A DNA stretch of 64,000 nucleotides from Gemmatimonadetes bacterium 2013_60CM_65_52 (lineage in GTDB: Bacteria > Gemmatimonadota > Gemmatimonadetes > Gemmatimonadales > Gemmatimonadaceae): NCBI GenBank assembly GCA_002215645.1, contig NGFI01000008.1:310001-374000 (forward strand), written 5' to 3'. Both the position numbers and the translations under genes were made by a program. The notes beneath the pieces are model-generated. The model was not told where the DNA came from, made no database searches, and was given only the letters and a program-made list of their open reading frames with translations. Below are positions 1-64,000 of the stretch, in pieces. Numbering within the stretch: the stretch's first letter is position 1; each line of letters opens with the position of its first letter.

Positions 1-2
1 AC

Positions 3-437
3 GAGCGCCGCGCGCTGGAAAAGCGTCTCGAGGATGCGATGAAGGGCGGTGGCGATGCGTTGCAACAACTCCTCGCAGCGGCGCAGCCGGTGGGGCAGAA
101 TGGCGCGAAGCTCGTCGTCGGCGAGGTCACTGTGCCGGACGCGAAGGCGTTGCAGGCGATGGGCGACGCCGTGCGCGAGCAGCTTCGCAGCGGGGTTGCC
201 GTACTTGCGGCGCGAACGGAAGACGGTCGAGGCTCGTTACTCGCGGTCGTCACGGACGATCTGCGGGAGAAGGGCCTTCGCGCCGACGCAATCGTGCGCG
301 ACGTCGCTGCTGTGGCGGGCGGCCGTGGAGGGGGCAAGCCGCACATGGCGCAGGCCGGCGTGCCCGATGCATCCCGGCTCGGTGCCGCGCTCGCCGAGGC
401 GCCCCGGTTGATTGCGGCGTTGATGGAGCGCGCGTGA
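3..437 (+). CDS. alaS: Alanyl-tRNA synthetase, C-terminal part (5' end outside window)
   Basis: The open frame enters from the left edge, so only the last 144 residues are visible. They form a short helical linker followed by the DHHA1 (C-Ala) domain, recognised by the glycine-rich run GGRGGGKPHMAQAG near the end. In alanyl-tRNA synthetases this domain helps tRNA binding and editing of mischarged tRNA-Ala; the catalytic and editing domains lie upstream of the window. The stop codon overlaps the GTG of the next gene (GTGA), which suggests translational coupling. Confidence 0.93.
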   Translation, partial: ERRALEKRLEDAMKGGGDALQQLLAAAQPVGQNGAKLVVGEVTVPDAKALQAMGDAVREQLRSGVAVLAARTEDGRGSLLAVVTDDLREKGLRADAIVRDVAAVAGGRGGGKPHMAQAGVPDASRLGAALAEAPRLIAALMERA

Positions 438-754
438 CGGTCGGCCAGTGGCTGGAGACTCGCGAGCCGAGTCCTCCACCGGCGCTCTCCGCTCGCCTTC
501 GTGAAGCGCTCGGCGACTCGATCTTGCGTCCTGCCAGTGAGGCGTCGGACATTCTGCTGTCAGCGAGCGAGCAGGTCGTTTGCGCACTGCTGAAGACAGG
601 AAGCACATCTCGTGATACGGCCATCGATCTGCTCGCCGCGGACGCGCTCGTGACCTACGCCCTCGAGGCGACGAGCGAAGCGCCGGAGAGCATGCGTGAA
701 CGTGCGCTCGATGCGATGCGGCGAATTGCAGCTGTCACTCACGCGCCGGCATGA
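434..754 (+). CDS. Small uncharacterised protein downstream of alaS
   Basis: This 106-residue product is not recognised. It starts with a GTG inside the alaS stop and its own stop overlaps the ATG of the following phosphatase gene (ATGA). That tight packing is the main reason to believe it is real. The sequence is Ala/Leu/Glu-rich and probably helical, with no signal peptide, membrane segment or cysteine motif. Its position suggests co-expression with alaS and the PHP gene, but no function can be inferred. Confidence 0.6.
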   Translation: MTVGQWLETREPSPPPALSARLREALGDSILRPASEASDILLSASEQVVCALLKTGSTSRDTAIDLLAADALVTYALEATSEAPESMRERALDAMRRIAAVTHAPA

Positions 755-1506
755 TCGACATCCACACGCATCTGCTTCCCGGCGTGGACGACGGCTCGGA
801 GTCAGTCGAGATGTCGTTGCCGGTACTTCGGCGATTCGCGGATGACGGTGTCGAAGTGGTCGTGCTTACGCCGCATCTCAATGCCTCCGAGGCGTATCGT
901 GCGCCGTATGAACGCAACCGCGCGATCATGGAGGAGCTGCGCGCCATGGCGCCTCCGTCGATCGAGCTGCAGCTCGGGTGGGAGATCATGCTCGATGAGC
1001 CGAACGTCGACCTGAGGGCCACAGAGCTCGGCCTCGGCGGTTCGCGCGCAGTGCTGGTCGAGTTTCCGATGCGCGGAGTGCCCGTTACTGCGGGAGATGA
1101 GCTGTACCGTATCCGCTGCTCGGGCGTGGTGCCCGTGCTGGCGCATCCGGAGCGTTACTACGGCTGCACGGTGGAGCGGGTGGAGGAATGGCGTCGCGCT
1201 GGCGCCGTGATTCAGATGGACACTGCGGGCCTGTTGGGAAAGGGAACGGTCGCCAGGCTGTCGCGGGCATTGGTGGAACACGGCCTCGTGGATCTCTTCT
1301 CGAGCGACAACCACGGAGACTCGCGCTCCCTGATGACTGCGCGCACGTGGCTGCTCGAGGTTGCAACTCCGGAGCACGCCGACCGACTCACCTGCACGAA
1401 TGCGCGGCGCCTGTTGTCCGGCGAATCGTTGCTGCCGGTTCCGATGTTGCCCGCTGGGGGCGGCATCTTTGGCCGTCTCCGCGAGCTATTTCTGTCCCAT
1501 CGGTAG
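751..1506 (+). CDS. PHP-domain tyrosine-protein phosphatase, CpsB/CapC/YwqE family
   Basis: The 251-residue protein opens with IDIHTHLLPGVDDGS, the metal-binding signature of CpsB-type PHP phosphatases. Further metal-ligand motifs follow: LTPH near residue 48, AHPERY near residue 131 and SSDNHGDS near residue 189. Characterised relatives are manganese-dependent enzymes that dephosphorylate bacterial tyrosine kinases controlling capsule or exopolysaccharide synthesis. No BY-kinase is visible in this window, so its partner must be elsewhere. It is overlapped at its start by the small gene before it and is followed after 42 bp by gmhA. Assignment to the family is firm; the physiological substrate is unknown. 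Confidence 0.85.
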   Translation: MIDIHTHLLPGVDDGSESVEMSLPVLRRFADDGVEVVVLTPHLNASEAYRAPYERNRAIMEELRAMAPPSIELQLGWEIMLDEPNVDLRATELGLGGSRAVLVEFPMRGVPVTAGDELYRIRCSGVVPVLAHPERYYGCTVERVEEWRRAGAVIQMDTAGLLGKGTVARLSRALVEHGLVDLFSSDNHGDSRSLMTARTWLLEVATPEHADRLTCTNARRLLSGESLLPVPMLPAGGGIFGRLRELFLSHR

Positions 1507-1548
1507 CGGCGTCACCGCCACTCTCACTCGCACAACGCACTCACGCGC

Positions 1549-2112
1549 ATGAGCTCTCGATTCGCGTCGGCGCTTCACGAGCTTGCCGCGCTCGCGGCAA
1601 CCGTGGCTGCCGAGATGGAACCGCAGCTGGATCGTGCCCTGGAGATGGTTCAGGCCACGGTGCATCGGAGCGGGACGCTGTTCTTCTGCGGCAACGGCGG
1701 GAGCGCGGCGGACGCCCAACACATGGCCACCGAGTACGTCGTCCGGTATATGCGAAACCGACGGGCGTATCCCGCGGTGGCGCTCACGACTGACACGTCG
1801 CTCCTTACGGCGGCCGGCAATGACATCGGCTTCGAGAACGTGTTCGCTCGACAGATCGAAGCGTTGGCCAAGGCGGGCGACCTGCTGATCATTCATTCGA
1901 CGAGTGGCAACTCGCCGAACGTGTTGCGCGCAGCGGAGGCAGCGCATGCGAAAGGCGTGGAAGTGCTCGCCTTCAGCGCGCGCGACGGAGGAGCGCTTCG
2001 CGCGCTTGCGGACCATAGCGTCATCATCCCCACGGATCGAACGGATCGCGCGCAGGAGCTGCATCTCTGCATCGAGCACATCATCTGCAACATCGTGGAG
2101 GAGTCGCTGTGA
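1549..2112 (+). CDS. gmhA: Phosphoheptose isomerase (sedoheptulose-7-phosphate isomerase)
   Basis: The 187-residue SIS-domain protein matches GmhA in length and layout: a helical start, then FFCGNGGSAADAQHMATEYV (residues 43-62), the nucleotide-free sugar-phosphate loop STSGNSPNV, and a C-terminal CIEHIICNIVE helix. GmhA converts sedoheptulose 7-phosphate to D-glycero-D-manno-heptose 7-phosphate, the first step towards ADP-heptose for the LPS core. The next pathway enzyme, the heptose-7-phosphate kinase, is encoded at 53695-54711. The ATG is at 1549; the stop overlaps the GTG of the next gene. DiaA-like SIS proteins are a less likely alternative. Confidence 0.88.
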   Translation: MSSRFASALHELAALAATVAAEMEPQLDRALEMVQATVHRSGTLFFCGNGGSAADAQHMATEYVVRYMRNRRAYPAVALTTDTSLLTAAGNDIGFENVFARQIEALAKAGDLLIIHSTSGNSPNVLRAAEAAHAKGVEVLAFSARDGGALRALADHSVIIPTDRTDRAQELHLCIEHIICNIVEESL

Positions 2113-2864
2113 TCGATCTTCGTGGGCGGAGAGCACTCGTCACCGGCGGATCGCGCGGCATCGGTGCGGCGACGGCGCGGATGCTCGCTCGCGCGGGCGC
2201 CGACGTGATGATCGGATATCGCACTCGCTCGGCCGACGCCGACCGCATCGTGAACGAGCTGGAGCGAATGGGCGTACACGCCTTTGCGCGCGCGGCAAAC
2301 ATCGCGACGCGTGACGGAGCCGAGTCGCTTGTCGCGGCGACGGTCACCGCGCTCGGCGGGGTGGACATCTTCGTCGCGAACGCGGGTGTCTGGCAAGCGG
2401 AGGCGGTACCGCTCACTGGAATGTCCGACGAACAGTGGGCGACGACGATTCGTGAAAACGTCGATTCCGTATTTTTTACGTCGCGGGCCGTCGCCCGGGT
2501 GATGGGAGACGGTGGACGCATCGTGCTCGTGTCCAGCACGGCCGGCCAGCGCGGTGAGGCGTTTCACGCCGACTATGGCGCGAGCAAAGGCGCGGTCATC
2601 TCGTTCACCAAGTCGCTGTCCACGGAGCTCGCGCCGCGAGGCATCACGGTCAACTCCGTTGCGCCGGGCTGGGTGGACACGGAGATGGTCACCGCGCCGA
2701 TGGCCAACGAAGGGCGCGCGAAGATCTCGGCCAGCATTCCGCTCGGGCGCATCGCCTCGGCGGACGACATCGCGGGGCCGATCGTGTTTCTGTGCTCGCC
2801 GCTCGCGCGGCACGTCACGGGAGAGATTCTCAACGTCAACGGGGGGAGCGTGCTCTGCGGATGA
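2109..2864 (+). CDS. Short-chain dehydrogenase/reductase, FabG-like
   Basis: This 251-residue classical SDR has the cofactor loop TGGSRGIGAA at residues 14-23, the structural motif VANAG near residue 89, a catalytic Ser in VSSTAG and the Tyr-x3-Lys pair in YGASKGA. The C-terminal GEILNVNGG is typical of FabG-like 3-oxoacyl reductases. It starts with GTG inside the gmhA stop and its stop overlaps the ATG of the asparaginase gene. The Arg after the glycine loop (TGGSRGIG) favours NADPH. The substrate cannot be told from sequence; sugar or polyol oxidation is as possible as acyl-ACP reduction. Confidence 0.85.
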   Translation: MIDLRGRRALVTGGSRGIGAATARMLARAGADVMIGYRTRSADADRIVNELERMGVHAFARAANIATRDGAESLVAATVTALGGVDIFVANAGVWQAEAVPLTGMSDEQWATTIRENVDSVFFTSRAVARVMGDGGRIVLVSSTAGQRGEAFHADYGASKGAVISFTKSLSTELAPRGITVNSVAPGWVDTEMVTAPMANEGRAKISASIPLGRIASADDIAGPIVFLCSPLARHVTGEILNVNGGSVLCG

Positions 2865-3832
2865 TCGTCATCCTGTTCACTGGCGGCACCATCTCGATGA
2901 AGCATGACGCCGGCGCGGGTGGCGCGGTGCCGACGTTGAGCGCGCAGGAGATCGTGCAGGCGACGCGCGGACTGTCCGATGTGGCCGAGGTGGAGTTGGA
3001 CGAGTGGGGAATGTTGCCGGGCCCGCATATGACGGTGAGCCGCATGTGGGAGGTGCGGAACAGGATTGCGTCACACCTCGCGCGCCCGGAGGTGGATGGC
3101 ATCGTCGTCACACACGGCACGGACGCCCTCGAGGAGAGCGCGTACATGGTGGCGCGATCGCTGCCGGCGGACAAACCGATCGTGTTTACCGGTGCCATGC
3201 GTCCGGCCAGCGATCTCGGATGGGATGGTCCGGCCAATCTGCTCGACGCCGCGCGCACGGCGGCGAGCCCGCTGTCTCGAGGAAAGGGCACGCTCGTCTG
3301 CCTCGGCGAGCGCATTCACAGCGCGCTCGAGGTGTCGAAGACCCATACGGAAGCCCGCGACGCGTTCGAGAGCCCGAGCGTCGGCGCACTTGGCGAGATC
3401 GACGAGGGCCACATCTGGTACCGGCGGTCGATCACGGAGACACCGGTTCCGCTTGCGCCGAGCGCGCCGGTGGATCCGGTGGACATCGTGCACATGTGGG
3501 CGGGGGCGGACGCACGTTTGCTCGACGCATCGCGCGAAACGGGTGCGAAGGCGGTAGTCGTTGCGGCGATGGGGCGAGGCAACGTTCCTCCGGCGGCGTT
3601 CGACGGCATCGTGCGCTGGGTCGAGAGCGGGCGGCCGGTGATCATCACGTCGCGTGCGCTGCGGGGGCGGGTGGGCCCTACTTATGGATATCCTGGCGGA
3701 GGCCGCCGGGTGCTCGAGGCGGGGGCAATCTTCGCGTACGGCAAGCGGCCGGGTCAGGCGAGGATCGAGGCGATGCTTGGCATGGGACTCGGCATGGGCT
3801 GCGCGGAGCTGCGAGAACTGTTCGTGACGTAG
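2861..3832 (+). CDS. L-asparaginase (type I/II fold)
   Basis: The 323-residue protein hydrolyses L-asparagine to aspartate and ammonia by family. The two catalytic threonine motifs are clear: FTGGTISM near residue 6 and VTHGTDALEESAY near residue 85, followed by FTGAMRPASDLGWDGP. There is no signal peptide, so it should be cytoplasmic. The frame is open further upstream, but the ATG at 2861 gives the canonical N terminus (MIVILFTGGT) and overlaps the previous stop as ATGA. A second asparaginase of an unrelated family lies at 62676-63662. Confidence 0.9.
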   Translation: MIVILFTGGTISMKHDAGAGGAVPTLSAQEIVQATRGLSDVAEVELDEWGMLPGPHMTVSRMWEVRNRIASHLARPEVDGIVVTHGTDALEESAYMVARSLPADKPIVFTGAMRPASDLGWDGPANLLDAARTAASPLSRGKGTLVCLGERIHSALEVSKTHTEARDAFESPSVGALGEIDEGHIWYRRSITETPVPLAPSAPVDPVDIVHMWAGADARLLDASRETGAKAVVVAAMGRGNVPPAAFDGIVRWVESGRPVIITSRALRGRVGPTYGYPGGGRRVLEAGAIFAYGKRPGQARIEAMLGMGLGMGCAELRELFVT

Positions 3833-3860
3833 GTTGCAAGCCGTGCCACGGCATTAATGA

Positions 3861-3931
3861 ACCACAGAGCGCACGGAGGCACAGAGAACTGCGGTGCCGA
3901 AGTTCCTCTGTGTGCTCTGTGCCTCTGTGGT
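3861..3931. repeat. Imperfect inverted repeat of the CCACAGAG/CTCTGTGG type
   Basis: Two arms of about 30 bases (3861-3890 and 3901-3931) are near-perfect reverse complements around a 10-base loop. Each arm carries short CACAGAG / CTCTGTG units. It sits in the gap between the asparaginase gene and the hom promoter. The form resembles dispersed CTCTGTGG palindromes found between genes in several high-GC phyla; that comparison is from memory. It could act as a transcript-end hairpin but has no T-run. Confidence 0.7.
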
Positions 3932-3992
3932 GCATTTGGCCGTTTCTGTTTGGTTTTTATTTGGACTTCCTGCCGTTCTCTCTCGCGACCCC

Positions 3993-4021
3993 TTGACGGG
4001 TGCAGCCCCCGCCCATAACAT
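3993..4021 (+). promoter_or_regulatory. Sigma70-type promoter of the hom-metX-metB operon
   Basis: TTGACG (3993-3998), a 17-base spacer and TAACAT (4016-4021) form a good sigma70-like promoter. Transcription should start near 4028, only a few bases before the first stem of the riboswitch aptamer. That geometry strongly supports the assignment. Confidence 0.75.
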
Positions 4022-4036
4022 GATCAGACAATCGAA

Positions 4037-4088
4037 GCCGTGGTCATTTGCCGCCTATTGCAGCCACGTTAAACAAGTGCTAAAACGC
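4037..4088 (+). promoter_or_regulatory. SAM-II (metA-type) riboswitch aptamer
   Basis: The sequence follows the SAM-II consensus closely: P1 5' strand CGTGG (4039-4043), the conserved loop CATTTG, the TTGCAG segment, P1 3' strand CCACG (4064-4068), then GTTAAACAAG and GCTAAAA. The P1 strands pair perfectly. GCA (4060-4062) can pair with TGC (4078-4080) to make the pseudoknot typical of this class. SAM-II RNAs are known mainly from alphaproteobacteria and Bacteroidetes, ahead of homoserine acyltransferase and related methionine genes. This fits the downstream hom-metX-metB. SAM binding should reduce expression. Confidence 0.92.
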
Positions 4089-4100
4089 GAAACGCCCGGC

Positions 4101-4120
4101 GGCCCCGCTGGGCCTTTTTT
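4101..4120 (+). terminator. Intrinsic terminator of the SAM-II expression platform
   Basis: GGCCC (4101-4105) pairs with GGGCC (4110-4114) around a four-base loop, followed by six T residues. It begins 12 bases after the aptamer. An alternative pairing of GCCGCC inside the aptamer (4050-4055) with GGCGGC (4098-4103) would break the terminator stem, giving a plausible SAM-free antiterminator. Confidence 0.82.
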
Positions 4121-4160
4121 GTTTCTGCCAACTCCGTGATCGATGCCGACACGACTTAGC

Positions 4161-4235
4161 ATGCGAATGTCGATGCGAATTACCACCGACTTCCTACAGG
4201 GAATGACGGACGGGAGACCGCGCGCACGCGCATAG
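4161..4235 (+). CDS. Leader peptide of the hom attenuator (24 codons)
   Basis: A 24-codon frame with early residues MRMSMRITTD lies between the first terminator and a second one. Codons 1, 3, 5 and 15 are ATG, codon 7 is ATT and codons 8, 9 and 16 are Thr. These are the three end products of the homoserine branch: methionine, isoleucine and threonine. An in-frame ATG at 4143 could extend it by six codons. No strong ribosome binding site is visible, so the exact start is uncertain. The coding claim rests on the codon content and on the mutually exclusive RNA structures just downstream. Confidence 0.65.
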   Translation: MRMSMRITTDFLQGMTDGRPRARA

Positions 4236-4273
4236 CTGAGAATCTGCACGCAACGATTCGGCTCCGGTCTCCC
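4212..4273 (+). promoter_or_regulatory. Antiterminator pairing of the hom attenuator
   Basis: GGGAGACCG (4212-4220), inside the last third of the leader-peptide frame, is a perfect nine-base complement of CGGTCTCCC (4265-4273), which overlaps the 5' arm of the terminator. A ribosome stalled at the Ile-Thr-Thr codons (4179-4187) would leave 4212-4220 free and favour this pairing, allowing read-through. A ribosome that reaches the stop codon would mask it. Confidence 0.75.
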
Positions 4274-4294
4274 AAAAGGACCGGGGCTTTTTTT
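4261..4294 (+). terminator. Attenuator terminator in front of hom
   Basis: GCTCCGGTC (4261-4269) pairs with GACCGGGGC (4279-4287) over nine pairs including one G-U, with a nine-base loop, followed by seven T residues. It ends 13 bases before the hom start codon, so it cannot be a terminator for an upstream gene alone; it must be read through to express hom. Confidence 0.88.
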
Positions 4295-4307
4295 CTTACG
4301 AGGAGCG

Positions 4308-5579
4308 ATGGCAACAGCGACACGGACATATCCGATCTCCACCGGCGCCCCACTGCGCGTCGACCTCGCGGGATGCGGTGTGGTGGGCAGCGCGCTCGTG
4401 CGGGCCCTCGAGCACGGCGGCGACGCACTGCGCGAGCGACACGGCCTCCGTGTCTCCGTGGGCCGCGTTCTCGTCCGTGAGCCAGAGAAGCGCCGCGACG
4501 TGGCGCTGGATCCCTCGGTGTTCACGAGGGACGTGTCGACCTTTCTGCAATCCAACGCCGACCTCGTGGTCGAGGCCATTGGCGGGCTCGAGCCCGCACT
4601 GACGATCGCGCGCGCCACGCTGGAGCGGGGGGCAACACTCGTGACGGCGAACAAGGCATTGCTGGCGACGCACGGCAGCGAGCTCGCCGCGTTGGCTCTT
4701 CGGCACGGTGCATCGCTCCGCTACGACGCGGCCGTCGGCGGCGGAGTGCCTGTGCTTCGCCTGATCCAGAATGCACTGGGCGCAGGCACGCCGTCGCGCG
4801 TCCGTGGCATTTTCAACGGCACGACGAACTTCGTGCTGTCGCGCCTGGAGGACGGGTGGACGCTCGACGCGGCGCTCACGGAAGCGCGGAGCCGCGGATT
4901 CGCGGAGGCTGACGCATCGCGCGATCTGGATGGACGCGACGCCGCCGACAAGATCACGCTAGTGGCATGGGCGGCGCTCGGCGTCGCACCGGGCACGCTC
5001 GAGGCAGACCGGCGGTCGCTGCTGCCGGATCCTGCGCGGTTCGGCCGCCTCGCGGCGCGCGTTGGCGGCGCACTGCGGCAGGTTGCCGAATGCGGCGTGC
5101 AGGACGGCCACAGCTACGCGATCGTCGAACCCCTGGTCGTTGCACGAGACGGCGCGCTGGCGCGCACACGCGACGAGCAGAATCACGTGGAGCTGCACAC
5201 GGGTTGGAGTGCGCCGCTCTCGGCGTCCGGGCCGGGCGCGGGCGGGTTGCCGACGGCGACCTCGCTGTTGAGCGACGTGCTGTCCACAGGCAGCGCAGCG
5301 AATCGGCCGCGCCCAACGCTGCCGAGCACGAGGGACACACGTCCATCGACATGGGCACTGGAGACGAACGCATCTCCATCCGACATCCACGCCGAGGTGC
5401 GCGAGTGTGGCGTGGTGCGCACGGACGCGGATGCGAGTTGTGCATGGACGATCGTCTCGGCGGCCACGCGTGACGAGATCGACGACATCATTGCCCGGCT
5501 CACGGCGCGTGGCGGTGACGTCATCGCAATCCGCGTGGATGACGGTGTGGCGGTCAGTGGGTCGGAGTCTCACGCATGA
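4308..5579 (+). CDS. hom: Homoserine dehydrogenase
   Basis: The 423-residue enzyme reduces aspartate semialdehyde to homoserine, the branch compound for Thr, Ile and Met. Residues about 15-25 hold the NAD(P) loop (DLAGCGVVGSAL). The central catalytic domain has VTANKALLA, VGGGVPVL and IFNGTTNFVLSRLEDG, all typical of the family. The C-terminal 80 residues look like an ACT-type regulatory region, with less certainty. The ATG at 4308 has AGGAG seven bases upstream. It is not fused to aspartokinase. Expression should respond to the riboswitch and leader attenuator upstream. Its stop overlaps the metX start (ATGA). Confidence 0.93.
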   Translation: MATATRTYPISTGAPLRVDLAGCGVVGSALVRALEHGGDALRERHGLRVSVGRVLVREPEKRRDVALDPSVFTRDVSTFLQSNADLVVEAIGGLEPALTIARATLERGATLVTANKALLATHGSELAALALRHGASLRYDAAVGGGVPVLRLIQNALGAGTPSRVRGIFNGTTNFVLSRLEDGWTLDAALTEARSRGFAEADASRDLDGRDAADKITLVAWAALGVAPGTLEADRRSLLPDPARFGRLAARVGGALRQVAECGVQDGHSYAIVEPLVVARDGALARTRDEQNHVELHTGWSAPLSASGPGAGGLPTATSLLSDVLSTGSAANRPRPTLPSTRDTRPSTWALETNASPSDIHAEVRECGVVRTDADASCAWTIVSAATRDEIDDIIARLTARGGDVIAIRVDDGVAVSGSESHA

Positions 5580-6499
5580 GCACGACGCTGGTCGGGAATA
5601 GTTCGCGCATCGAATACGAAATCGAGGGGCCGGCCGGCGCCCCGGTCGTCGTCGTGCTTGGAGGAATCTCTGCGACGCGCCACGTCGCCAGCGGCACAAA
5701 GGACGCGAGCGCCGGGTGGTGGGAGGACGTCGCCGGTGAGGGCCGGCCGATCGACACCTCGCGATTCCGCGTGCTCGGCGTGGATTTCGCCGATGGCGGA
5801 TGCTCACGCGATGGGCGGCCCGAGCGGCTGATCACGACGCGCGATCAGGCCGAGCGTATCGTCGAGCTGCTCGACGAGCTGGAGATCGAGCGTGTTGCCG
5901 TGGTGATTGGAGCATCGTATGGCGGAATGGTCGCTCTCTCGTTGGCTGAGAGCTGGCCGGACCGCGTAGGCGAGCTCGTGGTGCTGAGCGCCGCGCACGA
6001 GACGCATCCCATGGCAACGGGGCTTCGCGCCATTCAGCGCAGAATCGTGGAGCAGGGGTTGGAGGCCGGACAGCCGCGTGAGGCAATGGCCCTGGCGCGC
6101 GCCATCGCGATGACGACGTATCGGACGGCACGCGAATTCGCGACGCGATTCGGTGCGCCGCCGGAGCTCTCGGATCGGTCCGCGGAATTTGACGTCGAAC
6201 GCTACCTGTTCGCAGCCGGAGAGCGGTTTGCGGACCGCATGGGCCCCGCGCGTTTCCTTGCGCTGTCGCTGTCGGCCGATCTGCATCGCGTGACGCCGGA
6301 AGACGTACGTGTTCCCACCACGGTCATCGCCGCCGAAGGCGACACGCTCGTGCCGCCGGAACATCTCCTCGCCATGGCGAAGCGCCTGCCTTCGCTGCGC
6401 GGATACCACGTGATCAGCACCGTGTGCGGTCACGATGCCTTTCTGACCGAGCCCGATCAGGTCGGCGCCTTGCTGACCACCATCCTCGAGACCTGTTGA
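5576..6499 (+). CDS. metX: Homoserine O-acyltransferase (MetX family)
   Basis: This 307-residue alpha/beta-hydrolase-fold enzyme activates homoserine by acetylation or succinylation. The nucleophile elbow IGASYGGMVALS (near residue 107) and the catalytic His in VCGHDAFLTEPDQV near the C terminus match MetX. The early block GWWEDVAGEGRPIDT is typical of the shorter, Xanthomonas-like form of the family, which can use succinyl-CoA. It is shorter than usual MetX (about 370 residues). Placement between hom and metB fixes its pathway role. The acyl donor is not decidable here. Confidence 0.87.
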   Translation: MSTTLVGNSSRIEYEIEGPAGAPVVVVLGGISATRHVASGTKDASAGWWEDVAGEGRPIDTSRFRVLGVDFADGGCSRDGRPERLITTRDQAERIVELLDELEIERVAVVIGASYGGMVALSLAESWPDRVGELVVLSAAHETHPMATGLRAIQRRIVEQGLEAGQPREAMALARAIAMTTYRTAREFATRFGAPPELSDRSAEFDVERYLFAAGERFADRMGPARFLALSLSADLHRVTPEDVRVPTTVIAAEGDTLVPPEHLLAMAKRLPSLRGYHVISTVCGHDAFLTEPDQVGALLTTILETC

Positions 6500-6501
6500 C
6501 C

Positions 6502-7743
6502 GTGTCAACCAACCGGAACACTCGCGCTACGCGCGCCGTCCGTGCCGCCATCGCGACCGACAAGCACCACGGCGCGGTCGTGCCGCCCATTCATCTCTCG
6601 TCGACCTACGCGTTTACCGCATTCAAGGAGAAGGGCCGCTACGACTACACGCGCTCGGGTAATCCCACGCGCGACCATCTGGCGGAGGCGCTCGCGGCGC
6701 TCGAGGAGGGATGTGGCGCGGTGGTTACGAGCTCGGGCATGTCGGCGGTGGCGCTCGCGTTGCAGCTCGTAGGACCAGGCGGACGCGTGCTCGCGGCGCA
6801 CGACTGCTACGGCGGCACGTACCGTCTGCTTCGCGCACTCGAAGCGCGTGGGCAGATCGAGCTGTGTTTCACGAATCTCACAGCGCCCACGGCGGAAGCC
6901 GAAATCGCGCGGTGTGCTCCGGCGATGGTGTGGGTGGAAACACCGAGCAATCCGCTGCTGCGCATTACCGATGTGCGCGCGGTGTGCGCCGCGGCTCGTC
7001 GCGTCGGCGCGATTGCAGTGGTGGACAACACCTTTCTCTCGCCAGCGCTGCAGCGGCCCATCATGCTTGGCGCCGACATCGTCGTGCACTCCACGACCAA
7101 GTACCTGAACGGGCACAGCGACGTCGTTGGCGGCGCCGTGATCGCGAAGGATCCGGCGCATCTGGAGAAATTGGGCTGGTGGGCGAATTGCCTCGGCCTC
7201 ACGGGCGCGCCGTTCGACAGCTACCTGACGCTGCGCGGCGTCCGCACGCTGTTTCCACGCGTGCGCGCCCACGAGGAGAATGCGCGGATCGTTGCGCGCG
7301 TACTGGATGAGCATCCGGCCGTGATTGCGGTGCATTACCCCGGGCTGAAGACGCATCCGGGACATGCCCTCGCGACGGCCCAGCAGGATGGCTACGGAGC
7401 GATGGTCAGCTTCGAGGTGGCTGGCGGCGAAGGCGCGGTGCGGGAACTGACGGCGGCGCTCGAATGCTTCACGCTGGCGGAATCACTCGGCGGCGTTGAG
7501 AGTCTCATCGCCCATCCGGCCACCATGACGCATGCGTCCATGGACGCGGAGGCCCGGCGTATTGCGGGCATCGGCGACGGGTTGCTACGACTCTCGGTGG
7601 GAATCGAGGATGCTGCGGATCTCGTGAAGGATCTGGTGCGCGCGCTCGATGCCGTTTCAGCGCGTGCGCTCGTGGAGGCGGGTCAGGCCCGCTCCCAGCG
7701 ACGGAAGCAGCGCCAGCCGAATTCGCGCGCGGCGCGGGCCTGA
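6502..7743 (+). CDS. metB: Cystathionine gamma-synthase
   Basis: The 413-residue PLP enzyme is of the Cys/Met metabolism family and follows E. coli-type MetB closely along its length: VVPPIHLSSTYAF, YDYTRSGNPTRD, AAHDCYGGTYRLLRAL, the PLP lysine in HSTTKYLNGHSDVVGG, and ESLGGVESLIAHPATMTHA. It condenses an O-acylhomoserine with cysteine to cystathionine; direct sulfhydrylation is possible in relatives. Start choice is between GTG 6502 and TTG 6496, the latter overlapping the metX stop (TTGA). The last 30 residues are an Arg/Gln/Ala-rich tail that overlaps the convergent gene on the other strand by 61 bp. Confidence 0.9.
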   Translation: MSTNRNTRATRAVRAAIATDKHHGAVVPPIHLSSTYAFTAFKEKGRYDYTRSGNPTRDHLAEALAALEEGCGAVVTSSGMSAVALALQLVGPGGRVLAAHDCYGGTYRLLRALEARGQIELCFTNLTAPTAEAEIARCAPAMVWVETPSNPLLRITDVRAVCAAARRVGAIAVVDNTFLSPALQRPIMLGADIVVHSTTKYLNGHSDVVGGAVIAKDPAHLEKLGWWANCLGLTGAPFDSYLTLRGVRTLFPRVRAHEENARIVARVLDEHPAVIAVHYPGLKTHPGHALATAQQDGYGAMVSFEVAGGEGAVRELTAALECFTLAESLGGVESLIAHPATMTHASMDAEARRIAGIGDGLLRLSVGIEDAADLVKDLVRALDAVSARALVEAGQARSQRRKQRQPNSRAARA

Positions 7744-8078
7744 TCCCAGAAGCCGAAGTAATCCTTCCAGCCCTGTTCCTCGGCCTTCCAGGCGCAGCAC
7801 CATTCGAACGTGAAGCGGTGCTCTTCATCGCCAGTGTGGGCGACCACCTCGCCGACGTAGTCGGAGCAGCCGGCGCGCGCTCGCACGCTGACGCGCTCGA
7901 TGGGAAGTTCAGGATGCGTGTGAAAGAGCTGCGTGAGGACGCGCTCGACTTTCACGCGTGGCGCATGTCCCTCGAGCGCGATGCGGCTCGTCTCGCGGCC
8001 GTCCACGAACTCGAGCACGTCTTTCTTGAGCTCGGGGTGCGCGGCGGCGGCTTCGAGATATGAATTCAGGTCGGGCAT
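7683..8078 (-). CDS. Uncharacterised conserved-looking protein
   Basis: The 131-residue product (from the ATG giving MPDLNSYLEAAAAHPELKK) is not recognised. It is acidic and aromatic in its second half (FTFEWCCAWKAEEQGWKDYFGFWDQARAA) and has no signal or membrane segment. The frame is open 51 bases further upstream, but the internal ATG gives a better N terminus and leaves room for a promoter at 8131-8159. Its 3' end overlaps the end of metB convergently by 61 bp. The arrangement and composition suggest a real gene of unknown role. Confidence 0.6.
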   Translation of the reverse strand: MPDLNSYLEAAAAHPELKKDVLEFVDGRETSRIALEGHAPRVKVERVLTQLFHTHPELPIERVSVRARAGCSDYVGEVVAHTGDEEHRFTFEWCCAWKAEEQGWKDYFGFWDQARAAREFGWRCFRRWERA

Positions 8079-8130
8079 TGGGCTGCGAAGGGGACGTACA
8101 AATGACGCGCGGCCGATGCGCGACGTCATA

Positions 8131-8159
8131 AATATGCTACAAACGTTTCAGCACGCCAA
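8131..8159 (-). promoter_or_regulatory. Sigma70-type promoter for the minus-strand gene at 7683-8078
   Basis: Read on the minus strand, TTGGCG (8159-8154), a 17-base spacer and CATATT (8136-8131) form a plausible promoter 53 bases before the start codon at 8078. Confidence 0.55.
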
Positions 8160-8229
8160 CCCCTTGCCACTTCAAATCTTGCGCTGCCACGTCTAAGCTG
8201 TGGTCTCCGCCGGCTCCCGGAGTGCTCGT

Positions 8230-9558
8230 ATGGCCGCCTTTCGGCCCACACCTAGCGTGCTCGACATTGCGCGCCGTCTCGAGGAGGCGGGTTTCGAGGC
8301 GTGGTGCGTGGGCGGCGCCATTCGCGACGCGCTCCTGGGCGGCGCGCCGCTGGACTGGGATCTGGCGACTCCGGCCACCCCGCAGCAGGTGACGCAACTG
8401 TTCGGCACGCGTCGCACCATTCCCGTGGGGATCGAGTTCGGGACCGTGTGCGTGCTCGATCCAGGCGGTATGCCTCACGAGATCACGACCTTCCGCCGCG
8501 ACGTCCGCACCGACGGCCGTCACGCGGAAGTGGAGTTCGGCGCGAGTCTCGACGACGATCTCGCGCGCCGCGATTTCACCATCAACGCCATCGCCTATCG
8601 CCCACGCACCGACGAGGTGCGCGATCCGTTTGGCGGGAAGCGCGACATCGACCTCCGAATCGTGCGTGCCGTCGGCGATGCAGAGCAGCGCATGCGCGAG
8701 GATCGCCTGCGCGCGCTGCGTGCGATACGGTTTGCATCGCGCTACGGCTTTTCGATCGAGCCCGCCACCCTGCGCGCCATCCGCGGCAGCGCGGCACATC
8801 TGACGCGGCTGTCGGCGGAGCGCGTGCAGCAGGAGCTGGTAAAGACCATGGCGCAGGTGGACGTGCCGTCCCGTGCGTTCACCCTGTGGAGGGACACCGG
8901 CGCGCTGTCCGTGCTCGTGCCGGCGCTTGCGCAGGTGTCCAACGTGGCACTCTCCACGCTCGATCAGCTTTCGCGCGACGGCGTGGGCGGACGGGTCGCC
9001 CCGCGGCGGACGAGCAGTCGCGTGGCGGCGCTCTTTCTCGACGTCGCACCGGATGAAGCGCGTGCCGCGATGACGGCACTTCGCTTTGCCAAGCACGAGA
9101 TCGCGTGGACGTTCGCGATGGTTTCGGCGTGGAACGCGGTGGCGCCAGCCATCGCTGGAGCCGTCGTTGCTGATGGGCCGAGCGACGCGCAGGTACGCCG
9201 TTGGATCGCGGGGATAGGGCGGCTCAATGTGGGCGGCTTTCTTCGTATCGCCCGAGCGCGCTGGTGCGCCATGCGTGAGGCGGAACAGGATGCACCGTCC
9301 GCCCAGGCGATTCGCGCGCTGTACCGGCGCGTGGTCACGCTCCGCATGGACCCCATTGCTATCGCCGATCTCGCCATCGGCGGGGACGAGCTCCGCGCCG
9401 CGGGCATCGCGCCCGGGCCGCTCTATGCTAGAATTCTCAACGCACTGCTCGACCGCGTCCTCGATGAGCCGGCACGGAACACGCCAGAGGGCTTGCTGTC
9501 CGAGCTGCCGGCAATCGTCGCGGCGCTCGGCGGCGGTGCCATTGGACGTCAGCACTAG
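8230..9558 (+). CDS. cca: CCA tRNA nucleotidyltransferase / poly(A) polymerase family
   Basis: The 442-residue class II nucleotidyltransferase has the head-domain signature CVGGAIRDALLGGAPLDWDLAT (residues about 22-43), the metal-binding DWD, RRDFTINAIAY, and the neck motif EDRLRALRAIRFASRYGF. It adds or repairs the 3' CCA of tRNAs. Neither tRNA gene in this window encodes CCA, which fits. The ATG at 8230 is preceded by GGAG at a good distance. The frame is open to a GTG at 8200, which is a less likely start. The C-terminal body domain is family-like but weakly conserved. Confidence 0.9.
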   Translation: MAAFRPTPSVLDIARRLEEAGFEAWCVGGAIRDALLGGAPLDWDLATPATPQQVTQLFGTRRTIPVGIEFGTVCVLDPGGMPHEITTFRRDVRTDGRHAEVEFGASLDDDLARRDFTINAIAYRPRTDEVRDPFGGKRDIDLRIVRAVGDAEQRMREDRLRALRAIRFASRYGFSIEPATLRAIRGSAAHLTRLSAERVQQELVKTMAQVDVPSRAFTLWRDTGALSVLVPALAQVSNVALSTLDQLSRDGVGGRVAPRRTSSRVAALFLDVAPDEARAAMTALRFAKHEIAWTFAMVSAWNAVAPAIAGAVVADGPSDAQVRRWIAGIGRLNVGGFLRIARARWCAMREAEQDAPSAQAIRALYRRVVTLRMDPIAIADLAIGGDELRAAGIAPGPLYARILNALLDRVLDEPARNTPEGLLSELPAIVAALGGGAIGRQH

Positions 9559-9564
9559 AGACGA

Positions 9565-10092
9565 ATGCTATTTCGCGGCAAGCAGCCCGAAGGGTCCATC
9601 TGGCGGCGTTTCCGGGCGAGCAGCGACGGATTCACGTTCGACGAGCACGACGGCATCTACACGGCCCACGTGGTGGCCAACGCCGAGCGCGTCGTGGATC
9701 TCTTCTGGACTCTGACGGATTTGTTGGGGCCGGCGGTGGACGTCCACATCGACGACCTCCGCAGCGGCCGGAGCTGGCATGGCGAATCGTTGCCGTTGCC
9801 GGATGTCCGCGACGCCATCGCACGCCTGCGTCTCCTGCTCGCCCGCTTCGGCGGCACGCAGGTGAGCGTTTTCACCTCGGAGGATCAGCTGTCCCTGAAC
9901 GAGCACCTCGAGCTGTACATCTACTCGAAGTCGGACAAATGGCTGTATCTCCTCGAGGGACGTGGTCTCGAGGAGATGGACCGCGTGCAGACGAGGAGCT
10001 GGCGGATCAAGCGGCAGGCGTTTCCCGCCGCTCCCGACCTCGTCAACGCGCTAGCCGGCGCATCGGAGCGTCTCGGCCTCGGACACCAGTGA
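9565..10092 (+). CDS. Uncharacterised protein between cca and the ZIP transporter
   Basis: The 175-residue product is not recognised. It is a mixed alpha/beta, soluble-looking protein with conspicuous aromatic patches (FWTLTDLLG, LELYIYSKSDKWLYLLEGRG). There is no signal peptide. It starts six bases after the cca stop, and its TGA overlaps the ATG of the next gene by one base, so it is probably in the same transcript as cca, the transporter and rarA. No function is offered. Confidence 0.65.
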   Translation: MLFRGKQPEGSIWRRFRASSDGFTFDEHDGIYTAHVVANAERVVDLFWTLTDLLGPAVDVHIDDLRSGRSWHGESLPLPDVRDAIARLRLLLARFGGTQVSVFTSEDQLSLNEHLELYIYSKSDKWLYLLEGRGLEEMDRVQTRSWRIKRQAFPAAPDLVNALAGASERLGLGHQ

Positions 10093-10805
10093 TGGTGGAC
10101 AAGCTGGTGTACGGTCTGGTTGCCGCCGGAGCCAATCTCGCGGGCGCGGGGGTGCTGCTCGGACGCGCCAAGTGGAGCAACGTCGCTCTCGACGTCATGC
10201 TGGCATTCGCGGCGGGATTCATGATTTCCGTCGCCGTCATCGATCTGCTTCCGGAGGCGTTGGCGCGCGGTGGACATTCCGCCGCGGTCGTCGCCTTGGC
10301 AGGCTATCTCGCCGTGCACATGACGCAGCACGTCATCGGCACGCACTTCCATTTCGGTGAAGAAACGCACCACGTCAGTCACGCCGTGAGTGTCGCGGCG
10401 CTCGGCGGGTTGCTTCTACATACGTTCGTGGACGGCGTGGCGGTGGCGAGCGGATTCGACATCAGCGGCGCGGTGGGCGCGCTGGTCTTCACGGCGGTCG
10501 TACTGCACAAGGTGCCGGAGGGACTCGCCATCTCGTCGCTGTTTCTCGCGGCGGGACAGGGGCGACGCCGAGCGTTCCTTGCGGCGGCGGCGTTGGGTGT
10601 GGCCACGATGGCCGGACTGTTGCTCACCGATCGTGTCGGCGTGCTCCGCGATCATGGTCTCGCTCTGTCAGCGGGCGTCACGCTCTACGTGGGCATGTCG
10701 AATCTCGTGCCCGAGTTTCGGGCGCGGGGCGGCTGGCGGCTGCCGCTCGCCTTTCTGGGAGGCACCTCGGTGTATTTCGTCGTCCGCGCCCTCACGGGAG
10801 CGTGA
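10092..10805 (+). CDS. ZIP-family metal transporter
   Basis: The 237-residue membrane protein has about eight hydrophobic segments and the ZIP signature residues. These are HTFVDGVAVASGF in the fourth segment and LHKVPEGLAISSLF in the fifth, which carry the metal-binding His, Asp/Asn and Glu. A His-rich loop (HFHFGEETHHVSH) lies between segments three and four, as usual in this family. It should import zinc or another divalent metal across the inner membrane. The ATG at 10092 overlaps the stop before it; the next gene's GTG overlaps its stop. Confidence 0.87.
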   Translation: MVDKLVYGLVAAGANLAGAGVLLGRAKWSNVALDVMLAFAAGFMISVAVIDLLPEALARGGHSAAVVALAGYLAVHMTQHVIGTHFHFGEETHHVSHAVSVAALGGLLLHTFVDGVAVASGFDISGAVGALVFTAVVLHKVPEGLAISSLFLAAGQGRRRAFLAAAALGVATMAGLLLTDRVGVLRDHGLALSAGVTLYVGMSNLVPEFRARGGWRLPLAFLGGTSVYFVVRALTGA

Positions 10806-12193
10806 TCGTGCCGGAGCGTCGCGGGCAGAGACGACCGGCCGGGCCGTCGTTATTCGCGGCGGTGGCGCCGCCGCAGCCGCTGGCGGCGCGTATGCGGCCG
10901 CGCACCCTCGACGAATTCGTGGGGCAGCGACACCTGCTGGCGCCGGGCAAGCCGCTCCGGGAGAGCATCGCGAACGGCACCGTGTCGTCGATGGTGTTCT
11001 GGGGGCCGCCGGGCACGGGAAAGACCACCCTCGCGCGACTCGTTGCCGTCTACACGGACCGTGAGTTCGTGTCGTTCAGCGCCGTAACGGAAGGCGTGCC
11101 GCGTGTGCGCGAGATCGTGCGTGAGGCCGAGCTGCGGCTCGAGACGGGGCGCGGCACGATTCTCTTCGCGGACGAGATTCACCGCTTCAACAAGGCGCAG
11201 CAGGACGCATTTCTGCCGCACGTCGAAGCCGGGACGATTACGCTCATCGGCGCGACGACGGAGAATCCGAGCTTCGAGATCAACGGTGCGCTTCTCTCGC
11301 GCGTGCGCGTGTTCGTCCTCAGTGCCCTCACGGCCGACGAGGTGACGGGCGTCATCCGAACCGCGTTGAGCGACGCCGACCGTGGGTTGGGCGCGTTGAA
11401 GCTCGACGTCGACGACGAGGCGGTGGCGCTGTTGGCCCACGAAGCCGACGGCGACGTGCGTCGCGCGCTGACCATTCTCGAGGCGGCGGCGCTGCACGTC
11501 GGGCCTGCCGGCCATGTGACCGAACAGGTCATCCGCGATGCCGCGCAGCTTCGGTTCGCGCGATACGACAAGGGCGGTGAAGAGACCTACAACATCCTCT
11601 CCGCATTCCACAAATCCCTGCGGGGCAGCGATCCGCAAGCGGCGCTCTACTGGATGGCGCGCATGCTCGAGGGCGGGCAGGATCCCATGGTAATCTTTCG
11701 CCGCGCCATCGCCATGGCGGCGGAGGATATCGGTCTTGCGGATCCCGAGGCGCTCAAGCTGGCCGTCGCGGCGCGTGATGCCTATCACATGCTCGGCGCT
11801 CCGGAGGGATACCTGCCGCTGGCTCAGATGGTGATTTACTTGGCGACGGCGCCGAAGTCGAACAGCAGCGCCAAGGCGCTGTCGGCCGCACTCGAGGCAG
11901 CTCGCGAGCATCCGGCGGAAGGTGTGCCGATGCACATTCGGAACGCGCCGACGCCGTTGATGAAGGAACTGGGGTATCATGAGGGGTATCAGTACGCGCA
12001 TGCCGTCCCGGAGGCATACATCCCGCAGGAGTACCTTCCGGACGCGCTGGCCGGCTCGGCGTTTTACGCACCGGGCCCGTTCGGTTTCGAGAAGGAGATT
12101 GCGAAGCGGCTGGCGTGGTGGGAGGAGCTGCGGCGGCGTGGAGTGACCAAGGGGGACGCCGACGACATCGGGAACCATCGAACGGAGGACTGA
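10802..12193 (+). CDS. rarA: Replication-associated recombination protein A (AAA+ ATPase, MgsA)
   Basis: The 463-residue AAA+ protein has the RarA N-terminal block RMRPRTLDEFVGQRHLLAPG, Walker A GPPGTGKTT (near residue 64), Walker B LFADEIHRFNKAQQDAFLPHVE and the sensor GATTENPSFE. The C-terminal tetramerisation domain includes HKSLRGSDPQAALYWMARML and GYQYAHAVPEAYIPQEYLP. RarA acts at stalled replication forks. The GTG at 10802 overlaps the transporter stop; a second GTG at 10808 is also possible. Confidence 0.93.
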   Translation: MIVPERRGQRRPAGPSLFAAVAPPQPLAARMRPRTLDEFVGQRHLLAPGKPLRESIANGTVSSMVFWGPPGTGKTTLARLVAVYTDREFVSFSAVTEGVPRVREIVREAELRLETGRGTILFADEIHRFNKAQQDAFLPHVEAGTITLIGATTENPSFEINGALLSRVRVFVLSALTADEVTGVIRTALSDADRGLGALKLDVDDEAVALLAHEADGDVRRALTILEAAALHVGPAGHVTEQVIRDAAQLRFARYDKGGEETYNILSAFHKSLRGSDPQAALYWMARMLEGGQDPMVIFRRAIAMAAEDIGLADPEALKLAVAARDAYHMLGAPEGYLPLAQMVIYLATAPKSNSSAKALSAALEAAREHPAEGVPMHIRNAPTPLMKELGYHEGYQYAHAVPEAYIPQEYLPDALAGSAFYAPGPFGFEKEIAKRLAWWEELRRRGVTKGDADDIGNHRTED

Positions 12194-12197
12194 AGTC

Positions 12198-12677
12198 ATG
12201 CGTCGTCTCATGTTGGCAGCGGCAACTGCGGCAATCGGCGTCACGGCCGGGTGCAGCGCGCTCGGCAAGCAGGCGTTCCAGCAACCCGTCGTGCAGCTCA
12301 AGGATGTCGCGGTGCAGAGCGTGGGGCTCACGGGGGGCAACCTGGCCGTGAAGCTCAACGTGTACAATCCGAACGGCTATCGGCTGGACGCCACGCGGCT
12401 CACGTACAATCTCTCCATCGGGAACAACGTGCAGCTCGCGACGGGCGCGCTGGACAACCGGTTTACGGTGCAATCGGGAGATTCCACCGTGGTGTCCGTC
12501 CCGGTGAGCTTCACCTACGCGGGCATCGGTGCCGCCGGCCGGCAACTGATGAATACGGGTGCCGTGGATTATCATGTCACCGGCGACGTGACGGTGGGCA
12601 CGGTGGTGGGCAACTATACCGTGCCTTACAGCTCCACCGGCAAGTTCACGGCGTTCGGCGGGAATACGCACCAGTAG
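12198..12677 (+). CDS. LEA type 2 (WHy-domain) lipoprotein
   Basis: The 159-residue protein starts with a lipoprotein signal peptide ending in VTAGC (Cys near residue 19). The rest is an LEA14/WHy-like beta-sandwich, with the characteristic VKLNVYNPNGYRL, a central LSIGNNVQLATG and ending strands VGNYTVPYSSTGKF. Bacterial WHy lipoproteins are linked to desiccation or stress tolerance in some species, but no role is proven. The ATG at 12198 follows the rarA stop by four bases with GGAGG-like sequence upstream. Confidence 0.82.
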   Translation: MRRLMLAAATAAIGVTAGCSALGKQAFQQPVVQLKDVAVQSVGLTGGNLAVKLNVYNPNGYRLDATRLTYNLSIGNNVQLATGALDNRFTVQSGDSTVVSVPVSFTYAGIGAAGRQLMNTGAVDYHVTGDVTVGTVVGNYTVPYSSTGKFTAFGGNTHQ

Positions 12678-12688
12678 AGGACAACCGC

Positions 12689-13996
12689 ATCGCACGCGAA
12701 CTCATCAGCGTTGCACCCCCGCTCGAGCGGGCGCTCCTCGTGGGCGCACCGCTCAAGCGGGCGGGTGCTCGCCGGTCGCTGAACGAGCACCTGCGGGAGC
12801 TCGAGCGGCTCACCGATACGGCCGGCGCGGAAGTCGTGGGCGTGCTCACGCAGCAGCTCGACCGCCCACATCCCGGCACGTATCTCGGCAAGGGCAAGGT
12901 CGAGGAGCTCAAGGCGCTCGTCGCGCAGACGCGCGCGTCGCTCATCGTGTTCGACGATGAGCTGTCGCCGAGCCAGGGGAAGAACGTGGAGGATGCCGTG
13001 GGCACGCGCGTAGTGGATCGCGCGGAGCTCATCCTCGACATCTTTGCGACGCGCGCGCGAAGCAGTGAAGCGCGCATGCAGGTCGAGCTGGCCCAGCTCG
13101 AGTATACGCTGCCCCGTCTGACGCGCATGTGGACGCACCTGGAGAAGTTCCGCGGCGGCATTGGCGTGCGCGGCCCGGGTGAAACGCAGCTCGAGACGGA
13201 CCGGCGGCTCATCAACACGCGCATCAAGCTGCTCAAGGAACGGCTGGCGCACGTACAGCAGAACCGCGCCGTGCAGCGGCAGAGCAGGGCCGGCGAATTC
13301 AAGGCGTCGCTGGTGGGCTACACGAATGCCGGCAAGTCGTCGATTCTACGAGGCCTCACCGGGTCCGACGAGATCCACGTGGAGGATCGGTTGTTCGCGA
13401 CGCTCGATCCGCTCACGCGCGACGTGGAGCTGGGCGAGAACTCGCGCGTCCTCGTCACGGATACCGTCGGATTCATTCGAAAGCTGCCGCACCATCTCGT
13501 CGCGTCGTTCCGCGCCACGCTCGAGGAGACGCGCGATGCGGATCTCCTCCTCCACGTGGTGGACGCGAGCCATCCGCTCTGGGAAGAGCAGCGCCTCGTG
13601 GTGGACCAGGTGCTGATGGAGCTGGGGCTCGGGGAGCAGCCGGTGCTGCTCGTCTTCAACAAGATGGACCTCCTCGCCGAAGACGAGGCACTCGCCATGC
13701 AGGAGCGAGTGACCGCGCTGGTGCCGAGTGCGGTTTTTGTGTCGTCGGCAGTTCCCGACGGTCTCGACCCGCTTCGTCGTGCGCTGCGGCATGCCATGCG
13801 GTCGCGGCGCCCGGTGGCGGAGGTCTGGTTGCAACCCGGCGACGGGAAGCTGCTCGCCGAGATTCATCGGCAGGGCGAGGTGCTCGATCAGCGGAGTGAG
13901 GGCGTGCAGATGGTGATTCGCGCCCGGCTCCCCGATCAGCTCCGCGGGCGACTCGAGCAGGCCGGTGCGGACGTCAAGCTCCTCCCTCACGAATGA
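12689..13996 (+). CDS. hflX: Ribosome-associated GTPase HflX
   Basis: The product carries all HflX parts. The N-terminal domain includes GTYLGKGKVEEL and DDELSPSQGKNVE. The linker has ELAQLEYTLPRL and GGIGVRGPGETQLETDRR. The GTPase domain has G1 GYTNAGKSS, G3 DTVGFI and G4 NKMD. HflX splits stalled 70S ribosomes. The start is unusual: no ATG, GTG or TTG lies in frame near the expected N terminus. An ATC at 12689 with AGAGGA seven bases upstream fits the family N terminus best; the first ordinary start, GTG 12740, would remove the first strand. The stop overlaps the next gene (ATGA). Function is certain, start is not. Confidence 0.9.
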   Translation: MARELISVAPPLERALLVGAPLKRAGARRSLNEHLRELERLTDTAGAEVVGVLTQQLDRPHPGTYLGKGKVEELKALVAQTRASLIVFDDELSPSQGKNVEDAVGTRVVDRAELILDIFATRARSSEARMQVELAQLEYTLPRLTRMWTHLEKFRGGIGVRGPGETQLETDRRLINTRIKLLKERLAHVQQNRAVQRQSRAGEFKASLVGYTNAGKSSILRGLTGSDEIHVEDRLFATLDPLTRDVELGENSRVLVTDTVGFIRKLPHHLVASFRATLEETRDADLLLHVVDASHPLWEEQRLVVDQVLMELGLGEQPVLLVFNKMDLLAEDEALAMQERVTALVPSAVFVSSAVPDGLDPLRRALRHAMRSRRPVAEVWLQPGDGKLLAEIHRQGEVLDQRSEGVQMVIRARLPDQLRGRLEQAGADVKLLPHE

Positions 13997-15666
13997 AGCG
14001 CTCCACCATCCGTTGCGTGCTCGGGCTCGTGCTGTGCACGTTCGCTATTCCACTGACCGGCGCGCGCGCTCAGAGCACCGGGCTCGTGGCGTCCGACGAT
14101 CCGCTGTACCTGGACCTCGAGTGGTTGTCCGAGCACGGGATTCTCGACCAGGTGATTCTCGGCCAGCGTCCGTACTCGCGGCGCGAGATCGCGCGCATTC
14201 TGCGCGTGGCACGTACGCGGATGGATGGCAAGAGCAGCGGCCTTGCGTCGCGGCTCTCCGACAATGCACGCGACGTCATCGAGCCGGTGTTGCAGCGGCT
14301 CGAGAACCGTTTCAGCGACGTGACGGACGGCGGCCGTGATGAGGAAGTCGCCCTCGTACCGCTCGATGTGGGAGCACTGTCGTACACGCGGAACGACGCT
14401 CGGCATCGAGGATTCCCAGCGCCGCATTCGTCATTAACCGAGGCGACCATCGATCCACTGGCCGATCGGCGGCTCGGGATACCTGTCGCGCAGGGCCAGA
14501 CAGCGGCGCTCGAGCTGGCGCATAGGCTCGAGTTCGACGACTGGTTCGCGATTCAGCTCCGTGAGCGGCTGAACAGCTTCAAGTTGAACGACACGACACC
14601 GGCCACGCGGTCGGGAGAGTTGCTCCTCGTCTCGGCTCGCGCACGATGGCGGAACGTCGCGCTCACGATGGGCCGCCAGCAGCTCACCTGGGGACAGGTG
14701 AAGGGGAGCGGTCTGTTTCTCGCCTCGGATGCACCTGCGCTCGACGCGGTGTCTGTCGCGAGCGACGCGCCGTTTCGGCTGCCCGGTTTTCTTCGACCCT
14801 TGGGCGCCACGCAGGGCACGCTCTTTCTCGCGGACCTCGGTGCGAGCATGAATCACTCGCATTCCCGGCTGCTGGGCTACAAGGTCTCGGTGCAGCCGAA
14901 TCCGGCCGTCGAACTCGGAGGCACGTTCTTCAATCACTTCGGCGGCGCCGGCTCGACGTGGAGGTTCAACGCGAATTCGTTGATCGACTTTCTGCCGTTC
15001 ATCGATGTCTTCCGCCGGCACAACTACGTGGATTCGTCGCGCACCGTAGACGTAGAGTCCGACAAGGTCCTCGGCGTCGACGGCCGCTTTCGCCTCGACC
15101 CGCTCGGCGGACTCGTCGTGTCCGGCGAATTGTTGATCGATGATTTCGACCGGTACCGCTTGATGAGCATGCTGACCACAACCGGCTCGTCGGTGCTGTC
15201 CATCACGATCCCGTCCATCGGAACGCCGGGCGTGTCGGCGCAACTGACCGCGAAGCACATGGGGACGATCACGTACACGCACGCCATTCTTCAGAATGGC
15301 ATCACGACCCGCGGACGCTTGCTCGGCGACGAGCTGGGGCCTGATGCAAAGAGCTTCGGCGCCAAGCTGATCTTCGTGCTCGAGAACAGCCGCCTGGACC
15401 TCGAGGGACGCACCGCCATCTACAGCAACGCGACGTACCTCACGTACTACTCCGATTCGGCGCACGTGAACTTCGTCACCCAGAAGGTGGCGCGCACCGT
15501 GGACGAGCTTCGTGACATTGCCGTTGTCTCAGTCACGGTGCAGGGCACTGAGGGAATTTCGCTGAAGCTGCGCGGTGGGACCGAGCGTATCCGCAACGCC
15601 AGCTTCGTCGCCGGGGCGCGGCGCACCGACTACGTCGCGCAGGTGGAATTCCGGATCGTCCACTAG
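13993..15666 (+). CDS. Wzi-family capsule assembly outer-membrane protein
   Basis: The 557-residue protein has an N-terminal signal peptide with cleavage after ARA (near residue 26). A short region similar to helical Wzi N termini follows, then a long run of amphipathic beta strands ending in an aromatic-poor VEFRIVH. The block LTMGRQQLTWGQVKGSGLFLASDAP is typical of Wzi-like proteins. Wzi anchors or organises surface polysaccharide at the outer membrane. It starts inside the hflX stop and is followed by a glycosyltransferase, consistent with the polysaccharide genes elsewhere in the window. Confidence 0.78.
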   Translation: MKRSTIRCVLGLVLCTFAIPLTGARAQSTGLVASDDPLYLDLEWLSEHGILDQVILGQRPYSRREIARILRVARTRMDGKSSGLASRLSDNARDVIEPVLQRLENRFSDVTDGGRDEEVALVPLDVGALSYTRNDARHRGFPAPHSSLTEATIDPLADRRLGIPVAQGQTAALELAHRLEFDDWFAIQLRERLNSFKLNDTTPATRSGELLLVSARARWRNVALTMGRQQLTWGQVKGSGLFLASDAPALDAVSVASDAPFRLPGFLRPLGATQGTLFLADLGASMNHSHSRLLGYKVSVQPNPAVELGGTFFNHFGGAGSTWRFNANSLIDFLPFIDVFRRHNYVDSSRTVDVESDKVLGVDGRFRLDPLGGLVVSGELLIDDFDRYRLMSMLTTTGSSVLSITIPSIGTPGVSAQLTAKHMGTITYTHAILQNGITTRGRLLGDELGPDAKSFGAKLIFVLENSRLDLEGRTAIYSNATYLTYYSDSAHVNFVTQKVARTVDELRDIAVVSVTVQGTEGISLKLRGGTERIRNASFVAGARRTDYVAQVEFRIVH

Positions 15667-15674
15667 CCCCCGCC

Positions 15675-16829
15675 ATGCGCATCGCGCTTGCCTGCGACTG
15701 GTTCCTGCCGCGCATGGGTGGTATCGAGCTCCACTTGAGGGACCTCGCCCTGGCTATGCGAGCGCGCGGGCTGGATGCGCGGATCGTCACGACCACCGAG
15801 GGCCAGGACGACGTCGAAGGCGTCCCGGTGCACCGCATACCAGCACTGCGCCTGCCTCGGTCGGGCGTCGCGGTTTCACCGCTCCTCGGGCGCGCCATCT
15901 CTCGCGCGATCCGCGACGAAGGATTCGACCTCGTCCACGCGCACGCCAGCGTCGTTTCTCCCACGGCCTACACGAGTGCCGTCGCGGCGTCGCGGATGGG
16001 AATTCCGACCGTGCTGACGTTTCACTCCATGCTGCACAGCGCGTCGTTTTTCCTGGGCGCTACCGATGCCCTGCTCGGATGGACGGACGGCATCGTTCTC
16101 ACCGCGGTAAGCAGTGTCGTCGCTCGGCAGGCCGCGAGCTGGATGCCCGGGGCCAGCGTCGGCGTTCTGCCCAACGGTGTGGACGTCGCGTTCTGGCACG
16201 GTCCTCCACGACGCCGCAGCGCGGAGGACGTTCACTTCGTGAGCGCCATGCGAATTTCACGGAAAAAGCGTCCGTTGGAGCTGGTGCGTGCCTTCGCCGA
16301 CGCGCTCCGCTTCGTCGCCCGAACGCCGACAATGCACCTCACTATCGCGGGTGACGGGCCAGCTCGTGCGCCAGCAAAACGGCTCGCGGCGGAGCTCGGC
16401 GTCGCTAATTGCGTTTCGCTACCCGGCCACCTGAGTCGCGATGAGCTGCGTGCACTCTACGGTGGCGCTGACGTCTTCGTGCTACCGAGCGAGCGTGAGG
16501 CATTCGGCATCGCCGCACTCGAGGCGCGCACGGCGGGGCTGCCGGTCATCGCGATGCTGGCGGGTGGGGCGCGAGACTTCATCGCACCGGGCACCAACGG
16601 ACTCCTGGCGCGCGATCACGCCGAGTTGCCGCGCATCATGGCGCGCGTCGCACTCGATCCGGCGTTGCGGGAGTTCATCCGCGCGCGAAATCGCGTCGTC
16701 GCCCGGGAATACGACTGGCACGCCGTGGTGGACGACCACCTCGCGATCTATCGCGCGGCGGCGGCGCTGCGGAAAGCACCGGCGCCTACCGCCCACAACA
16801 GCCCGGGCAGCGCGAGCGCAGCGAAGTAG
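15675..16829 (+). CDS. Glycosyltransferase family 4 protein
   Basis: The 384-residue GT-B enzyme has the N-terminal glycine loop LPRMGGIELHLRDLA, the hinge VLPNGVDVAFW and the C-terminal nucleotide-sugar site LPSEREAFGIAALEARTAGLPVI with the Glu-x7-Glu motif. It should transfer a sugar from a nucleotide donor during polysaccharide or glycolipid assembly; donor and acceptor are unknown. It lies eight bases after the Wzi-like gene. Its last 82 bases overlap the convergent membrane-protein gene, and the final 25 residues are a low-complexity Ala/Pro tail. Confidence 0.85.
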   Translation: MRIALACDWFLPRMGGIELHLRDLALAMRARGLDARIVTTTEGQDDVEGVPVHRIPALRLPRSGVAVSPLLGRAISRAIRDEGFDLVHAHASVVSPTAYTSAVAASRMGIPTVLTFHSMLHSASFFLGATDALLGWTDGIVLTAVSSVVARQAASWMPGASVGVLPNGVDVAFWHGPPRRRSAEDVHFVSAMRISRKKRPLELVRAFADALRFVARTPTMHLTIAGDGPARAPAKRLAAELGVANCVSLPGHLSRDELRALYGGADVFVLPSEREAFGIAALEARTAGLPVIAMLAGGARDFIAPGTNGLLARDHAELPRIMARVALDPALREFIRARNRVVAREYDWHAVVDDHLAIYRAAAALRKAPAPTAHNSPGSASAAK

Positions 16830-17710
16830 CAGGCGTGCTGCACCACCGCGATTCCCGCGGCGACATCGGCGGGGATGCCCAACGCGACATACGCCATCAC
16901 GACCGCCGTTTCGTACACGCCGAGATTTCCGGGGACGACCGGCAGCAGCGTCGCGAGGTTGAGTGTCGCGAGCACGAGCAGGCCGCCGGAGAGCGGCAGC
17001 GGCACGTCGAACGCACGCGCGACGCAGAGGATTGCGCTGATCTCCACGAGCTTCTTCAGGAGCGCCAGCAGAAGCGCCGGAACAAATCGGCCAGGGTCGC
17101 GCAGCGGCATGAGGCACGAAGCGAACGTCCCGAGGGCGTTGGCGGCCCGACGCGGAAGCAGTGCCGCAATTCGCGAGCTTTCCGGCGACGGATGCCAGGC
17201 GAGATAGAGACACGCGCTGAGGAGAATCAGGACGCCGCCACACAACGTCAGGACGCCACGCGCCATCCACGCGGGCAGTGGATTGGTTAGAGCGGCGGCG
17301 CCGATGACGGCGACCTTCGCCATGCCGACGAGGAGCTGATCCATCACGCTCACCGAAACCGCAGAGGCGGGCTCCAGGCCGATCTGCGTCACCAGCAATG
17401 CCGCTCCGGCCGCCTCGCCCACCAGCAGCGGTGTCGTATTGAGCGCGGACGACGTCAGCGCCACGACGCCGAGCATGTTGGGAAGCGTGTTGCCGGCCGT
17501 GCGTGGTGCGAGCAGGCGCCACTGTGCCGCCCACAGCGGCAGAATCACCATGTAAAGCACGCACGCGAGCACCAGCCACCCGTGTCGCACACCGGCAATG
17601 GCCAGCGCGATGCGCGCGAGCTCGAGCCGCTGCGTCGCGTGCCAGACGAGGAGTCCGAGCATCAGCACGGCCGCACTGCGCGCAATCAAGCGCAAACGCC
17701 GCGCGTTCAT
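16748..17710 (-). CDS. Flippase-like / LPG-synthase transmembrane-region protein
   Basis: The 320-residue integral membrane protein has about eight hydrophobic segments and the family pattern of the lysylphosphatidylglycerol-synthase transmembrane domain (AglD/MprF-N-like). Typical pieces are AAQWRLLAPR, SALNTTPLLVGEAAGAALL and LLPVVPGNLGVYETAVVMAY. It lacks the soluble aminoacyl-transfer domain of MprF, so a lipid-linked substrate flippase role is more likely. Its start overlaps the stop of the deacetylase gene upstream (ATGA), implying one operon. The 3' end overlaps the convergent glycosyltransferase by 82 bp. Confidence 0.78.
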   Translation of the reverse strand: MNARRLRLIARSAAVLMLGLLVWHATQRLELARIALAIAGVRHGWLVLACVLYMVILPLWAAQWRLLAPRTAGNTLPNMLGVVALTSSALNTTPLLVGEAAGAALLVTQIGLEPASAVSVSVMDQLLVGMAKVAVIGAAALTNPLPAWMARGVLTLCGGVLILLSACLYLAWHPSPESSRIAALLPRRAANALGTFASCLMPLRDPGRFVPALLLALLKKLVEISAILCVARAFDVPLPLSGGLLVLATLNLATLLPVVPGNLGVYETAVVMAYVALGIPADVAAGIAVVQHACYFAALALPGLLWAVGAGAFRSAAAAR

Positions 17711-18426
17711 GCGGTCTTCGACGCAGTCATCAGCTCACGCATCGGAAGAAATGCTGCGCCACGCTGCACGAACAGGTCAATCACTTCGCGCAGGGCATTC
17801 AGCGCAAAGGTCCCGGTGCGAAATCGACAATCGAGCCGGAGCCGCTCGCGGCGAAGGTCGACGAACTCCCAGGGATGCACGAACAGAACGACGGGATCGG
17901 CAAGCGCGCGCAGCCAGGGATCGCGGATCGCGCGCGGAAGCCGGAGCACCGACGACGTGACCGACGCGGGAATGCGGGTGAGCGGCGCGTGCTCGCGCCG
18001 CCTGTGATAGGCTCGCTTGTACTTCGCGAGCGACGAGTCGAGCGTGAACCCGGCCGCGGAGAGCAGGGGGACGTATTTCTCGGGAAAGCGCAGATATGGC
18101 GCGCGGAATGACGTCACCGGCGCGAACGTCCGAAGAACTTCCGTGGACGTCTCGATCTCCCATTGCGCTGCCCGCTCGTCGAGCTTGTCGAACGCGGTGT
18201 GCGTCACGCCGTGACAGCCGAGCTCGTGCCCCGCCTGCACGACCGCAGCAACCGCAGCGGGATATCGCTCGGCTACCTCGGCGGTGGTAAACCAGGTCGC
18301 GCGAACGCCGCGCCGATCCAGAAGATCGAGGAGCGCCGGAGCGCCCTGCTCGACACCGCGGAAGGTGGAGCTCAGGTACGGCGGGCAGTCGGGCTCGAAG
18401 TCGACCGTGAGGGAAACGCGCGTCAC
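17707..18426 (-). CDS. Polysaccharide deacetylase (NodB-like)
   Basis: The 239-residue protein shows the NodB-type carbohydrate esterase 4 motifs: TVDFEPDCP with the catalytic/metal Asp at the start, ATWFTTAEVAERYP, HELGCHGVTHTAF with the zinc-binding His-x3-His-like pair, and TSFRAPYLRF. It should remove an N-acetyl group from an amino sugar in a glycan or glycolipid. A GTG at 18426 was chosen because it gives the canonical start just before SLTVDFEPD; the frame is open to 18468, which would run up to the tRNA. The downstream gene is the flippase-like protein, with overlapping codons. Confidence 0.82.
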   Translation of the reverse strand: MTRVSLTVDFEPDCPPYLSSTFRGVEQGAPALLDLLDRRGVRATWFTTAEVAERYPAAVAAVVQAGHELGCHGVTHTAFDKLDERAAQWEIETSTEVLRTFAPVTSFRAPYLRFPEKYVPLLSAAGFTLDSSLAKYKRAYHRRREHAPLTRIPASVTSSVLRLPRAIRDPWLRALADPVVLFVHPWEFVDLRRERLRLDCRFRTGTFALNALREVIDLFVQRGAAFLPMRELMTASKTA

Positions 18427-18467
18427 TGAGGCTCGAGTGTGGTGATCGGCTGTCCCTGTCCGGCGCA

Positions 18468-18541
18468 TGGGCCCTGCTGGATTCGAACCAGCGACCGATG
18501 GATTATGAGTCCACTGCTCTAACCAACTGAGCTAAGGGCCC
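18468..18541 (-). tRNA. tRNA with anticodon CAU, probably tRNA-Ile2 (lysidine type)
   Basis: On the minus strand a complete cloverleaf is present: acceptor GGGCCCT/AGGGCCC, D-arm AGCTCAGTTGGTTAGAGC, anticodon loop CTCATAA, and T-arm GCTGGTTCGAATCCAGC. The discriminator is A and no CCA is encoded. The anticodon CAU could mean Met or the Ile2 species whose C34 is modified to lysidine. The body resembles E. coli tRNA-Ile2 (CCTTAGCTCAG, GACTCATAATC, GGTCGCTGGTTC) more than elongator tRNA-Met, so Ile2 is favoured. Confidence 0.93.
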
Positions 18542-18630
18542 GCAACGCCCGAAAGGTAGTCCGCCGGATGGTCCCCGCCAATGCGACACCGCCTCTACTC
18601 GGTGACGATGCACCGGTACACTTTGTTCTC

Positions 18631-19668
18631 ATGATTGCGGTCGTCACGGGCTCGTCGGGCTTCATCGGGTCTCACGTCGTGGATGCGCTGCTTGCCCGGG
18701 GCGCGACGGTTCGCGTTCTTCGCCGCCCGGAGAGCCCGGCGTCCCACGATCCGCGCGTTGCGCAATGGACCGCCGACCTGCTCGACGACCGTTCCGTGCG
18801 CGAGAGTCCCATCTGGAAGGACGTCACGCACGTCTTTCACGCCGGTGGTGTCACGAAGCGGCGAACGCTCGCCGAATTCAGATACGGGAATGTCGTTCCG
18901 ACGGCGAACATTCTCTCCGCGCTCGTGGCTCGTGGCAGACGCGTGCCGCGCTTCGTGTATCTGTCGTCGCAGGCGGCGGCGGGGCCCGCCGCATCCCCCG
19001 ATCGCCCGGTGCAGGAGACCGACCCGCCGCATCCCATCGAGGCGTACGGACAGAGCAAGCTCGAGGCGGAAGAGGCGGTCTCGCGCTATGCCGGTCAGCT
19101 TTCCGTAACGATTCTGCGTCCGGGTGCAGTATACGGTCCGCGCGATGTGGACTTTCTGAAGGCGTTCAAGGAAGCTCGGCGTCGGATCGCGTTCCACGCC
19201 GCTCCGCGCGACCAGGCCCTGTCGGTCGTCTACGTCCGCGATCTGGTTCATGCCGTCCTGCTCGCGGGAGACCATCCGGCGGCTTCGGGACGCACCTATT
19301 TTGTCGCCGCCGGCGATGTGGTCACCTGGAACCACATCTACCGGGGCGTCGCGAAACTGGCTGGCACCGTACCCCTCGAGATTCAGCTTCCGCGCGCAGC
19401 GATGTGGGTTGCCGGCCGGGCGGGAAACTTGCTGAGCCTGGTGAGCGGACGGCATTTCCTTCTCAATGCCAACAAGATCGCGCTGTCGCGTCCCAGATGG
19501 TGGCTGTGTGACGCCACCCGCGCGAAACGCGAGCTGGGCTGGAGCGCTACCACGACGCTCGCGGATGGCCTCGAGGAGACGTATCGCTGGTACCTTGATG
19601 CGGGGTGGCTGCGAGCGAAGTCGCCCGCAGCAGCAACGAAGTCGGGCACGCTGGAGAAGCATTCCTGA
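18631..19668 (+). CDS. NAD-dependent epimerase/dehydratase family reductase (CerR-like candidate)
   Basis: The 345-residue extended SDR begins with VVTGSSGFIGSHVVDALLARG, has VFHAGGVTKRRT, a catalytic Ser region YLSSQAA and the Tyr-x3-Lys pair in EAYGQSKLEAEEAV, then RPGAVYGPRD. It is directly upstream of the fused acyl ligase-oxoamine synthase gene and probably in one transcript with it. In the bacterial ceramide pathway described in Caulobacter, a reductase of this extended-SDR type (CerR) acts beside serine palmitoyltransferase. By that analogy this enzyme may reduce a 3-keto (dihydro)sphingoid or ceramide. A sugar-nucleotide or 3-beta-hydroxysteroid-like role is an alternative. ATG 18631 was preferred over 18568. 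Confidence 0.8.
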   Translation: MIAVVTGSSGFIGSHVVDALLARGATVRVLRRPESPASHDPRVAQWTADLLDDRSVRESPIWKDVTHVFHAGGVTKRRTLAEFRYGNVVPTANILSALVARGRRVPRFVYLSSQAAAGPAASPDRPVQETDPPHPIEAYGQSKLEAEEAVSRYAGQLSVTILRPGAVYGPRDVDFLKAFKEARRRIAFHAAPRDQALSVVYVRDLVHAVLLAGDHPAASGRTYFVAAGDVVTWNHIYRGVAKLAGTVPLEIQLPRAAMWVAGRAGNLLSLVSGRHFLLNANKIALSRPRWWLCDATRAKRELGWSATTTLADGLEETYRWYLDAGWLRAKSPAAATKSGTLEKHS

Positions 19669-22600
19669 GCGACTTGAGGTTCGACGATGCCCGCCAGGCG
19701 GGCTGCCGCACGCTGACGGACGTGCTGGAGCATCGCGCGACGCGAGATGGCGCGCGCATCGCGTGCCGCTTTCTGTCGTCATCCGGAGACGAACAGGACG
19801 TGCTGACCTATTCTGGTCTCCACGAGCGCGCTGCCCGTTTCGCGGGATCAATCGCCAAGTGCACCGAGCGCGGCGACCGCGTCGTAGTGTTGCTGCCTCC
19901 TGGGCTGGACTACGTCGCCACGCTGTTTGCCTGCCAGATGGCGGGCGTCATCTGCGTGCCGGCGTATCCCCCGAATCCACGTCGACCGGACGGTCGCGTC
20001 GCGAGCATCGTGGCGGACTGCGGCGCTCACGTCGCGATTGTGTCGGCCGCGTTGCACCACCGTCTCGATGCGTACATCGCCGCATCGCCGACGTTGGTGA
20101 GCGTGCGCTGGCTCGACGTCGAGTCGTTCGCCGGAGCGACTCCGCTGTCATCGCCGCGCGGAAATTCCGCCGATGCACTCGCGTTCCTGCAATACACGTC
20201 GGGCTCCACCGGCGATCCGCGCGGCGTCATGCTGCCGCACTCCGCGGTGCTTCACAATCTCGGCGTCATCATGCGGCAGACGAAAACGCGCGAGGACGAC
20301 GAGGCTGTCCTCTGGGTGCCGCCCTATCATGACATGGGACTCATCGGCGCCATCCTGCAGCCGGTGTACGCCCGCTACCCCGTCAATCTTCTCGCGCCGG
20401 CAACCTTCTCTCAGTTTCCCGTGCGGTGGCTACAGGCGCTCACGCGCTACCGCGCGACGACCACGGCCGCACCCAACTCCGCGTACGACCTGTGCGTCGA
20501 GCGCGTCACCGACGACGAGAAGGCGGGCCTCGATCTCTCGCGTGTCCGTCAAGCACTGAATGGCGCGGAGCCGATTCGTCCGGAGAGCATCGAGCGTTTC
20601 GTCGCCGCATTCGGGCCACAAGGATTCTCCGCGTCCGCGTTCCTTCCGTGCTACGGGCTCGCTGAAGCGACGCTCTTTGCCGCGGGAATCTCTCGCGACG
20701 AAGCGCCGCCGGTGATCACGGTGGACCGTGCGCTCCTCGAGGCGCGGCTCTTCGGCGTCGCCGACAGTGGCAACACCGTGTCTCTCGTGAGCGTCGGGCC
20801 GCCGGCCGACGAGCTCACCATCCACGTCGTCGATCCAGCGCGAGGCGTGCGCTGCGAAGCGGACGAGGTCGGCGAGATCTGGATTGCCGGCGGCAGCGTG
20901 GCCGCCGGCTACTGGGGCCGCGAAGCCGAGACGGCCGAGATCTTCCACGCCCGGCTCGAGGGCAGTGACCAGACGTTTCTTCGCACGGGCGACTTCGGCG
21001 TCATGCACGACGGCGAGCTGGTGGTCACGGGCCGGCTCAAGGATCTCGTGATCGTCGGGGGACGAAACTTCTATCCGCAGGATCTCGAGCATGCCGCGGA
21101 GTCGGCCCACCCACACGTGCGATCGGGCTCGGTGGCGGCGTTCAGCACCGGCGCAGAGGGAAGGGAGCGGGTCGTCGTCGTGGCGGAGGTCGCGCGTCAC
21201 CACCACTCGGCGGATGGCCCCGCGGTCACCGGGGCCGTACGAGCTGCCGTCGCAGACGCCCTTGGCGTCCGCGTGGACGAGGTCGTGCTGATCCGGCACG
21301 GCATGCTTCCCAAGACGTCGAGCGGCAAGCTGCAACGCCGCCTCACGCGCGCGCGCTTCGAGTCGGGCGAGCTTGCTCTCGTCGCACCACTTCCCGAGGC
21401 GCGGCGAAGCACAGCGAGCGCCGAGCCGGCGACGAGCACTGAACGTGCGGGAGAAATCCGCACGTGGCTCCGCGAGTATGCGCGCGAGCGGCTCGATTCG
21501 CGTGGCATGGATGAGCGGCGCGAGCTGCCGGCGGACGTGATGCGCGAGCTCGCCGCGCACGGATTGTTCGGGTTGCAGACGCCGGCGTCGCTGGGCGGCA
21601 TCAGCCTCACCAACGCGGACACGATGCGGGTCATCGAGCAGCTCGCGGCCATCGATCTCACGCTCGCCACCTATGTCGGCGGCCATAACTCGTTAGGGCT
21701 CCGTCCCATTCTGCGATTCGCGGCGCCAGAACTGCGAGACACCATCGTCCCGCCGCTTGCACGCGGCGAACGCCTTGCGGCTCTCGCGCTCACCGAACCT
21801 GCCGCCGGCTCCAACCCCTGGGCCATCGAATCCATCGCGCTGCCCGATGACCCCGGGTGGAGACTGCATGGCGTAAAGAGCTGGATCGGCTCCGCCGGCG
21901 TGGCGAGCACGTTCAACGTGTTCGCGCGCATTCCGGGTGACGACGGCGGCATCACGGCCTTCGTCGCACACGCTGGAACGCCGGGACTGCGTGTGGGCGA
22001 CGCCGCGCTCACGCTCGGTATGCGCGCGATGCTGCAGAATGCCGTGCATCTCGAGGGCGCGTACGTGTCTCGCGAATCCGTGCTGGGCCATGTCGGCGGC
22101 GGAATCGACGTCGCCCACGACACGTTCCTCCATGCACGATTCGGCGTCGCGGCCATGTGTCTCGGCGGCATCAAGCGCGCGCTCCAACTTGCCAGCCGAT
22201 ATGCGACGCGGCGGAGGGTGGCGAGCGGCCGCCTCGCCGATCATCCTGCCACGCGCGCGCGGCTCAGTGCGATCGCGGCGTCTGCATGTGCGCTCGATGC
22301 CTATCTCGCCACGCTCGCCCATGCGCTCGACGAGGGCACCGCAATCGGCGAGGATGCGTTCACGATCTGCAAGACCGCCGCGCCGGAACTGCTCTGGGAG
22401 GCCGTCGATGCGGCCATGCAGTTGGTCGGTGGACGCGGGTACATCGAGACCAATCCACTCGCGCAGCTCCTGCGCGACGCGCGTCTCCTCAGGATTTTCG
22501 AAGGGCCGACGGAGCCGTTGCTGGTGCATCTCGGCGCGCGCGCCATGCGTGAGACGGATGCGCTGCGCGATCTCCTGGCCGTTCGGCTGCAAGCGCCCGA

Positions 22601-24548
22601 CGTCGCGCATCGGCTTGCTGATGCGACGGAGCGGGCGACAGAGCGCCTCACGAGAGTGGGGCGTGGCGCGTCACGGGCTCAGGCGCACCAGTGGTCGTCG
22701 TATCTCCTCGGGACCGCGGCAACGTGGGGTGCGATGGCGGCCTCGGCGCGGATCGCGCGCAACACTGGCATTGCCGGAGCGGAAGTGGCCGTCGCATTGC
22801 TCGAGGAGCGATTCGAGCACGCCATCAGTCGCTGCCGGGCGGCCGATGCCGTCGAGCGTAGCGCTTTTGCTTCAGAGTCACTGGACGCCGCGGTCGTGTG
22901 GGCCAACGGCGGCATCGGCGACGTCGAGCAGCGAAGCAACACCGCGCTGGACCCGATGCTGCATCCGGAATGGGGCGAGGCCAGCGGAACTCGGCCCATG
23001 GAATCAGCGCGTCGCGAACGTTTCGCTGCGTCGACGCCGCCAGCGTCACTGGCATTCATCCTCGGTTGGCTCTCGGATGAATTCCAGATTCCGGCGGAGT
23101 CGCTGAGCGCGGAATCCAGCCTTCGTGACCACGGTCTCGATTCGCTCGCGGCTACGAGGCTGGTGGTGGCACTCGAGACACACCTCTCGCGGCGCATAGA
23201 CGCATCGCAGCTCTGGCGCTCGGCCACCATCGCTGAATTTGCGGCTGCGCTCGAGGGAAGCACGATTCCGGCGGAGCCGATTCCGACTCTGGCCGCTTCG
23301 CGCGCCGGTGCGTCCGACGTACTCGCCATCTCGCATTGGCCGGAGTATCGCGCCCTGCGCGCGAGACTCGCGGAGGCGGAGAACGAAGCGCCCAACCCCT
23401 ACTTCGCCATGCACGAGGGCATTTCCGCGGCGACCGCCGTCGTCGCGGGCCGCGAGCTGCTCAACTTTTCCAGCTACAACTACCTTGGCCTGTCCGGCCA
23501 TCCCGAGGTCACCAACGCTGCCCAGGAGGCGGCCGAGCGGTATGGGACGTCCGTTTCGGCGAGCCGCATTGCGTCCGGTGAGCGGCCATTGCACCGCGAG
23601 CTCGAGCAGGCGCTCGCGACATTCGCCGGCGTGGACGACGCATTGGTCTTCGTGGGCGGGCATGCGACCAACGTCTCAGTGCTCTCGCACCTCTTCGGGC
23701 CGGGCGACCTCGTGCTCTGCGACGCACTCATTCACAACAGCGCACTACAGGGCGCTGCATTTTCAGGCGCGCGCTGGGTCACGTTCCCGCACAACGATTG
23801 GGGCGCGTGCGACCGCATGCTCGCGGACCTTCGCTCACGCCACCGGCGGACGCTCGTCGTCATCGAGGGCGCGTATGGCGCCGACGGCGACATCCCCGAT
23901 CTCGCGCGGTTCGTCGAAGTGAAGTCGCGGCACGGCGCCATGCTGATGGTCGATGAGGCGCATTCCCTCGGCGTGCTCGGGCGGTCTGGCCGTGGCGTCG
24001 CCGAGCATGCCGGTGTGGAGCCCGGGGCGATCGACATTCTGATGGGCACGTTGAGCAAGTCGCTCGCGAGCTGCGGCGGGTACATCGCCGGCAGCGAGGC
24101 CTTGGTGGAGTACCTGAAGTACACCGCACCCGGATTCGTTTACAGCGTGGGCATCACGCCACCAAACGCTGCGGCGGCATTGGCGGCCCTTCATGTGCTG
24201 CGTCGTGAGCCGGAGCGCGTGCGTCGCGTTCAGGCAAACGCCGCCGCGTTTCTGCGATATGCGCGTGACGCCGGTCTCGACACCGGTCACGCACTCGGCA
24301 CGGGCGTCGTTCCCATCATCATCGGTGATTCCATGCGCGCCATGCGCGCCTCGCATGCACTGTTCGAGCGCGGCGTGAACGTCCAGCCGATGATCAGTCC
24401 GGCCGTGGCCAATGACGGCGCACGACTTCGCTTCTTCGTGTCCAGCGAACACACCGACGTGCAGTTGCGCGATGCGGTGCGGCTGACGGCGGAATCGCTT
24501 TCGATGGATCGCGATGGTGGTGCCCTGACTCTCGCGGTTCGCTACTAG
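19605..24548 (+). CDS. Fused fatty acyl-AMP ligase / acyl-CoA dehydrogenase / ACP / alpha-oxoamine synthase
   Basis: One 1647-residue polypeptide carries four modules (numbering from GTG 19605). (1) A fatty acyl-AMP ligase, residues about 25-590, with QYTSGSTGDPRG at 196-207, PPYHDMGLIG, CYGLAEATL and GRLKDLVIVGGRNFYPQD near 476-493. (2) An acyl-CoA dehydrogenase, about 617-985 plus a helical extension, with ALTEPAAGSN, the LVGGRGYIETN block and the probable catalytic Glu966 in RIFEGPTEP. (3) An acyl carrier domain, about 1145-1220, with the phosphopantetheine serine Ser1180 in HGLDSLAA. (4) A PLP alpha-oxoamine synthase, about 1250-1640, with DEAHSLGVLG at 1450-1459 and PLP Lys1485 in GTLSKSLASCGG. 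By family logic the ligase loads a fatty acid on the ACP, the dehydrogenase makes a 2-enoyl chain and the last domain condenses it with an amino acid, probably serine. TTG 19674 is an alternative start, five bases after the upstream gene. Product identity is inference; domain calls are firm. Confidence 0.9.
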   Translation: MAASEVARSSNEVGHAGEAFLSDLRFDDARQAGCRTLTDVLEHRATRDGARIACRFLSSSGDEQDVLTYSGLHERAARFAGSIAKCTERGDRVVVLLPPGLDYVATLFACQMAGVICVPAYPPNPRRPDGRVASIVADCGAHVAIVSAALHHRLDAYIAASPTLVSVRWLDVESFAGATPLSSPRGNSADALAFLQYTSGSTGDPRGVMLPHSAVLHNLGVIMRQTKTREDDEAVLWVPPYHDMGLIGAILQPVYARYPVNLLAPATFSQFPVRWLQALTRYRATTTAAPNSAYDLCVERVTDDEKAGLDLSRVRQALNGAEPIRPESIERFVAAFGPQGFSASAFLPCYGLAEATLFAAGISRDEAPPVITVDRALLEARLFGVADSGNTVSLVSVGPPADELTIHVVDPARGVRCEADEVGEIWIAGGSVAAGYWGREAETAEIFHARLEGSDQTFLRTGDFGVMHDGELVVTGRLKDLVIVGGRNFYPQDLEHAAESAHPHVRSGSVAAFSTGAEGRERVVVVAEVARHHHSADGPAVTGAVRAAVADALGVRVDEVVLIRHGMLPKTSSGKLQRRLTRARFESGELALVAPLPEARRSTASAEPATSTERAGEIRTWLREYARERLDSRGMDERRELPADVMRELAAHGLFGLQTPASLGGISLTNADTMRVIEQLAAIDLTLATYVGGHNSLGLRPILRFAAPELRDTIVPPLARGERLAALALTEPAAGSNPWAIESIALPDDPGWRLHGVKSWIGSAGVASTFNVFARIPGDDGGITAFVAHAGTPGLRVGDAALTLGMRAMLQNAVHLEGAYVSRESVLGHVGGGIDVAHDTFLHARFGVAAMCLGGIKRALQLASRYATRRRVASGRLADHPATRARLSAIAASACALDAYLATLAHALDEGTAIGEDAFTICKTAAPELLWEAVDAAMQLVGGRGYIETNPLAQLLRDARLLRIFEGPTEPLLVHLGARAMRETDALRDLLAVRLQAPDVAHRLADATERATERLTRVGRGASRAQAHQWSSYLLGTAATWGAMAASARIARNTGIAGAEVAVALLEERFEHAISRCRAADAVERSAFASESLDAAVVWANGGIGDVEQRSNTALDPMLHPEWGEASGTRPMESARRERFAASTPPASLAFILGWLSDEFQIPAESLSAESSLRDHGLDSLAATRLVVALETHLSRRIDASQLWRSATIAEFAAALEGSTIPAEPIPTLAASRAGASDVLAISHWPEYRALRARLAEAENEAPNPYFAMHEGISAATAVVAGRELLNFSSYNYLGLSGHPEVTNAAQEAAERYGTSVSASRIASGERPLHRELEQALATFAGVDDALVFVGGHATNVSVLSHLFGPGDLVLCDALIHNSALQGAAFSGARWVTFPHNDWGACDRMLADLRSRHRRTLVVIEGAYGADGDIPDLARFVEVKSRHGAMLMVDEAHSLGVLGRSGRGVAEHAGVEPGAIDILMGTLSKSLASCGGYIAGSEALVEYLKYTAPGFVYSVGITPPNAAAALAALHVLRREPERVRRVQANAAAFLRYARDAGLDTGHALGTGVVPIIIGDSMRAMRASHALFERGVNVQPMISPAVANDGARLRFFVSSEHTDVQLRDAVRLTAESLSMDRDGGALTLAVRY

Positions 24549-24585
24549 GATCCCACCGGCGCGGACGAGCTCACCAATTCACCAA

Positions 24586-24616
24586 CGCCGTCGGCATGAT
24601 GCCGGCGGCGTTTTTT
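24586..24616 (+). terminator. Intrinsic terminator after the fused lipid enzyme
   Basis: CGCCGTCGGCA (24586-24596) pairs with TGCCGGCGGCG (24600-24610), all Watson-Crick except one T-G pair, with a three-base loop and six T residues. It lies 38 bases after the stop codon and isolates the sphingolipid-like transcript from the barrel gene. Confidence 0.88.
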
Positions 24617-24754
24617 CTCGCAGCCTCAGGCGTTCGTGAACGAAATCTTTGTCAGTCTGAGCTCGCTGCATTCCAGGATGGAGGCACAGGCATTGCGCCG
24701 ATGTACTCGTGCCTCGGCGACGTATTCATGGGCTCGATGCATTGGAGGATTCAC

Positions 24755-25876
24755 ATGGCAACCTTATTTTCACGCGCACATTCGCTGACTACCGTCGTGA
24801 CACTTGGCGCGGTCCTGGCCGGTGTCGCGAATGCGCAGGGGACCACTTACCCTGCGCAGACCACGACTCACCCCGTAAACGAGACGCGACAGGTGGCGAG
24901 CAAAAGCTCAGCCTGTCCATCGGCACCGTCGCGGAAGACGAGCAGCACCGCGTCTGACACGAGCATGACGGACAGCACGCGGATCGCGAAGTCCGCGAGC
25001 TGTCCAAAGGTGAAGCGCACCAGCTCGCATCGCACGAAGAAAACCTCGTCCGGCGGCGAAGTCGCATTGACTTCCTCCAGCAGCCAAGGGACATCATCCG
25101 TCCGGATCCCCGTGTCGAAAGAAGTGGCCGCGGCACCGGTGGAAGCTGTAGCACCGGCGCCGGCACCGGCACCAGTCGTCGTGGAATCGACGACGGTGGC
25201 GGTCGAGACCCCCGCTCCGGCACCAACACCAGAGCCGTTGCCGCCACAGTTGCCCATGCCGCGCAGATCACTGGGGAACTTCTACGTCGGCATTGGCGCC
25301 GGTGGGAGCGTGCCCGTCGACAACATGCGGAATGGCTATGGCACCGGCTGGAACGCGACCGGGCTGCTTGGCTATGACTGGCGGGATATCCCGCTCGGCA
25401 TTCGTCTCGATCTTGGCTACGATCGACTCAAGGGACGCAGCAGCGTCGGTGTCACCGGCGACATCGCGACATATACAGCCAACCTGGACGGGAAGCTGTG
25501 GCTCGGGTCGTTCCTGAGTCATTTTTACGGACTCGCGGGCGTTGGGGCGAGCCGCGTAGTTGGCTACGGCAGCATCTACGGCGCCAATGCAACGAGCCCC
25601 ACGGGCACGTATTCAACAACCACGCCTCCGCCGACCGTGTCATCGACACCGACGAATACCTACAACGGGACCTATCCGTACGGCGCCCCGGGCATGGCTA
25701 CGTCGTTCTCCGACGCGCCAACCAACATGAACTGGCATGCCGGCGGCGGCTTCGAGTTCGGCGTCGGTCACCAATCCGTCTTCATCGAATCACGCTACTT
25801 CCACGTCGACACGAAGAACGCGCTCGGCGCGAGCACGAAGTTTGTGCCGATCATTCTGGGAATAACGTTCCACTAA
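24755..25876 (+). CDS. Outer-membrane beta-barrel protein with Ser/Thr/Pro-rich linker
   Basis: The 373-residue protein begins with a signal peptide (cleavage probably after VANA, near residue 27). Residues about 30-165 are low complexity: a Ser/Thr/Lys-rich stretch, then a Pro/Ala/Val/Thr linker with repeated APAPAP units. The rest is a small OmpA-like or opacity-type barrel beginning GNFYVGIGAGGSVPVDN and ending in an aromatic-terminated strand (VPIILGITFH). The linker may cross the periplasm or bind glycan, but this is a guess. ATG 24755 has GGAGG at 24744-24748. The role is unknown. Confidence 0.72.
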   Translation: MATLFSRAHSLTTVVTLGAVLAGVANAQGTTYPAQTTTHPVNETRQVASKSSACPSAPSRKTSSTASDTSMTDSTRIAKSASCPKVKRTSSHRTKKTSSGGEVALTSSSSQGTSSVRIPVSKEVAAAPVEAVAPAPAPAPVVVESTTVAVETPAPAPTPEPLPPQLPMPRRSLGNFYVGIGAGGSVPVDNMRNGYGTGWNATGLLGYDWRDIPLGIRLDLGYDRLKGRSSVGVTGDIATYTANLDGKLWLGSFLSHFYGLAGVGASRVVGYGSIYGANATSPTGTYSTTTPPPTVSSTPTNTYNGTYPYGAPGMATSFSDAPTNMNWHAGGGFEFGVGHQSVFIESRYFHVDTKNALGASTKFVPIILGITFH

Positions 25877-25916
25877 CGCGTAACGAAGGTCAGGTCGACG
25901 ACGCGCGAGGGAGGGG

Positions 25917-26915
25917 CTAGTCCTCTTCCTCGCGCTTCGTTTCGCGTGAGCGTCGCGCGCTGTGTTGTGCCATGCGCGCCTGCATGACCTGGACTTTCAC
26001 CGGCGGCGGAGGCTTCGGGGGTTTGGCCGGTCGAGGCGGCCGCTCGATGCGGCTCGCGATGAAGATGGTACTGGCGCCGACCATTGCGCCGGCGATGATG
26101 TCCGTGGCGTAATGGAACCCTGCGTAGACCGCGCCGATTCCGAGGAGCACCGTCATGAATGCCGCGGCAATGCCGAGCTTCCTCTGGAACCTGATGGCGC
26201 AGTACGAGGCCACCACGGCGGCCGCGACGTGCGACGAGGGAAACGCGCTGCCGTGTGAGGAGAAATTCTGGAGGATCATGATTGCCAGAGCGCGCACGAA
26301 CCCACGCGGAGCCGCCGCCGGGCCGTTCACGAAGCGTGGTCCATCCACCGGAACGGCGATCGACCCCACGTAGCAGATGACGTACGCGATCACGAGCGAC
26401 AGCACCGTGAACGCGAACTCACGCCGCCGGTCCTTGAACCAGAGCAGAATCGGCGGCACGAACACGATCGGGTAATAGGACAGGTAGGCCAGATGCAGCA
26501 GCTCGCTCACGGCCGCGACCTGGAAGTGCTGTGCCCAGGAGCTCGAGATGCGCGAGTGGAAGAGCGTCACGTCGAGTGCCGCAATCGCGTGATCCTTCCG
26601 CGACATGCCGATGCCGCCGACGACCCAGCGAAGCTCCACGTACAACAGCGGAATGAGCGCGAGCGGCAGCCATGCGCGAGCCGGCCGGATCTTCTCGGGC
26701 AGCGTCAGGAAGACGCAGGCCGCCGCCACGCCAAGCGCGAGCAGGTGCACCACGAGGGCGCCGCGGGAGGCGTTGACGACGCTCCAGCGAATTATCGGGA
26801 CCGTGGTGGCGAACAGGTACCCCGCGACGAGGAACAGCGACAGCCGCGTCAGGCGCTCGGCTCTTTTCGCGGTTTCCTCTATGTCCACCTCCCTCGTGCG
26901 GCCTGATCCGTCCAT
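25917..26915 (-). CDS. PAP2-superfamily membrane phosphatase/phosphotransferase
   Basis: The 332-residue protein has about six membrane segments and two PAP2 motifs: SHGSAFPSSH (residues 220-229) and GFHYATD (266-272), containing the catalytic histidines. The N-terminal part, with YLSYYPIVFVPP and PVDGPRF before the motifs, resembles the AUR1/inositolphosphotransferase-like branch. The C-terminal 45 residues are Pro-rich then strongly charged and cytoplasmic. PAP2 enzymes remove phosphate from, or swap head groups on, lipid phosphates. Its nearness to the sphingolipid-like genes makes a head-group role conceivable but unproven; undecaprenyl-diphosphate recycling is another option. Confidence 0.8.
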   Translation of the reverse strand: MDGSGRTREVDIEETAKRAERLTRLSLFLVAGYLFATTVPIIRWSVVNASRGALVVHLLALGVAAACVFLTLPEKIRPARAWLPLALIPLLYVELRWVVGGIGMSRKDHAIAALDVTLFHSRISSSWAQHFQVAAVSELLHLAYLSYYPIVFVPPILLWFKDRRREFAFTVLSLVIAYVICYVGSIAVPVDGPRFVNGPAAAPRGFVRALAIMILQNFSSHGSAFPSSHVAAAVVASYCAIRFQRKLGIAAAFMTVLLGIGAVYAGFHYATDIIAGAMVGASTIFIASRIERPPRPAKPPKPPPPVKVQVMQARMAQHSARRSRETKREEED

Positions 26916-27001
26916 TGCAGCACAGTATTACCTTTGCACCTGTGCTCCGGTAGGGCCGGCGCTCACGGTGATGTCACAAACGGGAGAAGCCACGAAGACG
27001 C

Positions 27002-28057
27002 ATGAAATTGCTCCATGTCGTTGGCGCAAGGCCCAATTTTCCCAAGCTCGCGCCGGTGCATCGCGCTGGCGCCGTGCGGGGTGTGGAACAGGTCGTGATG
27101 CACACCGGCCAGCATTACGACGACGCGATGTCCGCGTCGTTCTTCGCGTCGCTGGGCATCCCGGAGCCCGACGTCAATCTCGCCGTCGGCTCGGGTTCGC
27201 ATGCACAGCAGACCGCGCGCATGCTCGAGCGCATGGAGCCGGTGTTGCTGGAGCATCGTCCTGACTGGGTCGTGGTGTACGGCGACGTCAATTCCACTCT
27301 TGCCGCGGCCGTCGTCGCCTCGAAGCTCGGACTTCGCGTCGCTCATGTGGAGGCTGGACTCCGGAGTGACGACCTCACCATGCCCGAGGAGATCAACCGC
27401 ATCGTCACCGATCGCCTGGCTGCGCTGCTGCTGACGCCCTCGCGCGATGCGAGCGAGCGCCTGAAGCAGGAGGGCGAGCCTGACGAGCAGATCGTGTTCG
27501 TCGGAAACGTCATGATCGACACCCTCCGCCGTACCGTGCAGCAAATGGGATTGAGCCGTCCCGCAACGCTACAGGATGACGCACCGGTCGCCGTCACGCT
27601 GCACCGGCCGTCGAACGTCGACGACCCGACGCGCCTCGGAACCATCATGGCCGGCTTGCGTGACGTCGCGCGCCATCGCCCCGTGCTGTTTCCGGCGCAT
27701 CCTCGAACGCAGCGACAGCTCGAGCAGGCCGGCATCGGCACCGACGGCATCGAGATGTCGGGTCCCATCACGTACGAGGCCATGCTCTCGCTCGTGATGC
27801 GCTCGCACGTGGTCGTCACCGACTCCGGCGGCCTTCAGGAAGAAACCACGGCGCTCGGCATTCCGTGTCTCACCTTGCGTGACAACACCGAGCGTCCCAT
27901 CACCATCACCCAAGGGACCAATCAGCTCGTGCGCGATCTGACGGCAATTCCGGCACTCGTCCGTGCCATCGACGCCGGCGCACCAAAGCGTCCCGCACCC
28001 GAGGGATGGGATGGGCACGCCGGCCCACGCGTGATCGAGGCATTGTTGGCGCGATGA
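27002..28057 (+). CDS. wecB: UDP-N-acetylglucosamine 2-epimerase (non-hydrolysing)
   Basis: The 351-residue enzyme matches WecB: HVVGARPNFPKLAPV at the start, HTGQHYDDAMS, YGDVNSTLAAAVVASKLGLRVAHVEAGLRS, PEEINRIVTDRLA, the catalytic His in VTLHRPSNVDD, and TDSGGLQEETTALGIPCLTLRDNTERPIT. It interconverts UDP-GlcNAc and UDP-ManNAc for surface polysaccharide. The ATG is at 27002; the stop overlaps the start of the GNAT-like gene (ATGA), so both are made together. Confidence 0.93.
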   Translation: MKLLHVVGARPNFPKLAPVHRAGAVRGVEQVVMHTGQHYDDAMSASFFASLGIPEPDVNLAVGSGSHAQQTARMLERMEPVLLEHRPDWVVVYGDVNSTLAAAVVASKLGLRVAHVEAGLRSDDLTMPEEINRIVTDRLAALLLTPSRDASERLKQEGEPDEQIVFVGNVMIDTLRRTVQQMGLSRPATLQDDAPVAVTLHRPSNVDDPTRLGTIMAGLRDVARHRPVLFPAHPRTQRQLEQAGIGTDGIEMSGPITYEAMLSLVMRSHVVVTDSGGLQEETTALGIPCLTLRDNTERPITITQGTNQLVRDLTAIPALVRAIDAGAPKRPAPEGWDGHAGPRVIEALLAR

Positions 28058-29187
28058 CGCTCGAGATCGTGCCCGTGAAGTCCCGCCGGGACCTTCGGCG
28101 GTTCGTGAACCTGCCATGGACGCTCTACAACGAGGTCGAGCATCCACACTGGATTCCTCCACTGCGCGTGACGACCTACGACGCGCTGGATCGAACCAAG
28201 CCCTTTTACCGCGACGCCGAGCGCGAGCTTTTTCTCGCCGTACGCGACGGGAAGGTTGTCGGCCGGATCGCCGCCATCGAGAATCGCGCGCATAACAGGT
28301 ATCACAACGATCGCGTCGGCTTCTGGGGATTCCTGGAGAGCGTTGAAAATCAGCCGGTGGTGGACGCGCTCTTTGCCGCCGCCGGAAGTTGGCTCGCCGG
28401 GCGAGGACTCGACGTCATGCGCGGTCCCGTCATGCCGAGCACCAACTACGACTGCGGGCTGCTGGTGGACGGATTCGAGCACGATCCGTCGTTCATGACG
28501 CCGTGGAATCCGCCGAGTTACGGAACGTTGGTGGAGCAGGCGGGGCTGACGCGCGTGAAGGATCTCGTGGCGTACTTCATCCCGATGTCGGACGACAGCT
28601 TCCGGTTGCCGCCGGCGTTCGAGGCATTTGCCTCGCGAGCACAGACCAAGAGCGCGCTGACGTTTCGCGATCTCGATCTCTCGCGGTGGGACGCCGAGCT
28701 GGAGCTGTGCTGGGACGTCTACAACTCGGCGTGGGAGGAGAACTGGGGCTTCGTCCCGATGACGAAGGACGAATTCATCGTGATGGCGAAGGATCTCAAG
28801 CCCCTGTTGATTCCCGAATTTGCGTTCATGGCGGAGATGCAGGGGCAGCCGGCGGGCTTCATGCTCATCGTGCCGGACTTCAATCAGATCCTCAAGACCA
28901 ATCGCGGCGGGAGGCTCTTTCCGTTCGGGGCGGTGAAGATGCTGCTCGGAAAGAAGAAGCTGCGGACGGGACGGATCATGGCGCTGGGCATCAAGCGGGA
29001 GTTCCGTACTCGGTCGATCTTTCCGCTCTTCGTCTACGAGTCGTTTCGGCGGGGGAAGGCGTACGGGGCAGTTGGCGCCGAGGCGAGCTGGATTCTGGAG
29101 GACAATGAGCTGTTGCTAGGGCCGCTCAAAGCGCTTGGCCTGAAAGAGTATCGCCGGTGGCGGATGTACGACGGCGTCACGCGCTGA
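28054..29187 (+). CDS. GNAT-fold N-acyltransferase, candidate bacterial ceramide synthase (bCerS)
   Basis: The 377-residue soluble protein starts with IVPVKSRRDLRRFVNLPWTL. It continues through HPHWIPPLR, FLAVRDGKVVGRIAAIENRAHN, GPVMPSTNYDCGLLVDGF and ALGIKREFRTRSIFPLFVYES, with an overall GNAT-like plan. From memory this is the pattern of the family that includes the N-acyltransferase joining a second fatty acid to the sphingoid base in Caulobacter; no search could be run. The window also has an oxoamine synthase and a CerR-like reductase, which supports the idea. Against it, the gene is translationally coupled to wecB and precedes an MBOAT gene, so an acyltransferase for polysaccharide is possible. 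Confidence 0.6.
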   Translation: MTLEIVPVKSRRDLRRFVNLPWTLYNEVEHPHWIPPLRVTTYDALDRTKPFYRDAERELFLAVRDGKVVGRIAAIENRAHNRYHNDRVGFWGFLESVENQPVVDALFAAAGSWLAGRGLDVMRGPVMPSTNYDCGLLVDGFEHDPSFMTPWNPPSYGTLVEQAGLTRVKDLVAYFIPMSDDSFRLPPAFEAFASRAQTKSALTFRDLDLSRWDAELELCWDVYNSAWEENWGFVPMTKDEFIVMAKDLKPLLIPEFAFMAEMQGQPAGFMLIVPDFNQILKTNRGGRLFPFGAVKMLLGKKKLRTGRIMALGIKREFRTRSIFPLFVYESFRRGKAYGAVGAEASWILEDNELLLGPLKALGLKEYRRWRMYDGVTR

Positions 29188-29199
29188 AAGAGAATCGCC

Positions 29200-30618
29200 A
29201 TGCTCTTCAATTCGTTCGAGTACCTGTTGTTCCTTCCAATGGTACTCGCGCTCAATTATGCGCTGCCGGTGGGCAAGCGCTGGGCGCTGCTCCTGGTCGC
29301 GAGCTGCTACTTCTACATGGTGCTCGTTCCCCAGTACATCCTCGTGCTGGCGGCGATCATTCTCTTCGATTTTGTCGCGGGCCGAGTGATCGAGAATGCC
29401 GTGGGAGTGCGGCGAAAGACGCTTCTCGTCGCCAGTATCGTGGCCAATCTGGGGCTGCTCGCTGCGTTCAAGTACCTGAATTTCTTCGGCGCGACGCTGG
29501 TGGATGCCGCGAAGCTGCTGGGCCTCGAATATCACTACAAGCCGGTCGGATGGATTCTGCCTCTGGGTCTCTCGTTCCACACCTTTCAATCTCTGAGCTA
29601 TACGATCGAGGTGTATCGCGGTCGATTTCGGGCCGAGCGTCACCTGGGAAAGTACGCCCTGTACGTCATGTTCTTTCCACAGCTCGTCGCGGGTCCCATC
29701 GAGCGGCCGTACAACCTGCTGCCCCAACTGCATCGGCCTCGGCCGCTCGACTATGCGACCGTGGTGTCCGCACTGCGGCTCATGCTGCTTGGCTTTGCAA
29801 AGAAAGTGCTCATTGCCGACAACCTGGCCGCACCGGTCGGCGTGGTGTACGGAAATCTGCCCGGCAGCTCCGGTCCGGCGATTCTGGTTGCGACGTATTT
29901 CTTTGCGTTTCAGATTTACTGTGACTTCTCGGGGTATACCGACATCGCGCGAGCATCGGCCGGACTTCTGGGTGTAAACTTGATGGAGAACTTCAAGAGT
30001 CCGTACCTGTCCCAGACCCTTCAAGAGTTCTGGCGGCGGTGGCACATCTCGCTCACGACATGGTTTCGAGATTACGTCTACTTCCCGTTGACTCGACGGC
30101 GGACGCTGCACACCCATCCTCGCCTCAACCTTGTCATCGTGTATCTCCTGAGTGGACTGTGGCACGGTGCGCGATGGACCTACGTGCTGTCGTTTGGCTA
30201 TCAGGGAGCGCTCGTCGCAGCATTTAGACCCAAGCCATTGAATCGCCGAGTTCCAGGTACCATCGGTGTATTCTGGCGTACATTTCTGACCTTCAACATC
30301 GTCGCGTCGGGCTTCATTATCTTCCGCGCCGCCACGCTTTCGGACGCCGGAGCAGCGTACGCTGGACTCCTGCACGGATGGGGAACGCCAGCGCTGGATG
30401 TTCTACGAGAGACCGGCGTCTCCGCTGCGCGTGCGTGGTTGCTCGTGAGCCTCGTCGGAGCGCTCCTCACCTTTGAGTTCCTGAGCGCCCGCCCCCGTTG
30501 GCGGATGGCCTTTGCTTCCTCTCCCGCAGTTCTGCGTTGGAGCCTGTATTACTCTGTACTCCTCTCCATCGCGCTTTTCGCGAGGGGAGGTCAGCAGTTC
30601 ATCTACTTCCAGTTTTGA
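29200..30618 (+). CDS. MBOAT-family O-acyltransferase (AlgI-like)
   Basis: The 472-residue polytopic protein has the AlgI/DltB hallmarks: NSFEYLLFLP at the start, GLSFHTFQSLSYTIEVYRG, MFFPQLVAGPIERP, WRRWHISLTTWFRDYVYFPLTR and the catalytic His in LLSGLWHGARWTYVLSFG. Such proteins move acetyl or other acyl groups across the inner membrane for O-acylation of polysaccharide. The next gene encodes an SGNH-like partner, the usual pairing in exopolysaccharide acetylation systems. ATG 29200 lies 12 bases after the preceding gene. Confidence 0.9.
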   Translation: MLFNSFEYLLFLPMVLALNYALPVGKRWALLLVASCYFYMVLVPQYILVLAAIILFDFVAGRVIENAVGVRRKTLLVASIVANLGLLAAFKYLNFFGATLVDAAKLLGLEYHYKPVGWILPLGLSFHTFQSLSYTIEVYRGRFRAERHLGKYALYVMFFPQLVAGPIERPYNLLPQLHRPRPLDYATVVSALRLMLLGFAKKVLIADNLAAPVGVVYGNLPGSSGPAILVATYFFAFQIYCDFSGYTDIARASAGLLGVNLMENFKSPYLSQTLQEFWRRWHISLTTWFRDYVYFPLTRRRTLHTHPRLNLVIVYLLSGLWHGARWTYVLSFGYQGALVAAFRPKPLNRRVPGTIGVFWRTFLTFNIVASGFIIFRAATLSDAGAAYAGLLHGWGTPALDVLRETGVSAARAWLLVSLVGALLTFEFLSARPRWRMAFASSPAVLRWSLYYSVLLSIALFARGGQQFIYFQF

Positions 30619-30634
30619 GGAAAGGCGCGCCGAA

Positions 30635-31594
30635 ATGAACCGTTTGTTTTACCGACTAGCACTCTTCCTCGCGCCCCTCGTGCTCATGCTTGCCGCGGTG
30701 GAAGTCAAACTGTCAGGCTTCTCGAACATCTACAGCAGGCGCTCGGCCGCTCTGGACCGGGTAGCGGACCAGGTGCAAATCCTCCTCGTCGGTAACTCAC
30801 ACGCCGGAACCGGAATTGATCCGCGCCATCTTCCAACTGCGGCGTTCAGTCTCGCGTTCCCCGGCCAGAGTACGATTGTAGATGCAAGGCTTGCCTCGAC
30901 GATGTTCCGCCGTCTTCCGCGGTTGCGCCTGCTGATAGTGGGTATCGGTTACGGATCGCTGCGTTACCGCGAGTCGAGTATCGGCGATTACGGACGCGAC
31001 GAGTTGTTCTGGCAAGCATTTCGGCTGCGCGAAGATGGCAACCGTTTCGCAGGAGTCTTGAGTCCCTATCGGTATTTGCGCTTCCTTGCGTATCGCCCGT
31101 TCGGCCCGCGCGCGATGCTGTTCGGTGATTCGCTGCGGTTCGCGAGCGTGGTGTCGCAAGAGGGATGGCAAGTATTGGATTCGACGACGCGGGCGAACAT
31201 GAGTTGGCGGGCCGCGTCCGCGATCGCGGCTTCGCAGGAGGCCGCCTTGCATCGAGAAGACATTGCGGACACCATGCGTGAGCTTCGTGCCGTGCTGTCG
31301 CAGGCATCGCAGCAGCGAGTGCGCGTCGTGTTTGTAACGCCGCCGCTGTCTTTTGCCTATCGGGCACAACTCATCGATTCGATATGGGACGGAGACCGAT
31401 CGAGAATTCAAGCCTTGGCGAACACGTGTGGCGCGAGCTTCCGCGACTATGCGGCAGATCCACGCTTCGGCGCCCGAGACTTCTTCGACGTCGAGCATCT
31501 GAATGCGCGCGGCGCGAAGAGATTCACGCGCATCCTGTCGGACGAGGTCGTAGGTACCGTCCTTGCCGAGGGAGTGGGCGGACCATCCTGTTGA
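30635..31594 (+). CDS. SGNH-hydrolase-like membrane-anchored protein, partner of the MBOAT protein
   Basis: The 319-residue protein has an uncleaved N-terminal membrane anchor (residues about 8-24) followed by an extracytoplasmic domain. The SGNH block I is seen as [12 protein letters not shown] near residue 49 and the terminal Asp-x2-His as [11 protein letters not shown] near residue 290. In AlgJ/AlgX- or PatB-like systems such proteins take the acyl group from the MBOAT partner and place it on the glycan. The ATG at 30635 has GAGGAAAGG upstream; it follows the MBOAT stop by 16 bases. Confidence 0.75.
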
Positions 31595-31679
31595 GCGGGA
31601 ATGCTCCGACGGAGGGTGCGAAGGATTATGTTTCTCCGACGACCTGCCGGGGACGGCGGATACCCATCACGACGTGACC

Positions 31680-32726
31680 ATGCGGCGAGCACTCATCACT
31701 GGAATCACCGGCCAGGACGGCTCATACCTCGCCGAGCTCCTGTTGTCGAAGGGCTACGAGGTGCATGGAATCATTCGCCGTGCGTCGTCGTTCAACACCG
31801 CGCGGCTCGACCACCTGTATCATGATCCGCACGACCGCGGTGTGCGACTCTTCCTGCATTACGGCGACCTGTCCGACGGCGGCGGCCTGCGTCGCCTCAT
31901 TCACTTCATCGCGCCCGAGGAGCTCTACCACCTCGGCGCGCAGTCCCACGTCCGCGTCTCGTTCGATGAACCGGAGTACACCGCCGACATCGTCGGCGTC
32001 GGCACGCTCCGGATTCTCGAGGCGGTGCGTGACTTCGAGCAGTCCAGGGGGCGCCAGATTCGCATCTATCAGGCGGGCAGCTCCGAGATGTTCGGGAGTG
32101 CACCCGGGCCGCAGTCGGAGACGACCCCGTTTCGCCCGCGCAGTCCGTATGCGGTGAGCAAGGTGGCCGCGCACTGGTACGCCGTGAACTATCGCGAGGC
32201 GTATAATGTGTTCGTCTGTAACGGCATTCTGTTCAATCACGAGAGTCCCCGACGCGGAGAGACTTTCGTCACGCGAAAGATCACACGCGCCGTTGGACGC
32301 ATCGCACTGGGACTTCAGGAACAGCTCTTTCTCGGCAATCTGGATGCGTCGCGCGACTGGGGATTCGCGGGCGACTACGTGGACGCGATGTGGCGGATGC
32401 TCCAGATGCGCACCCCTCAAGACTTTGTCATTGCGACCGGAACCACGCACACCGTCCGCGAGTTCGCCGAGGCGGCGTTCTCTCACGCGGATCTCGACTG
32501 GCAACGCTACGTGAAGTACGACGCACGATACAATCGGCCGACCGAAGTGGACCAGCTCTGTGGCGACGCGTCACGGGCGCGCGACGAGCTGGGCTGGGCG
32601 CCCGCCGTCTCGTTCGAGGAGCTGGTTCGCATGATGGTGGATACCGATCTGACGCTGGCCAAGCGCGAGCTGGCGGCGCGCGAGGGCGGCGAGATCAAGT
32701 CGGACGCCGTCGCGCAACCCTCGTGA
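31680..32726 (+). CDS. gmd: GDP-mannose 4,6-dehydratase
   Basis: The 348-residue extended SDR begins [20 protein letters not shown] and has [41 protein letters not shown], the Tyr-x3-Lys pair in [20 protein letters not shown] and [19 protein letters not shown], all diagnostic of Gmd. It makes GDP-4-keto-6-deoxymannose. fcl follows directly. ATG 31680 gives the canonical N terminus although the frame is open upstream. Confidence 0.95.
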
Positions 32727-32731
32727 CCGTC

Positions 32732-33733
32732 ATGAAGACCTCCGATTGCATCTTCGTCGCGGGGCACCGGGGCCTTGTCGGCTCGGCCATCGTGCGGCAT
32801 CTGCGTGGCGCGGGCCATGAAAATCTGTTGCTTCGCAGCCGCGATGAGCTCGATCTCCGCGACACTTCACGCGTGGCCGCGTTCTTTGCCGAGCACCGGC
32901 CGGCGTACGTTTTTCTCGCGGCCGCCAGAGTCGGCGGAATCTGGGCGAACAGCACGTACCCCGCCGACTTCATTCGGGACAACCTCATCGTTCAGTTGAA
33001 CGTGGTGCAAGCGGCACATGCGGCAGGCGTGCGCAAGCTGCTCTTCCTCGGCAGCTCGTGCATCTATCCGAAGTTCGCGGACCAGCCCATCCGCGAGGAC
33101 GCGCTGCTGACCGGGGCGCTCGAGCCGACGAACGAGCCCTATGCCGTCGCGAAGATCGCGGGCATCGTGCTGTGCCAGAGCTACAACCGGCAGTTCGGAA
33201 CACGATTCATGAGCATCATGCCCACGAATCTCTACGGGCCAGGAGACAATTTCGACCCCGCGGGCAGCCACGTTCTGCCCGCGCTCATCCGACGAATCCA
33301 CGAAGCCAAGGAAGCCGACGCGCCCGAGGTCGTCGTCTGGGGGACCGGTACCCCGCGCCGCGAGTTCCTGCATGTGGACGACATGGCGGAAGCGACCGTG
33401 CATCTCATGCAGGTGTGGGCCGAGGCCGATGCCTCCGGGCGGATCGTCGGCGGGCCGAATGCCATCAACGAGATCGTGAACGTCGGATACGGCTCCGATG
33501 TATCCATCCGCGAGGTGGCCGAGCTGGTGAAGGACGCCGTCGGCTACGAGGGCGCGCTTCGCTTCGATGCGACGAAGCCCGATGGCACGCCGCGGAAGCT
33601 GCTCGACTCGTCCAGGCTGCTTGCCACGGGTTGGGCTCCACGCGTGGCCCTTCGGGATGGCATCGCGGAAACCTATGCCTGGTTTCTCGAGCACCATGGC
33701 GAGGCACGCATGGGGGCAAGCGCCGCCGTGTGA
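32732..33733 (+). CDS. fcl: GDP-L-fucose synthase
   Basis: The 333-residue enzyme has [55 protein letters not shown], the catalytic Tyr-x3-Lys in [12 protein letters not shown], and [20 protein letters not shown]. It epimerises and reduces the Gmd product to GDP-L-fucose, which one of the local glycosyltransferases presumably uses. Start is either ATG 32732 or GTG 32723, which overlaps the gmd stop. It ends 22 bases from the convergent capD-like gene. Confidence 0.95.
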
Positions 33734-33755
33734 CGCGCGAGCGTCGGCGTTTCGT

Positions 33756-35717
33756 TCAGGAGGTTCGGATCTCCTCGGACACCAGCTCCTCGATGGACAC
33801 CTCGAGTGCCGACTCGGGCGGGGTGATGCCCTCGGCATCCTGTGCGCCGTCGGCGAACGTCTCGTGGAGGAAGTCCGGAACGAGCTTGCGCAGGAGCTCC
33901 CGCAGTCCCGTCGCGTCGCCTCCGAGCTCCGCTCTCTCGAGCAGTGCCGCGAGCCCGGCCTCGAAGCCGACGGTGGGAGCCGCCTTGCGCGAGTAGAGGA
34001 TCTTCGGGAAGCGCGACGGTACCGCGTTCTCCTCGTCGAAGAACGTCTCCTCGAGCAGTTTCTCGCCCGGACGCATTCCCGTGAACTTGATCTCGATGTC
34101 GCGTCCCACCTCGAGACCGCAAAGGGCGATGAGGTCCTTGGCGAGATCCGCGATCTTCACCGGCTCGCCCATGTCGAGCACGAACACCTCGCCGATGCGG
34201 CCAATGGCACCAGCTTGCATGACGAGCTGCACCGCCTCGGGAATTGTCATGAAGAAGCGCCGCATGTCGGGATGCGTGATCGTCACCGGTCCTCCGGCGC
34301 GGATCTGGCGCAGGAAGGTCGGCACGACGCTGCCTCGGCTGCCGAGCACGTTTCCGAATCGCACCGACACGTAGTCGCGCCCATGTTGCATCGCCGCTCG
34401 CTGTACGATCTGCTCGGCGACCCGCTTCGTGGCGCCCATCACGCTCGTGGGGCGTACGGCTTTGTCCGTCGAGATGAGCACGAAGCGGGGAACCTCCGCC
34501 CGAAGGGCGGCGTTCACGACGTTCAACGTTCCCAGGACGTTATTCGTGACCGCTTCAACCGGATTCTCTTCCATCAGCGGCACATGCTTGTGGGCCGCGG
34601 CATGAAAGACGAGGCTCGGACGATGCGAATCGAGGATTTCGCGTATCCGCGCCTCGTCGCGAACGTCCGCGATGACGGGCTCGACAGGAACCTGCGGGAA
34701 CGAGCTCCGCAGCTCATGGAAGATCTCGAAGATCGAGTTTTCACCGTGGCCGACGAGAATGATACGGCCGGCGTCCAAGCCTGCTAGCTGACGACTCAAT
34801 TCGCCGCCGATCGACCCGCCAGCTCCCGTGACTAGGACCGTCACGCCGCTGACGACCAGCTGCACCTGCGAGATGTTCACCGATACCGGTTCGCGGCGGA
34901 GCAGATCCTGAATCTCCACGTGGCGCAGCTGCACACGTCCCGTGGAGCGCGTCAGCAGCTCCGACAGCTCGGGCATGATGCGCGTATCCACGTTGGCCTC
35001 ACGCGCTGCGGCCACGATCTGCCGGATGACCTTTCCGGGCGCACTCGGCATCGCGATGATGATCTCGGTGGCCTGGTGCTTCTGCGCAAGCGCGCCCGCC
35101 TTTGCGAGCGGACCGAGCACGGGAAGGCCCGTCAGCAACTGACCGTGAAGCCGGACATCGTCGTCCAGGAAGCCGACGGGCTCCAGCGACAGTCGCTGGT
35201 TGGCGAGCAGCTCACGAAGGATGAGCTTGCCGGCAATGCCAGCGCCGGCGATGAGCACCCGCTTGCCGTGGCCCTTCGTTCGATTATAGGCCTTCCACCC
35301 GGATATACGGAGCAATAGCCGCGGCAGTGCCGTTCCGAACGCCATCAAGAACACCGTCATGACGAGCACGGACAACGGCACCCGGTGGGGCAGGAAGCCG
35401 AGCGCCGGAAGCACCGTCAAGCCGACGATGAACGTGCAGAAGGCTGATGCGGCGGTCGCCGCCATCAGTCGCTGCAGTTCCACGGCGCCCGCATGCGCCC
35501 ATACGCACCGATAGACACCGAAGCTGAGGATGACACCGACGTGAATCGGCGTCAGCCATTCGGAGACGATGAACGCTTCGCGCACATGGTTCGCACCGGA
35601 GCTGACGCCCTCAAACCGGATGAGGTACGCCAACAACGGCGCCGTCAGCGAAAGAAAGACGTCGAGTACGAAGAGGTGGCGATTTCTGGTGCGCAGTAGC
35701 GCTGCCGAGATCTTCAT
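33756..35717 (-). CDS. Membrane-anchored UDP-GlcNAc 4,6-dehydratase (CapD/WbpM/PglF-like)
   Basis: The 653-residue protein has four membrane helices (residues about 15-140), a first Rossmann domain with VLIAGAGIAGKLILRELL, and a catalytic SDR domain with VLVTGAGGSIGGELSRQL. The usual Tyr-x3-Lys is replaced by Met in SVMGATKR, as is normal for WbpM/PglF-type 4,6-dehydratases. The C-terminal GMRPGEKLLEE block is also family-specific. It should convert UDP-GlcNAc to a UDP-4-keto-6-deoxy sugar, the substrate of the neighbouring DegT aminotransferase. The 276-base gap before it carries a perfect palindrome. Confidence 0.92.
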   Translation of the reverse strand: MKISAALLRTRNRHLFVLDVFLSLTAPLLAYLIRFEGVSSGANHVREAFIVSEWLTPIHVGVILSFGVYRCVWAHAGAVELQRLMAATAASAFCTFIVGLTVLPALGFLPHRVPLSVLVMTVFLMAFGTALPRLLLRISGWKAYNRTKGHGKRVLIAGAGIAGKLILRELLANQRLSLEPVGFLDDDVRLHGQLLTGLPVLGPLAKAGALAQKHQATEIIIAMPSAPGKVIRQIVAAAREANVDTRIMPELSELLTRSTGRVQLRHVEIQDLLRREPVSVNISQVQLVVSGVTVLVTGAGGSIGGELSRQLAGLDAGRIILVGHGENSIFEIFHELRSSFPQVPVEPVIADVRDEARIREILDSHRPSLVFHAAAHKHVPLMEENPVEAVTNNVLGTLNVVNAALRAEVPRFVLISTDKAVRPTSVMGATKRVAEQIVQRAAMQHGRDYVSVRFGNVLGSRGSVVPTFLRQIRAGGPVTITHPDMRRFFMTIPEAVQLVMQAGAIGRIGEVFVLDMGEPVKIADLAKDLIALCGLEVGRDIEIKFTGMRPGEKLLEETFFDEENAVPSRFPKILYSRKAAPTVGFEAGLAALLERAELGGDATGLRELLRKLVPDFLHETFADGAQDAEGITPPESALEVSIEELVSEEIRTS

Positions 35718-35861
35718 TGGCGCAGGGTTTCGGTAGCCGGACTGACTGACCCGGCTCCTATGCTTTCAGCCGCGGCGCGGCCGCCTAGGGAATCGCGCGT
35801 GAGTGCGCAGCACCAGGGTCGAACGAGAACGCGACACCCCGGAACAGACGTAATGCCAATC

Positions 35862-35887
35862 ACTTGCCGATCAAGCTATCGGCAAGT
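35862..35887. repeat. Perfect 10-bp inverted repeat upstream of the capD-like gene
   Basis: ACTTGCCGAT (35862-35871) and ATCGGCAAGT (35878-35887) flank a six-base spacer, CAAGCT. It lies about 145 bases before the capD-like start. The gap 35718-35993 holds no gene. There is no T-run, so an operator or a stable mRNA hairpin is more likely than a terminator. Confidence 0.6.
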
Positions 35888-35993
35888 AGCGGATGTGGAC
35901 AAGAGCCATACCACGAAGGAAGTAAACAGCCGAGTCGCAGACGGCGCCGCGCACAACCGAAAGCGACCACCTTGTTTCGGACCTGCGCGCGAA

Positions 35994-37214
35994 TTACGCG
36001 CCGAGGAGGGAGCGGGTCGTCTCGATGACACGCTCCGCGTCACCATCCGCCATGCACGAGAACAAGGGCAGGGAAACTGTGCCGCGGAAGTAGCGCTCGG
36101 CGGCTGGAAACTGATCCTCGCGCAAGCCATACCGCTCCCGCCAGTACGGATGCCGGTGGAGAGGGATGTAGTGCACGCTACATCCAATACCGGCTTCCGC
36201 CATCCGCTGGATGAATGCGTCGCGCCCGAGGGGCGCGTCCTCGCCCAACTGGACCACATACAGGTGCCAAGCGTGTACGTCCCCAGGCTCGGGTTGAGGT
36301 GGCGGCACACATGGCAAGCCGACAAAGGCAGCGTCGTATTGCGCAACGATCGCGGCGCGGCGCGCGTGCATTTCCTCCACGCGTCGAAGCTGATGGATCC
36401 CGATGGCCGACGCGATGTCCGTCAGATTGTACTTGAAGCCCGGTGCGATGATCTCGTACCGCCATGATGGCGTGGTCGAGCGATACCGGTCGAAACTGTC
36501 GCGACTGATGCCGTGAAGTCGCATCACCCGGCAGCGCGCTGCAATCGCAGAGTTACGCGTCACTACCATGCCACCTTCGCCTGTCGCCAGTGTCTTGTTC
36601 GCGTAGAAGCTGAATACGGTGACGTCCGACGCCAGCGTGCCGATTCTCGCCCCGTGATACGTCGTTGGGATGGCGTGGGCCGCGTCCTCGACGACGCGGA
36701 GGCCGTGCCGCCGCGCGAGGGTGAGCACTCCGTCCATGTCTGCGGCGCGGCCGGCGAAGTGAACCGGAATGACCGCTTTCGTGCGGGGGGTGATGGCGCG
36801 CTCTATGGCAGCGACATCGATGCACAACGTGTCTGGATCCACGTCCACGAGCACAGGCTCCCCCCCGAGGTATCGGACAACCTCGGCCGTGGCCGTGAAC
36901 GTGTGGGTCGTGGTGATGACCTCGTCTCCTGGACCTACCCCGATGGCCTCGAGCGCGAGATGCAAACCTGCGGTCGCCGAATTGACGGCGAGCGCCTCAA
37001 CGCCATCGCCGAGAAAGGTCGAAAAGTCCGATTCAAACTGGCGCGTCTTGGGGCCCGTTGTCAGCCACCCGGAACGCAGAGAGTCCACCACTTCGCGAAT
37101 CTCGTCCTCGCCGATGTCGGGTAGCGCGAACGGAAGAAATGGTCGTGTGGCGGAGCCGAGATTTGCGGGCAAAGGGGCGGCGTGGGCAGTCATAGCAGAT
37201 CTGTGTTCGGGCAT
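35994..37214 (-). CDS. DegT/DnrJ/EryC1/StrS-family sugar aminotransferase
   Basis: The 406-residue PLP enzyme has PLPxIGEDEI-type start ([17 protein letters not shown]), the glycine turn [36 protein letters not shown], the Asp in VVEDAAHAI and the PLP lysine in [17 protein letters not shown]. It should aminate the 4-keto carbon of a UDP-4-keto-6-deoxy sugar made by the adjacent dehydratase, like PglE or PseC. Start 37214 is used; ATG 37193 is equally possible. A divergent promoter region of 122 bases separates it from the phosphoglycosyl transferase gene. Confidence 0.92.
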
Positions 37215-37336
37215 GGTGTGTCATGAAACGTAGTCGCTTGCCGCGTCCGCGATACCGACGCGGCGTTAGATTTCCGGCGCGTCGACAGGACGCTCTTCTC
37301 CAAGGCGCAAATGCGCACACTTCGAGCCCGGACGAC

Positions 37337-37984
37337 ATGATCTACGCCCACTGGTTCAAGCGGCCACTCGACGTGGTGTCCGCCGGAGCGGGCATCGTTC
37401 TCCTGCTCCCCGTTTTCGCGGTGCTTGCGGTCCTGGTGTGGATCACCTCCGGTCGGCCGGTGCTCTTCCGGCAGGTGCGTGTGGGCCGCAACGGAACGCA
37501 GTTCGTCATGTTGAAGTTCCGCACGATGCGTGTGAACGCGCCGGACCTACGAAATTCCGATAGCACGACGTTCAACGCGGTCGACGATCAGCGCGTCACG
37601 CCCATTGGTCGCCTTCTGCGCGCTTCGAGTCTCGACGAGCTCCCTCAGCTCTTCAACGTCCTCTGGGGCGATATGAGTCTGGTCGGCGGACGACCTGATC
37701 TGCCGTCTGGTGTCGCGGGGTACAAGCCTTACCAGCGCGACCGGCTGCTGGTGCGCCCCGGGATCACCAGCTGGGCCATGTTGCATGGCCGAAACAACGT
37801 GCCTCTTGATGAGCGCCGTGACCTGGACGCCTGGTATGCACACAATGTCGGCTTTCTGCTGGACGCCCGCATCCTCCTTGGAACGCTGCGCATCGTAGTG
37901 CGGCGAGAGGGAGTAGTGAACGAGTTCTCGCGGCGACTGGGCGATGAGACCGCGCCGGGGGAGCACGCGGCGGAGAGGCCATGA
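37337..37984 (+). CDS. Small polyprenyl-phosphate phosphoglycosyl transferase (PglC-like)
   Basis: The 215-residue protein has one re-entrant hydrophobic helix (residues about 8-32) after FKRPLDVVSAG, then LFRQVRVGRNG, LKFRTMR, the catalytic Asp-Glu dyad in SSLDELPQLFNVLWGDMS and LVGGRPDLP, as in the catalytic core of monotopic PGTs. It transfers a sugar phosphate from a UDP-sugar to undecaprenyl phosphate, starting the repeat unit. The length matches PglC rather than the long WbaP/WcaJ form. ATG 37337 removes an Arg-rich upstream extension. Confidence 0.88.
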   Translation: MIYAHWFKRPLDVVSAGAGIVLLLPVFAVLAVLVWITSGRPVLFRQVRVGRNGTQFVMLKFRTMRVNAPDLRNSDSTTFNAVDDQRVTPIGRLLRASSLDELPQLFNVLWGDMSLVGGRPDLPSGVAGYKPYQRDRLLVRPGITSWAMLHGRNNVPLDERRDLDAWYAHNVGFLLDARILLGTLRIVVRREGVVNEFSRRLGDETAPGEHAAERP

Positions 37985-38934
37985 CCCGCGACGAACAGCC
38001 GGTTGATGAGGCGCTTCTCGATCGCTGGCGCGACTGGATAACGCCGGCGTTCACGCGATTTGGAGTCACGGGATTCGGTGCCGATGCAACCGGCCTGAGT
38101 GAGCAACGGCTCAAGGCACTCGTCACGGGTGACGCGATACTATTTACTCGAGCAATCGAGTGCGACGGAGTTCCGCGTGGCTTCGTCGTCGTTACGCTGG
38201 CCGCGTGGGAAAGCGGAGTGTTACGACGTCCCGTGGCGAAGCTGGCATGGCTCGGCGCTGACGACTTCGAGACGGCGAAGACCCTCGTAACCGCATCATT
38301 GGACGCAGCCTGTGAGCGTGACGTTGTCCTCCTCTCCGCTTCGCCGGGCAACTCGCCGACGTTCATCCACGTGGCGCTCACGGAGGCTGGTTTTCACCTG
38401 GGGAGTCAGGCCCTCACGATGCGCGCCGATCTCGACCTGATCGCTCCCGAACTAACTCGCATTCCGCTGCGCGGCTCATTCCGTGAGGCGACGCCCGCTG
38501 ACACGGAGTCGGTTGTCGAGCTGGCACGGCACGGGTTTGTGGACGCTCGCTTTACCGGAGATCCGTTCTTCCCCGCCGAGTGGGGTCAGGCGCTGTTCGC
38601 GGAGTGGGCACGCAACCTCATGCGGGGTGCCGCCGACAGCGTGATTGTCGCCGAGGTCAAAGGAACGGTGGTGGGCTTCGTCTCGATGACGCTTGATGCT
38701 CGGCGCCGCGCCGAGGTACCGGTACTGCTCGCCATCGATCGACGCTATAACGGGTGGGGGATCGGCGCCATGTTGGTGCGCCTGATGTTCGAGTGGTATA
38801 TCGCGCGCGGCCTGAAGGTGTTCTCCGGCGGTACGGAGAAAAGCAACACGCCTATCAACGCCGTCTACACCCGCCTGGGTGCAACGTTCAGCGACGCAAA
38901 CCTCGTTTACCACGCCACGCCGGTGCGGCCCTGA
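37981..38934 (+). CDS. GNAT-family acyltransferase (sugar N-acyltransferase candidate)
   Basis: The 317-residue protein has two GNAT-like halves. The C-terminal half is complete, with SVIVAEVKGTVVGFVSMTLD, the acyl-CoA/ACP loop DRRYNGWGIGAMLVRLMFEWY and NAVYTRLGATFSDANLVYH; the overall form resembles WecD-type dTDP-fucosamine acetyltransferases. It starts in the stop of the phosphoglycosyl transferase (ATGA). Its likely job is N-acylation of the 4-amino sugar made by the neighbouring dehydratase and aminotransferase. The nearby acyl-ACP cluster raises the chance that the acyl group is not acetyl. Confidence 0.75.
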   Translation: MTRDEQPVDEALLDRWRDWITPAFTRFGVTGFGADATGLSEQRLKALVTGDAILFTRAIECDGVPRGFVVVTLAAWESGVLRRPVAKLAWLGADDFETAKTLVTASLDAACERDVVLLSASPGNSPTFIHVALTEAGFHLGSQALTMRADLDLIAPELTRIPLRGSFREATPADTESVVELARHGFVDARFTGDPFFPAEWGQALFAEWARNLMRGAADSVIVAEVKGTVVGFVSMTLDARRRAEVPVLLAIDRRYNGWGIGAMLVRLMFEWYIARGLKVFSGGTEKSNTPINAVYTRLGATFSDANLVYHATPVRP

Positions 38935-38947
38935 TCCCGCACAACGC

Positions 38948-40333
38948 CTAGTCGCTGTCTGCGGCGTCCGGCGCGTCGCTGGTGATCCGACGGATCTTCT
39001 TGAAGCGCTCCGAGTGTTGAGCACCGTCTTCCACAACGGTGAAGCGCACAGGCACCTTGAAGCGCGCAAGCTGACTCACGCAAAGGCGACGCAGTCGCGT
39101 CGTCAGCCCGGGTGCTGCCTCCGGCTCATGCAATGACACGCGTGCACTCACGATCTGTCCCATCACAGGATGCGGCGCACCGTACACCGTTGCCTCCCGC
39201 ACATTGGGATCGCGCAGCAGCACAGCCTCCACTTCCGCGGGGAACACCTTTTCACCGCCGACGAAGATCAGCTCTGACTTTCGGCCAAGGATGCGCATGT
39301 ACTCTCCGCGCACCTCCACCTGATCACCCGTGCACATCCATCCCTCGTCGTCGAAGGGGTTTGGCGCGTTCAGGTAGCCCACCATGTTCGCCTCGGATCG
39401 AATCCAGAGCACGCTGTCCACAACTTTGATCTCGAAACCGTCGCCGCCAATGCGGACCCAGAGCGAGTCGTCCGATTCGGACTTCGAGCGGAGTACGCCC
39501 AGTTCGGAGAGGCCGTACGTCTGCTTGACCGCAGCATTGGGAAACGCGCCCCGCACCATGCGTAGCGTGGACTCGTTCATCACCTCGGTACCGTAGGTGA
39601 TCAGTTCGATAGATGAGAGGTCGTGGCGTTGATAGCTGCCAGAGGCCACCAACAAATTCAGGAAGGTGGGTGTCGTCGGCAGCAGTGTCGCGCGTGCCTC
39701 TGCTATCGCGGCGCACACCGTGTCCGGCGAACGGCTTCCGACGCACACGGCTGCCCCCCCGGAGGCAAATGCCCCGAGCAGGCTGTTGAAGCCGCCGAAG
39801 TGGTCCATCATGAGAAACAGCACCGTGCGCCAGGCCTGTCTTGGCGTCACGAACTTTCGCATGACACGTTCGGCGTCGTGCAGTATGCCTTTTGGCGTTC
39901 CCGTGGAGCCTGAGGTAAATACGATCAACCCCGGTGACTTGCGCGTCCGGAAGGAAATGAGCAATGAGTTCACCGCCTGACCACCGGTCCGACGCTCGAC
40001 GGTCCACGTGTCATTCTCGGCGATACGGACCAGCACGTCTGCTTCGGCAAGATCCATGAAGCCGTCCAGCGGCTGCACGGAATTCCGGAGCAGGGGGACG
40101 ATGATCGCCTTCTCCAACATGAGAGCGAAGAAAAGCGCCGCGGTCTGTGGCGAGTAGTCACTCACCACAGCGCACACGGAGCCCGTGCCGACGTCCTCTG
40201 CACGGAGCCGGTCGCGCCATTCCTCGACCAGCGTGAGGAACTCGCCGTATCCGATTTCGCGACCCTGCCAGAACAGGGCGGCTCTGTTACCGTACCCGCC
40301 CATGCGAGACATGACTGCATCGATGGCATTCAT
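38948..40333 (-). CDS. AMP-dependent acyl ligase (ANL superfamily)
   Basis: The 461-residue adenylate-forming enzyme has the P-loop VFTSGSTGTPKG, the A5-like QTYGLSELG, the hinge Asp in CTGDQVEVRGEYMRILGRKSE and GGEKVFPAEVEAVL. The C-terminal lysine region is SERFKKIRR. It should activate a small or medium carboxylic acid, most likely for the ACP encoded at 42795-43106. It is the last gene of a tightly overlapping minus-strand cluster (ACP, SDR, MBL, KAS III, ligase). ATG 40333 overlaps the KAS III stop. The substrate is not known. Confidence 0.88.
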   Translation of the reverse strand: MNAIDAVMSRMGGYGNRAALFWQGREIGYGEFLTLVEEWRDRLRAEDVGTGSVCAVVSDYSPQTAALFFALMLEKAIIVPLLRNSVQPLDGFMDLAEADVLVRIAENDTWTVERRTGGQAVNSLLISFRTRKSPGLIVFTSGSTGTPKGILHDAERVMRKFVTPRQAWRTVLFLMMDHFGGFNSLLGAFASGGAAVCVGSRSPDTVCAAIAEARATLLPTTPTFLNLLVASGSYQRHDLSSIELITYGTEVMNESTLRMVRGAFPNAAVKQTYGLSELGVLRSKSESDDSLWVRIGGDGFEIKVVDSVLWIRSEANMVGYLNAPNPFDDEGWMCTGDQVEVRGEYMRILGRKSELIFVGGEKVFPAEVEAVLLRDPNVREATVYGAPHPVMGQIVSARVSLHEPEAAPGLTTRLRRLCVSQLARFKVPVRFTVVEDGAQHSERFKKIRRITSDAPDAADSD

Positions 40334-41373
40334 GGCGTGCCCGGCGCCTGCCACGTGATGAGCGCAGAGCCCCACGAGAGCCCGACGCCGAAGCCGACAA
40401 GCAGCACACGCATACCTGCGCGCAGCGCGCCCGCGAGTTCGGCGTCGCGAAGCGCGATGGGGATGGACGCGGACACGGTATTGCCGATACGGGCGATGTT
40501 CGAGAACCGCTTGGCCGGAGGAACGCGGAGCGCCTGGTTGAGGTAGTCGAGGCCGACTTGGCTGGCCTGGTGGAATACCACCAAGTCGACGTCATCCAGT
40601 GTCGCGCCGTTCTCCTCGAGGAACGTGCGCACGATGCGGGGCATCTCGCGCTTCACAAAGTCCAGCACGGCGCCCCCGTCCATGTGCAGATGCTCGTCGG
40701 AGCGCACGTTCCCGCTAGCATCCGTCGTCTCACGAGCGCTCGCCTCACTCCTGGGCGTACGTGCCGCGCCCGAAGGAACGCAGAACGTGTTCGCACCGGA
40801 TCCGTCGCTGCCGAGCGCAAAGCGCATCGGTGGGCCGTCGCTTGCTGTTATCACTGTGACGGCCGCGCCGTCGCCGAAGAGCGTCATCGGGCCGCGATCA
40901 CCGGGATGCATCCATCGCGAGTACGTCTCGGCGGTCACCAACAACACCTGCCGCGCCGACCGCGAGGCAATCAGCGCGTTGGCCATGTACAAGCCGTAGA
41001 CGAAGCCCGAGCACGCCAAGGAGAAATCGAGCGCCGCCGTTCGAGTAGTGAGGCCGAGTCGGTCCTGCAGGAGGCACGCGTTGGGTGGCATCCAGTAATC
41101 GGGCGACTGCGTGCAGAACAGTACGACGTCGGACGCCGCGATCAGGCCAGGCATCCGTTCTTCCGCTCGTCGGCACGCCGCCTCGGCCAGATCGAGCGCA
41201 GTCTCGTCGGCGTTGCACCAACGGCGCTCGAGCACGCCTGTACGCACCGCCACTTGCGGCATCTTCCACGTCGGATGCCGCGCCGCCAACTCGTCGTTCG
41301 TTACCCTTCGTTCGGGCAGAGCGCTTTCGACGAGCGTGATCCTGCTCGACGGGGTCGCGTCGCCCGCGCTCAT
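40330..41373 (-). CDS. 3-oxoacyl-ACP synthase III (FabH-like)
   Basis: The 347-residue ketosynthase has the KAS III catalytic triad: Cys in DFSLACSGFVYGLYMA, His in VVFHQASQVGLDYLN and Asn in IARIGNTVSASIPIAL. The C-terminal glycine loop LLVGFGVGLSWGS is typical. It would condense an acyl starter with malonyl-ACP. In this dedicated cluster, apart from housekeeping fab genes, it probably builds a short 3-oxoacyl group on the local ACP. The ATG at 41373 overlaps the MBL stop. Confidence 0.9.
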   Translation of the reverse strand: MSAGDATPSSRITLVESALPERRVTNDELAARHPTWKMPQVAVRTGVLERRWCNADETALDLAEAACRRAEERMPGLIAASDVVLFCTQSPDYWMPPNACLLQDRLGLTTRTAALDFSLACSGFVYGLYMANALIASRSARQVLLVTAETYSRWMHPGDRGPMTLFGDGAAVTVITASDGPPMRFALGSDGSGANTFCVPSGAARTPRSEASARETTDASGNVRSDEHLHMDGGAVLDFVKREMPRIVRTFLEENGATLDDVDLVVFHQASQVGLDYLNQALRVPPAKRFSNIARIGNTVSASIPIALRDAELAGALRAGMRVLLVGFGVGLSWGSALITWQAPGTP

Positions 41374-42095
41374 GATGCGGTTTGGTGCTCGTCGAGTACC
41401 GGCGGCGCCGCGCGCACGCGGCTCCACCACCCGAGTGCCTCCCCTGCGGTCCACTCTCGGCCGTGACCGGCCAACAGTATGGTGTCCGCGCTCAACACGG
41501 ACAGCAGGGCATCGACCGACTGTTGCAGGGTAGGCGCATGGCCACCGGGCAGGTCGGTGCGACCGATGTGCTCAAGGAGAAGTGTGTCTCCTGTCATGCA
41601 GAACCCGTTGCTGGCGAATGCAATCCCTCCCGGCGTGTGACCCGGTACACGAATGACATTCAGAGACGCCCCTCCGATTCGCACCACATCGTCTGTCAGT
41701 TCCACCATGGGCGACGGTGTATCGATGAGCTTGCCGGCGAAGCGGAACGCCCAGAGCGGTGCCTGCCGCACGAGACGCATGTCGGCCGGATGTACTGCGC
41801 ATGGTACGTTCAGCGCGTGACAAACAGGTGCCACGGCGCCCACGTGGTCATGGTGTCCGTGGGTGAGAAGCACCTTGGACACGCGGGCGCCTTGCGCTTC
41901 GACAGTTGCCAGAATCACGCCCTCGGCGGCGCCAGGATCCACGATCACCGCACTACGCGACGCGCGATCCATGACGACGTAGCAGTTTTCCCGCCATGGG
42001 TCACCCGTCATGACCGTGGTGATACGAAGTGGCCCCGCATCGTGTACGCGTTCCACTCCCGCCGGCCGAGACTCCGCCTGGGTCAGCTCGCGCAT
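41370..42095 (-). CDS. Metallo-beta-lactamase-fold hydrolase (glyoxalase II-like)
   Basis: The 241-residue protein has the HxHxDH metal motif in LLTHGHHDHVGA, further ligands in VPGHTPGGIAF and TGDTLL, and a last His in LLAGHGREW. Members split thioesters among other substrates; inside an ACP/KAS III cluster an acyl-thioesterase or proof-reading role is reasonable. ATG 42095 shares one base with the stop of the upstream reductase gene. Confidence 0.85.
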   Translation of the reverse strand: MRELTQAESRPAGVERVHDAGPLRITTVMTGDPWRENCYVVMDRASRSAVIVDPGAAEGVILATVEAQGARVSKVLLTHGHHDHVGAVAPVCHALNVPCAVHPADMRLVRQAPLWAFRFAGKLIDTPSPMVELTDDVVRIGGASLNVIRVPGHTPGGIAFASNGFCMTGDTLLLEHIGRTDLPGGHAPTLQQSVDALLSVLSADTILLAGHGREWTAGEALGWWSRVRAAPPVLDEHQTAS

Positions 42096-42802
42096 CACGT
42101 GACGAGCCCCATCTGGATCACCTGACCGGTGACGGTACGAGCGGCGTCGGAGCAGAGAAAGCCGACGACGCCGCACACTTCATCAACGGTGAGCGGACGC
42201 TTCAGTGTGAGCTTTTCGACTGCGCGAGCGCGCACCGTTTCGCCAAGGGCGTCCGCTGCGTCCGTCATCACCATCGAGACGCCAACGGCATTACAGGTAA
42301 CGTTGCTGCTTGCGAGCTCTCGGGCGAGCACCTTCGTCATCTCCACCAAAGCAGCTTTGGACGCCGCATAGGCGCCTGTTCCTTCCAGGTGGAGCGCTGC
42401 GGCCATCGACGTTATCGTAACGATTCGTCCCGCGCGCTGCTTCGTCATGATCCTCGCGACTTCGCGCAGCGCGAAGAAGGCGCCGTCCACGTTCGTACGC
42501 ACCACCGCGTCCCAGACCTGTCGGTCCGTCATCGCAAGGAGATGCGTCGCTGGCGCAAAGCCAGCATTGCAGACGAGCACGTCGACGCGCCCCCAACGCT
42601 GACGCGTGCCGCGAACCCACGCTGCCGTGGCCTGTTCGTCGGCAACACTCAGGGGTGTGTGCAGGTAGTTCTCCGTTACGAGCGGCGACTCGCTTCGACT
42701 GCAGCCAGCGACGCGATAACCCTGCGCGAGAAAGTACCGGGCCAGCCCGAGCCCGATTCCCTTGCTCGTACCGGTGATCAGCGCGACAGGCTCGTCAGGC
42801 AT
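42095..42802 (-). CDS. 3-oxoacyl-ACP reductase-like SDR
   Basis: The 235-residue classical SDR has LITGTSKGIGLGLARY, LVCNAGFAPA, TITSMAAALHLEG and the Tyr-x3-Lys pair in AYAASKAALVEM. It ends with GFLCSDAARTVTGQVIQMG as in FabG. Positioned between the ACP and the KAS III genes, it most likely reduces the 3-oxoacyl chain to 3-hydroxyacyl. Its first bases overlap the ACP gene by eight bases. Confidence 0.88.
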   Translation of the reverse strand: MPDEPVALITGTSKGIGLGLARYFLAQGYRVAGCSRSESPLVTENYLHTPLSVADEQATAAWVRGTRQRWGRVDVLVCNAGFAPATHLLAMTDRQVWDAVVRTNVDGAFFALREVARIMTKQRAGRIVTITSMAAALHLEGTGAYAASKAALVEMTKVLARELASSNVTCNAVGVSMVMTDAADALGETVRARAVEKLTLKRPLTVDEVCGVVGFLCSDAARTVTGQVIQMGLVT

Positions 42803-43106
42803 GCGCGGAGGTCGCGCGCACCGTGAAGTCGGCGAGCGTTCCAGTCGTCAGCGCCGCCTTGTCCGGGTTGAAATCATGGATATCGCCGATCGAGAGGCTG
42901 AACATCGGCGCGTCCGGTTCGAGCGTCTGAGTGATACGATCCTCGAGCTCCACCATGAACGTGACGAAGGCGATGGAATCGAGCAGGGAGTTGGGGCCGA
43001 GAAGCTGCGTCTGCCCATCAACGTGCACCTTTTCCTTGATGAGATCGGAGCTAGCCAAGGTATCGAAGCACTCCTGGATGAGTTGAAGCACGTGTTCCCG
43101 TTTCAT
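42795..43106 (-). CDS. Acyl carrier protein
   Basis: The 103-residue protein fits a stand-alone carrier domain: a first helix MKREHVLQLIQECFDTL, the phosphopantetheine attachment serine in GPNSLLDSIAFVTFMVELED (Ser in LLDS) and a third helix region. It is acidic as expected. ATG 43106 was chosen because the longer open frame upstream codes for a Pro/Arg/His-rich segment unlike ACPs. It heads the five-gene minus-strand acyl cluster. Confidence 0.85.
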   Translation of the reverse strand: MKREHVLQLIQECFDTLASSDLIKEKVHVDGQTQLLGPNSLLDSIAFVTFMVELEDRITQTLEPDAPMFSLSIGDIHDFNPDKAALTTGTLADFTVRATSAHA

Positions 43107-43259
43107 TTGGTGCCGGTGTCGGATGGGTTCAGGCTGGAATCGCGATCTGCCTAGGTGCGGAGCCGAGCACGACTCTTGAAAGTAATGGGGTGATGGTCCC
43201 GGCAGCATGCAACCCTGCGACCCGGCCGTGGCTTGGCAGCGGACCGCGAGTTAGCTTGC

Positions 43260-43281
43260 GCCGGCGATCGGAGTCGCCGGC
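43260..43281. repeat. Inverted repeat before the glycosyltransferase-like gene
   Basis: GCCGGCGA (43260-43267) and TCGCCGGC (43274-43281) are perfect complements around a six-base spacer, 30 bases before the start at 43312. It sits in the 205-base divergent gap and could be an operator or a 5' mRNA hairpin. Confidence 0.45.
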
Positions 43282-43311
43282 CGCACCCACACTGTCACCT
43301 GCCATTTCGCC

Positions 43312-44118
43312 GTGAGCGCGCCATACACGCTCATCGTCAATTCGTCCGATAACTACAGTGACTGCTGGTCGCCTTTCTTCACCCTGCTCGACCGGTACTG
43401 GCCTGACCTCGACGCGCGCGTGATTCTGAACACCGAGCGCGCGGTTTTCACCTTGCCGTCGACGCACCCGGTGGAGTCGTCGCGCGTGCAGGAGGACTCC
43501 GAGCGTCGACTCACCTGGAGCGAGTGCCTACTTCGCTGCCTCGACCTCGTGGAGACGCCAGTCGTACTGTACATGCAGGAGGACTACTTCCTCGAGGAAC
43601 GTGTCGACCACGAGACCATCACTGCCTTTGTGCGGCGGATGATAGCTGATCCGCGAATCCGACATCTTGGCCTCACGGCGTTCGGATCGCGAGGAGCCTT
43701 TGAGCGGACGGATGACGAGCAGTTGTGGAAGGTTGACCGGAAGGCGCCGTATCGCATTTCGCTGCAAGCTGCGCTCTGGCGCACTGACGCCATGCGAAGC
43801 TATCTCCGACCCGAAGAGAATGGCTGGATGTTCGAGATCTATGGAACGCGGCGTGCGTGGCGCTGCGACGAGTTGTTTCTTACAGTCAATCGGGATTTGG
43901 AGCGCATTCGGCGGGTCCTGCCGTACTCGATGGCCGGCATAGTGAAGGGGCGTTGGTGGCAGACGATGCCGGCACTCTTTGTGCGCGAGGGCATCCCGAT
44001 GGATTTTTCGCGTCGCGGGTTCTTCGTTCCACGTTCCGCATTCCTCGAGAAGTTGCGCACAATGGGAAAACTGTTGGAGAATCCTGGCCGCTTCATTCGC
44101 GGCATCTTGGGTCGGTGA
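43312..44118 (+). CDS. Glycosyltransferase-like protein of surface-polysaccharide loci
   Basis: The 268-residue soluble protein begins TLIVNSSDNYSDCWSPFFTLLDRYWPDLDARVILNTE and has VVLYMQEDYFLEE where GT-A enzymes carry their acidic metal-binding motif. These features match a group of poorly studied glycosyltransferases often found beside O-antigen genes. Donor and acceptor are unknown. The start is GTG at 43312. The gene opens the plus-strand set with the polymerase and chain-length proteins. Confidence 0.65.
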   Translation: MSAPYTLIVNSSDNYSDCWSPFFTLLDRYWPDLDARVILNTERAVFTLPSTHPVESSRVQEDSERRLTWSECLLRCLDLVETPVVLYMQEDYFLEERVDHETITAFVRRMIADPRIRHLGLTAFGSRGAFERTDDEQLWKVDRKAPYRISLQAALWRTDAMRSYLRPEENGWMFEIYGTRRAWRCDELFLTVNRDLERIRRVLPYSMAGIVKGRWWQTMPALFVREGIPMDFSRRGFFVPRSAFLEKLRTMGKLLENPGRFIRGILGR

Positions 44119-44146
44119 TATCGGCCCTGTTTCGGATCTTAGCCAC

Positions 44147-45475
44147 GTGATCGACGCGGACGCCGTCATTCTATCCGTATTCGTCGGAGCTGTGCTGGCT
44201 GGCGCATGGCTGATGGCACGGCGAGACGCGTTGTTTGCCGGCTTCGCCGTGTTCTTTCTTATCTACACCATCTTCGCGATGATCGGGTACCGCTACCTCC
44301 CGATTCTCTCGGAGTTCATGAATGCGTATTTCGGCCTCGAACTCTTCAGACGCTATGTCATCTTCGTTGTCGCGTCGTTTGGCATGTTCATGGTCGCGTT
44401 CTGGTTCCTCGAGCCGCGGCTCGTGGGTGGCGAGGAGTTCACGGTGGCGTATCGTCCGGACATACGCGCGAAGTGGCTAGGCTTCGCCACCGTCGCGCTC
44501 CTGGCCGGGTGGATGGGCGCAACGTTGCCATTCCTGTATGCCTCCATCGATTACAGCGGCAACCCCCAGATTCCAAGTGCCGCATTCAGCTTCGCGTTCA
44601 AGAACCTCATTTTCGTGCTGGTTCTCGTGCTCGCTTTTGCGAGGCGGCATGCGAGTACGGGGTTCGAGTTGGCCGCCGCCTGGATGCTACTTGGAGTTCT
44701 ATGTCTCATCTTCCTGCTCACGGCGCTGAAGTCTGGCAATAGAACTGACATTTTCGCTCTGTTGCTCGGCGTCGCTTGGCTGGAGTTGGCGCCGCACGTT
44801 CTCGATCATCGATGGAGATTGCGGCGGCGATTCTCGGCGCGCCTGCGGCGTCGATTGCTCGCGGTCGGGGTCACGGCACTCATAGCAATGCTGCTCATCG
44901 AATCAGTGCGGCAGAACCGCGGCGCAGGCGAGGCATCACTCCCCGTTTATGCGCGGGTGATGTTCAACGACTATTACGCGCCCGCGCATATCCTCTTTGC
45001 GGCCATGGCGTTTGATTTCGTGCGCCCGTTGTTTCTTCTGAAATCAAGCGTCGCCAACGCCCTTCTCGTTGGTGGCATGCTTAATATTCCGTACCCTCAG
45101 ACGGAACTCGGCAACATCCTTCTGCCAGGCACGAGTACGCGAAGCACCGGATTTGCCTTTTATATTTTCACTGAGGGTTTCATGGCCGGCGGTTCCATCC
45201 TGGGCGCGCTCTATAACGGCATCGTGCCCGTAGTGCTTATCGCGCTCTGGCGTCGATTGGGTCGCACGAGAGATCTTCGATATAACGCAGTGGTGGGCGC
45301 GCTGTGCGCAATGTCGTTTGCGACGATCGCGCGGTCGGGCAACTACCTTTTCATTCGCGAGTACCTGTTCGCGCTCTTGCCGTATCTGTGGGCTTTTCGA
45401 TTCATGACGGGCGCCCGATTGTCCCCGGTCACCAGCGATGCGCATGATCCGCGCCACCTTGCGCTCCAACCGTAA
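44147..45475 (+). CDS. O-antigen polymerase-like membrane protein (Wzy type)
   Basis: The 442-residue protein has about ten to eleven membrane segments, a large soluble loop after segment eight with ILLPGTSTRSTGFAFYIFTEGFMAGG, and low motif conservation, the usual picture of Wzy oligosaccharide-unit polymerases. Synteny with a Wzz-like gene directly downstream (six-base gap) and glycosyltransferases supports this. The start is GTG 44147; the frame is open upstream through the previous gene. A ligase (WaaL) cannot be excluded from topology alone. Confidence 0.75.
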   Translation: MIDADAVILSVFVGAVLAGAWLMARRDALFAGFAVFFLIYTIFAMIGYRYLPILSEFMNAYFGLELFRRYVIFVVASFGMFMVAFWFLEPRLVGGEEFTVAYRPDIRAKWLGFATVALLAGWMGATLPFLYASIDYSGNPQIPSAAFSFAFKNLIFVLVLVLAFARRHASTGFELAAAWMLLGVLCLIFLLTALKSGNRTDIFALLLGVAWLELAPHVLDHRWRLRRRFSARLRRRLLAVGVTALIAMLLIESVRQNRGAGEASLPVYARVMFNDYYAPAHILFAAMAFDFVRPLFLLKSSVANALLVGGMLNIPYPQTELGNILLPGTSTRSTGFAFYIFTEGFMAGGSILGALYNGIVPVVLIALWRRLGRTRDLRYNAVVGALCAMSFATIARSGNYLFIREYLFALLPYLWAFRFMTGARLSPVTSDAHDPRHLALQP

Positions 45476-45481
45476 TCCGAG

Positions 45482-46534
45482 ATGCCGACGCCCGATGCTA
45501 CGTTGATGACGCACTCGACGACCGATGGCGACGCATGGCGCGGCGGTCTCTCGGTACGACGGGTGCTTGCGCCAGTATTCGAGCACGCTGGGGTAGTGAT
45601 CAGTGTCTCGATGGCGCTCGCGCTCGTAGTCGTAGCCTATGCGGGATTACGCCCGCGGCAGTTCGATGCACAGTTGTCGTTCTCGACTGTTGGCAGTGCG
45701 CGGCTTGGCTCATTGGGCTCGTCATTGCCCGCGGCGTTGCTCGCGGCGACCAGTTCGACTGGTCTACAGGCAACACCCGCGCTCTTGGCCAGGCTCGTTC
45801 GGAGTCATAACGTCGAAGTGCGGGTGGCTCGCCAACACGTACCGAAACGGGGAGACAGTACGGTCGCGGACTTGCTCATGCGTGAGCACACAGGCGGCCT
45901 CGCCGATGCAAAAGTGGCGGATCAGGTGGCTCGCGCCGTTCGCGTCGAGAGCGATCGTGAAACGGGACTCGTGACCGTAAGCGCCAGGCACGCCGATTCG
46001 GCCCTTGCGCGAGTCATGGTTCAACGTGTGGTCGACGAAGTCACGAGCGTCTTTCAGGAGGCCGTCAAGGTTCACGCGTCCGACACGAAGTCCGCATTGA
46101 CACAGCGATTCGAGGCAGCAGCCACGCGTTTGCGCGCGGCCGAGGAGAACGCACGCGAGTTCGCGAACCGGAATCGCGTGGTCGCACCCTTCTCACCGGC
46201 GACCATCGAGCGCGATCGTTTTGCGCGTGAACTCAGTCTTGCGCAGAGCCTTTACGAGCAAGTCTCCGTGGAGCGCGAGTCGGCGCGGTCTCGCGAACTT
46301 GACGAAGCACCAGCAGTCGTAGTCGTGGATCCCATTCCACGAGAACTCATCCCCGTGGGTCGCAATATCATATGGAAAGGGTTGGTTGCATTGATTCTTG
46401 GCAGCGTGATCGTGGCGGGTATCTTCGTCACCGCGGATCTCCTGCGGCGGCCGAGCATGTCGCCGCAGGACGAGCGTGTCAGGTTCTCACGGGCTCTCGC
46501 AACGCTCCCGGTCGTTCGCCGCTTCGTCCACTGA
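45482..46534 (+). CDS. Wzz-like polysaccharide chain-length regulator
   Basis: The 350-residue protein has two membrane helices, near residues 38-56 and 305-325, bracketing a periplasmic domain with long helices (ALTQRFEAAATRLRAAEENAREFANRN). The Pro-rich piece DPIPRELIPVGRN before the second helix is typical of Wzz/PCP co-polymerases. No C-terminal tyrosine-kinase domain is attached. It should set polymer length together with the Wzy-like protein upstream. Confidence 0.82.
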   Translation: MPTPDATLMTHSTTDGDAWRGGLSVRRVLAPVFEHAGVVISVSMALALVVVAYAGLRPRQFDAQLSFSTVGSARLGSLGSSLPAALLAATSSTGLQATPALLARLVRSHNVEVRVARQHVPKRGDSTVADLLMREHTGGLADAKVADQVARAVRVESDRETGLVTVSARHADSALARVMVQRVVDEVTSVFQEAVKVHASDTKSALTQRFEAAATRLRAAEENAREFANRNRVVAPFSPATIERDRFARELSLAQSLYEQVSVERESARSRELDEAPAVVVVDPIPRELIPVGRNIIWKGLVALILGSVIVAGIFVTADLLRRPSMSPQDERVRFSRALATLPVVRRFVH

Positions 46535-46688
46535 TGTCGCGGAGACGAGGTCAGCTCAGCTCTAGGTCGCGGCCTAGCCACGACAGTAGAGGCACCAGGC
46601 GCGGGCACTCCGCTCCACTGGAAATGAGCAGGACGATGACTATTGGCGATTGGCAGTGAATGGCAGTTCTTCCACGTCAACCGCTGAA

Positions 46689-47924
46689 CTAGCCATCAGT
46701 AGCGAATGGCGAGTTTGTCGTAATGCGCTCTGAATAGTTATCTCGCGCGCCGACGGTCCAGATCCGATGTCGCAGGGGTGTCGCACGCAAGGAGTCGATC
46801 GCGCGGAGCACAAGCTCGACGGTAAGCGCGTCGATACCATAGCCAGCATCACCTACGGTTGCCGAATCCGGTCGCAGAGAGAGCGACTGCGTGGCAGCGA
46901 TTGGTTCCCAGAGCCCCGCGACCTCCCAGTTACAATACAGTGTGAGGACGCTACAGCCTGCCAGGGCCGCGAAATGGGCAGGGGATCCGTCGTTGCCAAC
47001 GAAGAGACCACAATGGGACAGCGCAGCGATGGTTTCGCGAACTGAGAGTGAACCTGCAAGGTTCACGATGCGATGTCGTGCCTTGACGGAATCGGCAGAG
47101 AGAGCCGAGATCACCTCGCTCGTGACTGCACGGTCAGCCGGTCCGCCGACGAAACAGAGACGCGTGTCTGGATTCTCGAGGAGGCGGCGCGCGACCTGCG
47201 CGTACCGATCAATCGGCCACCGCTTCCGCTCATCCTTTGCATGGACATATAGTGCAACGCAAGCGTCGCGATGCGACGGGGAGTGCCCTTGGGTGATGGC
47301 CCGCTCGGCCGCGCTGAATTCGGCAGGTGAGATATCGAGCAGCCGCCACACGTCCTCTCGCGTGGCGCTGGATGTCATGCCACACGCGATAAAGGGTGCC
47401 ATCGCCTGGTTTGTCGCGAGTGTGCTCTGCGTATTCGCAAGCTGTCTTCGAGTGCGAATCGCAGGATGCGGAGCAAATCCGCGCGCCTGGGGCGTCATAC
47501 CCGCGACGAGGCGGACCATCGCCAGTTTGCGGAATCGGTACGCGGCTGAATCTGAGTTCTGAGCGGCGTACAGAATCTCGCCATATCGTTGACCACGCAA
47601 AGTGCGTCGCGCGTCGATCAGACTTGCAAGGAATGTTCGGATGTCAGTCGGATCGACCATCGCGATCCGATAGCGATCGCGCCTGAGTAATAGGCTCGCG
47701 ACATCGCCAAACCGAGAGATCAATAGAAGGTCCACATTGGCCTCGCCCCGCACCTTGCAAGCGCTCGCCAGGAATGGCAGGAAAACGGCAAAGTCGCCGA
47801 GAGAGCTGCTCCGAATCAGGAGTGTTCGCTTTTCGGGAACGCCCGGAAATCGGACCTTGGCTGCTGCACCGATGAGGATCGAAAATAGCGTGTCAGAAGT
47901 GTCGCGATTGGCCGAAAGGGTCAT
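46689..47924 (-). CDS. Glycosyltransferase family 9 (heptosyltransferase-like)
   Basis: The 411-residue protein shows the GT9 pattern: LLIRSSSLGDFAVFLPFLASAC at the start, YVHAKDERKRWPIDRYAQVARRLL in the middle, and VGNDGSPAHFAALAGCSVLTLY near the end. GT9 enzymes usually add heptose to LPS core. gmhA (1549) and the heptose kinase (53695) are in the same window, which fits. It is alone on the minus strand between two plus-strand genes; 155 bases without a gene separate it from the Wzz-like gene. Confidence 0.85.
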   Translation of the reverse strand: MTLSANRDTSDTLFSILIGAAAKVRFPGVPEKRTLLIRSSSLGDFAVFLPFLASACKVRGEANVDLLLISRFGDVASLLLRRDRYRIAMVDPTDIRTFLASLIDARRTLRGQRYGEILYAAQNSDSAAYRFRKLAMVRLVAGMTPQARGFAPHPAIRTRRQLANTQSTLATNQAMAPFIACGMTSSATREDVWRLLDISPAEFSAAERAITQGHSPSHRDACVALYVHAKDERKRWPIDRYAQVARRLLENPDTRLCFVGGPADRAVTSEVISALSADSVKARHRIVNLAGSLSVRETIAALSHCGLFVGNDGSPAHFAALAGCSVLTLYCNWEVAGLWEPIAATQSLSLRPDSATVGDAGYGIDALTVELVLRAIDSLRATPLRHRIWTVGARDNYSERITTNSPFATDG

Positions 47925-48211
47925 CGTGACATTGCCCGCGTCAGCGCCGGCAACTCACGACGGTTCACAGCTTCCGTAACCGCTCATGACGCGATCGAGA
48001 TACCTGGTGATTGAGATATCGTGAAAGGCGGAACTCGATGCCGTCCTCCCGGAGCGAGTGCTCAAGGAGATGGACGCCGCACACTCATTCGTCCACTGAC
48101 GAAGGACAACGGAGGATCGCGTCATGAAAGCCACTGCATTTCCGGAATTATAGCGGCTTGCCAAACGCTCGGCAAAGGAGCCGGAGCGCATCGAGGTCAA
48201 GTCCGACATCG

Positions 48212-48236
48212 CGCGACTCCGTTGACCGGAGTCGCG
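48212..48236. repeat. Perfect 10-bp inverted repeat around a -35-like box
   Basis: CGCGACTCCG (48212-48221) and CGGAGTCGCG (48227-48236) flank TTGAC. The TTGACC at its centre can serve as the -35 of the promoter for the methyltransferase-like gene, so the palindrome may be an operator. Confidence 0.65.
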
Positions 48237-48251
48237 ATGCGTGGGTAGCTT
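48222..48251 (+). promoter_or_regulatory. Possible promoter of the methyltransferase-like gene
   Basis: TTGACC (48222-48227) and TAGCTT (48246-48251) are 18 bases apart, 38 bases before the start at 48289. The -10 match is moderate. Confidence 0.4.
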
Positions 48252-48288
48252 GGATCTCGCGGTGAGCAGCTAACATTGGTGAGGAGTT

Positions 48289-48984
48289 ATGATATCAACG
48301 AGTTCGCAGAGCGCGGATTCCCCGAGTAACGCTATCGACTGGCGCCATCGGGCACGGGTGATGCTTCGATCAAATCCTGTGTTCGAGCTGTATGACCGTG
48401 TGCGGACGCGGAAGGCCGTCCGGCGGTGGCAACTCGGCGAACGGACCGGTCCGGCGCCAGCGCGGCTGAAGCAAGGCCTTCTAACCGACACGGCCAAACG
48501 GCACGGGCTGAGGCATCTGGTCGAGACGGGAACGTTTCTTGGCGGAATGATCCGCGCACAATTGCCCTACTTCGACCGCATCGATTCGATCGAACTCGAC
48601 GCGGATCTCGCGCACATGGCGCGGTGGCGATTCCGAAACCGTCCGAGTGTGGCTATTCATGCCGGAGACTCTGCGACAGTTCTGCCTCGGTTGCTCGCGC
48701 ACCTCGGCGAGCCCGCGCTGTTTTGGCTCGATGCACACTACTCTGGCGGCGTGACGGCGCGCGCCACCGCGGAAACGCCGGTACTGGCCGAGATCCGCCT
48801 TGTGTTGATGCACGCGTTCGGCGCGCGCCATGTCGTCCTTGTCGATGACGCCCGGTGTTTCGATGGTTCGCACGACTATCCAACGCTCGAGGACGTGCGA
48901 AAGCTCGTTTCGCAGGTCCGATCGGAACATATCATTCTCGTAGAGGACGATGTGATCCGCATCCATGCGCCGCTGGAGGCGTAG
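48289..48984 (+). CDS. Class I SAM-dependent methyltransferase-like protein
   Basis: The 231-residue protein has a Rossmann-type methyltransferase pattern. The glycine motif appears as HLVETGTFLGGMIR, an acidic residue ends strand two (IDSIELDADLAHMA), and the motif FWLDAHYSGGVTA with VLVDDARCFDG resembles metal-dependent sugar O-methyltransferases (TylF/macrocin type) and related proteins of polysaccharide loci. Its substrate is unknown; a 2-O- or 3-O-methyl sugar would fit the locus. GAGGAG lies just before ATG 48289. The next gene is convergent and ends one base away. Confidence 0.65.
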   Translation: MISTSSQSADSPSNAIDWRHRARVMLRSNPVFELYDRVRTRKAVRRWQLGERTGPAPARLKQGLLTDTAKRHGLRHLVETGTFLGGMIRAQLPYFDRIDSIELDADLAHMARWRFRNRPSVAIHAGDSATVLPRLLAHLGEPALFWLDAHYSGGVTARATAETPVLAEIRLVLMHAFGARHVVLVDDARCFDGSHDYPTLEDVRKLVSQVRSEHIILVEDDVIRIHAPLEA

Positions 48985-48985
48985 C

Positions 48986-50308
48986 CTATCCGTTCGAGTC
49001 CGTCGGGTGTTTCACGCGTACCGCCCTCTCTACGAGTTGCACTAGACGCGCGTATTGCATGTGCGCATCGAACTTCGTGCCGAGCACGTGCGACGCCGCC
49101 CGTGCGGTGCGCAGCAGGTCATGATCGTTCACGTATGCCTCCAGGGCGCCGGCCAGCGCGGCTGCGTCGCCAGGCTGATAGCGAGTGCCGGCACCTGACT
49201 CGGTGAGCAGGTCGGTATATTCGCCGGCGAGTGATGTGACGACAGCCAACCCAGCCGCGCAGTAGTGGAATCCCTTGATCGGCATGGTCACATGCGATCC
49301 GGCCACGTATCCCGCAATGCCGACATCGCAGCGCGCGTAAATGCGTGACATCTCGCTGGCGGTGGGGTTCCCGAGGAAGTGGACCCGAGTCAGTGACTCG
49401 CGCTTCAGCCTCTGCCGAATCGCCTCCTCGAGCGGCCCCGTTCCGGCGATGTACAGACGAAACGACACGCCACGCTCGGTCATCAGTGCGGCGGCGTCGA
49501 TAATCGTGTCCACATCGTAGTTGCTTCCCAGTGTGCTCGCGAATACGCAGCGAACCTCACCCGGCTCGCGCGGAATGCAGAGCGCCGACGGCAGTGGTCC
49601 CTCCAATCGCATCGCGGCACGAAATTCATCGACATGGACGCCGAAGTAGACCGTCTGCATCAAATGATCGGGCAGGTGCGGTGCCAGGCGCCTGGAGACA
49701 GCGCGATAGTCACGGCTCGCCGCAATCACGCCATCTGCGCGACGAAACGTGCGAGCGCGCCGCGCGTACAACGGTGCAAAGATCAGTCGACCAAAACGCT
49801 GAAGCAGGCCGGGGAGGGCGATATGAAACATTTCCGGCCAGAGGTCGAGCGTGTCGAGTATCAACGCAGCGCGCCAATGTCGTTGGAGGGCAAGCGCGGC
49901 GCCGCCATAGAACAACGCAGGTTCTGAGACCATCACCACATCGGGCGGTGGCAAACTCACAGACAAGCGCAGCACACCATTTGAGTATTCGCGCTCAGCC
50001 CGGATTCGGGCGAGCGAGATGTTGCGCTCGTATGCATGGGTCGGCACGATCCTGATGCTGAACCGCTCACTAACGTCGATCGTCGTAGGAGTCTGGACAC
50101 GGTGTTGCTTCGTCCGGTGGTTGAAGCCAGAGACCCACCACGTGACGCGATGTCCAGCGGCGACCAGTGCCTCCGCAAGCATTCCTGGGCGGTCCGGTCG
50201 CAACCCCTCACCAGGTATGCTGCCGTATGGGTATGTCAGCCAGATGTTTAGGATGTGACCCTCGGAGATTCGTTGGATTAGACCGTCGCGAGATAATCCC
50301 GATACCAC
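48986..50308 (-). CDS. Glycosyltransferase family 4 protein (WbuB-like)
   Basis: The 440-residue GT-B enzyme starts with [26 protein letters not shown], typical of WbuB-like transferases of O-antigen loci. It has [50 protein letters not shown] and the C-terminal donor site region [14 protein letters not shown]. The only ordinary start near the N terminus is ATG 50308, which overlaps the end of rfbG by 31 bases. The product is probably a fucosaminyl or similar transferase, but the donor cannot be fixed. Confidence 0.85.
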
Positions 50309-51255
50309 GCGATAGTCTTCTCCAGACCGATATCGAGGTCAAAGAGCGGACGCCATCCGAGACGCATCGTTGCCTTGCGCGCGCTGAGGTATTGCTTGCG
50401 AATCTCGTTGCTCGCCTCGTTCCGAACGTCCGGCGCGAGCGTGGAGTTCATCAGGCGCAGAATACGACCAACAACGTCGAGTACGGAGATCTGCGTCTCG
50501 TTGGAGAAATTGAAGGCCTCGCCGACAAGCGTCCGATCCGCCGCCAAACGCTCGGCAAGCTGCATGTATGCCGCCGCTCCATCCTCGACGTACAGGTAGT
50601 CGCGGATGAATTCACCGTCGGAACGGATGACGGGTCGCTCGTTTCGGATGACGGAACGAATGGTACCCGGAACGATGCGGTTCCAGTTCAGATCGCCTCC
50701 GCCATAGAAGTTGCCGCACCGCGTAATCGCGACAGGCACACCGTATGTGTGTGCATATGTGTGAGCGATGAGATCCGCGCAGGACTTGCTTACGTCGTAT
50801 GGATGTCGCCCCTGTAACGCGACGTCCTCTTCATACGGCAGCACCTCGTGATCTCCGTACGCCTTGTCCGACGACGCTACCACAATCTGGCGCACCCGAG
50901 GTTGCATACGGCAGGCCTCGAGCATATTCCACGTTCCGCGGATGTTCGCGTCGAACGTCGCCGTGGGATTCCGGTTGGCCGCCCCGACGATCGCCTGTGC
51001 TGCCAGATGAATGACCGTATCGATCTCGTACTCGGTCAGCACACGCTCGAGGCCGTCCCGATCCAGCAGGTCGCCACGGACGATGGTCACGCGCTTGCCG
51101 GCTCCTGAGCGATGCAACTCCGTACGTGGAACATTGTCCCGAACGAGGCACACCACCTGCGCGCCAGCAGCGAGTAACCGCTGGACCAACCAGCCGCCTA
51201 CCAGCCCTGTTCCGCCAGTGACGAATGTTGGACGGTCCTGCCAGAAGGCGGTCAT
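50278..51255 (-). CDS. rfbG: CDP-glucose 4,6-dehydratase
   Basis: The 325-residue extended SDR has [53 protein letters not shown], the Tyr-x3-Lys pair in [14 protein letters not shown] and [19 protein letters not shown], which are typical of RfbG. It forms CDP-4-keto-6-deoxyglucose from the product of rfbF, whose stop overlaps its start (ATGA). No RfbH or later CDP-dideoxyhexose enzyme is seen nearby. Confidence 0.92.
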
Positions 51256-52022
51256 TCGGCTGTCGCCCACGGTGCCTTTCCCGAGCGCCACAGCTCTTCC
51301 AGTAGGTTCCGTTCCTGCAGGGTGTCCATCATTTGCCAGAATCCCTCGTGTCGGTACGCCATCAACTGTCGATCCGCCGTGAGCCGTTCCATCGGCTCGC
51401 GCTCCAGTGATGTCGCGTCGCTGTCGATGTAGTCGAGTACCTGCGGCTCGAAAACGTAGAAACCGCCGTTGATCCAGCCATCCCCATTCTTCGGCTTCTC
51501 TGCGAACTGTCGCACCTCGTCTCCATTCATCACGATCTTTCCGAAGCGCGACGGAGGATGAACTGCTGTGACGGTGGCAAGCCGGCCATGAGAACGATGA
51601 AACGCAAGCAGCGCGTGCAGATCGATGCGCGCAAGTCCATCGGCATACGTCGCCATGAACGTTTCGCCGCCGACGTGCTCTCGAAGCCGTCTGATCCGGC
51701 CTCCAGTCTGCGTGGCGTGCCCGGTGTCCACGAGGTCGACGATCCACTCAAGCCGCTGCGTACCGTGCGCCACGTGCGTTCCGCCAGCGATGTCGACGGT
51801 GAGGTCGGCGCGAAGAGAGTGATAGTCGAGAAAGAATTTCTTGACCATTTCGCCCTTGTAACCGAGCGCCACGACGAACTCATTGAATCCCTGACGGCCG
51901 TAGATCCCCATCAGATGCCACAGGATTGGACGGCCGCCAATCTCTACCATCGGCTTCGGGCGCACGACGGTTTCCTCGGCGAGGCGGGTGCCCAAGCCGC
52001 CCGCAAGTATCACGGTCTTCAT
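51252..52022 (-). CDS. rfbF: Glucose-1-phosphate cytidylyltransferase
   Basis: The 256-residue nucleotidyltransferase has [49 protein letters not shown] and [17 protein letters not shown], all diagnostic of RfbF. It makes CDP-glucose. ATG 52022 gives the canonical start; the frame is open 33 bases upstream. It heads the minus-strand rfbF-rfbG-glycosyltransferase unit, with 155 gene-free bases before it. Confidence 0.94.
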
Positions 52023-52177
52023 TGAATAGAGGATTCGGCATTGGGGCGGGCGCATGCTTCAAAGTGCCCGACGAGTTCGCTCAATCTAGCGCGACGTGCT
52101 CTGGAAGGAACCGATCTGACGGCGCCCGCAACTACCGCCGATACGATCGCTGGCACCTGCCGTTGGTGCGGCATCGG

Positions 52178-53695
52178 TCAGGCACGTCGCGTACTGCGCG
52201 CCAGTATCCAGAGGTCATCGACCCGCAGCACGTACAGTCCCACAACGACATAAGTTGCGACACCGAGCGTCGCGGCCATAAGCAATCGCGCAAGAAGGTC
52301 TGGCTGGGAAACCGTTTGCCAAGGCTCGAGAACTGTCCACCGCCCTACGAGCGCCGCCCCTGCCGTACACGACGTGAGCAGGACGACTTCGCGCGGTACC
52401 CGCTGCTCGCGAAGCCAACCCGGGACTTGCGGCGCGACGCGTAGCACCGCAACGCTGGCCAATAAGAGCCAGGTCAGGACGTACGTCGCACCAATGCCAT
52501 GAAGGCCAACCGTCCGAACGCTGACGCCGCTACCGAAGAAATAGATCAGCGGCCCCGCGGAGCCGAGGACTGCTGCTGTACGCAAGTCGTGTCGCGCAAA
52601 GAGCGCCTTGAAGGCCATCACCGTGCATACCAAGGGCACCATGCCGCCGAGCATCCAAGGAAGCAGCCCAGCAACAGCGAACGTAGCCGTGCGGTCGAAC
52701 TGCCCGCGCTCGAAAAGCAGGCGTACGGCTGGCGCGGCCACGATGGAGATGCCGGCAGCAACCGGCGCGCAGATCAACAACGTGAGCCGAAGAGCTCTGG
52801 CCAGATCCAACATGAACGCTGGATCGTCTCCGCGATTGGCCGCCGCGGCCAGTCTCGGCTGCAACACGACAGATGGGCCAGCCGCCATGATCGTCCCGAG
52901 AGCGACGAGCAGCCGCTGACAGTATCCGAGTACCGAAAGACTGGACGGCCCGAGTTGCGGCGCCCAGTACGCATCGACGGATTGGTAAATGGAAAAAGTC
53001 AAAGCGGACAACACCGCGAGCGGGGCGGACGCGAAAAACGCGAGTGCCGGCTCGAAGTGCGCCCGCCGGACGCCACGCAACACGAGCAAGCGTCTGGTGC
53101 TGATCAGAAGAATGATTGCGCCGCCGAACGTTCCCGCGGCAAGACCCCACGCGATTGACGTGATGCCGATGGCGCTCCCCAGCGCGAGCACCGCGATGGG
53201 TGTCGTCGCATACGTCAGCGAGGACATCAGAAGCGGGAGGACATAGCGTCCATTGAGACTGAGTAGCGATGTCGCAAAAGCGAGAATCGTGCTCGCAAGC
53301 ACGCTGGCCCATGCAATACGCGCGACCTCGATCGCCTCTGTCGTTATCGGCGCCCGCGCGCTTCGCGTCAGAACGTGAAGCGCCAGTGGAGCGCTCACCA
53401 CGCCAACGATCGCAATGACAGCGCCCACTCCCATCAGCGCGAGAAGAAAGGCCATAGCGCGCTCCGAGGCGTCGGTGTTCGACGTCGCTCGACTTAGGGC
53501 AGGGACGAGAGCATAGGCGGCAAGGCCACCGAAGGCTCCCATCACGAGCATCGGGATGCTGGTCGCTTGTAGGTACTCATCGAATGCGTGTGACGCTCCA
53601 AACGCGCGCGCGATGACGATCTGATTCGCGAGGCTGAACAGCGTGACGATCAGCGAGAGCAGCGACAATCCAACCGACGCCCGAGCACGCGACAC
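52178..53695 (-). CDS. MurJ/MviN-like lipid-linked oligosaccharide flippase (Wzx candidate)
   Basis: The 505-residue protein has about fourteen membrane helices and MATE-like repeats of the MurJ/MviN/Wzx superfamily: SLANQIVIARAFGASHAFDEYLQA near the start, YCQRLLVALGTIMAAGPSVVLQPRLA in the middle and RLLFERGQFD, a MurJ hallmark. In this locus it most likely flips the undecaprenyl-linked repeat unit rather than lipid II. GTG 53695 overlaps the stop of the heptose kinase gene, so both are made together. Confidence 0.82.
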   Translation of the reverse strand: MSRARASVGLSLLSLIVTLFSLANQIVIARAFGASHAFDEYLQATSIPMLVMGAFGGLAAYALVPALSRATSNTDASERAMAFLLALMGVGAVIAIVGVVSAPLALHVLTRSARAPITTEAIEVARIAWASVLASTILAFATSLLSLNGRYVLPLLMSSLTYATTPIAVLALGSAIGITSIAWGLAAGTFGGAIILLISTRRLLVLRGVRRAHFEPALAFFASAPLAVLSALTFSIYQSVDAYWAPQLGPSSLSVLGYCQRLLVALGTIMAAGPSVVLQPRLAAAANRGDDPAFMLDLARALRLTLLICAPVAAGISIVAAPAVRLLFERGQFDRTATFAVAGLLPWMLGGMVPLVCTVMAFKALFARHDLRTAAVLGSAGPLIYFFGSGVSVRTVGLHGIGATYVLTWLLLASVAVLRVAPQVPGWLREQRVPREVVLLTSCTAGAALVGRWTVLEPWQTVSQPDLLARLLMAATLGVATYVVVGLYVLRVDDLWILARSTRRA

Positions 53696-54711
53696 TACGC
53701 GCCGAGAGCAGCGTGTAGGTTCTCGGACGCGTAGTTGTCGTACGCGTGGAGGACCTCATGTGCGGACACCGTGGCCGCGCCGAGTTTTCCGACTTCGACG
53801 CCGGCAGCATAGTTCGCCACCACCGCGGCCTCGACCGCCGAGGCACCGACGGCGAGCATTGTGGCGAGATAGGCGGTGACCGTGTCGCCGGCGCCGACCA
53901 CGTCATACACCTCGCGCGCGACCGTTGGCACGCGCGCCGCCTCGCCATCTTTGCCAACGAGGATCATTCCCTGGGCGCCCAGGGTCAACAGCAGGTTCTC
54001 GACCTCGAGTCGCGCGAACGCCGCCGGCAGTCCATCGGCATGCTCGAGATCCACAGAGGCACCCAAGGCAGCCTCGAGCTCGCGACGGTTTGGTTTGAAG
54101 ACGGTGGCGCCTTTGTAGAGAAAGAAATGGCGGTACTTGGGATCGACCACGGTAGGAATACCGCGCGCTCGCGCGGCCGCCATCGCGGCAAGGATTACTC
54201 GCGGCACCAACATGCCTTTGTTGTAATCTTCCAACACCAGCGCGTCGGCGGATTGAATCGCTTCGGCGACGATCTGTTCCACGCGTTCTGCATCCACAGC
54301 GCCGATGTCTCCATCGTCCTCTTCGTCCACGCGAAGCAATTGTTGGGAGCGCGCCACGATGCGCGATTTGGTCGTCGTCGGGCGTCCTGTCTGTACCAAC
54401 ATTCGTGCGCTGCCGCCGACGCTCTGGAGGAGCGACCTGAGCCGCCGGCCTGGAGCGTCGTCACCGACGATGCCCACCAGGTCGCATTCCGCTCCGATTG
54501 CGTGCACGTTCTGCGCGACATTGGCCGCGCCGCCCAGCGCGTCCCGCCGCTCGCGCACGCGCATGACCGGCACGGGTGCCTCCGGACTGATGCGCTCGAC
54601 GTCGCCCGAGAGGTAGACGTCGAGCATCACGTCGCCGACGACGACTACCCGGCAGCTGGCCGCCCGGTCGAGCAGCTCGGAGAGTCTGTTGCGAGAGAGA
54701 AATTGCTGCAT
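53695..54711 (-). CDS. D-glycero-beta-D-manno-heptose-7-phosphate kinase (HldE N-terminal domain / RfaE1)
   Basis: The 338-residue PfkB-family kinase has VVVVGDVMLDVYLSGDVERI, SPEAPVPVMRV, LGGAANVAQNVHAIGA, VVDPKYRHFFLYKGATVFKPN and the anion-hole DVVGAGDTVTAYLA, matching the kinase half of HldE. The cytidylyl-type adenylyltransferase half is absent, so it is a split form. It phosphorylates the GmhA product at C1 on the way to ADP-heptose. ATG 54711 was chosen; the frame is open 90 bases further upstream. Confidence 0.92.
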   Translation of the reverse strand: MQQFLSRNRLSELLDRAASCRVVVVGDVMLDVYLSGDVERISPEAPVPVMRVRERRDALGGAANVAQNVHAIGAECDLVGIVGDDAPGRRLRSLLQSVGGSARMLVQTGRPTTTKSRIVARSQQLLRVDEEDDGDIGAVDAERVEQIVAEAIQSADALVLEDYNKGMLVPRVILAAMAAARARGIPTVVDPKYRHFFLYKGATVFKPNRRELEAALGASVDLEHADGLPAAFARLEVENLLLTLGAQGMILVGKDGEAARVPTVAREVYDVVGAGDTVTAYLATMLAVGASAVEAAVVANYAAGVEVGKLGAATVSAHEVLHAYDNYASENLHAALGA

Positions 54712-54869
54712 TGGCCCGCAAACTAGTGCTCGCGCGACGCGGGGGTCAACAGAGAGGGCCGTGCGACGGGGTCGTCGGCCAGCGGCATCTTGCGGCCGCA
54801 TCTCGTGTGGGGCTTGACCCGCGCGACGCAGACGCCGTCATTCGGTGATCACGGAGGCGCATACCTGGT

Positions 54870-55682
54870 ATGATCCGCACCATCACCAAGCGGCTTCTCT
54901 CGCTGTTGCCGCATCCGCTCGACCTTCGGGTGACAGAGATCCTTCGGTCTCTTCGAAGCGCTCGACATCGCGAGGGCCGCCGCGCGATCTTTCGCGCGCT
55001 TCACGAGTTGGGGCACCCGACCACCGTCCTTACCGGCCCATTCCGGGGAATGCGCTGCATCGCGGAACCGGGGGCGCAGGGAGGGCTCATCCCGAAGATC
55101 CTCGGAACGTACGAGCGCGAGCTCCACGCAGTCATGGAGCGCGTACTCGCATGGTCGCCGTCCCTCATTATCGATGTTGGCGCCGCTGACGGTTACTACG
55201 CCGTGGGGCTCGCGGTCGCCCTGCCATCTGCACGGATCATCGCTTTTGAGATGGACAAGCCATTGCGCGGCGCCATCGCGGTCCTGGCGCATGCGAACGA
55301 AGTTGAGGATCGCGTCGATATCCGTGGGCAGTGCGATCCTGGTTTGCTCGAAGCCGCCTTGATCGCCGCCGGGGGCTCGTTCTCCATTCTCATTTGCGAC
55401 GTCGAGGGCTACGAGGAAGTGCTTCTCGATCCAGCCGCTGTGCCCAGCCTTCGCAAAACCAGCATCCTCTGCGAAGTGCACGACGCGCTCAGGCCTGGCG
55501 TGGGTGCCGTGCTGCGCGAGCGATTTGGCGTATCGCATGCACTCGAGGTGGTCGAGTCCCGCGATCGTTCAAACGCGGATGTTCCGCCGGGATTCTCGTT
55601 GCTCGACCCGGTGTCCGTTCTGCACGAAGGGCGAACGAGTCGCATGGAATGGCTTCTGATGGTGCCCCGCGCGTCCTCCTAG
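54870..55682 (+). CDS. Class I SAM-dependent methyltransferase (FkbM-like)
   Basis: The 270-residue protein has the SAM-binding loop LIIDVGAADGYYAVGLAVALP, an acidic end of strand two in IIAFEMDKPL, and motif IV SILICDVEGYEEVLL, which resembles the FkbM family. The C-terminal part follows with HDALRPGVGAVLRERF. The target is unknown; sugar O-methylation is common for FkbM proteins in such loci. The gene starts 158 bases from the divergent heptose kinase and ends 50 bases before mlaE. Confidence 0.75.
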   Translation: MIRTITKRLLSLLPHPLDLRVTEILRSLRSARHREGRRAIFRALHELGHPTTVLTGPFRGMRCIAEPGAQGGLIPKILGTYERELHAVMERVLAWSPSLIIDVGAADGYYAVGLAVALPSARIIAFEMDKPLRGAIAVLAHANEVEDRVDIRGQCDPGLLEAALIAAGGSFSILICDVEGYEEVLLDPAAVPSLRKTSILCEVHDALRPGVGAVLRERFGVSHALEVVESRDRSNADVPPGFSLLDPVSVLHEGRTSRMEWLLMVPRASS

Positions 55683-55732
55683 ACGCGTCCCCTACGGCTG
55701 CGCCCGGCACATCACTTGCCCTCAGCGAGTGC

Positions 55733-56578
55733 ATGCCCGCAGCCGCTCCAGCTGTGCCCTCCCGTACGCCCTCCCACTGGGAACGCTTCGTCGCCGCGTC
55801 CAAGTCCCGCGTACGAAATGTCCAGGACTACTTCGCCCTGGCCGGCCGCGGACTTGGTTTCATCTTCGTCCGGCCGTTCTACGGCCAGGACTGGGTGCAG
55901 CAGATGGACGAGATCGGCGTGAAGTCCCTGGGGATCGTGCTGCTCACCGGCTTCTTCACCGGCATGGTCCTGGCCCTCCAGTCGAGCGTGCAGCTCCAGA
56001 CGTTCGGGGCCACGATGTACATAGGACGCCTTGTTTCGGCGTCCATGATTCGGGAGCTTGGCCCGGTCCTCGCCGGCCTCATGGTCGCGGGACGCGTCGG
56101 CTCCGGCATCGCCGCGCAGCTCGGCTCCATGCGCGTCACGGAACAGATCGACGCCCTCAACACCCTCGGCACGGACCCCATCAAGAAGCTCGTGACGCCT
56201 CGCGTGCTCGCGGCACTGGTGATGCTGCCGGTACTAACCATCATCAACGACTTCATCGGAATACTGGGTGGAAACCTGATCTCGTCCGCGATGGTTGGCG
56301 TACCCACCTCGCTCTACTGGCGCACGGTATGGGATCAGATCGCCAACGACGGGTTCACGCTCCGGGTCATTCCCATCGACTTCGTTCAGGGCATCACCAA
56401 ACCATTCGTGTTCGGCGGCATCATCTCCATCACCGCCTGCTACTTCGGGCTCAACACCACGGGTGGTACGGAAGGGGTCGGGCAGAGCACGACGAGAACC
56501 GTGGTGGTGTCGAGCATTCTCATCCTCATCATCGACTACTTCCTCACCCAGATCCTGCTGTCCGTGCTCGGCCCATGA
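55733..56578 (+). CDS. mlaE: MlaE-family ABC transporter permease
   Basis: The 281-residue protein carries the MlaE permease domain: YGQDWVQQMDEIGVKSLGIVLLTGFFTGMVLALQ, then MIRELGPVLAGLMVAGRVGSGIAAQLGSMRVTEQIDAL, and five membrane helices. It forms the membrane part of the Mla phospholipid transporter for outer-membrane lipid asymmetry. ATG 55733 gives a normal length; ATG 55649, inside the methyltransferase gene, is an alternative. The stop overlaps mlaF (ATGA). Confidence 0.93.
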   Translation: MPAAAPAVPSRTPSHWERFVAASKSRVRNVQDYFALAGRGLGFIFVRPFYGQDWVQQMDEIGVKSLGIVLLTGFFTGMVLALQSSVQLQTFGATMYIGRLVSASMIRELGPVLAGLMVAGRVGSGIAAQLGSMRVTEQIDALNTLGTDPIKKLVTPRVLAALVMLPVLTIINDFIGILGGNLISSAMVGVPTSLYWRTVWDQIANDGFTLRVIPIDFVQGITKPFVFGGIISITACYFGLNTTGGTEGVGQSTTRTVVVSSILILIIDYFLTQILLSVLGP

Positions 56579-57468
56579 TCGACGACGAGTCCTCCGACTC
56601 ACGGACGGCAACCGGGAAGCTCCCATCCGACCGCCGGCTCGACGGCCGTCGCATGGGCGAGCGCACCACGTCCGGTGTCCGCGCCGCAATTCGGGACGAG
56701 CTGGCAACGGAGCCCGCCGACGCGGAGACGAATGACCAGCCCGTCATCCAGCTCGACCACGTGTCGCTCGCCTTCGACGAGCCCGTGCTGGAGGACGTGT
56801 CGTTCGAGGCGCGGAAGGGCGAGACGCTCTGCATCGTCGGCGAGTCGGGCACCGGCAAGAGCACCGCGCTGAAGCTCATTCTGCGTCTGCTCGTGCCGGA
56901 GAAGGGGAGCGTGTGCATTGGTGGAAAGGAGATCACCGGCCTCTCGTTCGAGGAGGCGCTCGAGATCAGACAGCAGATGGGCATGGTCTTTCAGGGGGCC
57001 GCGCTCTTCGATTCGATGTCGGTGTTCGAGAACGTCGCGTATCCGCTGCGCGAGCACACCACGATGAACGAGGATGAAATCGAGCAACGCGTGCGCGAAA
57101 AGCTCCAGTTCGTCGATCTCGAGCCGGACAAGGTGATGGAGCAGCTTCCGGCCGAGCTGTCGGGAGGGATGCGGAAGCGCGTGGGCATTGCGCGCGGCAT
57201 GGCCAACAATGCGGAGATCATGCTCTACGACGAGCCGACGTCGGGGCTCGACCCGCTTACGACGGGCACGATCACGCGCCTCCTCCTGAAGCTCCAGCGC
57301 GAGCTCGGCGTGACCAGTGTCGTTGTGTCGCACGACATCAGGTCCGTCTTCCGCATGGCGACGCGGATCGCGGTGCTCTACGAGCACCATATCGTGTTTT
57401 TCGGCACGCCGGAGGAGATGGCCGGTTCCGACGACGAGTACATCCGTACCTTCCTCGGCGGCTCCTGA
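56575..57468 (+). CDS. mlaF: MlaF-family ABC transporter ATPase
   Basis: The 297-residue ATPase has Walker A VGESGTGKSTAL, the Q-loop in MGMVFQGAALFDSMSVFENV, the signature LSGGMRKRVGIARGMA, Walker B IMLYDEPTSGLDP and the switch His in VVSHD. The wording of these motifs is that of Mla/Ttg2A ATPases. An acidic and polar N-terminal extension of about 55 residues precedes the fold and is longer than in E. coli MlaF. It lies between mlaE and the MCE protein and should power the transporter. Confidence 0.94.
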   Translation: MIDDESSDSRTATGKLPSDRRLDGRRMGERTTSGVRAAIRDELATEPADAETNDQPVIQLDHVSLAFDEPVLEDVSFEARKGETLCIVGESGTGKSTALKLILRLLVPEKGSVCIGGKEITGLSFEEALEIRQQMGMVFQGAALFDSMSVFENVAYPLREHTTMNEDEIEQRVREKLQFVDLEPDKVMEQLPAELSGGMRKRVGIARGMANNAEIMLYDEPTSGLDPLTTGTITRLLLKLQRELGVTSVVVSHDIRSVFRMATRIAVLYEHHIVFFGTPEEMAGSDDEYIRTFLGGS

Positions 57469-57471
57469 TCG

Positions 57472-58449
57472 ATGAAACGTTCCTCGACGCTCACGTGGGA
57501 TCAGCTTCGTGTCGGCCTCGTCATCCTGGTCGCACTCTTCATCGCTGGCATTTCTGTCTACAAGCTCGGTCAGGCGGCGAATCTGTTCTCGCGGCGCTAC
57601 ACGCTCATCGCCTATCTGCCCGATGCGAATGGACTCAAGGAAGGCGGCGCGGTGATGGTCGCCGGCCAGCTCGCGGGCACGGTGCGCAAGATCGAGTTTC
57701 TGCCGGTGGACTTCGACACGTCTCGGAATCTCAAGCTCACGCTCGCCATCAACGAGCACGTCCGGGAGCAGATTCGCCACGACTCCAAGGGTCGGCTACG
57801 GACCCTCGGCCTGCTGGGGGACAAGGTATTCGACATCACGCCGGGGACGCCGCGCACCGCAGCGCTGGCGGAGGGTGACAGTGTTCCCGTCACGCCGTCA
57901 TTGGACTACGAGGCCGTCATCGCCCAGGCGAGCGGCGCGGTGACCGACATGGTGGCGCTCACGAAGGACCTGCGGGCGATCACGAGCGGCATCGTGCGCG
58001 GCCAGGGGTCGCTCGGACAACTGGTCACCAACCGTACGCTCTACGATCAGCTGAATTCGACGCTCGCCCGGGCCAACGCGACGCTCGTGGGCTTTCAGAA
58101 CCCGAACGGTACGATCGGTCGGCTGATGAATGATCCGACGTTGTACACACGTTTGTCCGGTGTGATCACGTCCACGGACTCCCTGGTGGTATCGCTGAAC
58201 TCGAGCAAGGGCACCATGGGCATGCTCCTGCGCGACAGCACACTCTACCGCAACCTCGTGGGCGTGACACGAAGCGCCGACACCCTCATGAAAGCGCTCT
58301 CATCGGGGCAGGGTACGGCCAGCAAACTCCTGTCGGACCAGACATTGTACGACCAACTGACCAAACTGGTGGCGGATCTCAGCGCGATTCTTGCGGACAT
58401 GCGGCGCGATCCGGGCAAGTATATGAAGGGGATGATCAAGGTGTTCTAA
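57472..58449 (+). CDS. mlaD: MlaD-family MCE-domain protein with repeated C-terminal region
   Basis: The 325-residue protein has one N-terminal membrane anchor (residues about 12-30) and an MCE domain (about 40-125) with ANGLKEGGAVMVAGQLAGTV and TLGLLGDKVFDITPG. Beyond it are four imperfect repeats of a Gly-x-Gly...TLY..L unit: GQGSLGQLVTNRTLYDQL, PNGTIGRLMNDPTLYTRL, SKGTMGMLLRDSTLYRNL and GQGTASKLLSDQTLYDQL. These are spaced 36-41 residues and joined by helical Ser/Thr-rich linkers. It binds and passes lipids in the periplasm. No MlaB or MlaC gene follows. Confidence 0.92.
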   Translation: MKRSSTLTWDQLRVGLVILVALFIAGISVYKLGQAANLFSRRYTLIAYLPDANGLKEGGAVMVAGQLAGTVRKIEFLPVDFDTSRNLKLTLAINEHVREQIRHDSKGRLRTLGLLGDKVFDITPGTPRTAALAEGDSVPVTPSLDYEAVIAQASGAVTDMVALTKDLRAITSGIVRGQGSLGQLVTNRTLYDQLNSTLARANATLVGFQNPNGTIGRLMNDPTLYTRLSGVITSTDSLVVSLNSSKGTMGMLLRDSTLYRNLVGVTRSADTLMKALSSGQGTASKLLSDQTLYDQLTKLVADLSAILADMRRDPGKYMKGMIKVF

Positions 58450-58551
58450 CGTGACGTGACACAAAGTTCACACGGAGAACACACGTTTTGGATTCGGGCG
58501 TTTAAGTTGCATTGTAGTCGTGACTCTGCGCCCAACCATTGGACAGGCCTA

Positions 58552-59025
58552 ATGCAGCACGCGTCGTCACAGGATCGTCTTGCCAGCGTCGTCGGAATCG
58601 AGGAGCATCTCACCGTTCGTTCGCAGGGATGTGCCAGCCGGCTGGATCTGTGGTTCGCCTTGAAGCGGAGCACGCTCGGATCGGCCTGGGATCAGGCCTT
58701 CATCACGGAATCCTCGGGCAAGTCGCTCGGCCAGTCCGTTCGCGTCCTCGAGGTATATCCGTTCACGCCGTCGCATGGGTGGATCGTTGCGCGGGGCGTG
58801 AATGAGCGCCTCATCACGCGACAGGCCACCGAGGCAATGATCCGAAGCATCGTTGATCGTGTGAACGCCGCCTGTCTTGCGGATCAGCCGTCGCCAAGGC
58901 CAGCCGTGGAGCGGGCGCCGGCGCCCTCAATGCGAAACGTGCTGACCGACGCGCGCATCGCGCTGCGCGCGATTGCCGCTGGCTCGCGACCACAGCGCCG
59001 CGTCGACGCGACGTCGAATCCGTGA
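58552..59025 (+). CDS. Uncharacterised protein downstream of mlaD
   Basis: The 157-residue product is not recognised. Its middle has a compact alpha/beta look (LASVVGIEEHLTVRSQG, RVLEVYPFTPSHGWIVARGVNERL), while the last 45 residues are Arg/Ala/Pro-rich. It has no signal peptide or membrane segment. The frame is open upstream to 58456; ATG 58552 was chosen but no strong ribosome binding site supports either. It stands alone between mlaD and a tRNA. Confidence 0.45.
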   Translation: MQHASSQDRLASVVGIEEHLTVRSQGCASRLDLWFALKRSTLGSAWDQAFITESSGKSLGQSVRVLEVYPFTPSHGWIVARGVNERLITRQATEAMIRSIVDRVNAACLADQPSPRPAVERAPAPSMRNVLTDARIALRAIAAGSRPQRRVDATSNP

Positions 59026-59102
59026 GCCAGGGCGTCCCTTGCGACGCTCGGACCGCCGAGCTAGTATGCGAAACTCCCGTGCTGCATCGCCGGACGGGCT
59101 AA

Positions 59103-59176
59103 GGTCGCGTAGCTCAGCTGGTTAGAGCGCTGCTTTCACACAGCAGAGGTCCACGGTTCGAGTCCGTGCGTGACCA
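59103..59176 (+). tRNA. tRNA-Val (anticodon CAC)
   Basis: A complete cloverleaf is visible: acceptor GGTCGCG/CGTGACC with one G-U pair, D-arm AGCTCAGCTGGTTAGAGC, anticodon stem CTGCT/AGCAG with loop TTCACAC, and T-arm CACGGTTCGAGTCCGTG. The anticodon CAC reads GUG (Val). Discriminator A is present and CCA is not encoded. Confidence 0.96.
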
Positions 59177-59224
59177 CTCTCCCTTGCTCGAGACCCCACA
59201 ATTCCCGATCCAACCGCAGGCGAG

Positions 59225-61729
59225 ATGATGCGAGCACGCATGACGCGGTCACTTCTGGTGGCCGCGTGTTGTTTGATGCCGTTAGCAGCCCGCGCGCAGG
59301 CCCGACCGAGTCCGACGGAGGCGCAGGCGCTGCTCCAGACGCGCCCGGACCTGGTTGCACAGCTTCGGCAGCGGTTCGTCGCATCCGGTCTCACGCGCGA
59401 GCAGGTCCACGCGAGACTGCGTGCAGAGGGATATCCCGAGGACCTTCTGGATCCGTATCTGCCCGGCTTCAGTGGCGATGCCACGGCCCCGGGCGAGGAT
59501 GTCTTTCGTGCCGTTCGCGCGCTCGGTGTCGTCGATGATGCGGAATTGGCGTCCATCAGGGCAGGCCAGACTCCGCGAGCATCGCAGACGCCTGGTGAGG
59601 GCAAGGTGGGGACCGTCTCCATCGCGAGGGATACGGTCGAGAAGGCGAAACGCGATCAGGAGGGCTTCGCCATCTTTGGCCTGGATCTGTTCCGCGGGGC
59701 GACCACACAGTTCGAGTCGAATCTCTCGGGTCCAGTGGACGCGAATTACCGGCTCGGTCCCGGCGATCGGCTCGTGCTCATCCTCACCGGCGACGTCGAA
59801 GCCAGCTATTCGCTCGACGTCACACGCGAAGGCTTCATCGTCGTCCCGCAGGCCGGCCAGATCTACGTGGCCAACCTTACGATGGGCCAGCTGGAAACCT
59901 TGCTGTATACGCGCCTTTCGCGTGTGTACTCCGGAATCCGCGCGAACGGCACGGGAACGACGAAGTTCTCCGTCAGCGTTGCCCGGCTGCGCTCGAATCA
60001 GGTCTTCGTCATCGGCGAGACGCAGCGTCCGGGGTCGTATCAGGTCTCGAGTGCTGGTACCGCGCTGACCGCGCTCTACGCAGCGGGCGGCCCGACCGTC
60101 AATGGTTCGCTTCGGCAGATCGTCATTCGGCGTGGTGGCCACACGGTGGACACGCTGGACGTCTACGACTACCTCCTGCGCGGCGACGCTTCGCACGACG
60201 TCCGCCTCGAGAATGGCGACGTCGTGTTCGTACCCGTGCACGGGCCTCGCGCCCGCATCGTGGGTGAGGTGTTCAGGCCGGCGACGTACGAGTTGAAGCC
60301 GCGTGAGTCGGTGGCCGATCTGATCCGATATTCCGGAGGATTCCAGATCACGGCCGAGCGGCGACATGTGATCATCGAGCGAATTCTTCCACCGGCGAGC
60401 CGCACGCAGACGGGCCGCGATCGCGTGACGATCGACATCGCGTCGGAATCGTTCGTCAATGGAACCGGCCCCACCGTCCCGGTGGAGGACGGCGACATCG
60501 TGCACGTGCTCGCCATCTCGGAGAAGCTCCACGACCGTATCGTGCTGGTGGGTAACGTACGCGAGCCGGGCATTCACGCGCTCAAGCCCGGGATGCGCAT
60601 TGCTGACGCGATTCGTACGAGTGGCGGCATTCTCCCCGATACGTACCTCGGCGAGTTGCTCCTCACGAGAACGAGACTCGATGGCTCGCAGCAGCAGCTG
60701 CGAACGGCGCTCTCGGACACGACCGGCCGCGTCGTCGACGACATGCTGCTTCAGGAAGACGACAGCATCACCATCTATTCGCTTGCGACGTTCCGCCCGC
60801 AACGATATGTGGCGATTGCGGGAGCCGTGAAGGGCGGCGGCCGCTTTCCGTATCGCGAAGGCATGACGCTGCGCGATCTCGTGCTGCTCGCGAGCGGTGT
60901 TCAGGAAAGCGCGTATCTCAAGGAGGCCGAGATCGCACGGCTTCCGGAGAATCGTGCCGGCGGCGTCACCGCGACGACCATTCGCGTGCCCCTCGACTCG
61001 ACGTATCTGTTCGAGCGGAAGCCGAATGGAGAATACATCGGCCCGCCGGGCGTCCCCGCGCCGGCCGGCGGTACATCCGAGGTGCATCTGCTGCCGTACG
61101 ACAACGTGCTCATCCTCAGGCAGCCCAATTGGGAGCTCCAGCGAACGGTCGTTCTCATGGGGGAAGTGCAGTATCCCGGAACGTACGCATTGGTGCGGAA
61201 GACCGAGCGTCTTTCCGACATCATCACGCGCGCCGGTGGTCTCACCGATGAGGCGTACCCCGAAGCAACCGTATTCTCTCGGGGACAGTACGGCATCGGT
61301 CGCGTCGGCGTCGACTTGCCCACGGCGATGAGCATTTACGGCAGCGCGGACAATCTCATCCTACGCGAGGGAGACACGGTCAACGTCCGCCAGTACCTCT
61401 CACTCGTCGTCATTCGCGGTGCCGTGAATCAGCCAACTACGGTCGCGTACATCGCAGGAAAGGGCATCGACTACTACATCAACGCGGCTGGCGGCCCCTC
61501 GCGTACCGCCGACGAGGATCGCGCATACGTGCAGCAGCCGAACGGAAAATACGAGGCGGTGAAGACGCATCTGCTCCGTCCCGCGTCGATGCCTCGGCCG
61601 CGGCCCGGCGCTATCGTCGTCGTGCCGGAACGCGACCCTGCGGACAAGAAAGACCTCACGGCGGTCGTGGCCCAGGTCGGCCAGATCGTCGCCGGCATGG
61701 CCACCCTCCTCATCCTCACGCGACGCTGA
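59225..61729 (+). CDS. SLBB-domain polysaccharide export protein (Wza-like)
   Basis: The 834-residue protein has a signal peptide (cleavage after ARA, near residue 24). A poly-export domain with ANYRLGPGDRLVLILTGDVE and GFIVVPQAGQIYVANLTMGQL follows, then six SLBB-type units, opening at VIGETQRPGSYQV, IVGEVFRPATYEL, LVGNVREPGIHAL, IAGAVKGGGRFPY, LMGEVQYPGTYAL and IRGAVNQPTTVAY. The end is a hydrophobic helix (QIVAGMATLLILTRR), as in outer-membrane-spanning Wza relatives. It should form the periplasm-to-outer-membrane export channel for the polysaccharide made at 29-54 kb. ATG 59225 is used; 59228 and 59240 are alternatives. Confidence 0.9.
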   Translation: MMRARMTRSLLVAACCLMPLAARAQARPSPTEAQALLQTRPDLVAQLRQRFVASGLTREQVHARLRAEGYPEDLLDPYLPGFSGDATAPGEDVFRAVRALGVVDDAELASIRAGQTPRASQTPGEGKVGTVSIARDTVEKAKRDQEGFAIFGLDLFRGATTQFESNLSGPVDANYRLGPGDRLVLILTGDVEASYSLDVTREGFIVVPQAGQIYVANLTMGQLETLLYTRLSRVYSGIRANGTGTTKFSVSVARLRSNQVFVIGETQRPGSYQVSSAGTALTALYAAGGPTVNGSLRQIVIRRGGHTVDTLDVYDYLLRGDASHDVRLENGDVVFVPVHGPRARIVGEVFRPATYELKPRESVADLIRYSGGFQITAERRHVIIERILPPASRTQTGRDRVTIDIASESFVNGTGPTVPVEDGDIVHVLAISEKLHDRIVLVGNVREPGIHALKPGMRIADAIRTSGGILPDTYLGELLLTRTRLDGSQQQLRTALSDTTGRVVDDMLLQEDDSITIYSLATFRPQRYVAIAGAVKGGGRFPYREGMTLRDLVLLASGVQESAYLKEAEIARLPENRAGGVTATTIRVPLDSTYLFERKPNGEYIGPPGVPAPAGGTSEVHLLPYDNVLILRQPNWELQRTVVLMGEVQYPGTYALVRKTERLSDIITRAGGLTDEAYPEATVFSRGQYGIGRVGVDLPTAMSIYGSADNLILREGDTVNVRQYLSLVVIRGAVNQPTTVAYIAGKGIDYYINAAGGPSRTADEDRAYVQQPNGKYEAVKTHLLRPASMPRPRPGAIVVVPERDPADKKDLTAVVAQVGQIVAGMATLLILTRR

Positions 61730-62667
61730 CGCCATCGCGCGACCGCCGCGCGCCGCTCGTCATTGCGGCCGCGATCGTTGGCATCTCCTTCTCCGGGCCG
61801 CTCGTCCGCTTGTCCCATGCGCATCCGCTTGCGATCGCATCGTGGCGACTGGCGTTCTCGCTCGTGATCGTGGCTGTCGCGCTCGCCATCACCGGGCAAT
61901 GGAGGCAGTGGCGACGGCTGTCTCGCCGCGACCTCCTCGTCGCTCTCGGCGCGGGAGCGATGCTCGCGCTCCACTTCTGGAGCTGGAACACCGCCGTCGG
62001 CCTCACCAGCGTCGCCGCGGCCGTCGTGCTCGTGAACACGCAGCCGGCAATCGTCGCCATACTTTCCGCGATTCTCCTGCACGAAGCACCAGGACGCCGG
62101 CAGTGGATCGGCATAGCGGTCGCGATGATCGGTGCACTCATCGTCGCCGCACCGGCGCTCGGCGCGACCACGGTGGATCCTCACCCACGCGCCCTGCTCG
62201 GCGATACGCTCTCCGTGGTCGGCGCCGTCACCGCGGCCATCTATTTCGTCTCCGGGCGACACCTGCGCGCCTCGCTCGATCTCTGGGCCTACGTCGGCCT
62301 CGTGTACGGAGCATGCCTGATTTGCCTTCTCGCCCTGGCGGGACTGAGCGGCGCCCCGCTCACGCCACAGCCGCCGCGTGAGCTCGCGATCTTCGCCGCC
62401 CTCGCACTGGGCCCCATGCTCCTCGGCCACACCGGCTTCAACTGGGCGCTCGGCCACCTTCCCGCCTACGTCGTGAACCTCATGCTCCTCGGCGAGCCGA
62501 TCGGCGCCACGATCATCGCCGCCGTGATACCGGCTATCCGCGAAGTACCGGGCGCGGCCACGCTCATCGGTGGGGCAGTCGTCGCGGTGGGGATTCTGGT
62601 GACGGTGACGCAAAGGGGACAAGGCGCGGACTCCCTGCGACTACGTGAGCTGGCGGGTCCCGACTAG
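61726..62667 (+). CDS. EamA/DMT-family transporter
   Basis: The protein has the ten-helix, two-repeat plan of EamA drug/metabolite transporters: FWSWNTAVGLTSVAAAVVLVNTQP in the first half and GHTGFNWALGHLPAYVVNLMLLGEPIGAT in the second. The first helix (VIAAAIVGISFSGPLVRLS) is encoded upstream of the first ordinary start, TTG 61810. The in-frame CTG at 61726 overlaps the previous stop as CTGA, mirroring the ATGA/GTGA/TTGA overlaps used elsewhere here, and gives a full-length 313-residue protein. The transported compound is unknown. Confidence 0.82.
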   Translation: MTPSRDRRAPLVIAAAIVGISFSGPLVRLSHAHPLAIASWRLAFSLVIVAVALAITGQWRQWRRLSRRDLLVALGAGAMLALHFWSWNTAVGLTSVAAAVVLVNTQPAIVAILSAILLHEAPGRRQWIGIAVAMIGALIVAAPALGATTVDPHPRALLGDTLSVVGAVTAAIYFVSGRHLRASLDLWAYVGLVYGACLICLLALAGLSGAPLTPQPPRELAIFAALALGPMLLGHTGFNWALGHLPAYVVNLMLLGEPIGATIIAAVIPAIREVPGAATLIGGAVVAVGILVTVTQRGQGADSLRLRELAGPD

Positions 62668-62675
62668 CTTTCGGG

Positions 62676-63662
62676 ATGCGCTCACTGGACGTCATCTGCA
62701 CACGCGGGCCGCTCGTGGAGTCGAGGCACCGCGTACATGCGGCGGTCGTCAATGCCACTGGTGACCTCGTGGCCAGTGTCGGCAACCCGGCGCTCGTCAC
62801 CTATTGGCGCTCCTGCGCGAAGCCGTTCCAGGTGATGCCGCTCATCGCGCGCGGCGGATTCGATCGCATCGGCTGGGGCGACGACCAGCTCGCGCTCGCA
62901 TGCGGCTCGCATGGCGGCGAGCCGGAGCACGTCGCCATCGCGGAAGGAATGCTCGCGGCGCTCGGCATGGAGGAGGGTGATCTGGCGTGCGGACCGCACG
63001 ATCCCATCGCAGCCCGCGGGCAGAAGCTCCTCCGCGAATCGGGCAAACGTCCGACGCGGCTTCACAACAACTGCTCCGGCAAGCACGCCGCGATGCTCGC
63101 GCGAGCGCACACCGAGCGCTGGGCCACGGTCGGCTACGAGCGCGCGGAGCATCCGGTGCAGATGGATTGTCTCGCGGAGATATCGCGTTGGTCCGGCGTG
63201 CCGGAAGTCGACATCGAGCGCGCCGTGGATGGGTGCGGCGCGGTGGTCTTCGCACTCGGGCTCGAGCCCATGGCGCGCTCGTACGCGCGTCTCGCCGACG
63301 GTGCCCGCCGCACGCAGGAGATTCCTTCGCGCATCGTTCACGCGATGCAGACGCGCCCGTTCCTCGTCGGCGGCAGCGACCGCTTCGATAGCGCCCTCAT
63401 CGAGGCCACCGAGGGACGCGTCATCTCGAAGATCGGAGCCGAGGGCGTGCATTCGGTGGCTTTGGTGGATGAAGGGATTGGCGTGGCGCTCAAGGTGGAG
63501 GACGGCGCACAGCGGGCGCAGCTCCCGGCGGTCCTGGCCATCCTCCGCCATCTCGGCGCCTTACCGAGCGATCTGCCGCCACGTCTCGCGGAGTTCGCCG
63601 TCCGGCCCGTGCGCAATACGCGCGGCGAGATCGTGGGCGACGTCCGCGCCGAGCTGCAGTGA
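62676..63662 (+). CDS. L-asparaginase of the AnsA/L-asparaginase II (PF06089-like) family
   Basis: The 328-residue protein differs from the asparaginase at 2861. It has the conserved YWRSCAKPFQVMPLI (Arg-Ser-x-Ala-Lys-Pro-x-Gln), LACGSHGGEPEHV, LHNNCSGKHAAMLA and SKIGAEGVHSVAL, which define the rhizobial ReAV-like family of thermolabile asparaginases. It should hydrolyse asparagine in the cytoplasm. ATG 62676 follows the transporter by eight bases; the stop overlaps the GTG of the next gene. Confidence 0.86.
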   Translation: MRSLDVICTRGPLVESRHRVHAAVVNATGDLVASVGNPALVTYWRSCAKPFQVMPLIARGGFDRIGWGDDQLALACGSHGGEPEHVAIAEGMLAALGMEEGDLACGPHDPIAARGQKLLRESGKRPTRLHNNCSGKHAAMLARAHTERWATVGYERAEHPVQMDCLAEISRWSGVPEVDIERAVDGCGAVVFALGLEPMARSYARLADGARRTQEIPSRIVHAMQTRPFLVGGSDRFDSALIEATEGRVISKIGAEGVHSVALVDEGIGVALKVEDGAQRAQLPAVLAILRHLGALPSDLPPRLAEFAVRPVRNTRGEIVGDVRAELQ

Positions 63663-64000
63663 CGGGCTCTCGGCTCGACGCGCTCGACGAACCGACAATA
63701 CACCTCGTCCGCCTCGCCGCTCTCGTTGCCGGCGGGACCGAGACGCAGGTGCGCGACGCGCTCGCACTCGCCTCCACCAGCGTGCCGCAGCTCTGGGTGG
63801 ACGAGCTGCTGGTGCAGAGCTACCTCTTCTGCGGATTTCCACGTGCGCTCAACGCGGCGCGCGATTGGCGGCGAGTCGCACCCGATCCCGCTCCCCGGAG
63901 CGATGAGACAGATGACGTCGTCCACGTCGAGGAATGGCGGGACCGCGGCATCGCGACGTGCAAGGCCGTATACGGCGACATGTACGAGAAGCTCCGGCAG
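63659..64000 (+). CDS. Carboxymuconolactone decarboxylase / AhpD-like protein (3' end outside window)
   Basis: The frame opens with GTG inside the asparaginase stop and runs off the right edge after 114 codons. VDELLVQSYLFCGFPRALNAARDW matches the CMD/AhpD helical fold, in which a Cys and a His often act as redox or metal ligands; only one Cys of the usual pair region is visible here. The rest of the domain is outside the window, so peroxidase-partner and decarboxylase-type roles cannot be separated. Confidence 0.7.
   Translation, partial: MTGSRLDALDEPTIHLVRLAALVAGGTETQVRDALALASTSVPQLWVDELLVQSYLFCGFPRALNAARDWRRVAPDPAPRSDETDDVVHVEEWRDRGIATCKAVYGDMYEKLRQ

Follow-up and report, generated by a model that had tools for sequence, protein, structure and literature searches.

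A fused FAAL-ACAD-ACP-AOS protein in a predicted ceramide locus of a Gemmatimonadota genome, a candidate single-chain starter synthase for an unsaturated sphingoid base

Could a single polypeptide activate a fatty acid, desaturate it and condense it with an amino acid, and which lipid would such a protein begin? This question is raised by a locus in the window, the 64,000-nucleotide stretch of Gemmatimonadota DNA analysed here (Table 1). One open reading frame, with a GTG start and no internal stops, encodes a protein of 1647 residues that comprises, from the N to the C terminus, an acyl-AMP ligase (FAAL), an acyl-CoA-dehydrogenase-type module (ACAD), an ACP and an alpha-oxoamine synthase (AOS). 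A preliminary description had proposed this fusion and its order, and both were borne out by NCBIfam and by a Pfam domain search, which placed AMP-binding at residues 41-437 (5.6e-66), Acyl-CoA_dh_N/M/C at 613-979 (down to 2e-33), PP-binding at 1156-1216 (2.3e-12) and Aminotran_1_2 at 1284-1625 (8.6e-44). The key residues that it had named, Glu966, Ser1180 and Lys1485, are in place within the motifs RIFEGPTE, DHGLDSL and GTLSKS, respectively. The exact start of the protein is uncertain, since the reading frame from the GTG codon shares 64 bp with the upstream SDR gene and similarity to FAALs begins near residue 30. A chimeric join is unlikely because the gene is embedded in a contig of 480 kb, one of 14 that make up a genome 97% complete; the unbroken frame, the synteny kept on both flanks and the high and even GC3 of the FAAL, ACAD and AOS parts (0.79-0.82, as in adjacent genes) likewise speak against an assembly artefact.

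Table 1. Features at and around the four-module gene, in window coordinates
Feature	Coordinates	Strand	Basis
GT4 glycosyltransferase, syntenic block	15675..16829	+	annotation and synteny
LPG_synthase_TM / flippase-like membrane protein, syntenic block	16748..17710	-	annotation and synteny
Polysaccharide-deacetylase family protein, syntenic block	17707..18468	-	annotation and synteny
Extended SDR, CerR-like (predicted ketone reductase of bacterial ceramide synthesis)	18568..19668	+	similarity to E. coli B CerR; directly upstream
FAAL-ACAD-ACP-AOS four-module protein, 1647 aa	19605..24548	+	ORF, Pfam, NCBIfam
FAAL module, aa 35-590	19707..21374	+	Pfam, NCBIfam, identity to relatives, tree
ACAD module with C-terminal extension, aa 605-1127	21417..22985	+	Pfam, alignment with relatives, tree
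Catalytic Glu966 of ACAD (RIFEGPTE)	22500..22502	+	residue check
ACP, aa 1156-1216; phosphopantetheine Ser1180 (DHGLDSL) at 23142-23144	23070..23252	+	Pfam
AOS module, aa 1262-1626; PLP Lys1485 (GTLSKS) at 24057-24059; SgaB-type clade	23388..24482	+	Pfam, NCBIfam, tree
Terminator-like hairpin, 13 pairs and T tail	24584..24612	+	consensus match only; directly 3' of four-module gene
PAP2_3-family membrane protein	25917..26915	-	Pfam PAP2_3 (8.9e-18); weak match to phosphoinositol dihydroceramide synthase; adjoins bCerS across the genus
bCerS homologue (ceramide synthase, GNAT-like); true start likely near 28054	28006..29187	+	YghO similarity; 3.5 kb downstream of four-module gene

The first module scores far higher with the NCBIfam models of fatty acyl-AMP ligases (PRK05850, 412 bits; FadD32, 395 bits) than with that of the acyl-CoA ligase PRK06187 (171 bits). 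It would thus convert a free fatty acid to acyl-AMP and then load it onto the ACP. In the FAAL tree, it joined, with moderate support, the FAALs of the three-module FAAL-ACP-AOS proteins of its family (53% identity), on a different branch from the FAALs of FAAL-ACAD-ACP loading modules (also with moderate support).

The identity of the AOS was assessed with a phylogeny of its PLP domain, as the preliminary description had suggested, against canonical SPTs, AONS (BioF), KBL and polyketide-linked AOSs. The domain fell away from AONS (BioF) and KBL, two identities that the curated NCBIfam cut-offs also rule out (331 of the 426 bits required for bioF and 273 of 460 for KBL). It did not group with the canonical SPTs of the Sphingomonas, E. 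coli B and Sphingobacterium clade, from which it stands apart in a separate long-stemmed clade, and it scores below both NCBIfam SPT cut-offs (302 of 640 and 288 of 500 bits). This clade, with a UFBoot of 100, joins the AOS of the window to polyketide-linked AOSs (among them L155), including those of Pseudomonas sgaAB-type gene pairs, to two of which it is 58% and 57% identical; these sequences were recognised by gene layout rather than by comparison with PfSgaB. Identity is 56.8% to the AOS H42, from a cluster with the layout sgaA-sgaB-SDR. The family hits of the ACP-AOS part included no model of the PigH/TamH (prodigiosin/tambjamine) type. The other AOSs of the genome are a KBL adjoining tdh and a separate BioF-like protein, which leaves the four-module protein as its only SPT candidate.

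SgaB of P. fluorescens is an SPT that accepts almost only L-serine (PMC12134224). Given the shared clade and the 57-58% identity, this preference may be extended to the AOS of the window, whose substrate is, by this analogy, most likely L-serine.

The neighbouring genes point in the same direction. A search of the whole genome with E. coli B CerR returned the adjacent upstream SDR as the top match (1.6e-16), at 26-28% identity (26% over 315 residues) within the broad family of extended SDRs, and in relatives an SDR also adjoins the FAAL-ACP-AOS gene. YghO gave a single match in the genome (3.4e-61), the downstream bCerS homologue, which is 31% identical to it over 379 residues (1e-66). A bCerS gene also stands beside FAAL-ACP-AOS in eight relatives (G003, G004, G008, G164, G052, G147, G129 and G172). 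With the bCerS homologue downstream, the CerR-like SDR upstream and the whole set found again in relatives, the locus is, on the evidence of sequence and synteny, a predicted ceramide locus. The PAP2_3-family protein is possibly a headgroup transferase or phosphatase. The sphingoid product proposed in the preliminary description is thus sustained in its direction, by the bCerS homologue and the CerR-like SDR alongside and by an AOS of SgaB type rather than AONS or KBL.

A different amino acid at the AOS step would change the product. If the enzyme took alanine, glycine or another amino acid, the locus would make not a ceramide but a deoxy- or some other amino-ketone lipid, perhaps one secreted as a natural product. 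The clade carries the signature SASR in place of the A/T/N-G-S-R of canonical SPTs, at residues near the substrate side chain (residue roles from PMC10196870), and many of its members have no bCerS nearby, two observations that lend this alternative some weight. However, the sgaAB-type Pseudomonas AOSs share SASR, and SgaB has an almost exclusive preference for L-serine (PMC12134224). Moreover, the only bCerS homologue of the genome and its top CerR match flank the four-module gene. We consider this alternative rather unlikely.

How does this arrangement relate to known systems? In Caulobacter crescentus and E. coli B, the ceramide genes encode AasR (a FAAL), AcpR, Spt, bCerS and CerR as five separate proteins (PMC9386255). 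The predicted chemical logic is alike, with a dedicated ACP that receives its acyl group from a FAAL-family ligase and feeds the SPT-type enzyme, and with a bCerS homologue and a CerR-like SDR nearby. In the window, however, the ligase, ACP and AOS are fused, an ACAD is present in addition and the AOS falls into a different clade (AOS and FAAL are each 34% identical to the E. coli B proteins, AasR in the latter case). The SgaAB system, which makes polyketide-derived sphingolipids in Pseudomonas fluorescens MYb115 (PMC12134224), shares the AOS clade; there, an iterative PKS builds the chain and the AOS is separate, whereas the FAAL of the window would recruit a ready fatty acid and all parts are fused. 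The closest likeness in module order, and in locus within the genus, is to the three-module FAAL-ACP-AOS proteins (AOS identity 64-66%), from which alignment shows the ACAD to be missing.

The ACAD has its kin elsewhere. Its tree groups it with the ACADs of FAAL-ACAD(-ACP) loading proteins of lipopeptide and polyketide clusters, a kind of protein to which enduracidin Orf45, a FAAL-ACAD, also belongs (PMC9113097). The homology extends end to end (41% identity over about 527 residues with the ACAD of one such FAAL-ACAD-ACP protein, from Burkholderia), and the slot is the same, after the FAAL and before the ACP. Those proteins differ in supplying an NRPS or PKS, in having no AOS and in drawing their FAAL from another branch. 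ACADs encoded next to FAALs put delta-2 double bonds into lipopeptide acyl chains and probably work on FAAL- or ACP-bound chains, although LipB, the friulimicin ACAD, yields a delta-cis-3 bond while being 60% identical to the laspartomycin delta-2 enzyme (PMC9113097). Only one genome yielded the four-part form; in its two nearest relatives, whose bCerS is 75-78% identical, this locus is unassembled and the gene is missing at contig ends. A recent gain of the ACAD by insertion within the genus is likely though unproven; relatives may instead have lost it, because the window protein lies outside the rest of its family in the AOS tree and close to the base of the FAAL tree.

Taken together, these data are best accommodated by a single-chain starter synthase for a sphingoid base, in which FAAL, ACAD and AOS would act in turn, followed by bCerS and the SDR, to give a delta-4 ceramide; we put the probability of this reading at about one half. 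The FAAL would activate a free long-chain fatty acid and load the built-in ACP, and the ACAD would convert the bound chain to a trans-2-enoyl thioester, its electrons probably being handed to an ETF. The AOS would then join the 2-enoyl chain to an amino acid, most likely L-serine, with loss of CO2. The acyl C2=C3 bond would become C4=C5 of the long-chain base, so that the product would be of the 3-keto-sphing-4-enine type. N-acylation by the bCerS homologue and reduction of the ketone by the CerR-like SDR would complete a ceramide whose sphingosine-type double bond is made before condensation, unlike in the eukaryotic DES route. The scheme presupposes that SPT-type enzymes accept 2-enoyl thioesters. 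Papers sought on SPT acting on 2-enoyl-CoA offered no more than a remark about trans-9 chains (PMC11765627). That the chain is a delta-4 base synthase, desaturating acyl-ACP before condensation with serine and independent of the eukaryotic dihydroceramide desaturase, is proposed tentatively; it is our best reading because such ACADs make 2-enoyl chains, and a 2-enoyl-ACP joined to serine would give a 4-ene-3-keto base. The Pfam model of the eukaryotic-type delta-4 desaturase (Lipid_DES) had no match across the genus, but the control was likewise silent, and the search is hence uninformative.

It is unlikely that the locus starts a ceramide with the ACAD inactive or only structural, yielding an ordinary saturated base as in the three-module relatives. 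Close relatives have no ACAD at the same locus, so the pathway has no need of it; nevertheless, the module retains its catalytic Glu, the FAD-site motif LTEPAAGS, about 520 uninterrupted codons and a normal GC3, and belongs to a family found in modules linked to acyl desaturation. A double bond placed elsewhere (e.g. delta-3, leading to a 5-ene base), or an intermediate later hydrated or otherwise modified, has a precedent in LipB but is very improbable, as ordinary ACAD chemistry is alpha,beta-dehydrogenation and the annotated neighbours of the four-module gene include no isomerase or hydratase.

A 4,5-double bond is typical of animal sphingosine. If the delta-4 reading is correct, bacteria would have a new entry into ceramide synthesis with this bond in place from the start, a route to it without a membrane desaturase, and one gene would be enough for a simple host to make sphingosine-type bases.

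Only the four-part combination is new, because FAAL-ACP-AOS and FAAL-ACAD-ACP chains both occur elsewhere, the latter in other clusters (Burkholderia stagnalis, Gloeocapsa). The novelty first claimed for the built-in dehydrogenase therefore holds, an ACAD together with FAAL-ACP-AOS in one chain having been met nowhere else, while that claimed for the fused ligase-ACP-AOS chain in itself had to be given up: such chains are common in relatives (Gemmatimonadota) and in other phyla, including Planctomycetota and Cyanobacteria. Literature searches returned no description of fused FAAL-ACP-AOS chains. A study of Nostoc punctiforme (PMC8895605) was set aside as counter-evidence; according to its authors, the protein tested there is a BioF homologue and the strain's sole AOS, and they do not describe it as fused. 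The planctomycetal and cyanobacterial genes are mostly without bCerS or CerR nearby, so the AOS clade may make more than ceramides. Widespread across the three phyla, the FAAL-ACP-AOS chains suggest that many makers of amino-ketone lipids have gone unrecognised; searches based on canonical SPT could score these chains low or mistake them for BioF.

The four-module gene is a single uninterrupted open frame of 1,647 aa, located on a long contig of a good-quality genome; the placement of its start codon is uncertain. Pfam and NCBIfam searches returned a fatty acyl-AMP ligase (FAAL), an acyl-CoA-dehydrogenase-type domain (ACAD), an ACP and an alpha-oxoamine synthase (AOS), in the order read in the preliminary description, and its key residues Glu966, Ser1180 and Lys1485 were found in place. 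The FAAL, ACAD and AOS parts have near-equal base composition per codon position.

Features of the locus (nucleotides of the window; modules in amino acids of the four-module protein)
Feature	Position	Strand	Source
SDR	18568-19668
Four-module gene	19605-24548	+
FAAL module	aa 35-590	+	Pfam + NCBIfam
ACAD domain	aa 613-979, further stretch to ~1127	+	Pfam + NCBIfam
ACP	aa 1156-1216	+	Pfam + NCBIfam
AOS module	aa 1262-1626	+	Pfam + NCBIfam
Terminator-like hairpin	24584-24612
Following ORF	24596-25876
YghO homologue	28006-29187
Envelope-polysaccharide region	29200-32726
Protein with no Pfam match in that region	30512-31594

The surroundings of the gene are, judged by gene content, a ceramide locus. 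The YghO homologue (31% over 379 aa, E 1e-66) is the only match of E. coli B YghO in the whole genome; YghO is the bacterial ceramide synthase (bCerS) in the E. coli B/Caulobacter set of ceramide genes (PMC9386255). The SDR gene runs at its 3' end into the beginning of the four-module gene; its product is the genome's top match to the E. coli B ketone reductase CerR (1.6e-16), at low identity. As far as their contigs extend, same-genus genomes G002, G003, G004 and G008 keep the order HflX, Wzi, GT4, flippase-like, deacetylase-like, SDR, FAAL-ACP-AOS, PAP2 and bCerS, and in the family's other genera FAAL-ACP-AOS likewise adjoins bCerS and/or an SDR. Because glycosyltransferase, flippase-like and PAP2 genes are present, the gene set suggests that the ceramide would be decorated and exported. 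The strong hairpin after the four-module gene covers the ATG of the following ORF (alanine/proline-rich, outer-membrane-like, no Pfam match), whose true start is therefore probably further downstream. The envelope-polysaccharide region after the locus contains a DltB-like MBOAT, a protein with no Pfam match and then a GDP-mannose 4,6-dehydratase.

In a phylogeny of 60 AOS sequences, the window AOS belongs to a clade (100% support) with every sampled FAAL-ACP-AOS and PKS-linked AOS. The canonical serine palmitoyltransferases (SPTs) of Sphingomonas, E. coli B and Sphingobacterium group apart in a clade of their own, together with SPT-like AOS from other Gemmatimonadota. Support for the deep branches of this tree is only moderate (89-90). 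KBL and BioF fall outside the window AOS clade, so the grouping with AONS that the preliminary description named as contrary to its reading is not what the tree gives. The clade includes Pseudomonas AOS adjoining type I PKS (57-58% identical to the window AOS), likened to SgaB by gene layout: a Pseudomonas sp. TMW 2.1634 plasmid carries a PKS, an AOS and, five genes further along, an SDR, in agreement with how the sgaA, sgaB and sgaC locus tags are spaced in P. fluorescens MYb115. There, SgaB is an SPT using L-serine virtually exclusively (PMC12134224), and by analogy L-serine would be the substrate of the window AOS. The latter keeps the SPT residues, namely Lys, the stacking His, the PLP-ring Asp/His pair and Asn; close to the substrate side chain, its clade reads SASR where canonical SPT has A/T/N-G-S-R (residue roles from PMC10196870). 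Other Gemmatimonadota (L016, L017, L019-L021, L025, L032, L033) carry AOS of the canonical clade, and the phylum therefore has two distinct SPT types. Two stand-alone AOS from other lineages of the phylum (L069 in G195, L070 in G281; 53-57% identical to the window AOS) adjoin a 2549-aa PKS and a 1751-aa ORF in an sgaAB-like layout, L069 additionally with an SDR and a bCerS homologue.

The window FAAL joins the family's FAAL-ACP-AOS proteins with moderate support, whereas the window ACAD joins ACADs that likewise lie between a FAAL and an ACP, but in other clusters. The ACAD of a Burkholderia stagnalis FAAL-ACAD-ACP aligns end to end (41% over ~527 aa); those of a Gloeocapsa FAAL-ACAD-ACP, ahead of PKS genes, and of same-genus FAAL-ACAD proteins in two genomes group with it, and in one of these two genomes (G009) the FAAL-ACAD gene adjoins P450 and condensation-thioesterase genes. 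Separation from FadE-type ACADs was fully supported in this small tree. This kinship argues that the ACAD is a lipopeptide/polyketide-type module set into a predicted sphingoid chain at its customary position. In lipopeptide clusters, such ACADs give delta-2 acyl double bonds (cis-3 in one case) and probably act while the acid is bound to the FAAL or the ACP (PMC9113097).

We consider the following the best single account (probability about 0.5). The FAAL would load the built-in ACP, the ACAD would yield 2-enoyl-ACP, and the AOS would couple this with serine, releasing CO2. Acyl C1 would become the C3 ketone and acyl C2=C3 the C4=C5 bond, the double-bond position of sphingosine; the CerR-like SDR and bCerS would finish the ceramide. 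In eukaryotes, by contrast, a desaturase acting on dihydroceramide sets the 4,5 bond (cited in PMC11765627), whereas here it would be set on acyl-ACP, ahead of condensation. A sphingoid product of some kind is quite probable; a delta-4 product made through all these steps is a more tentative proposal.

At the same locus, relatives encode FAAL-ACP-AOS of ~1,100 aa without ACAD. Our AOS scan of GTDB contigs gave at least 80 named loci, about half of them FAAL-ACP-AOS chains of roughly 1,100-1,250 aa, their ACP inferred from spacing as this small domain is often too diverged for the probe. Among the matches listed, holders of these chains were chiefly Planctomycetota, also Nostoc and a Desulfobulbaceae, other loci were PKS-AOS pairs or fusions, and none had an ACAD within an AOS-bearing chain. 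No second four-module chain was found in 179 family genomes and a sample of 395 from the phylum, and no match among 72,556 plasmids spanned 80% of the query. In the two nearest relatives by bCerS (G005, 75%; G006, 78%), the contigs that carry bCerS are short or stop approximately where the gene is expected. Thus, among the genomes, plasmids and GTDB matches listed, the three-module chain is common and the four-module chain is not, the ACAD-bearing form being known from one genome. Of the new architecture initially proposed, the built-in ACAD stands unmatched in these scans, whereas the FAAL-ACP-AOS fusion is common in relatives and other phyla.

Beyond Gemmatimonadota, most members of the AOS clade have no bCerS/CerR pair nearby. 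The FAAL-(ACP)-AOS chains widespread in Planctomycetota and present in Nostoc and Desulfobulbaceae (L082, L085, L090, L095, L119 and others; ~1,100-1,250 aa) mostly lack a nearby bCerS, and their product seems undescribed. Single-chain PKS-AOS fusions of ~1,600-2,650 aa (L097, L106, L125, L137, L136 and, on a Planktothrix plasmid, L171) occur in Planctomycetota, myxobacteria, Ectobacillus and Planktothrix, with a FAAL gene directly upstream in the myxobacterial and Ectobacillus cases. In G004, the FAAL-ACP-AOS gene is divided over two frames (L037, ~8475-8510), because of a sequencing error or because the gene is broken. A BioF-like AOS of the window's own genome (L003/L167, G000:C8:47104-48198) shares a 4-bp overlap with a FabF-type ketosynthase gene and scores below the BioF cut-off; it may be other than a plain BioF. 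A 2585-aa open frame at G009:C120:19271-20653, with an ACP-AOS-like part (29%), is possibly a PKS/NRPS bearing an AOS.
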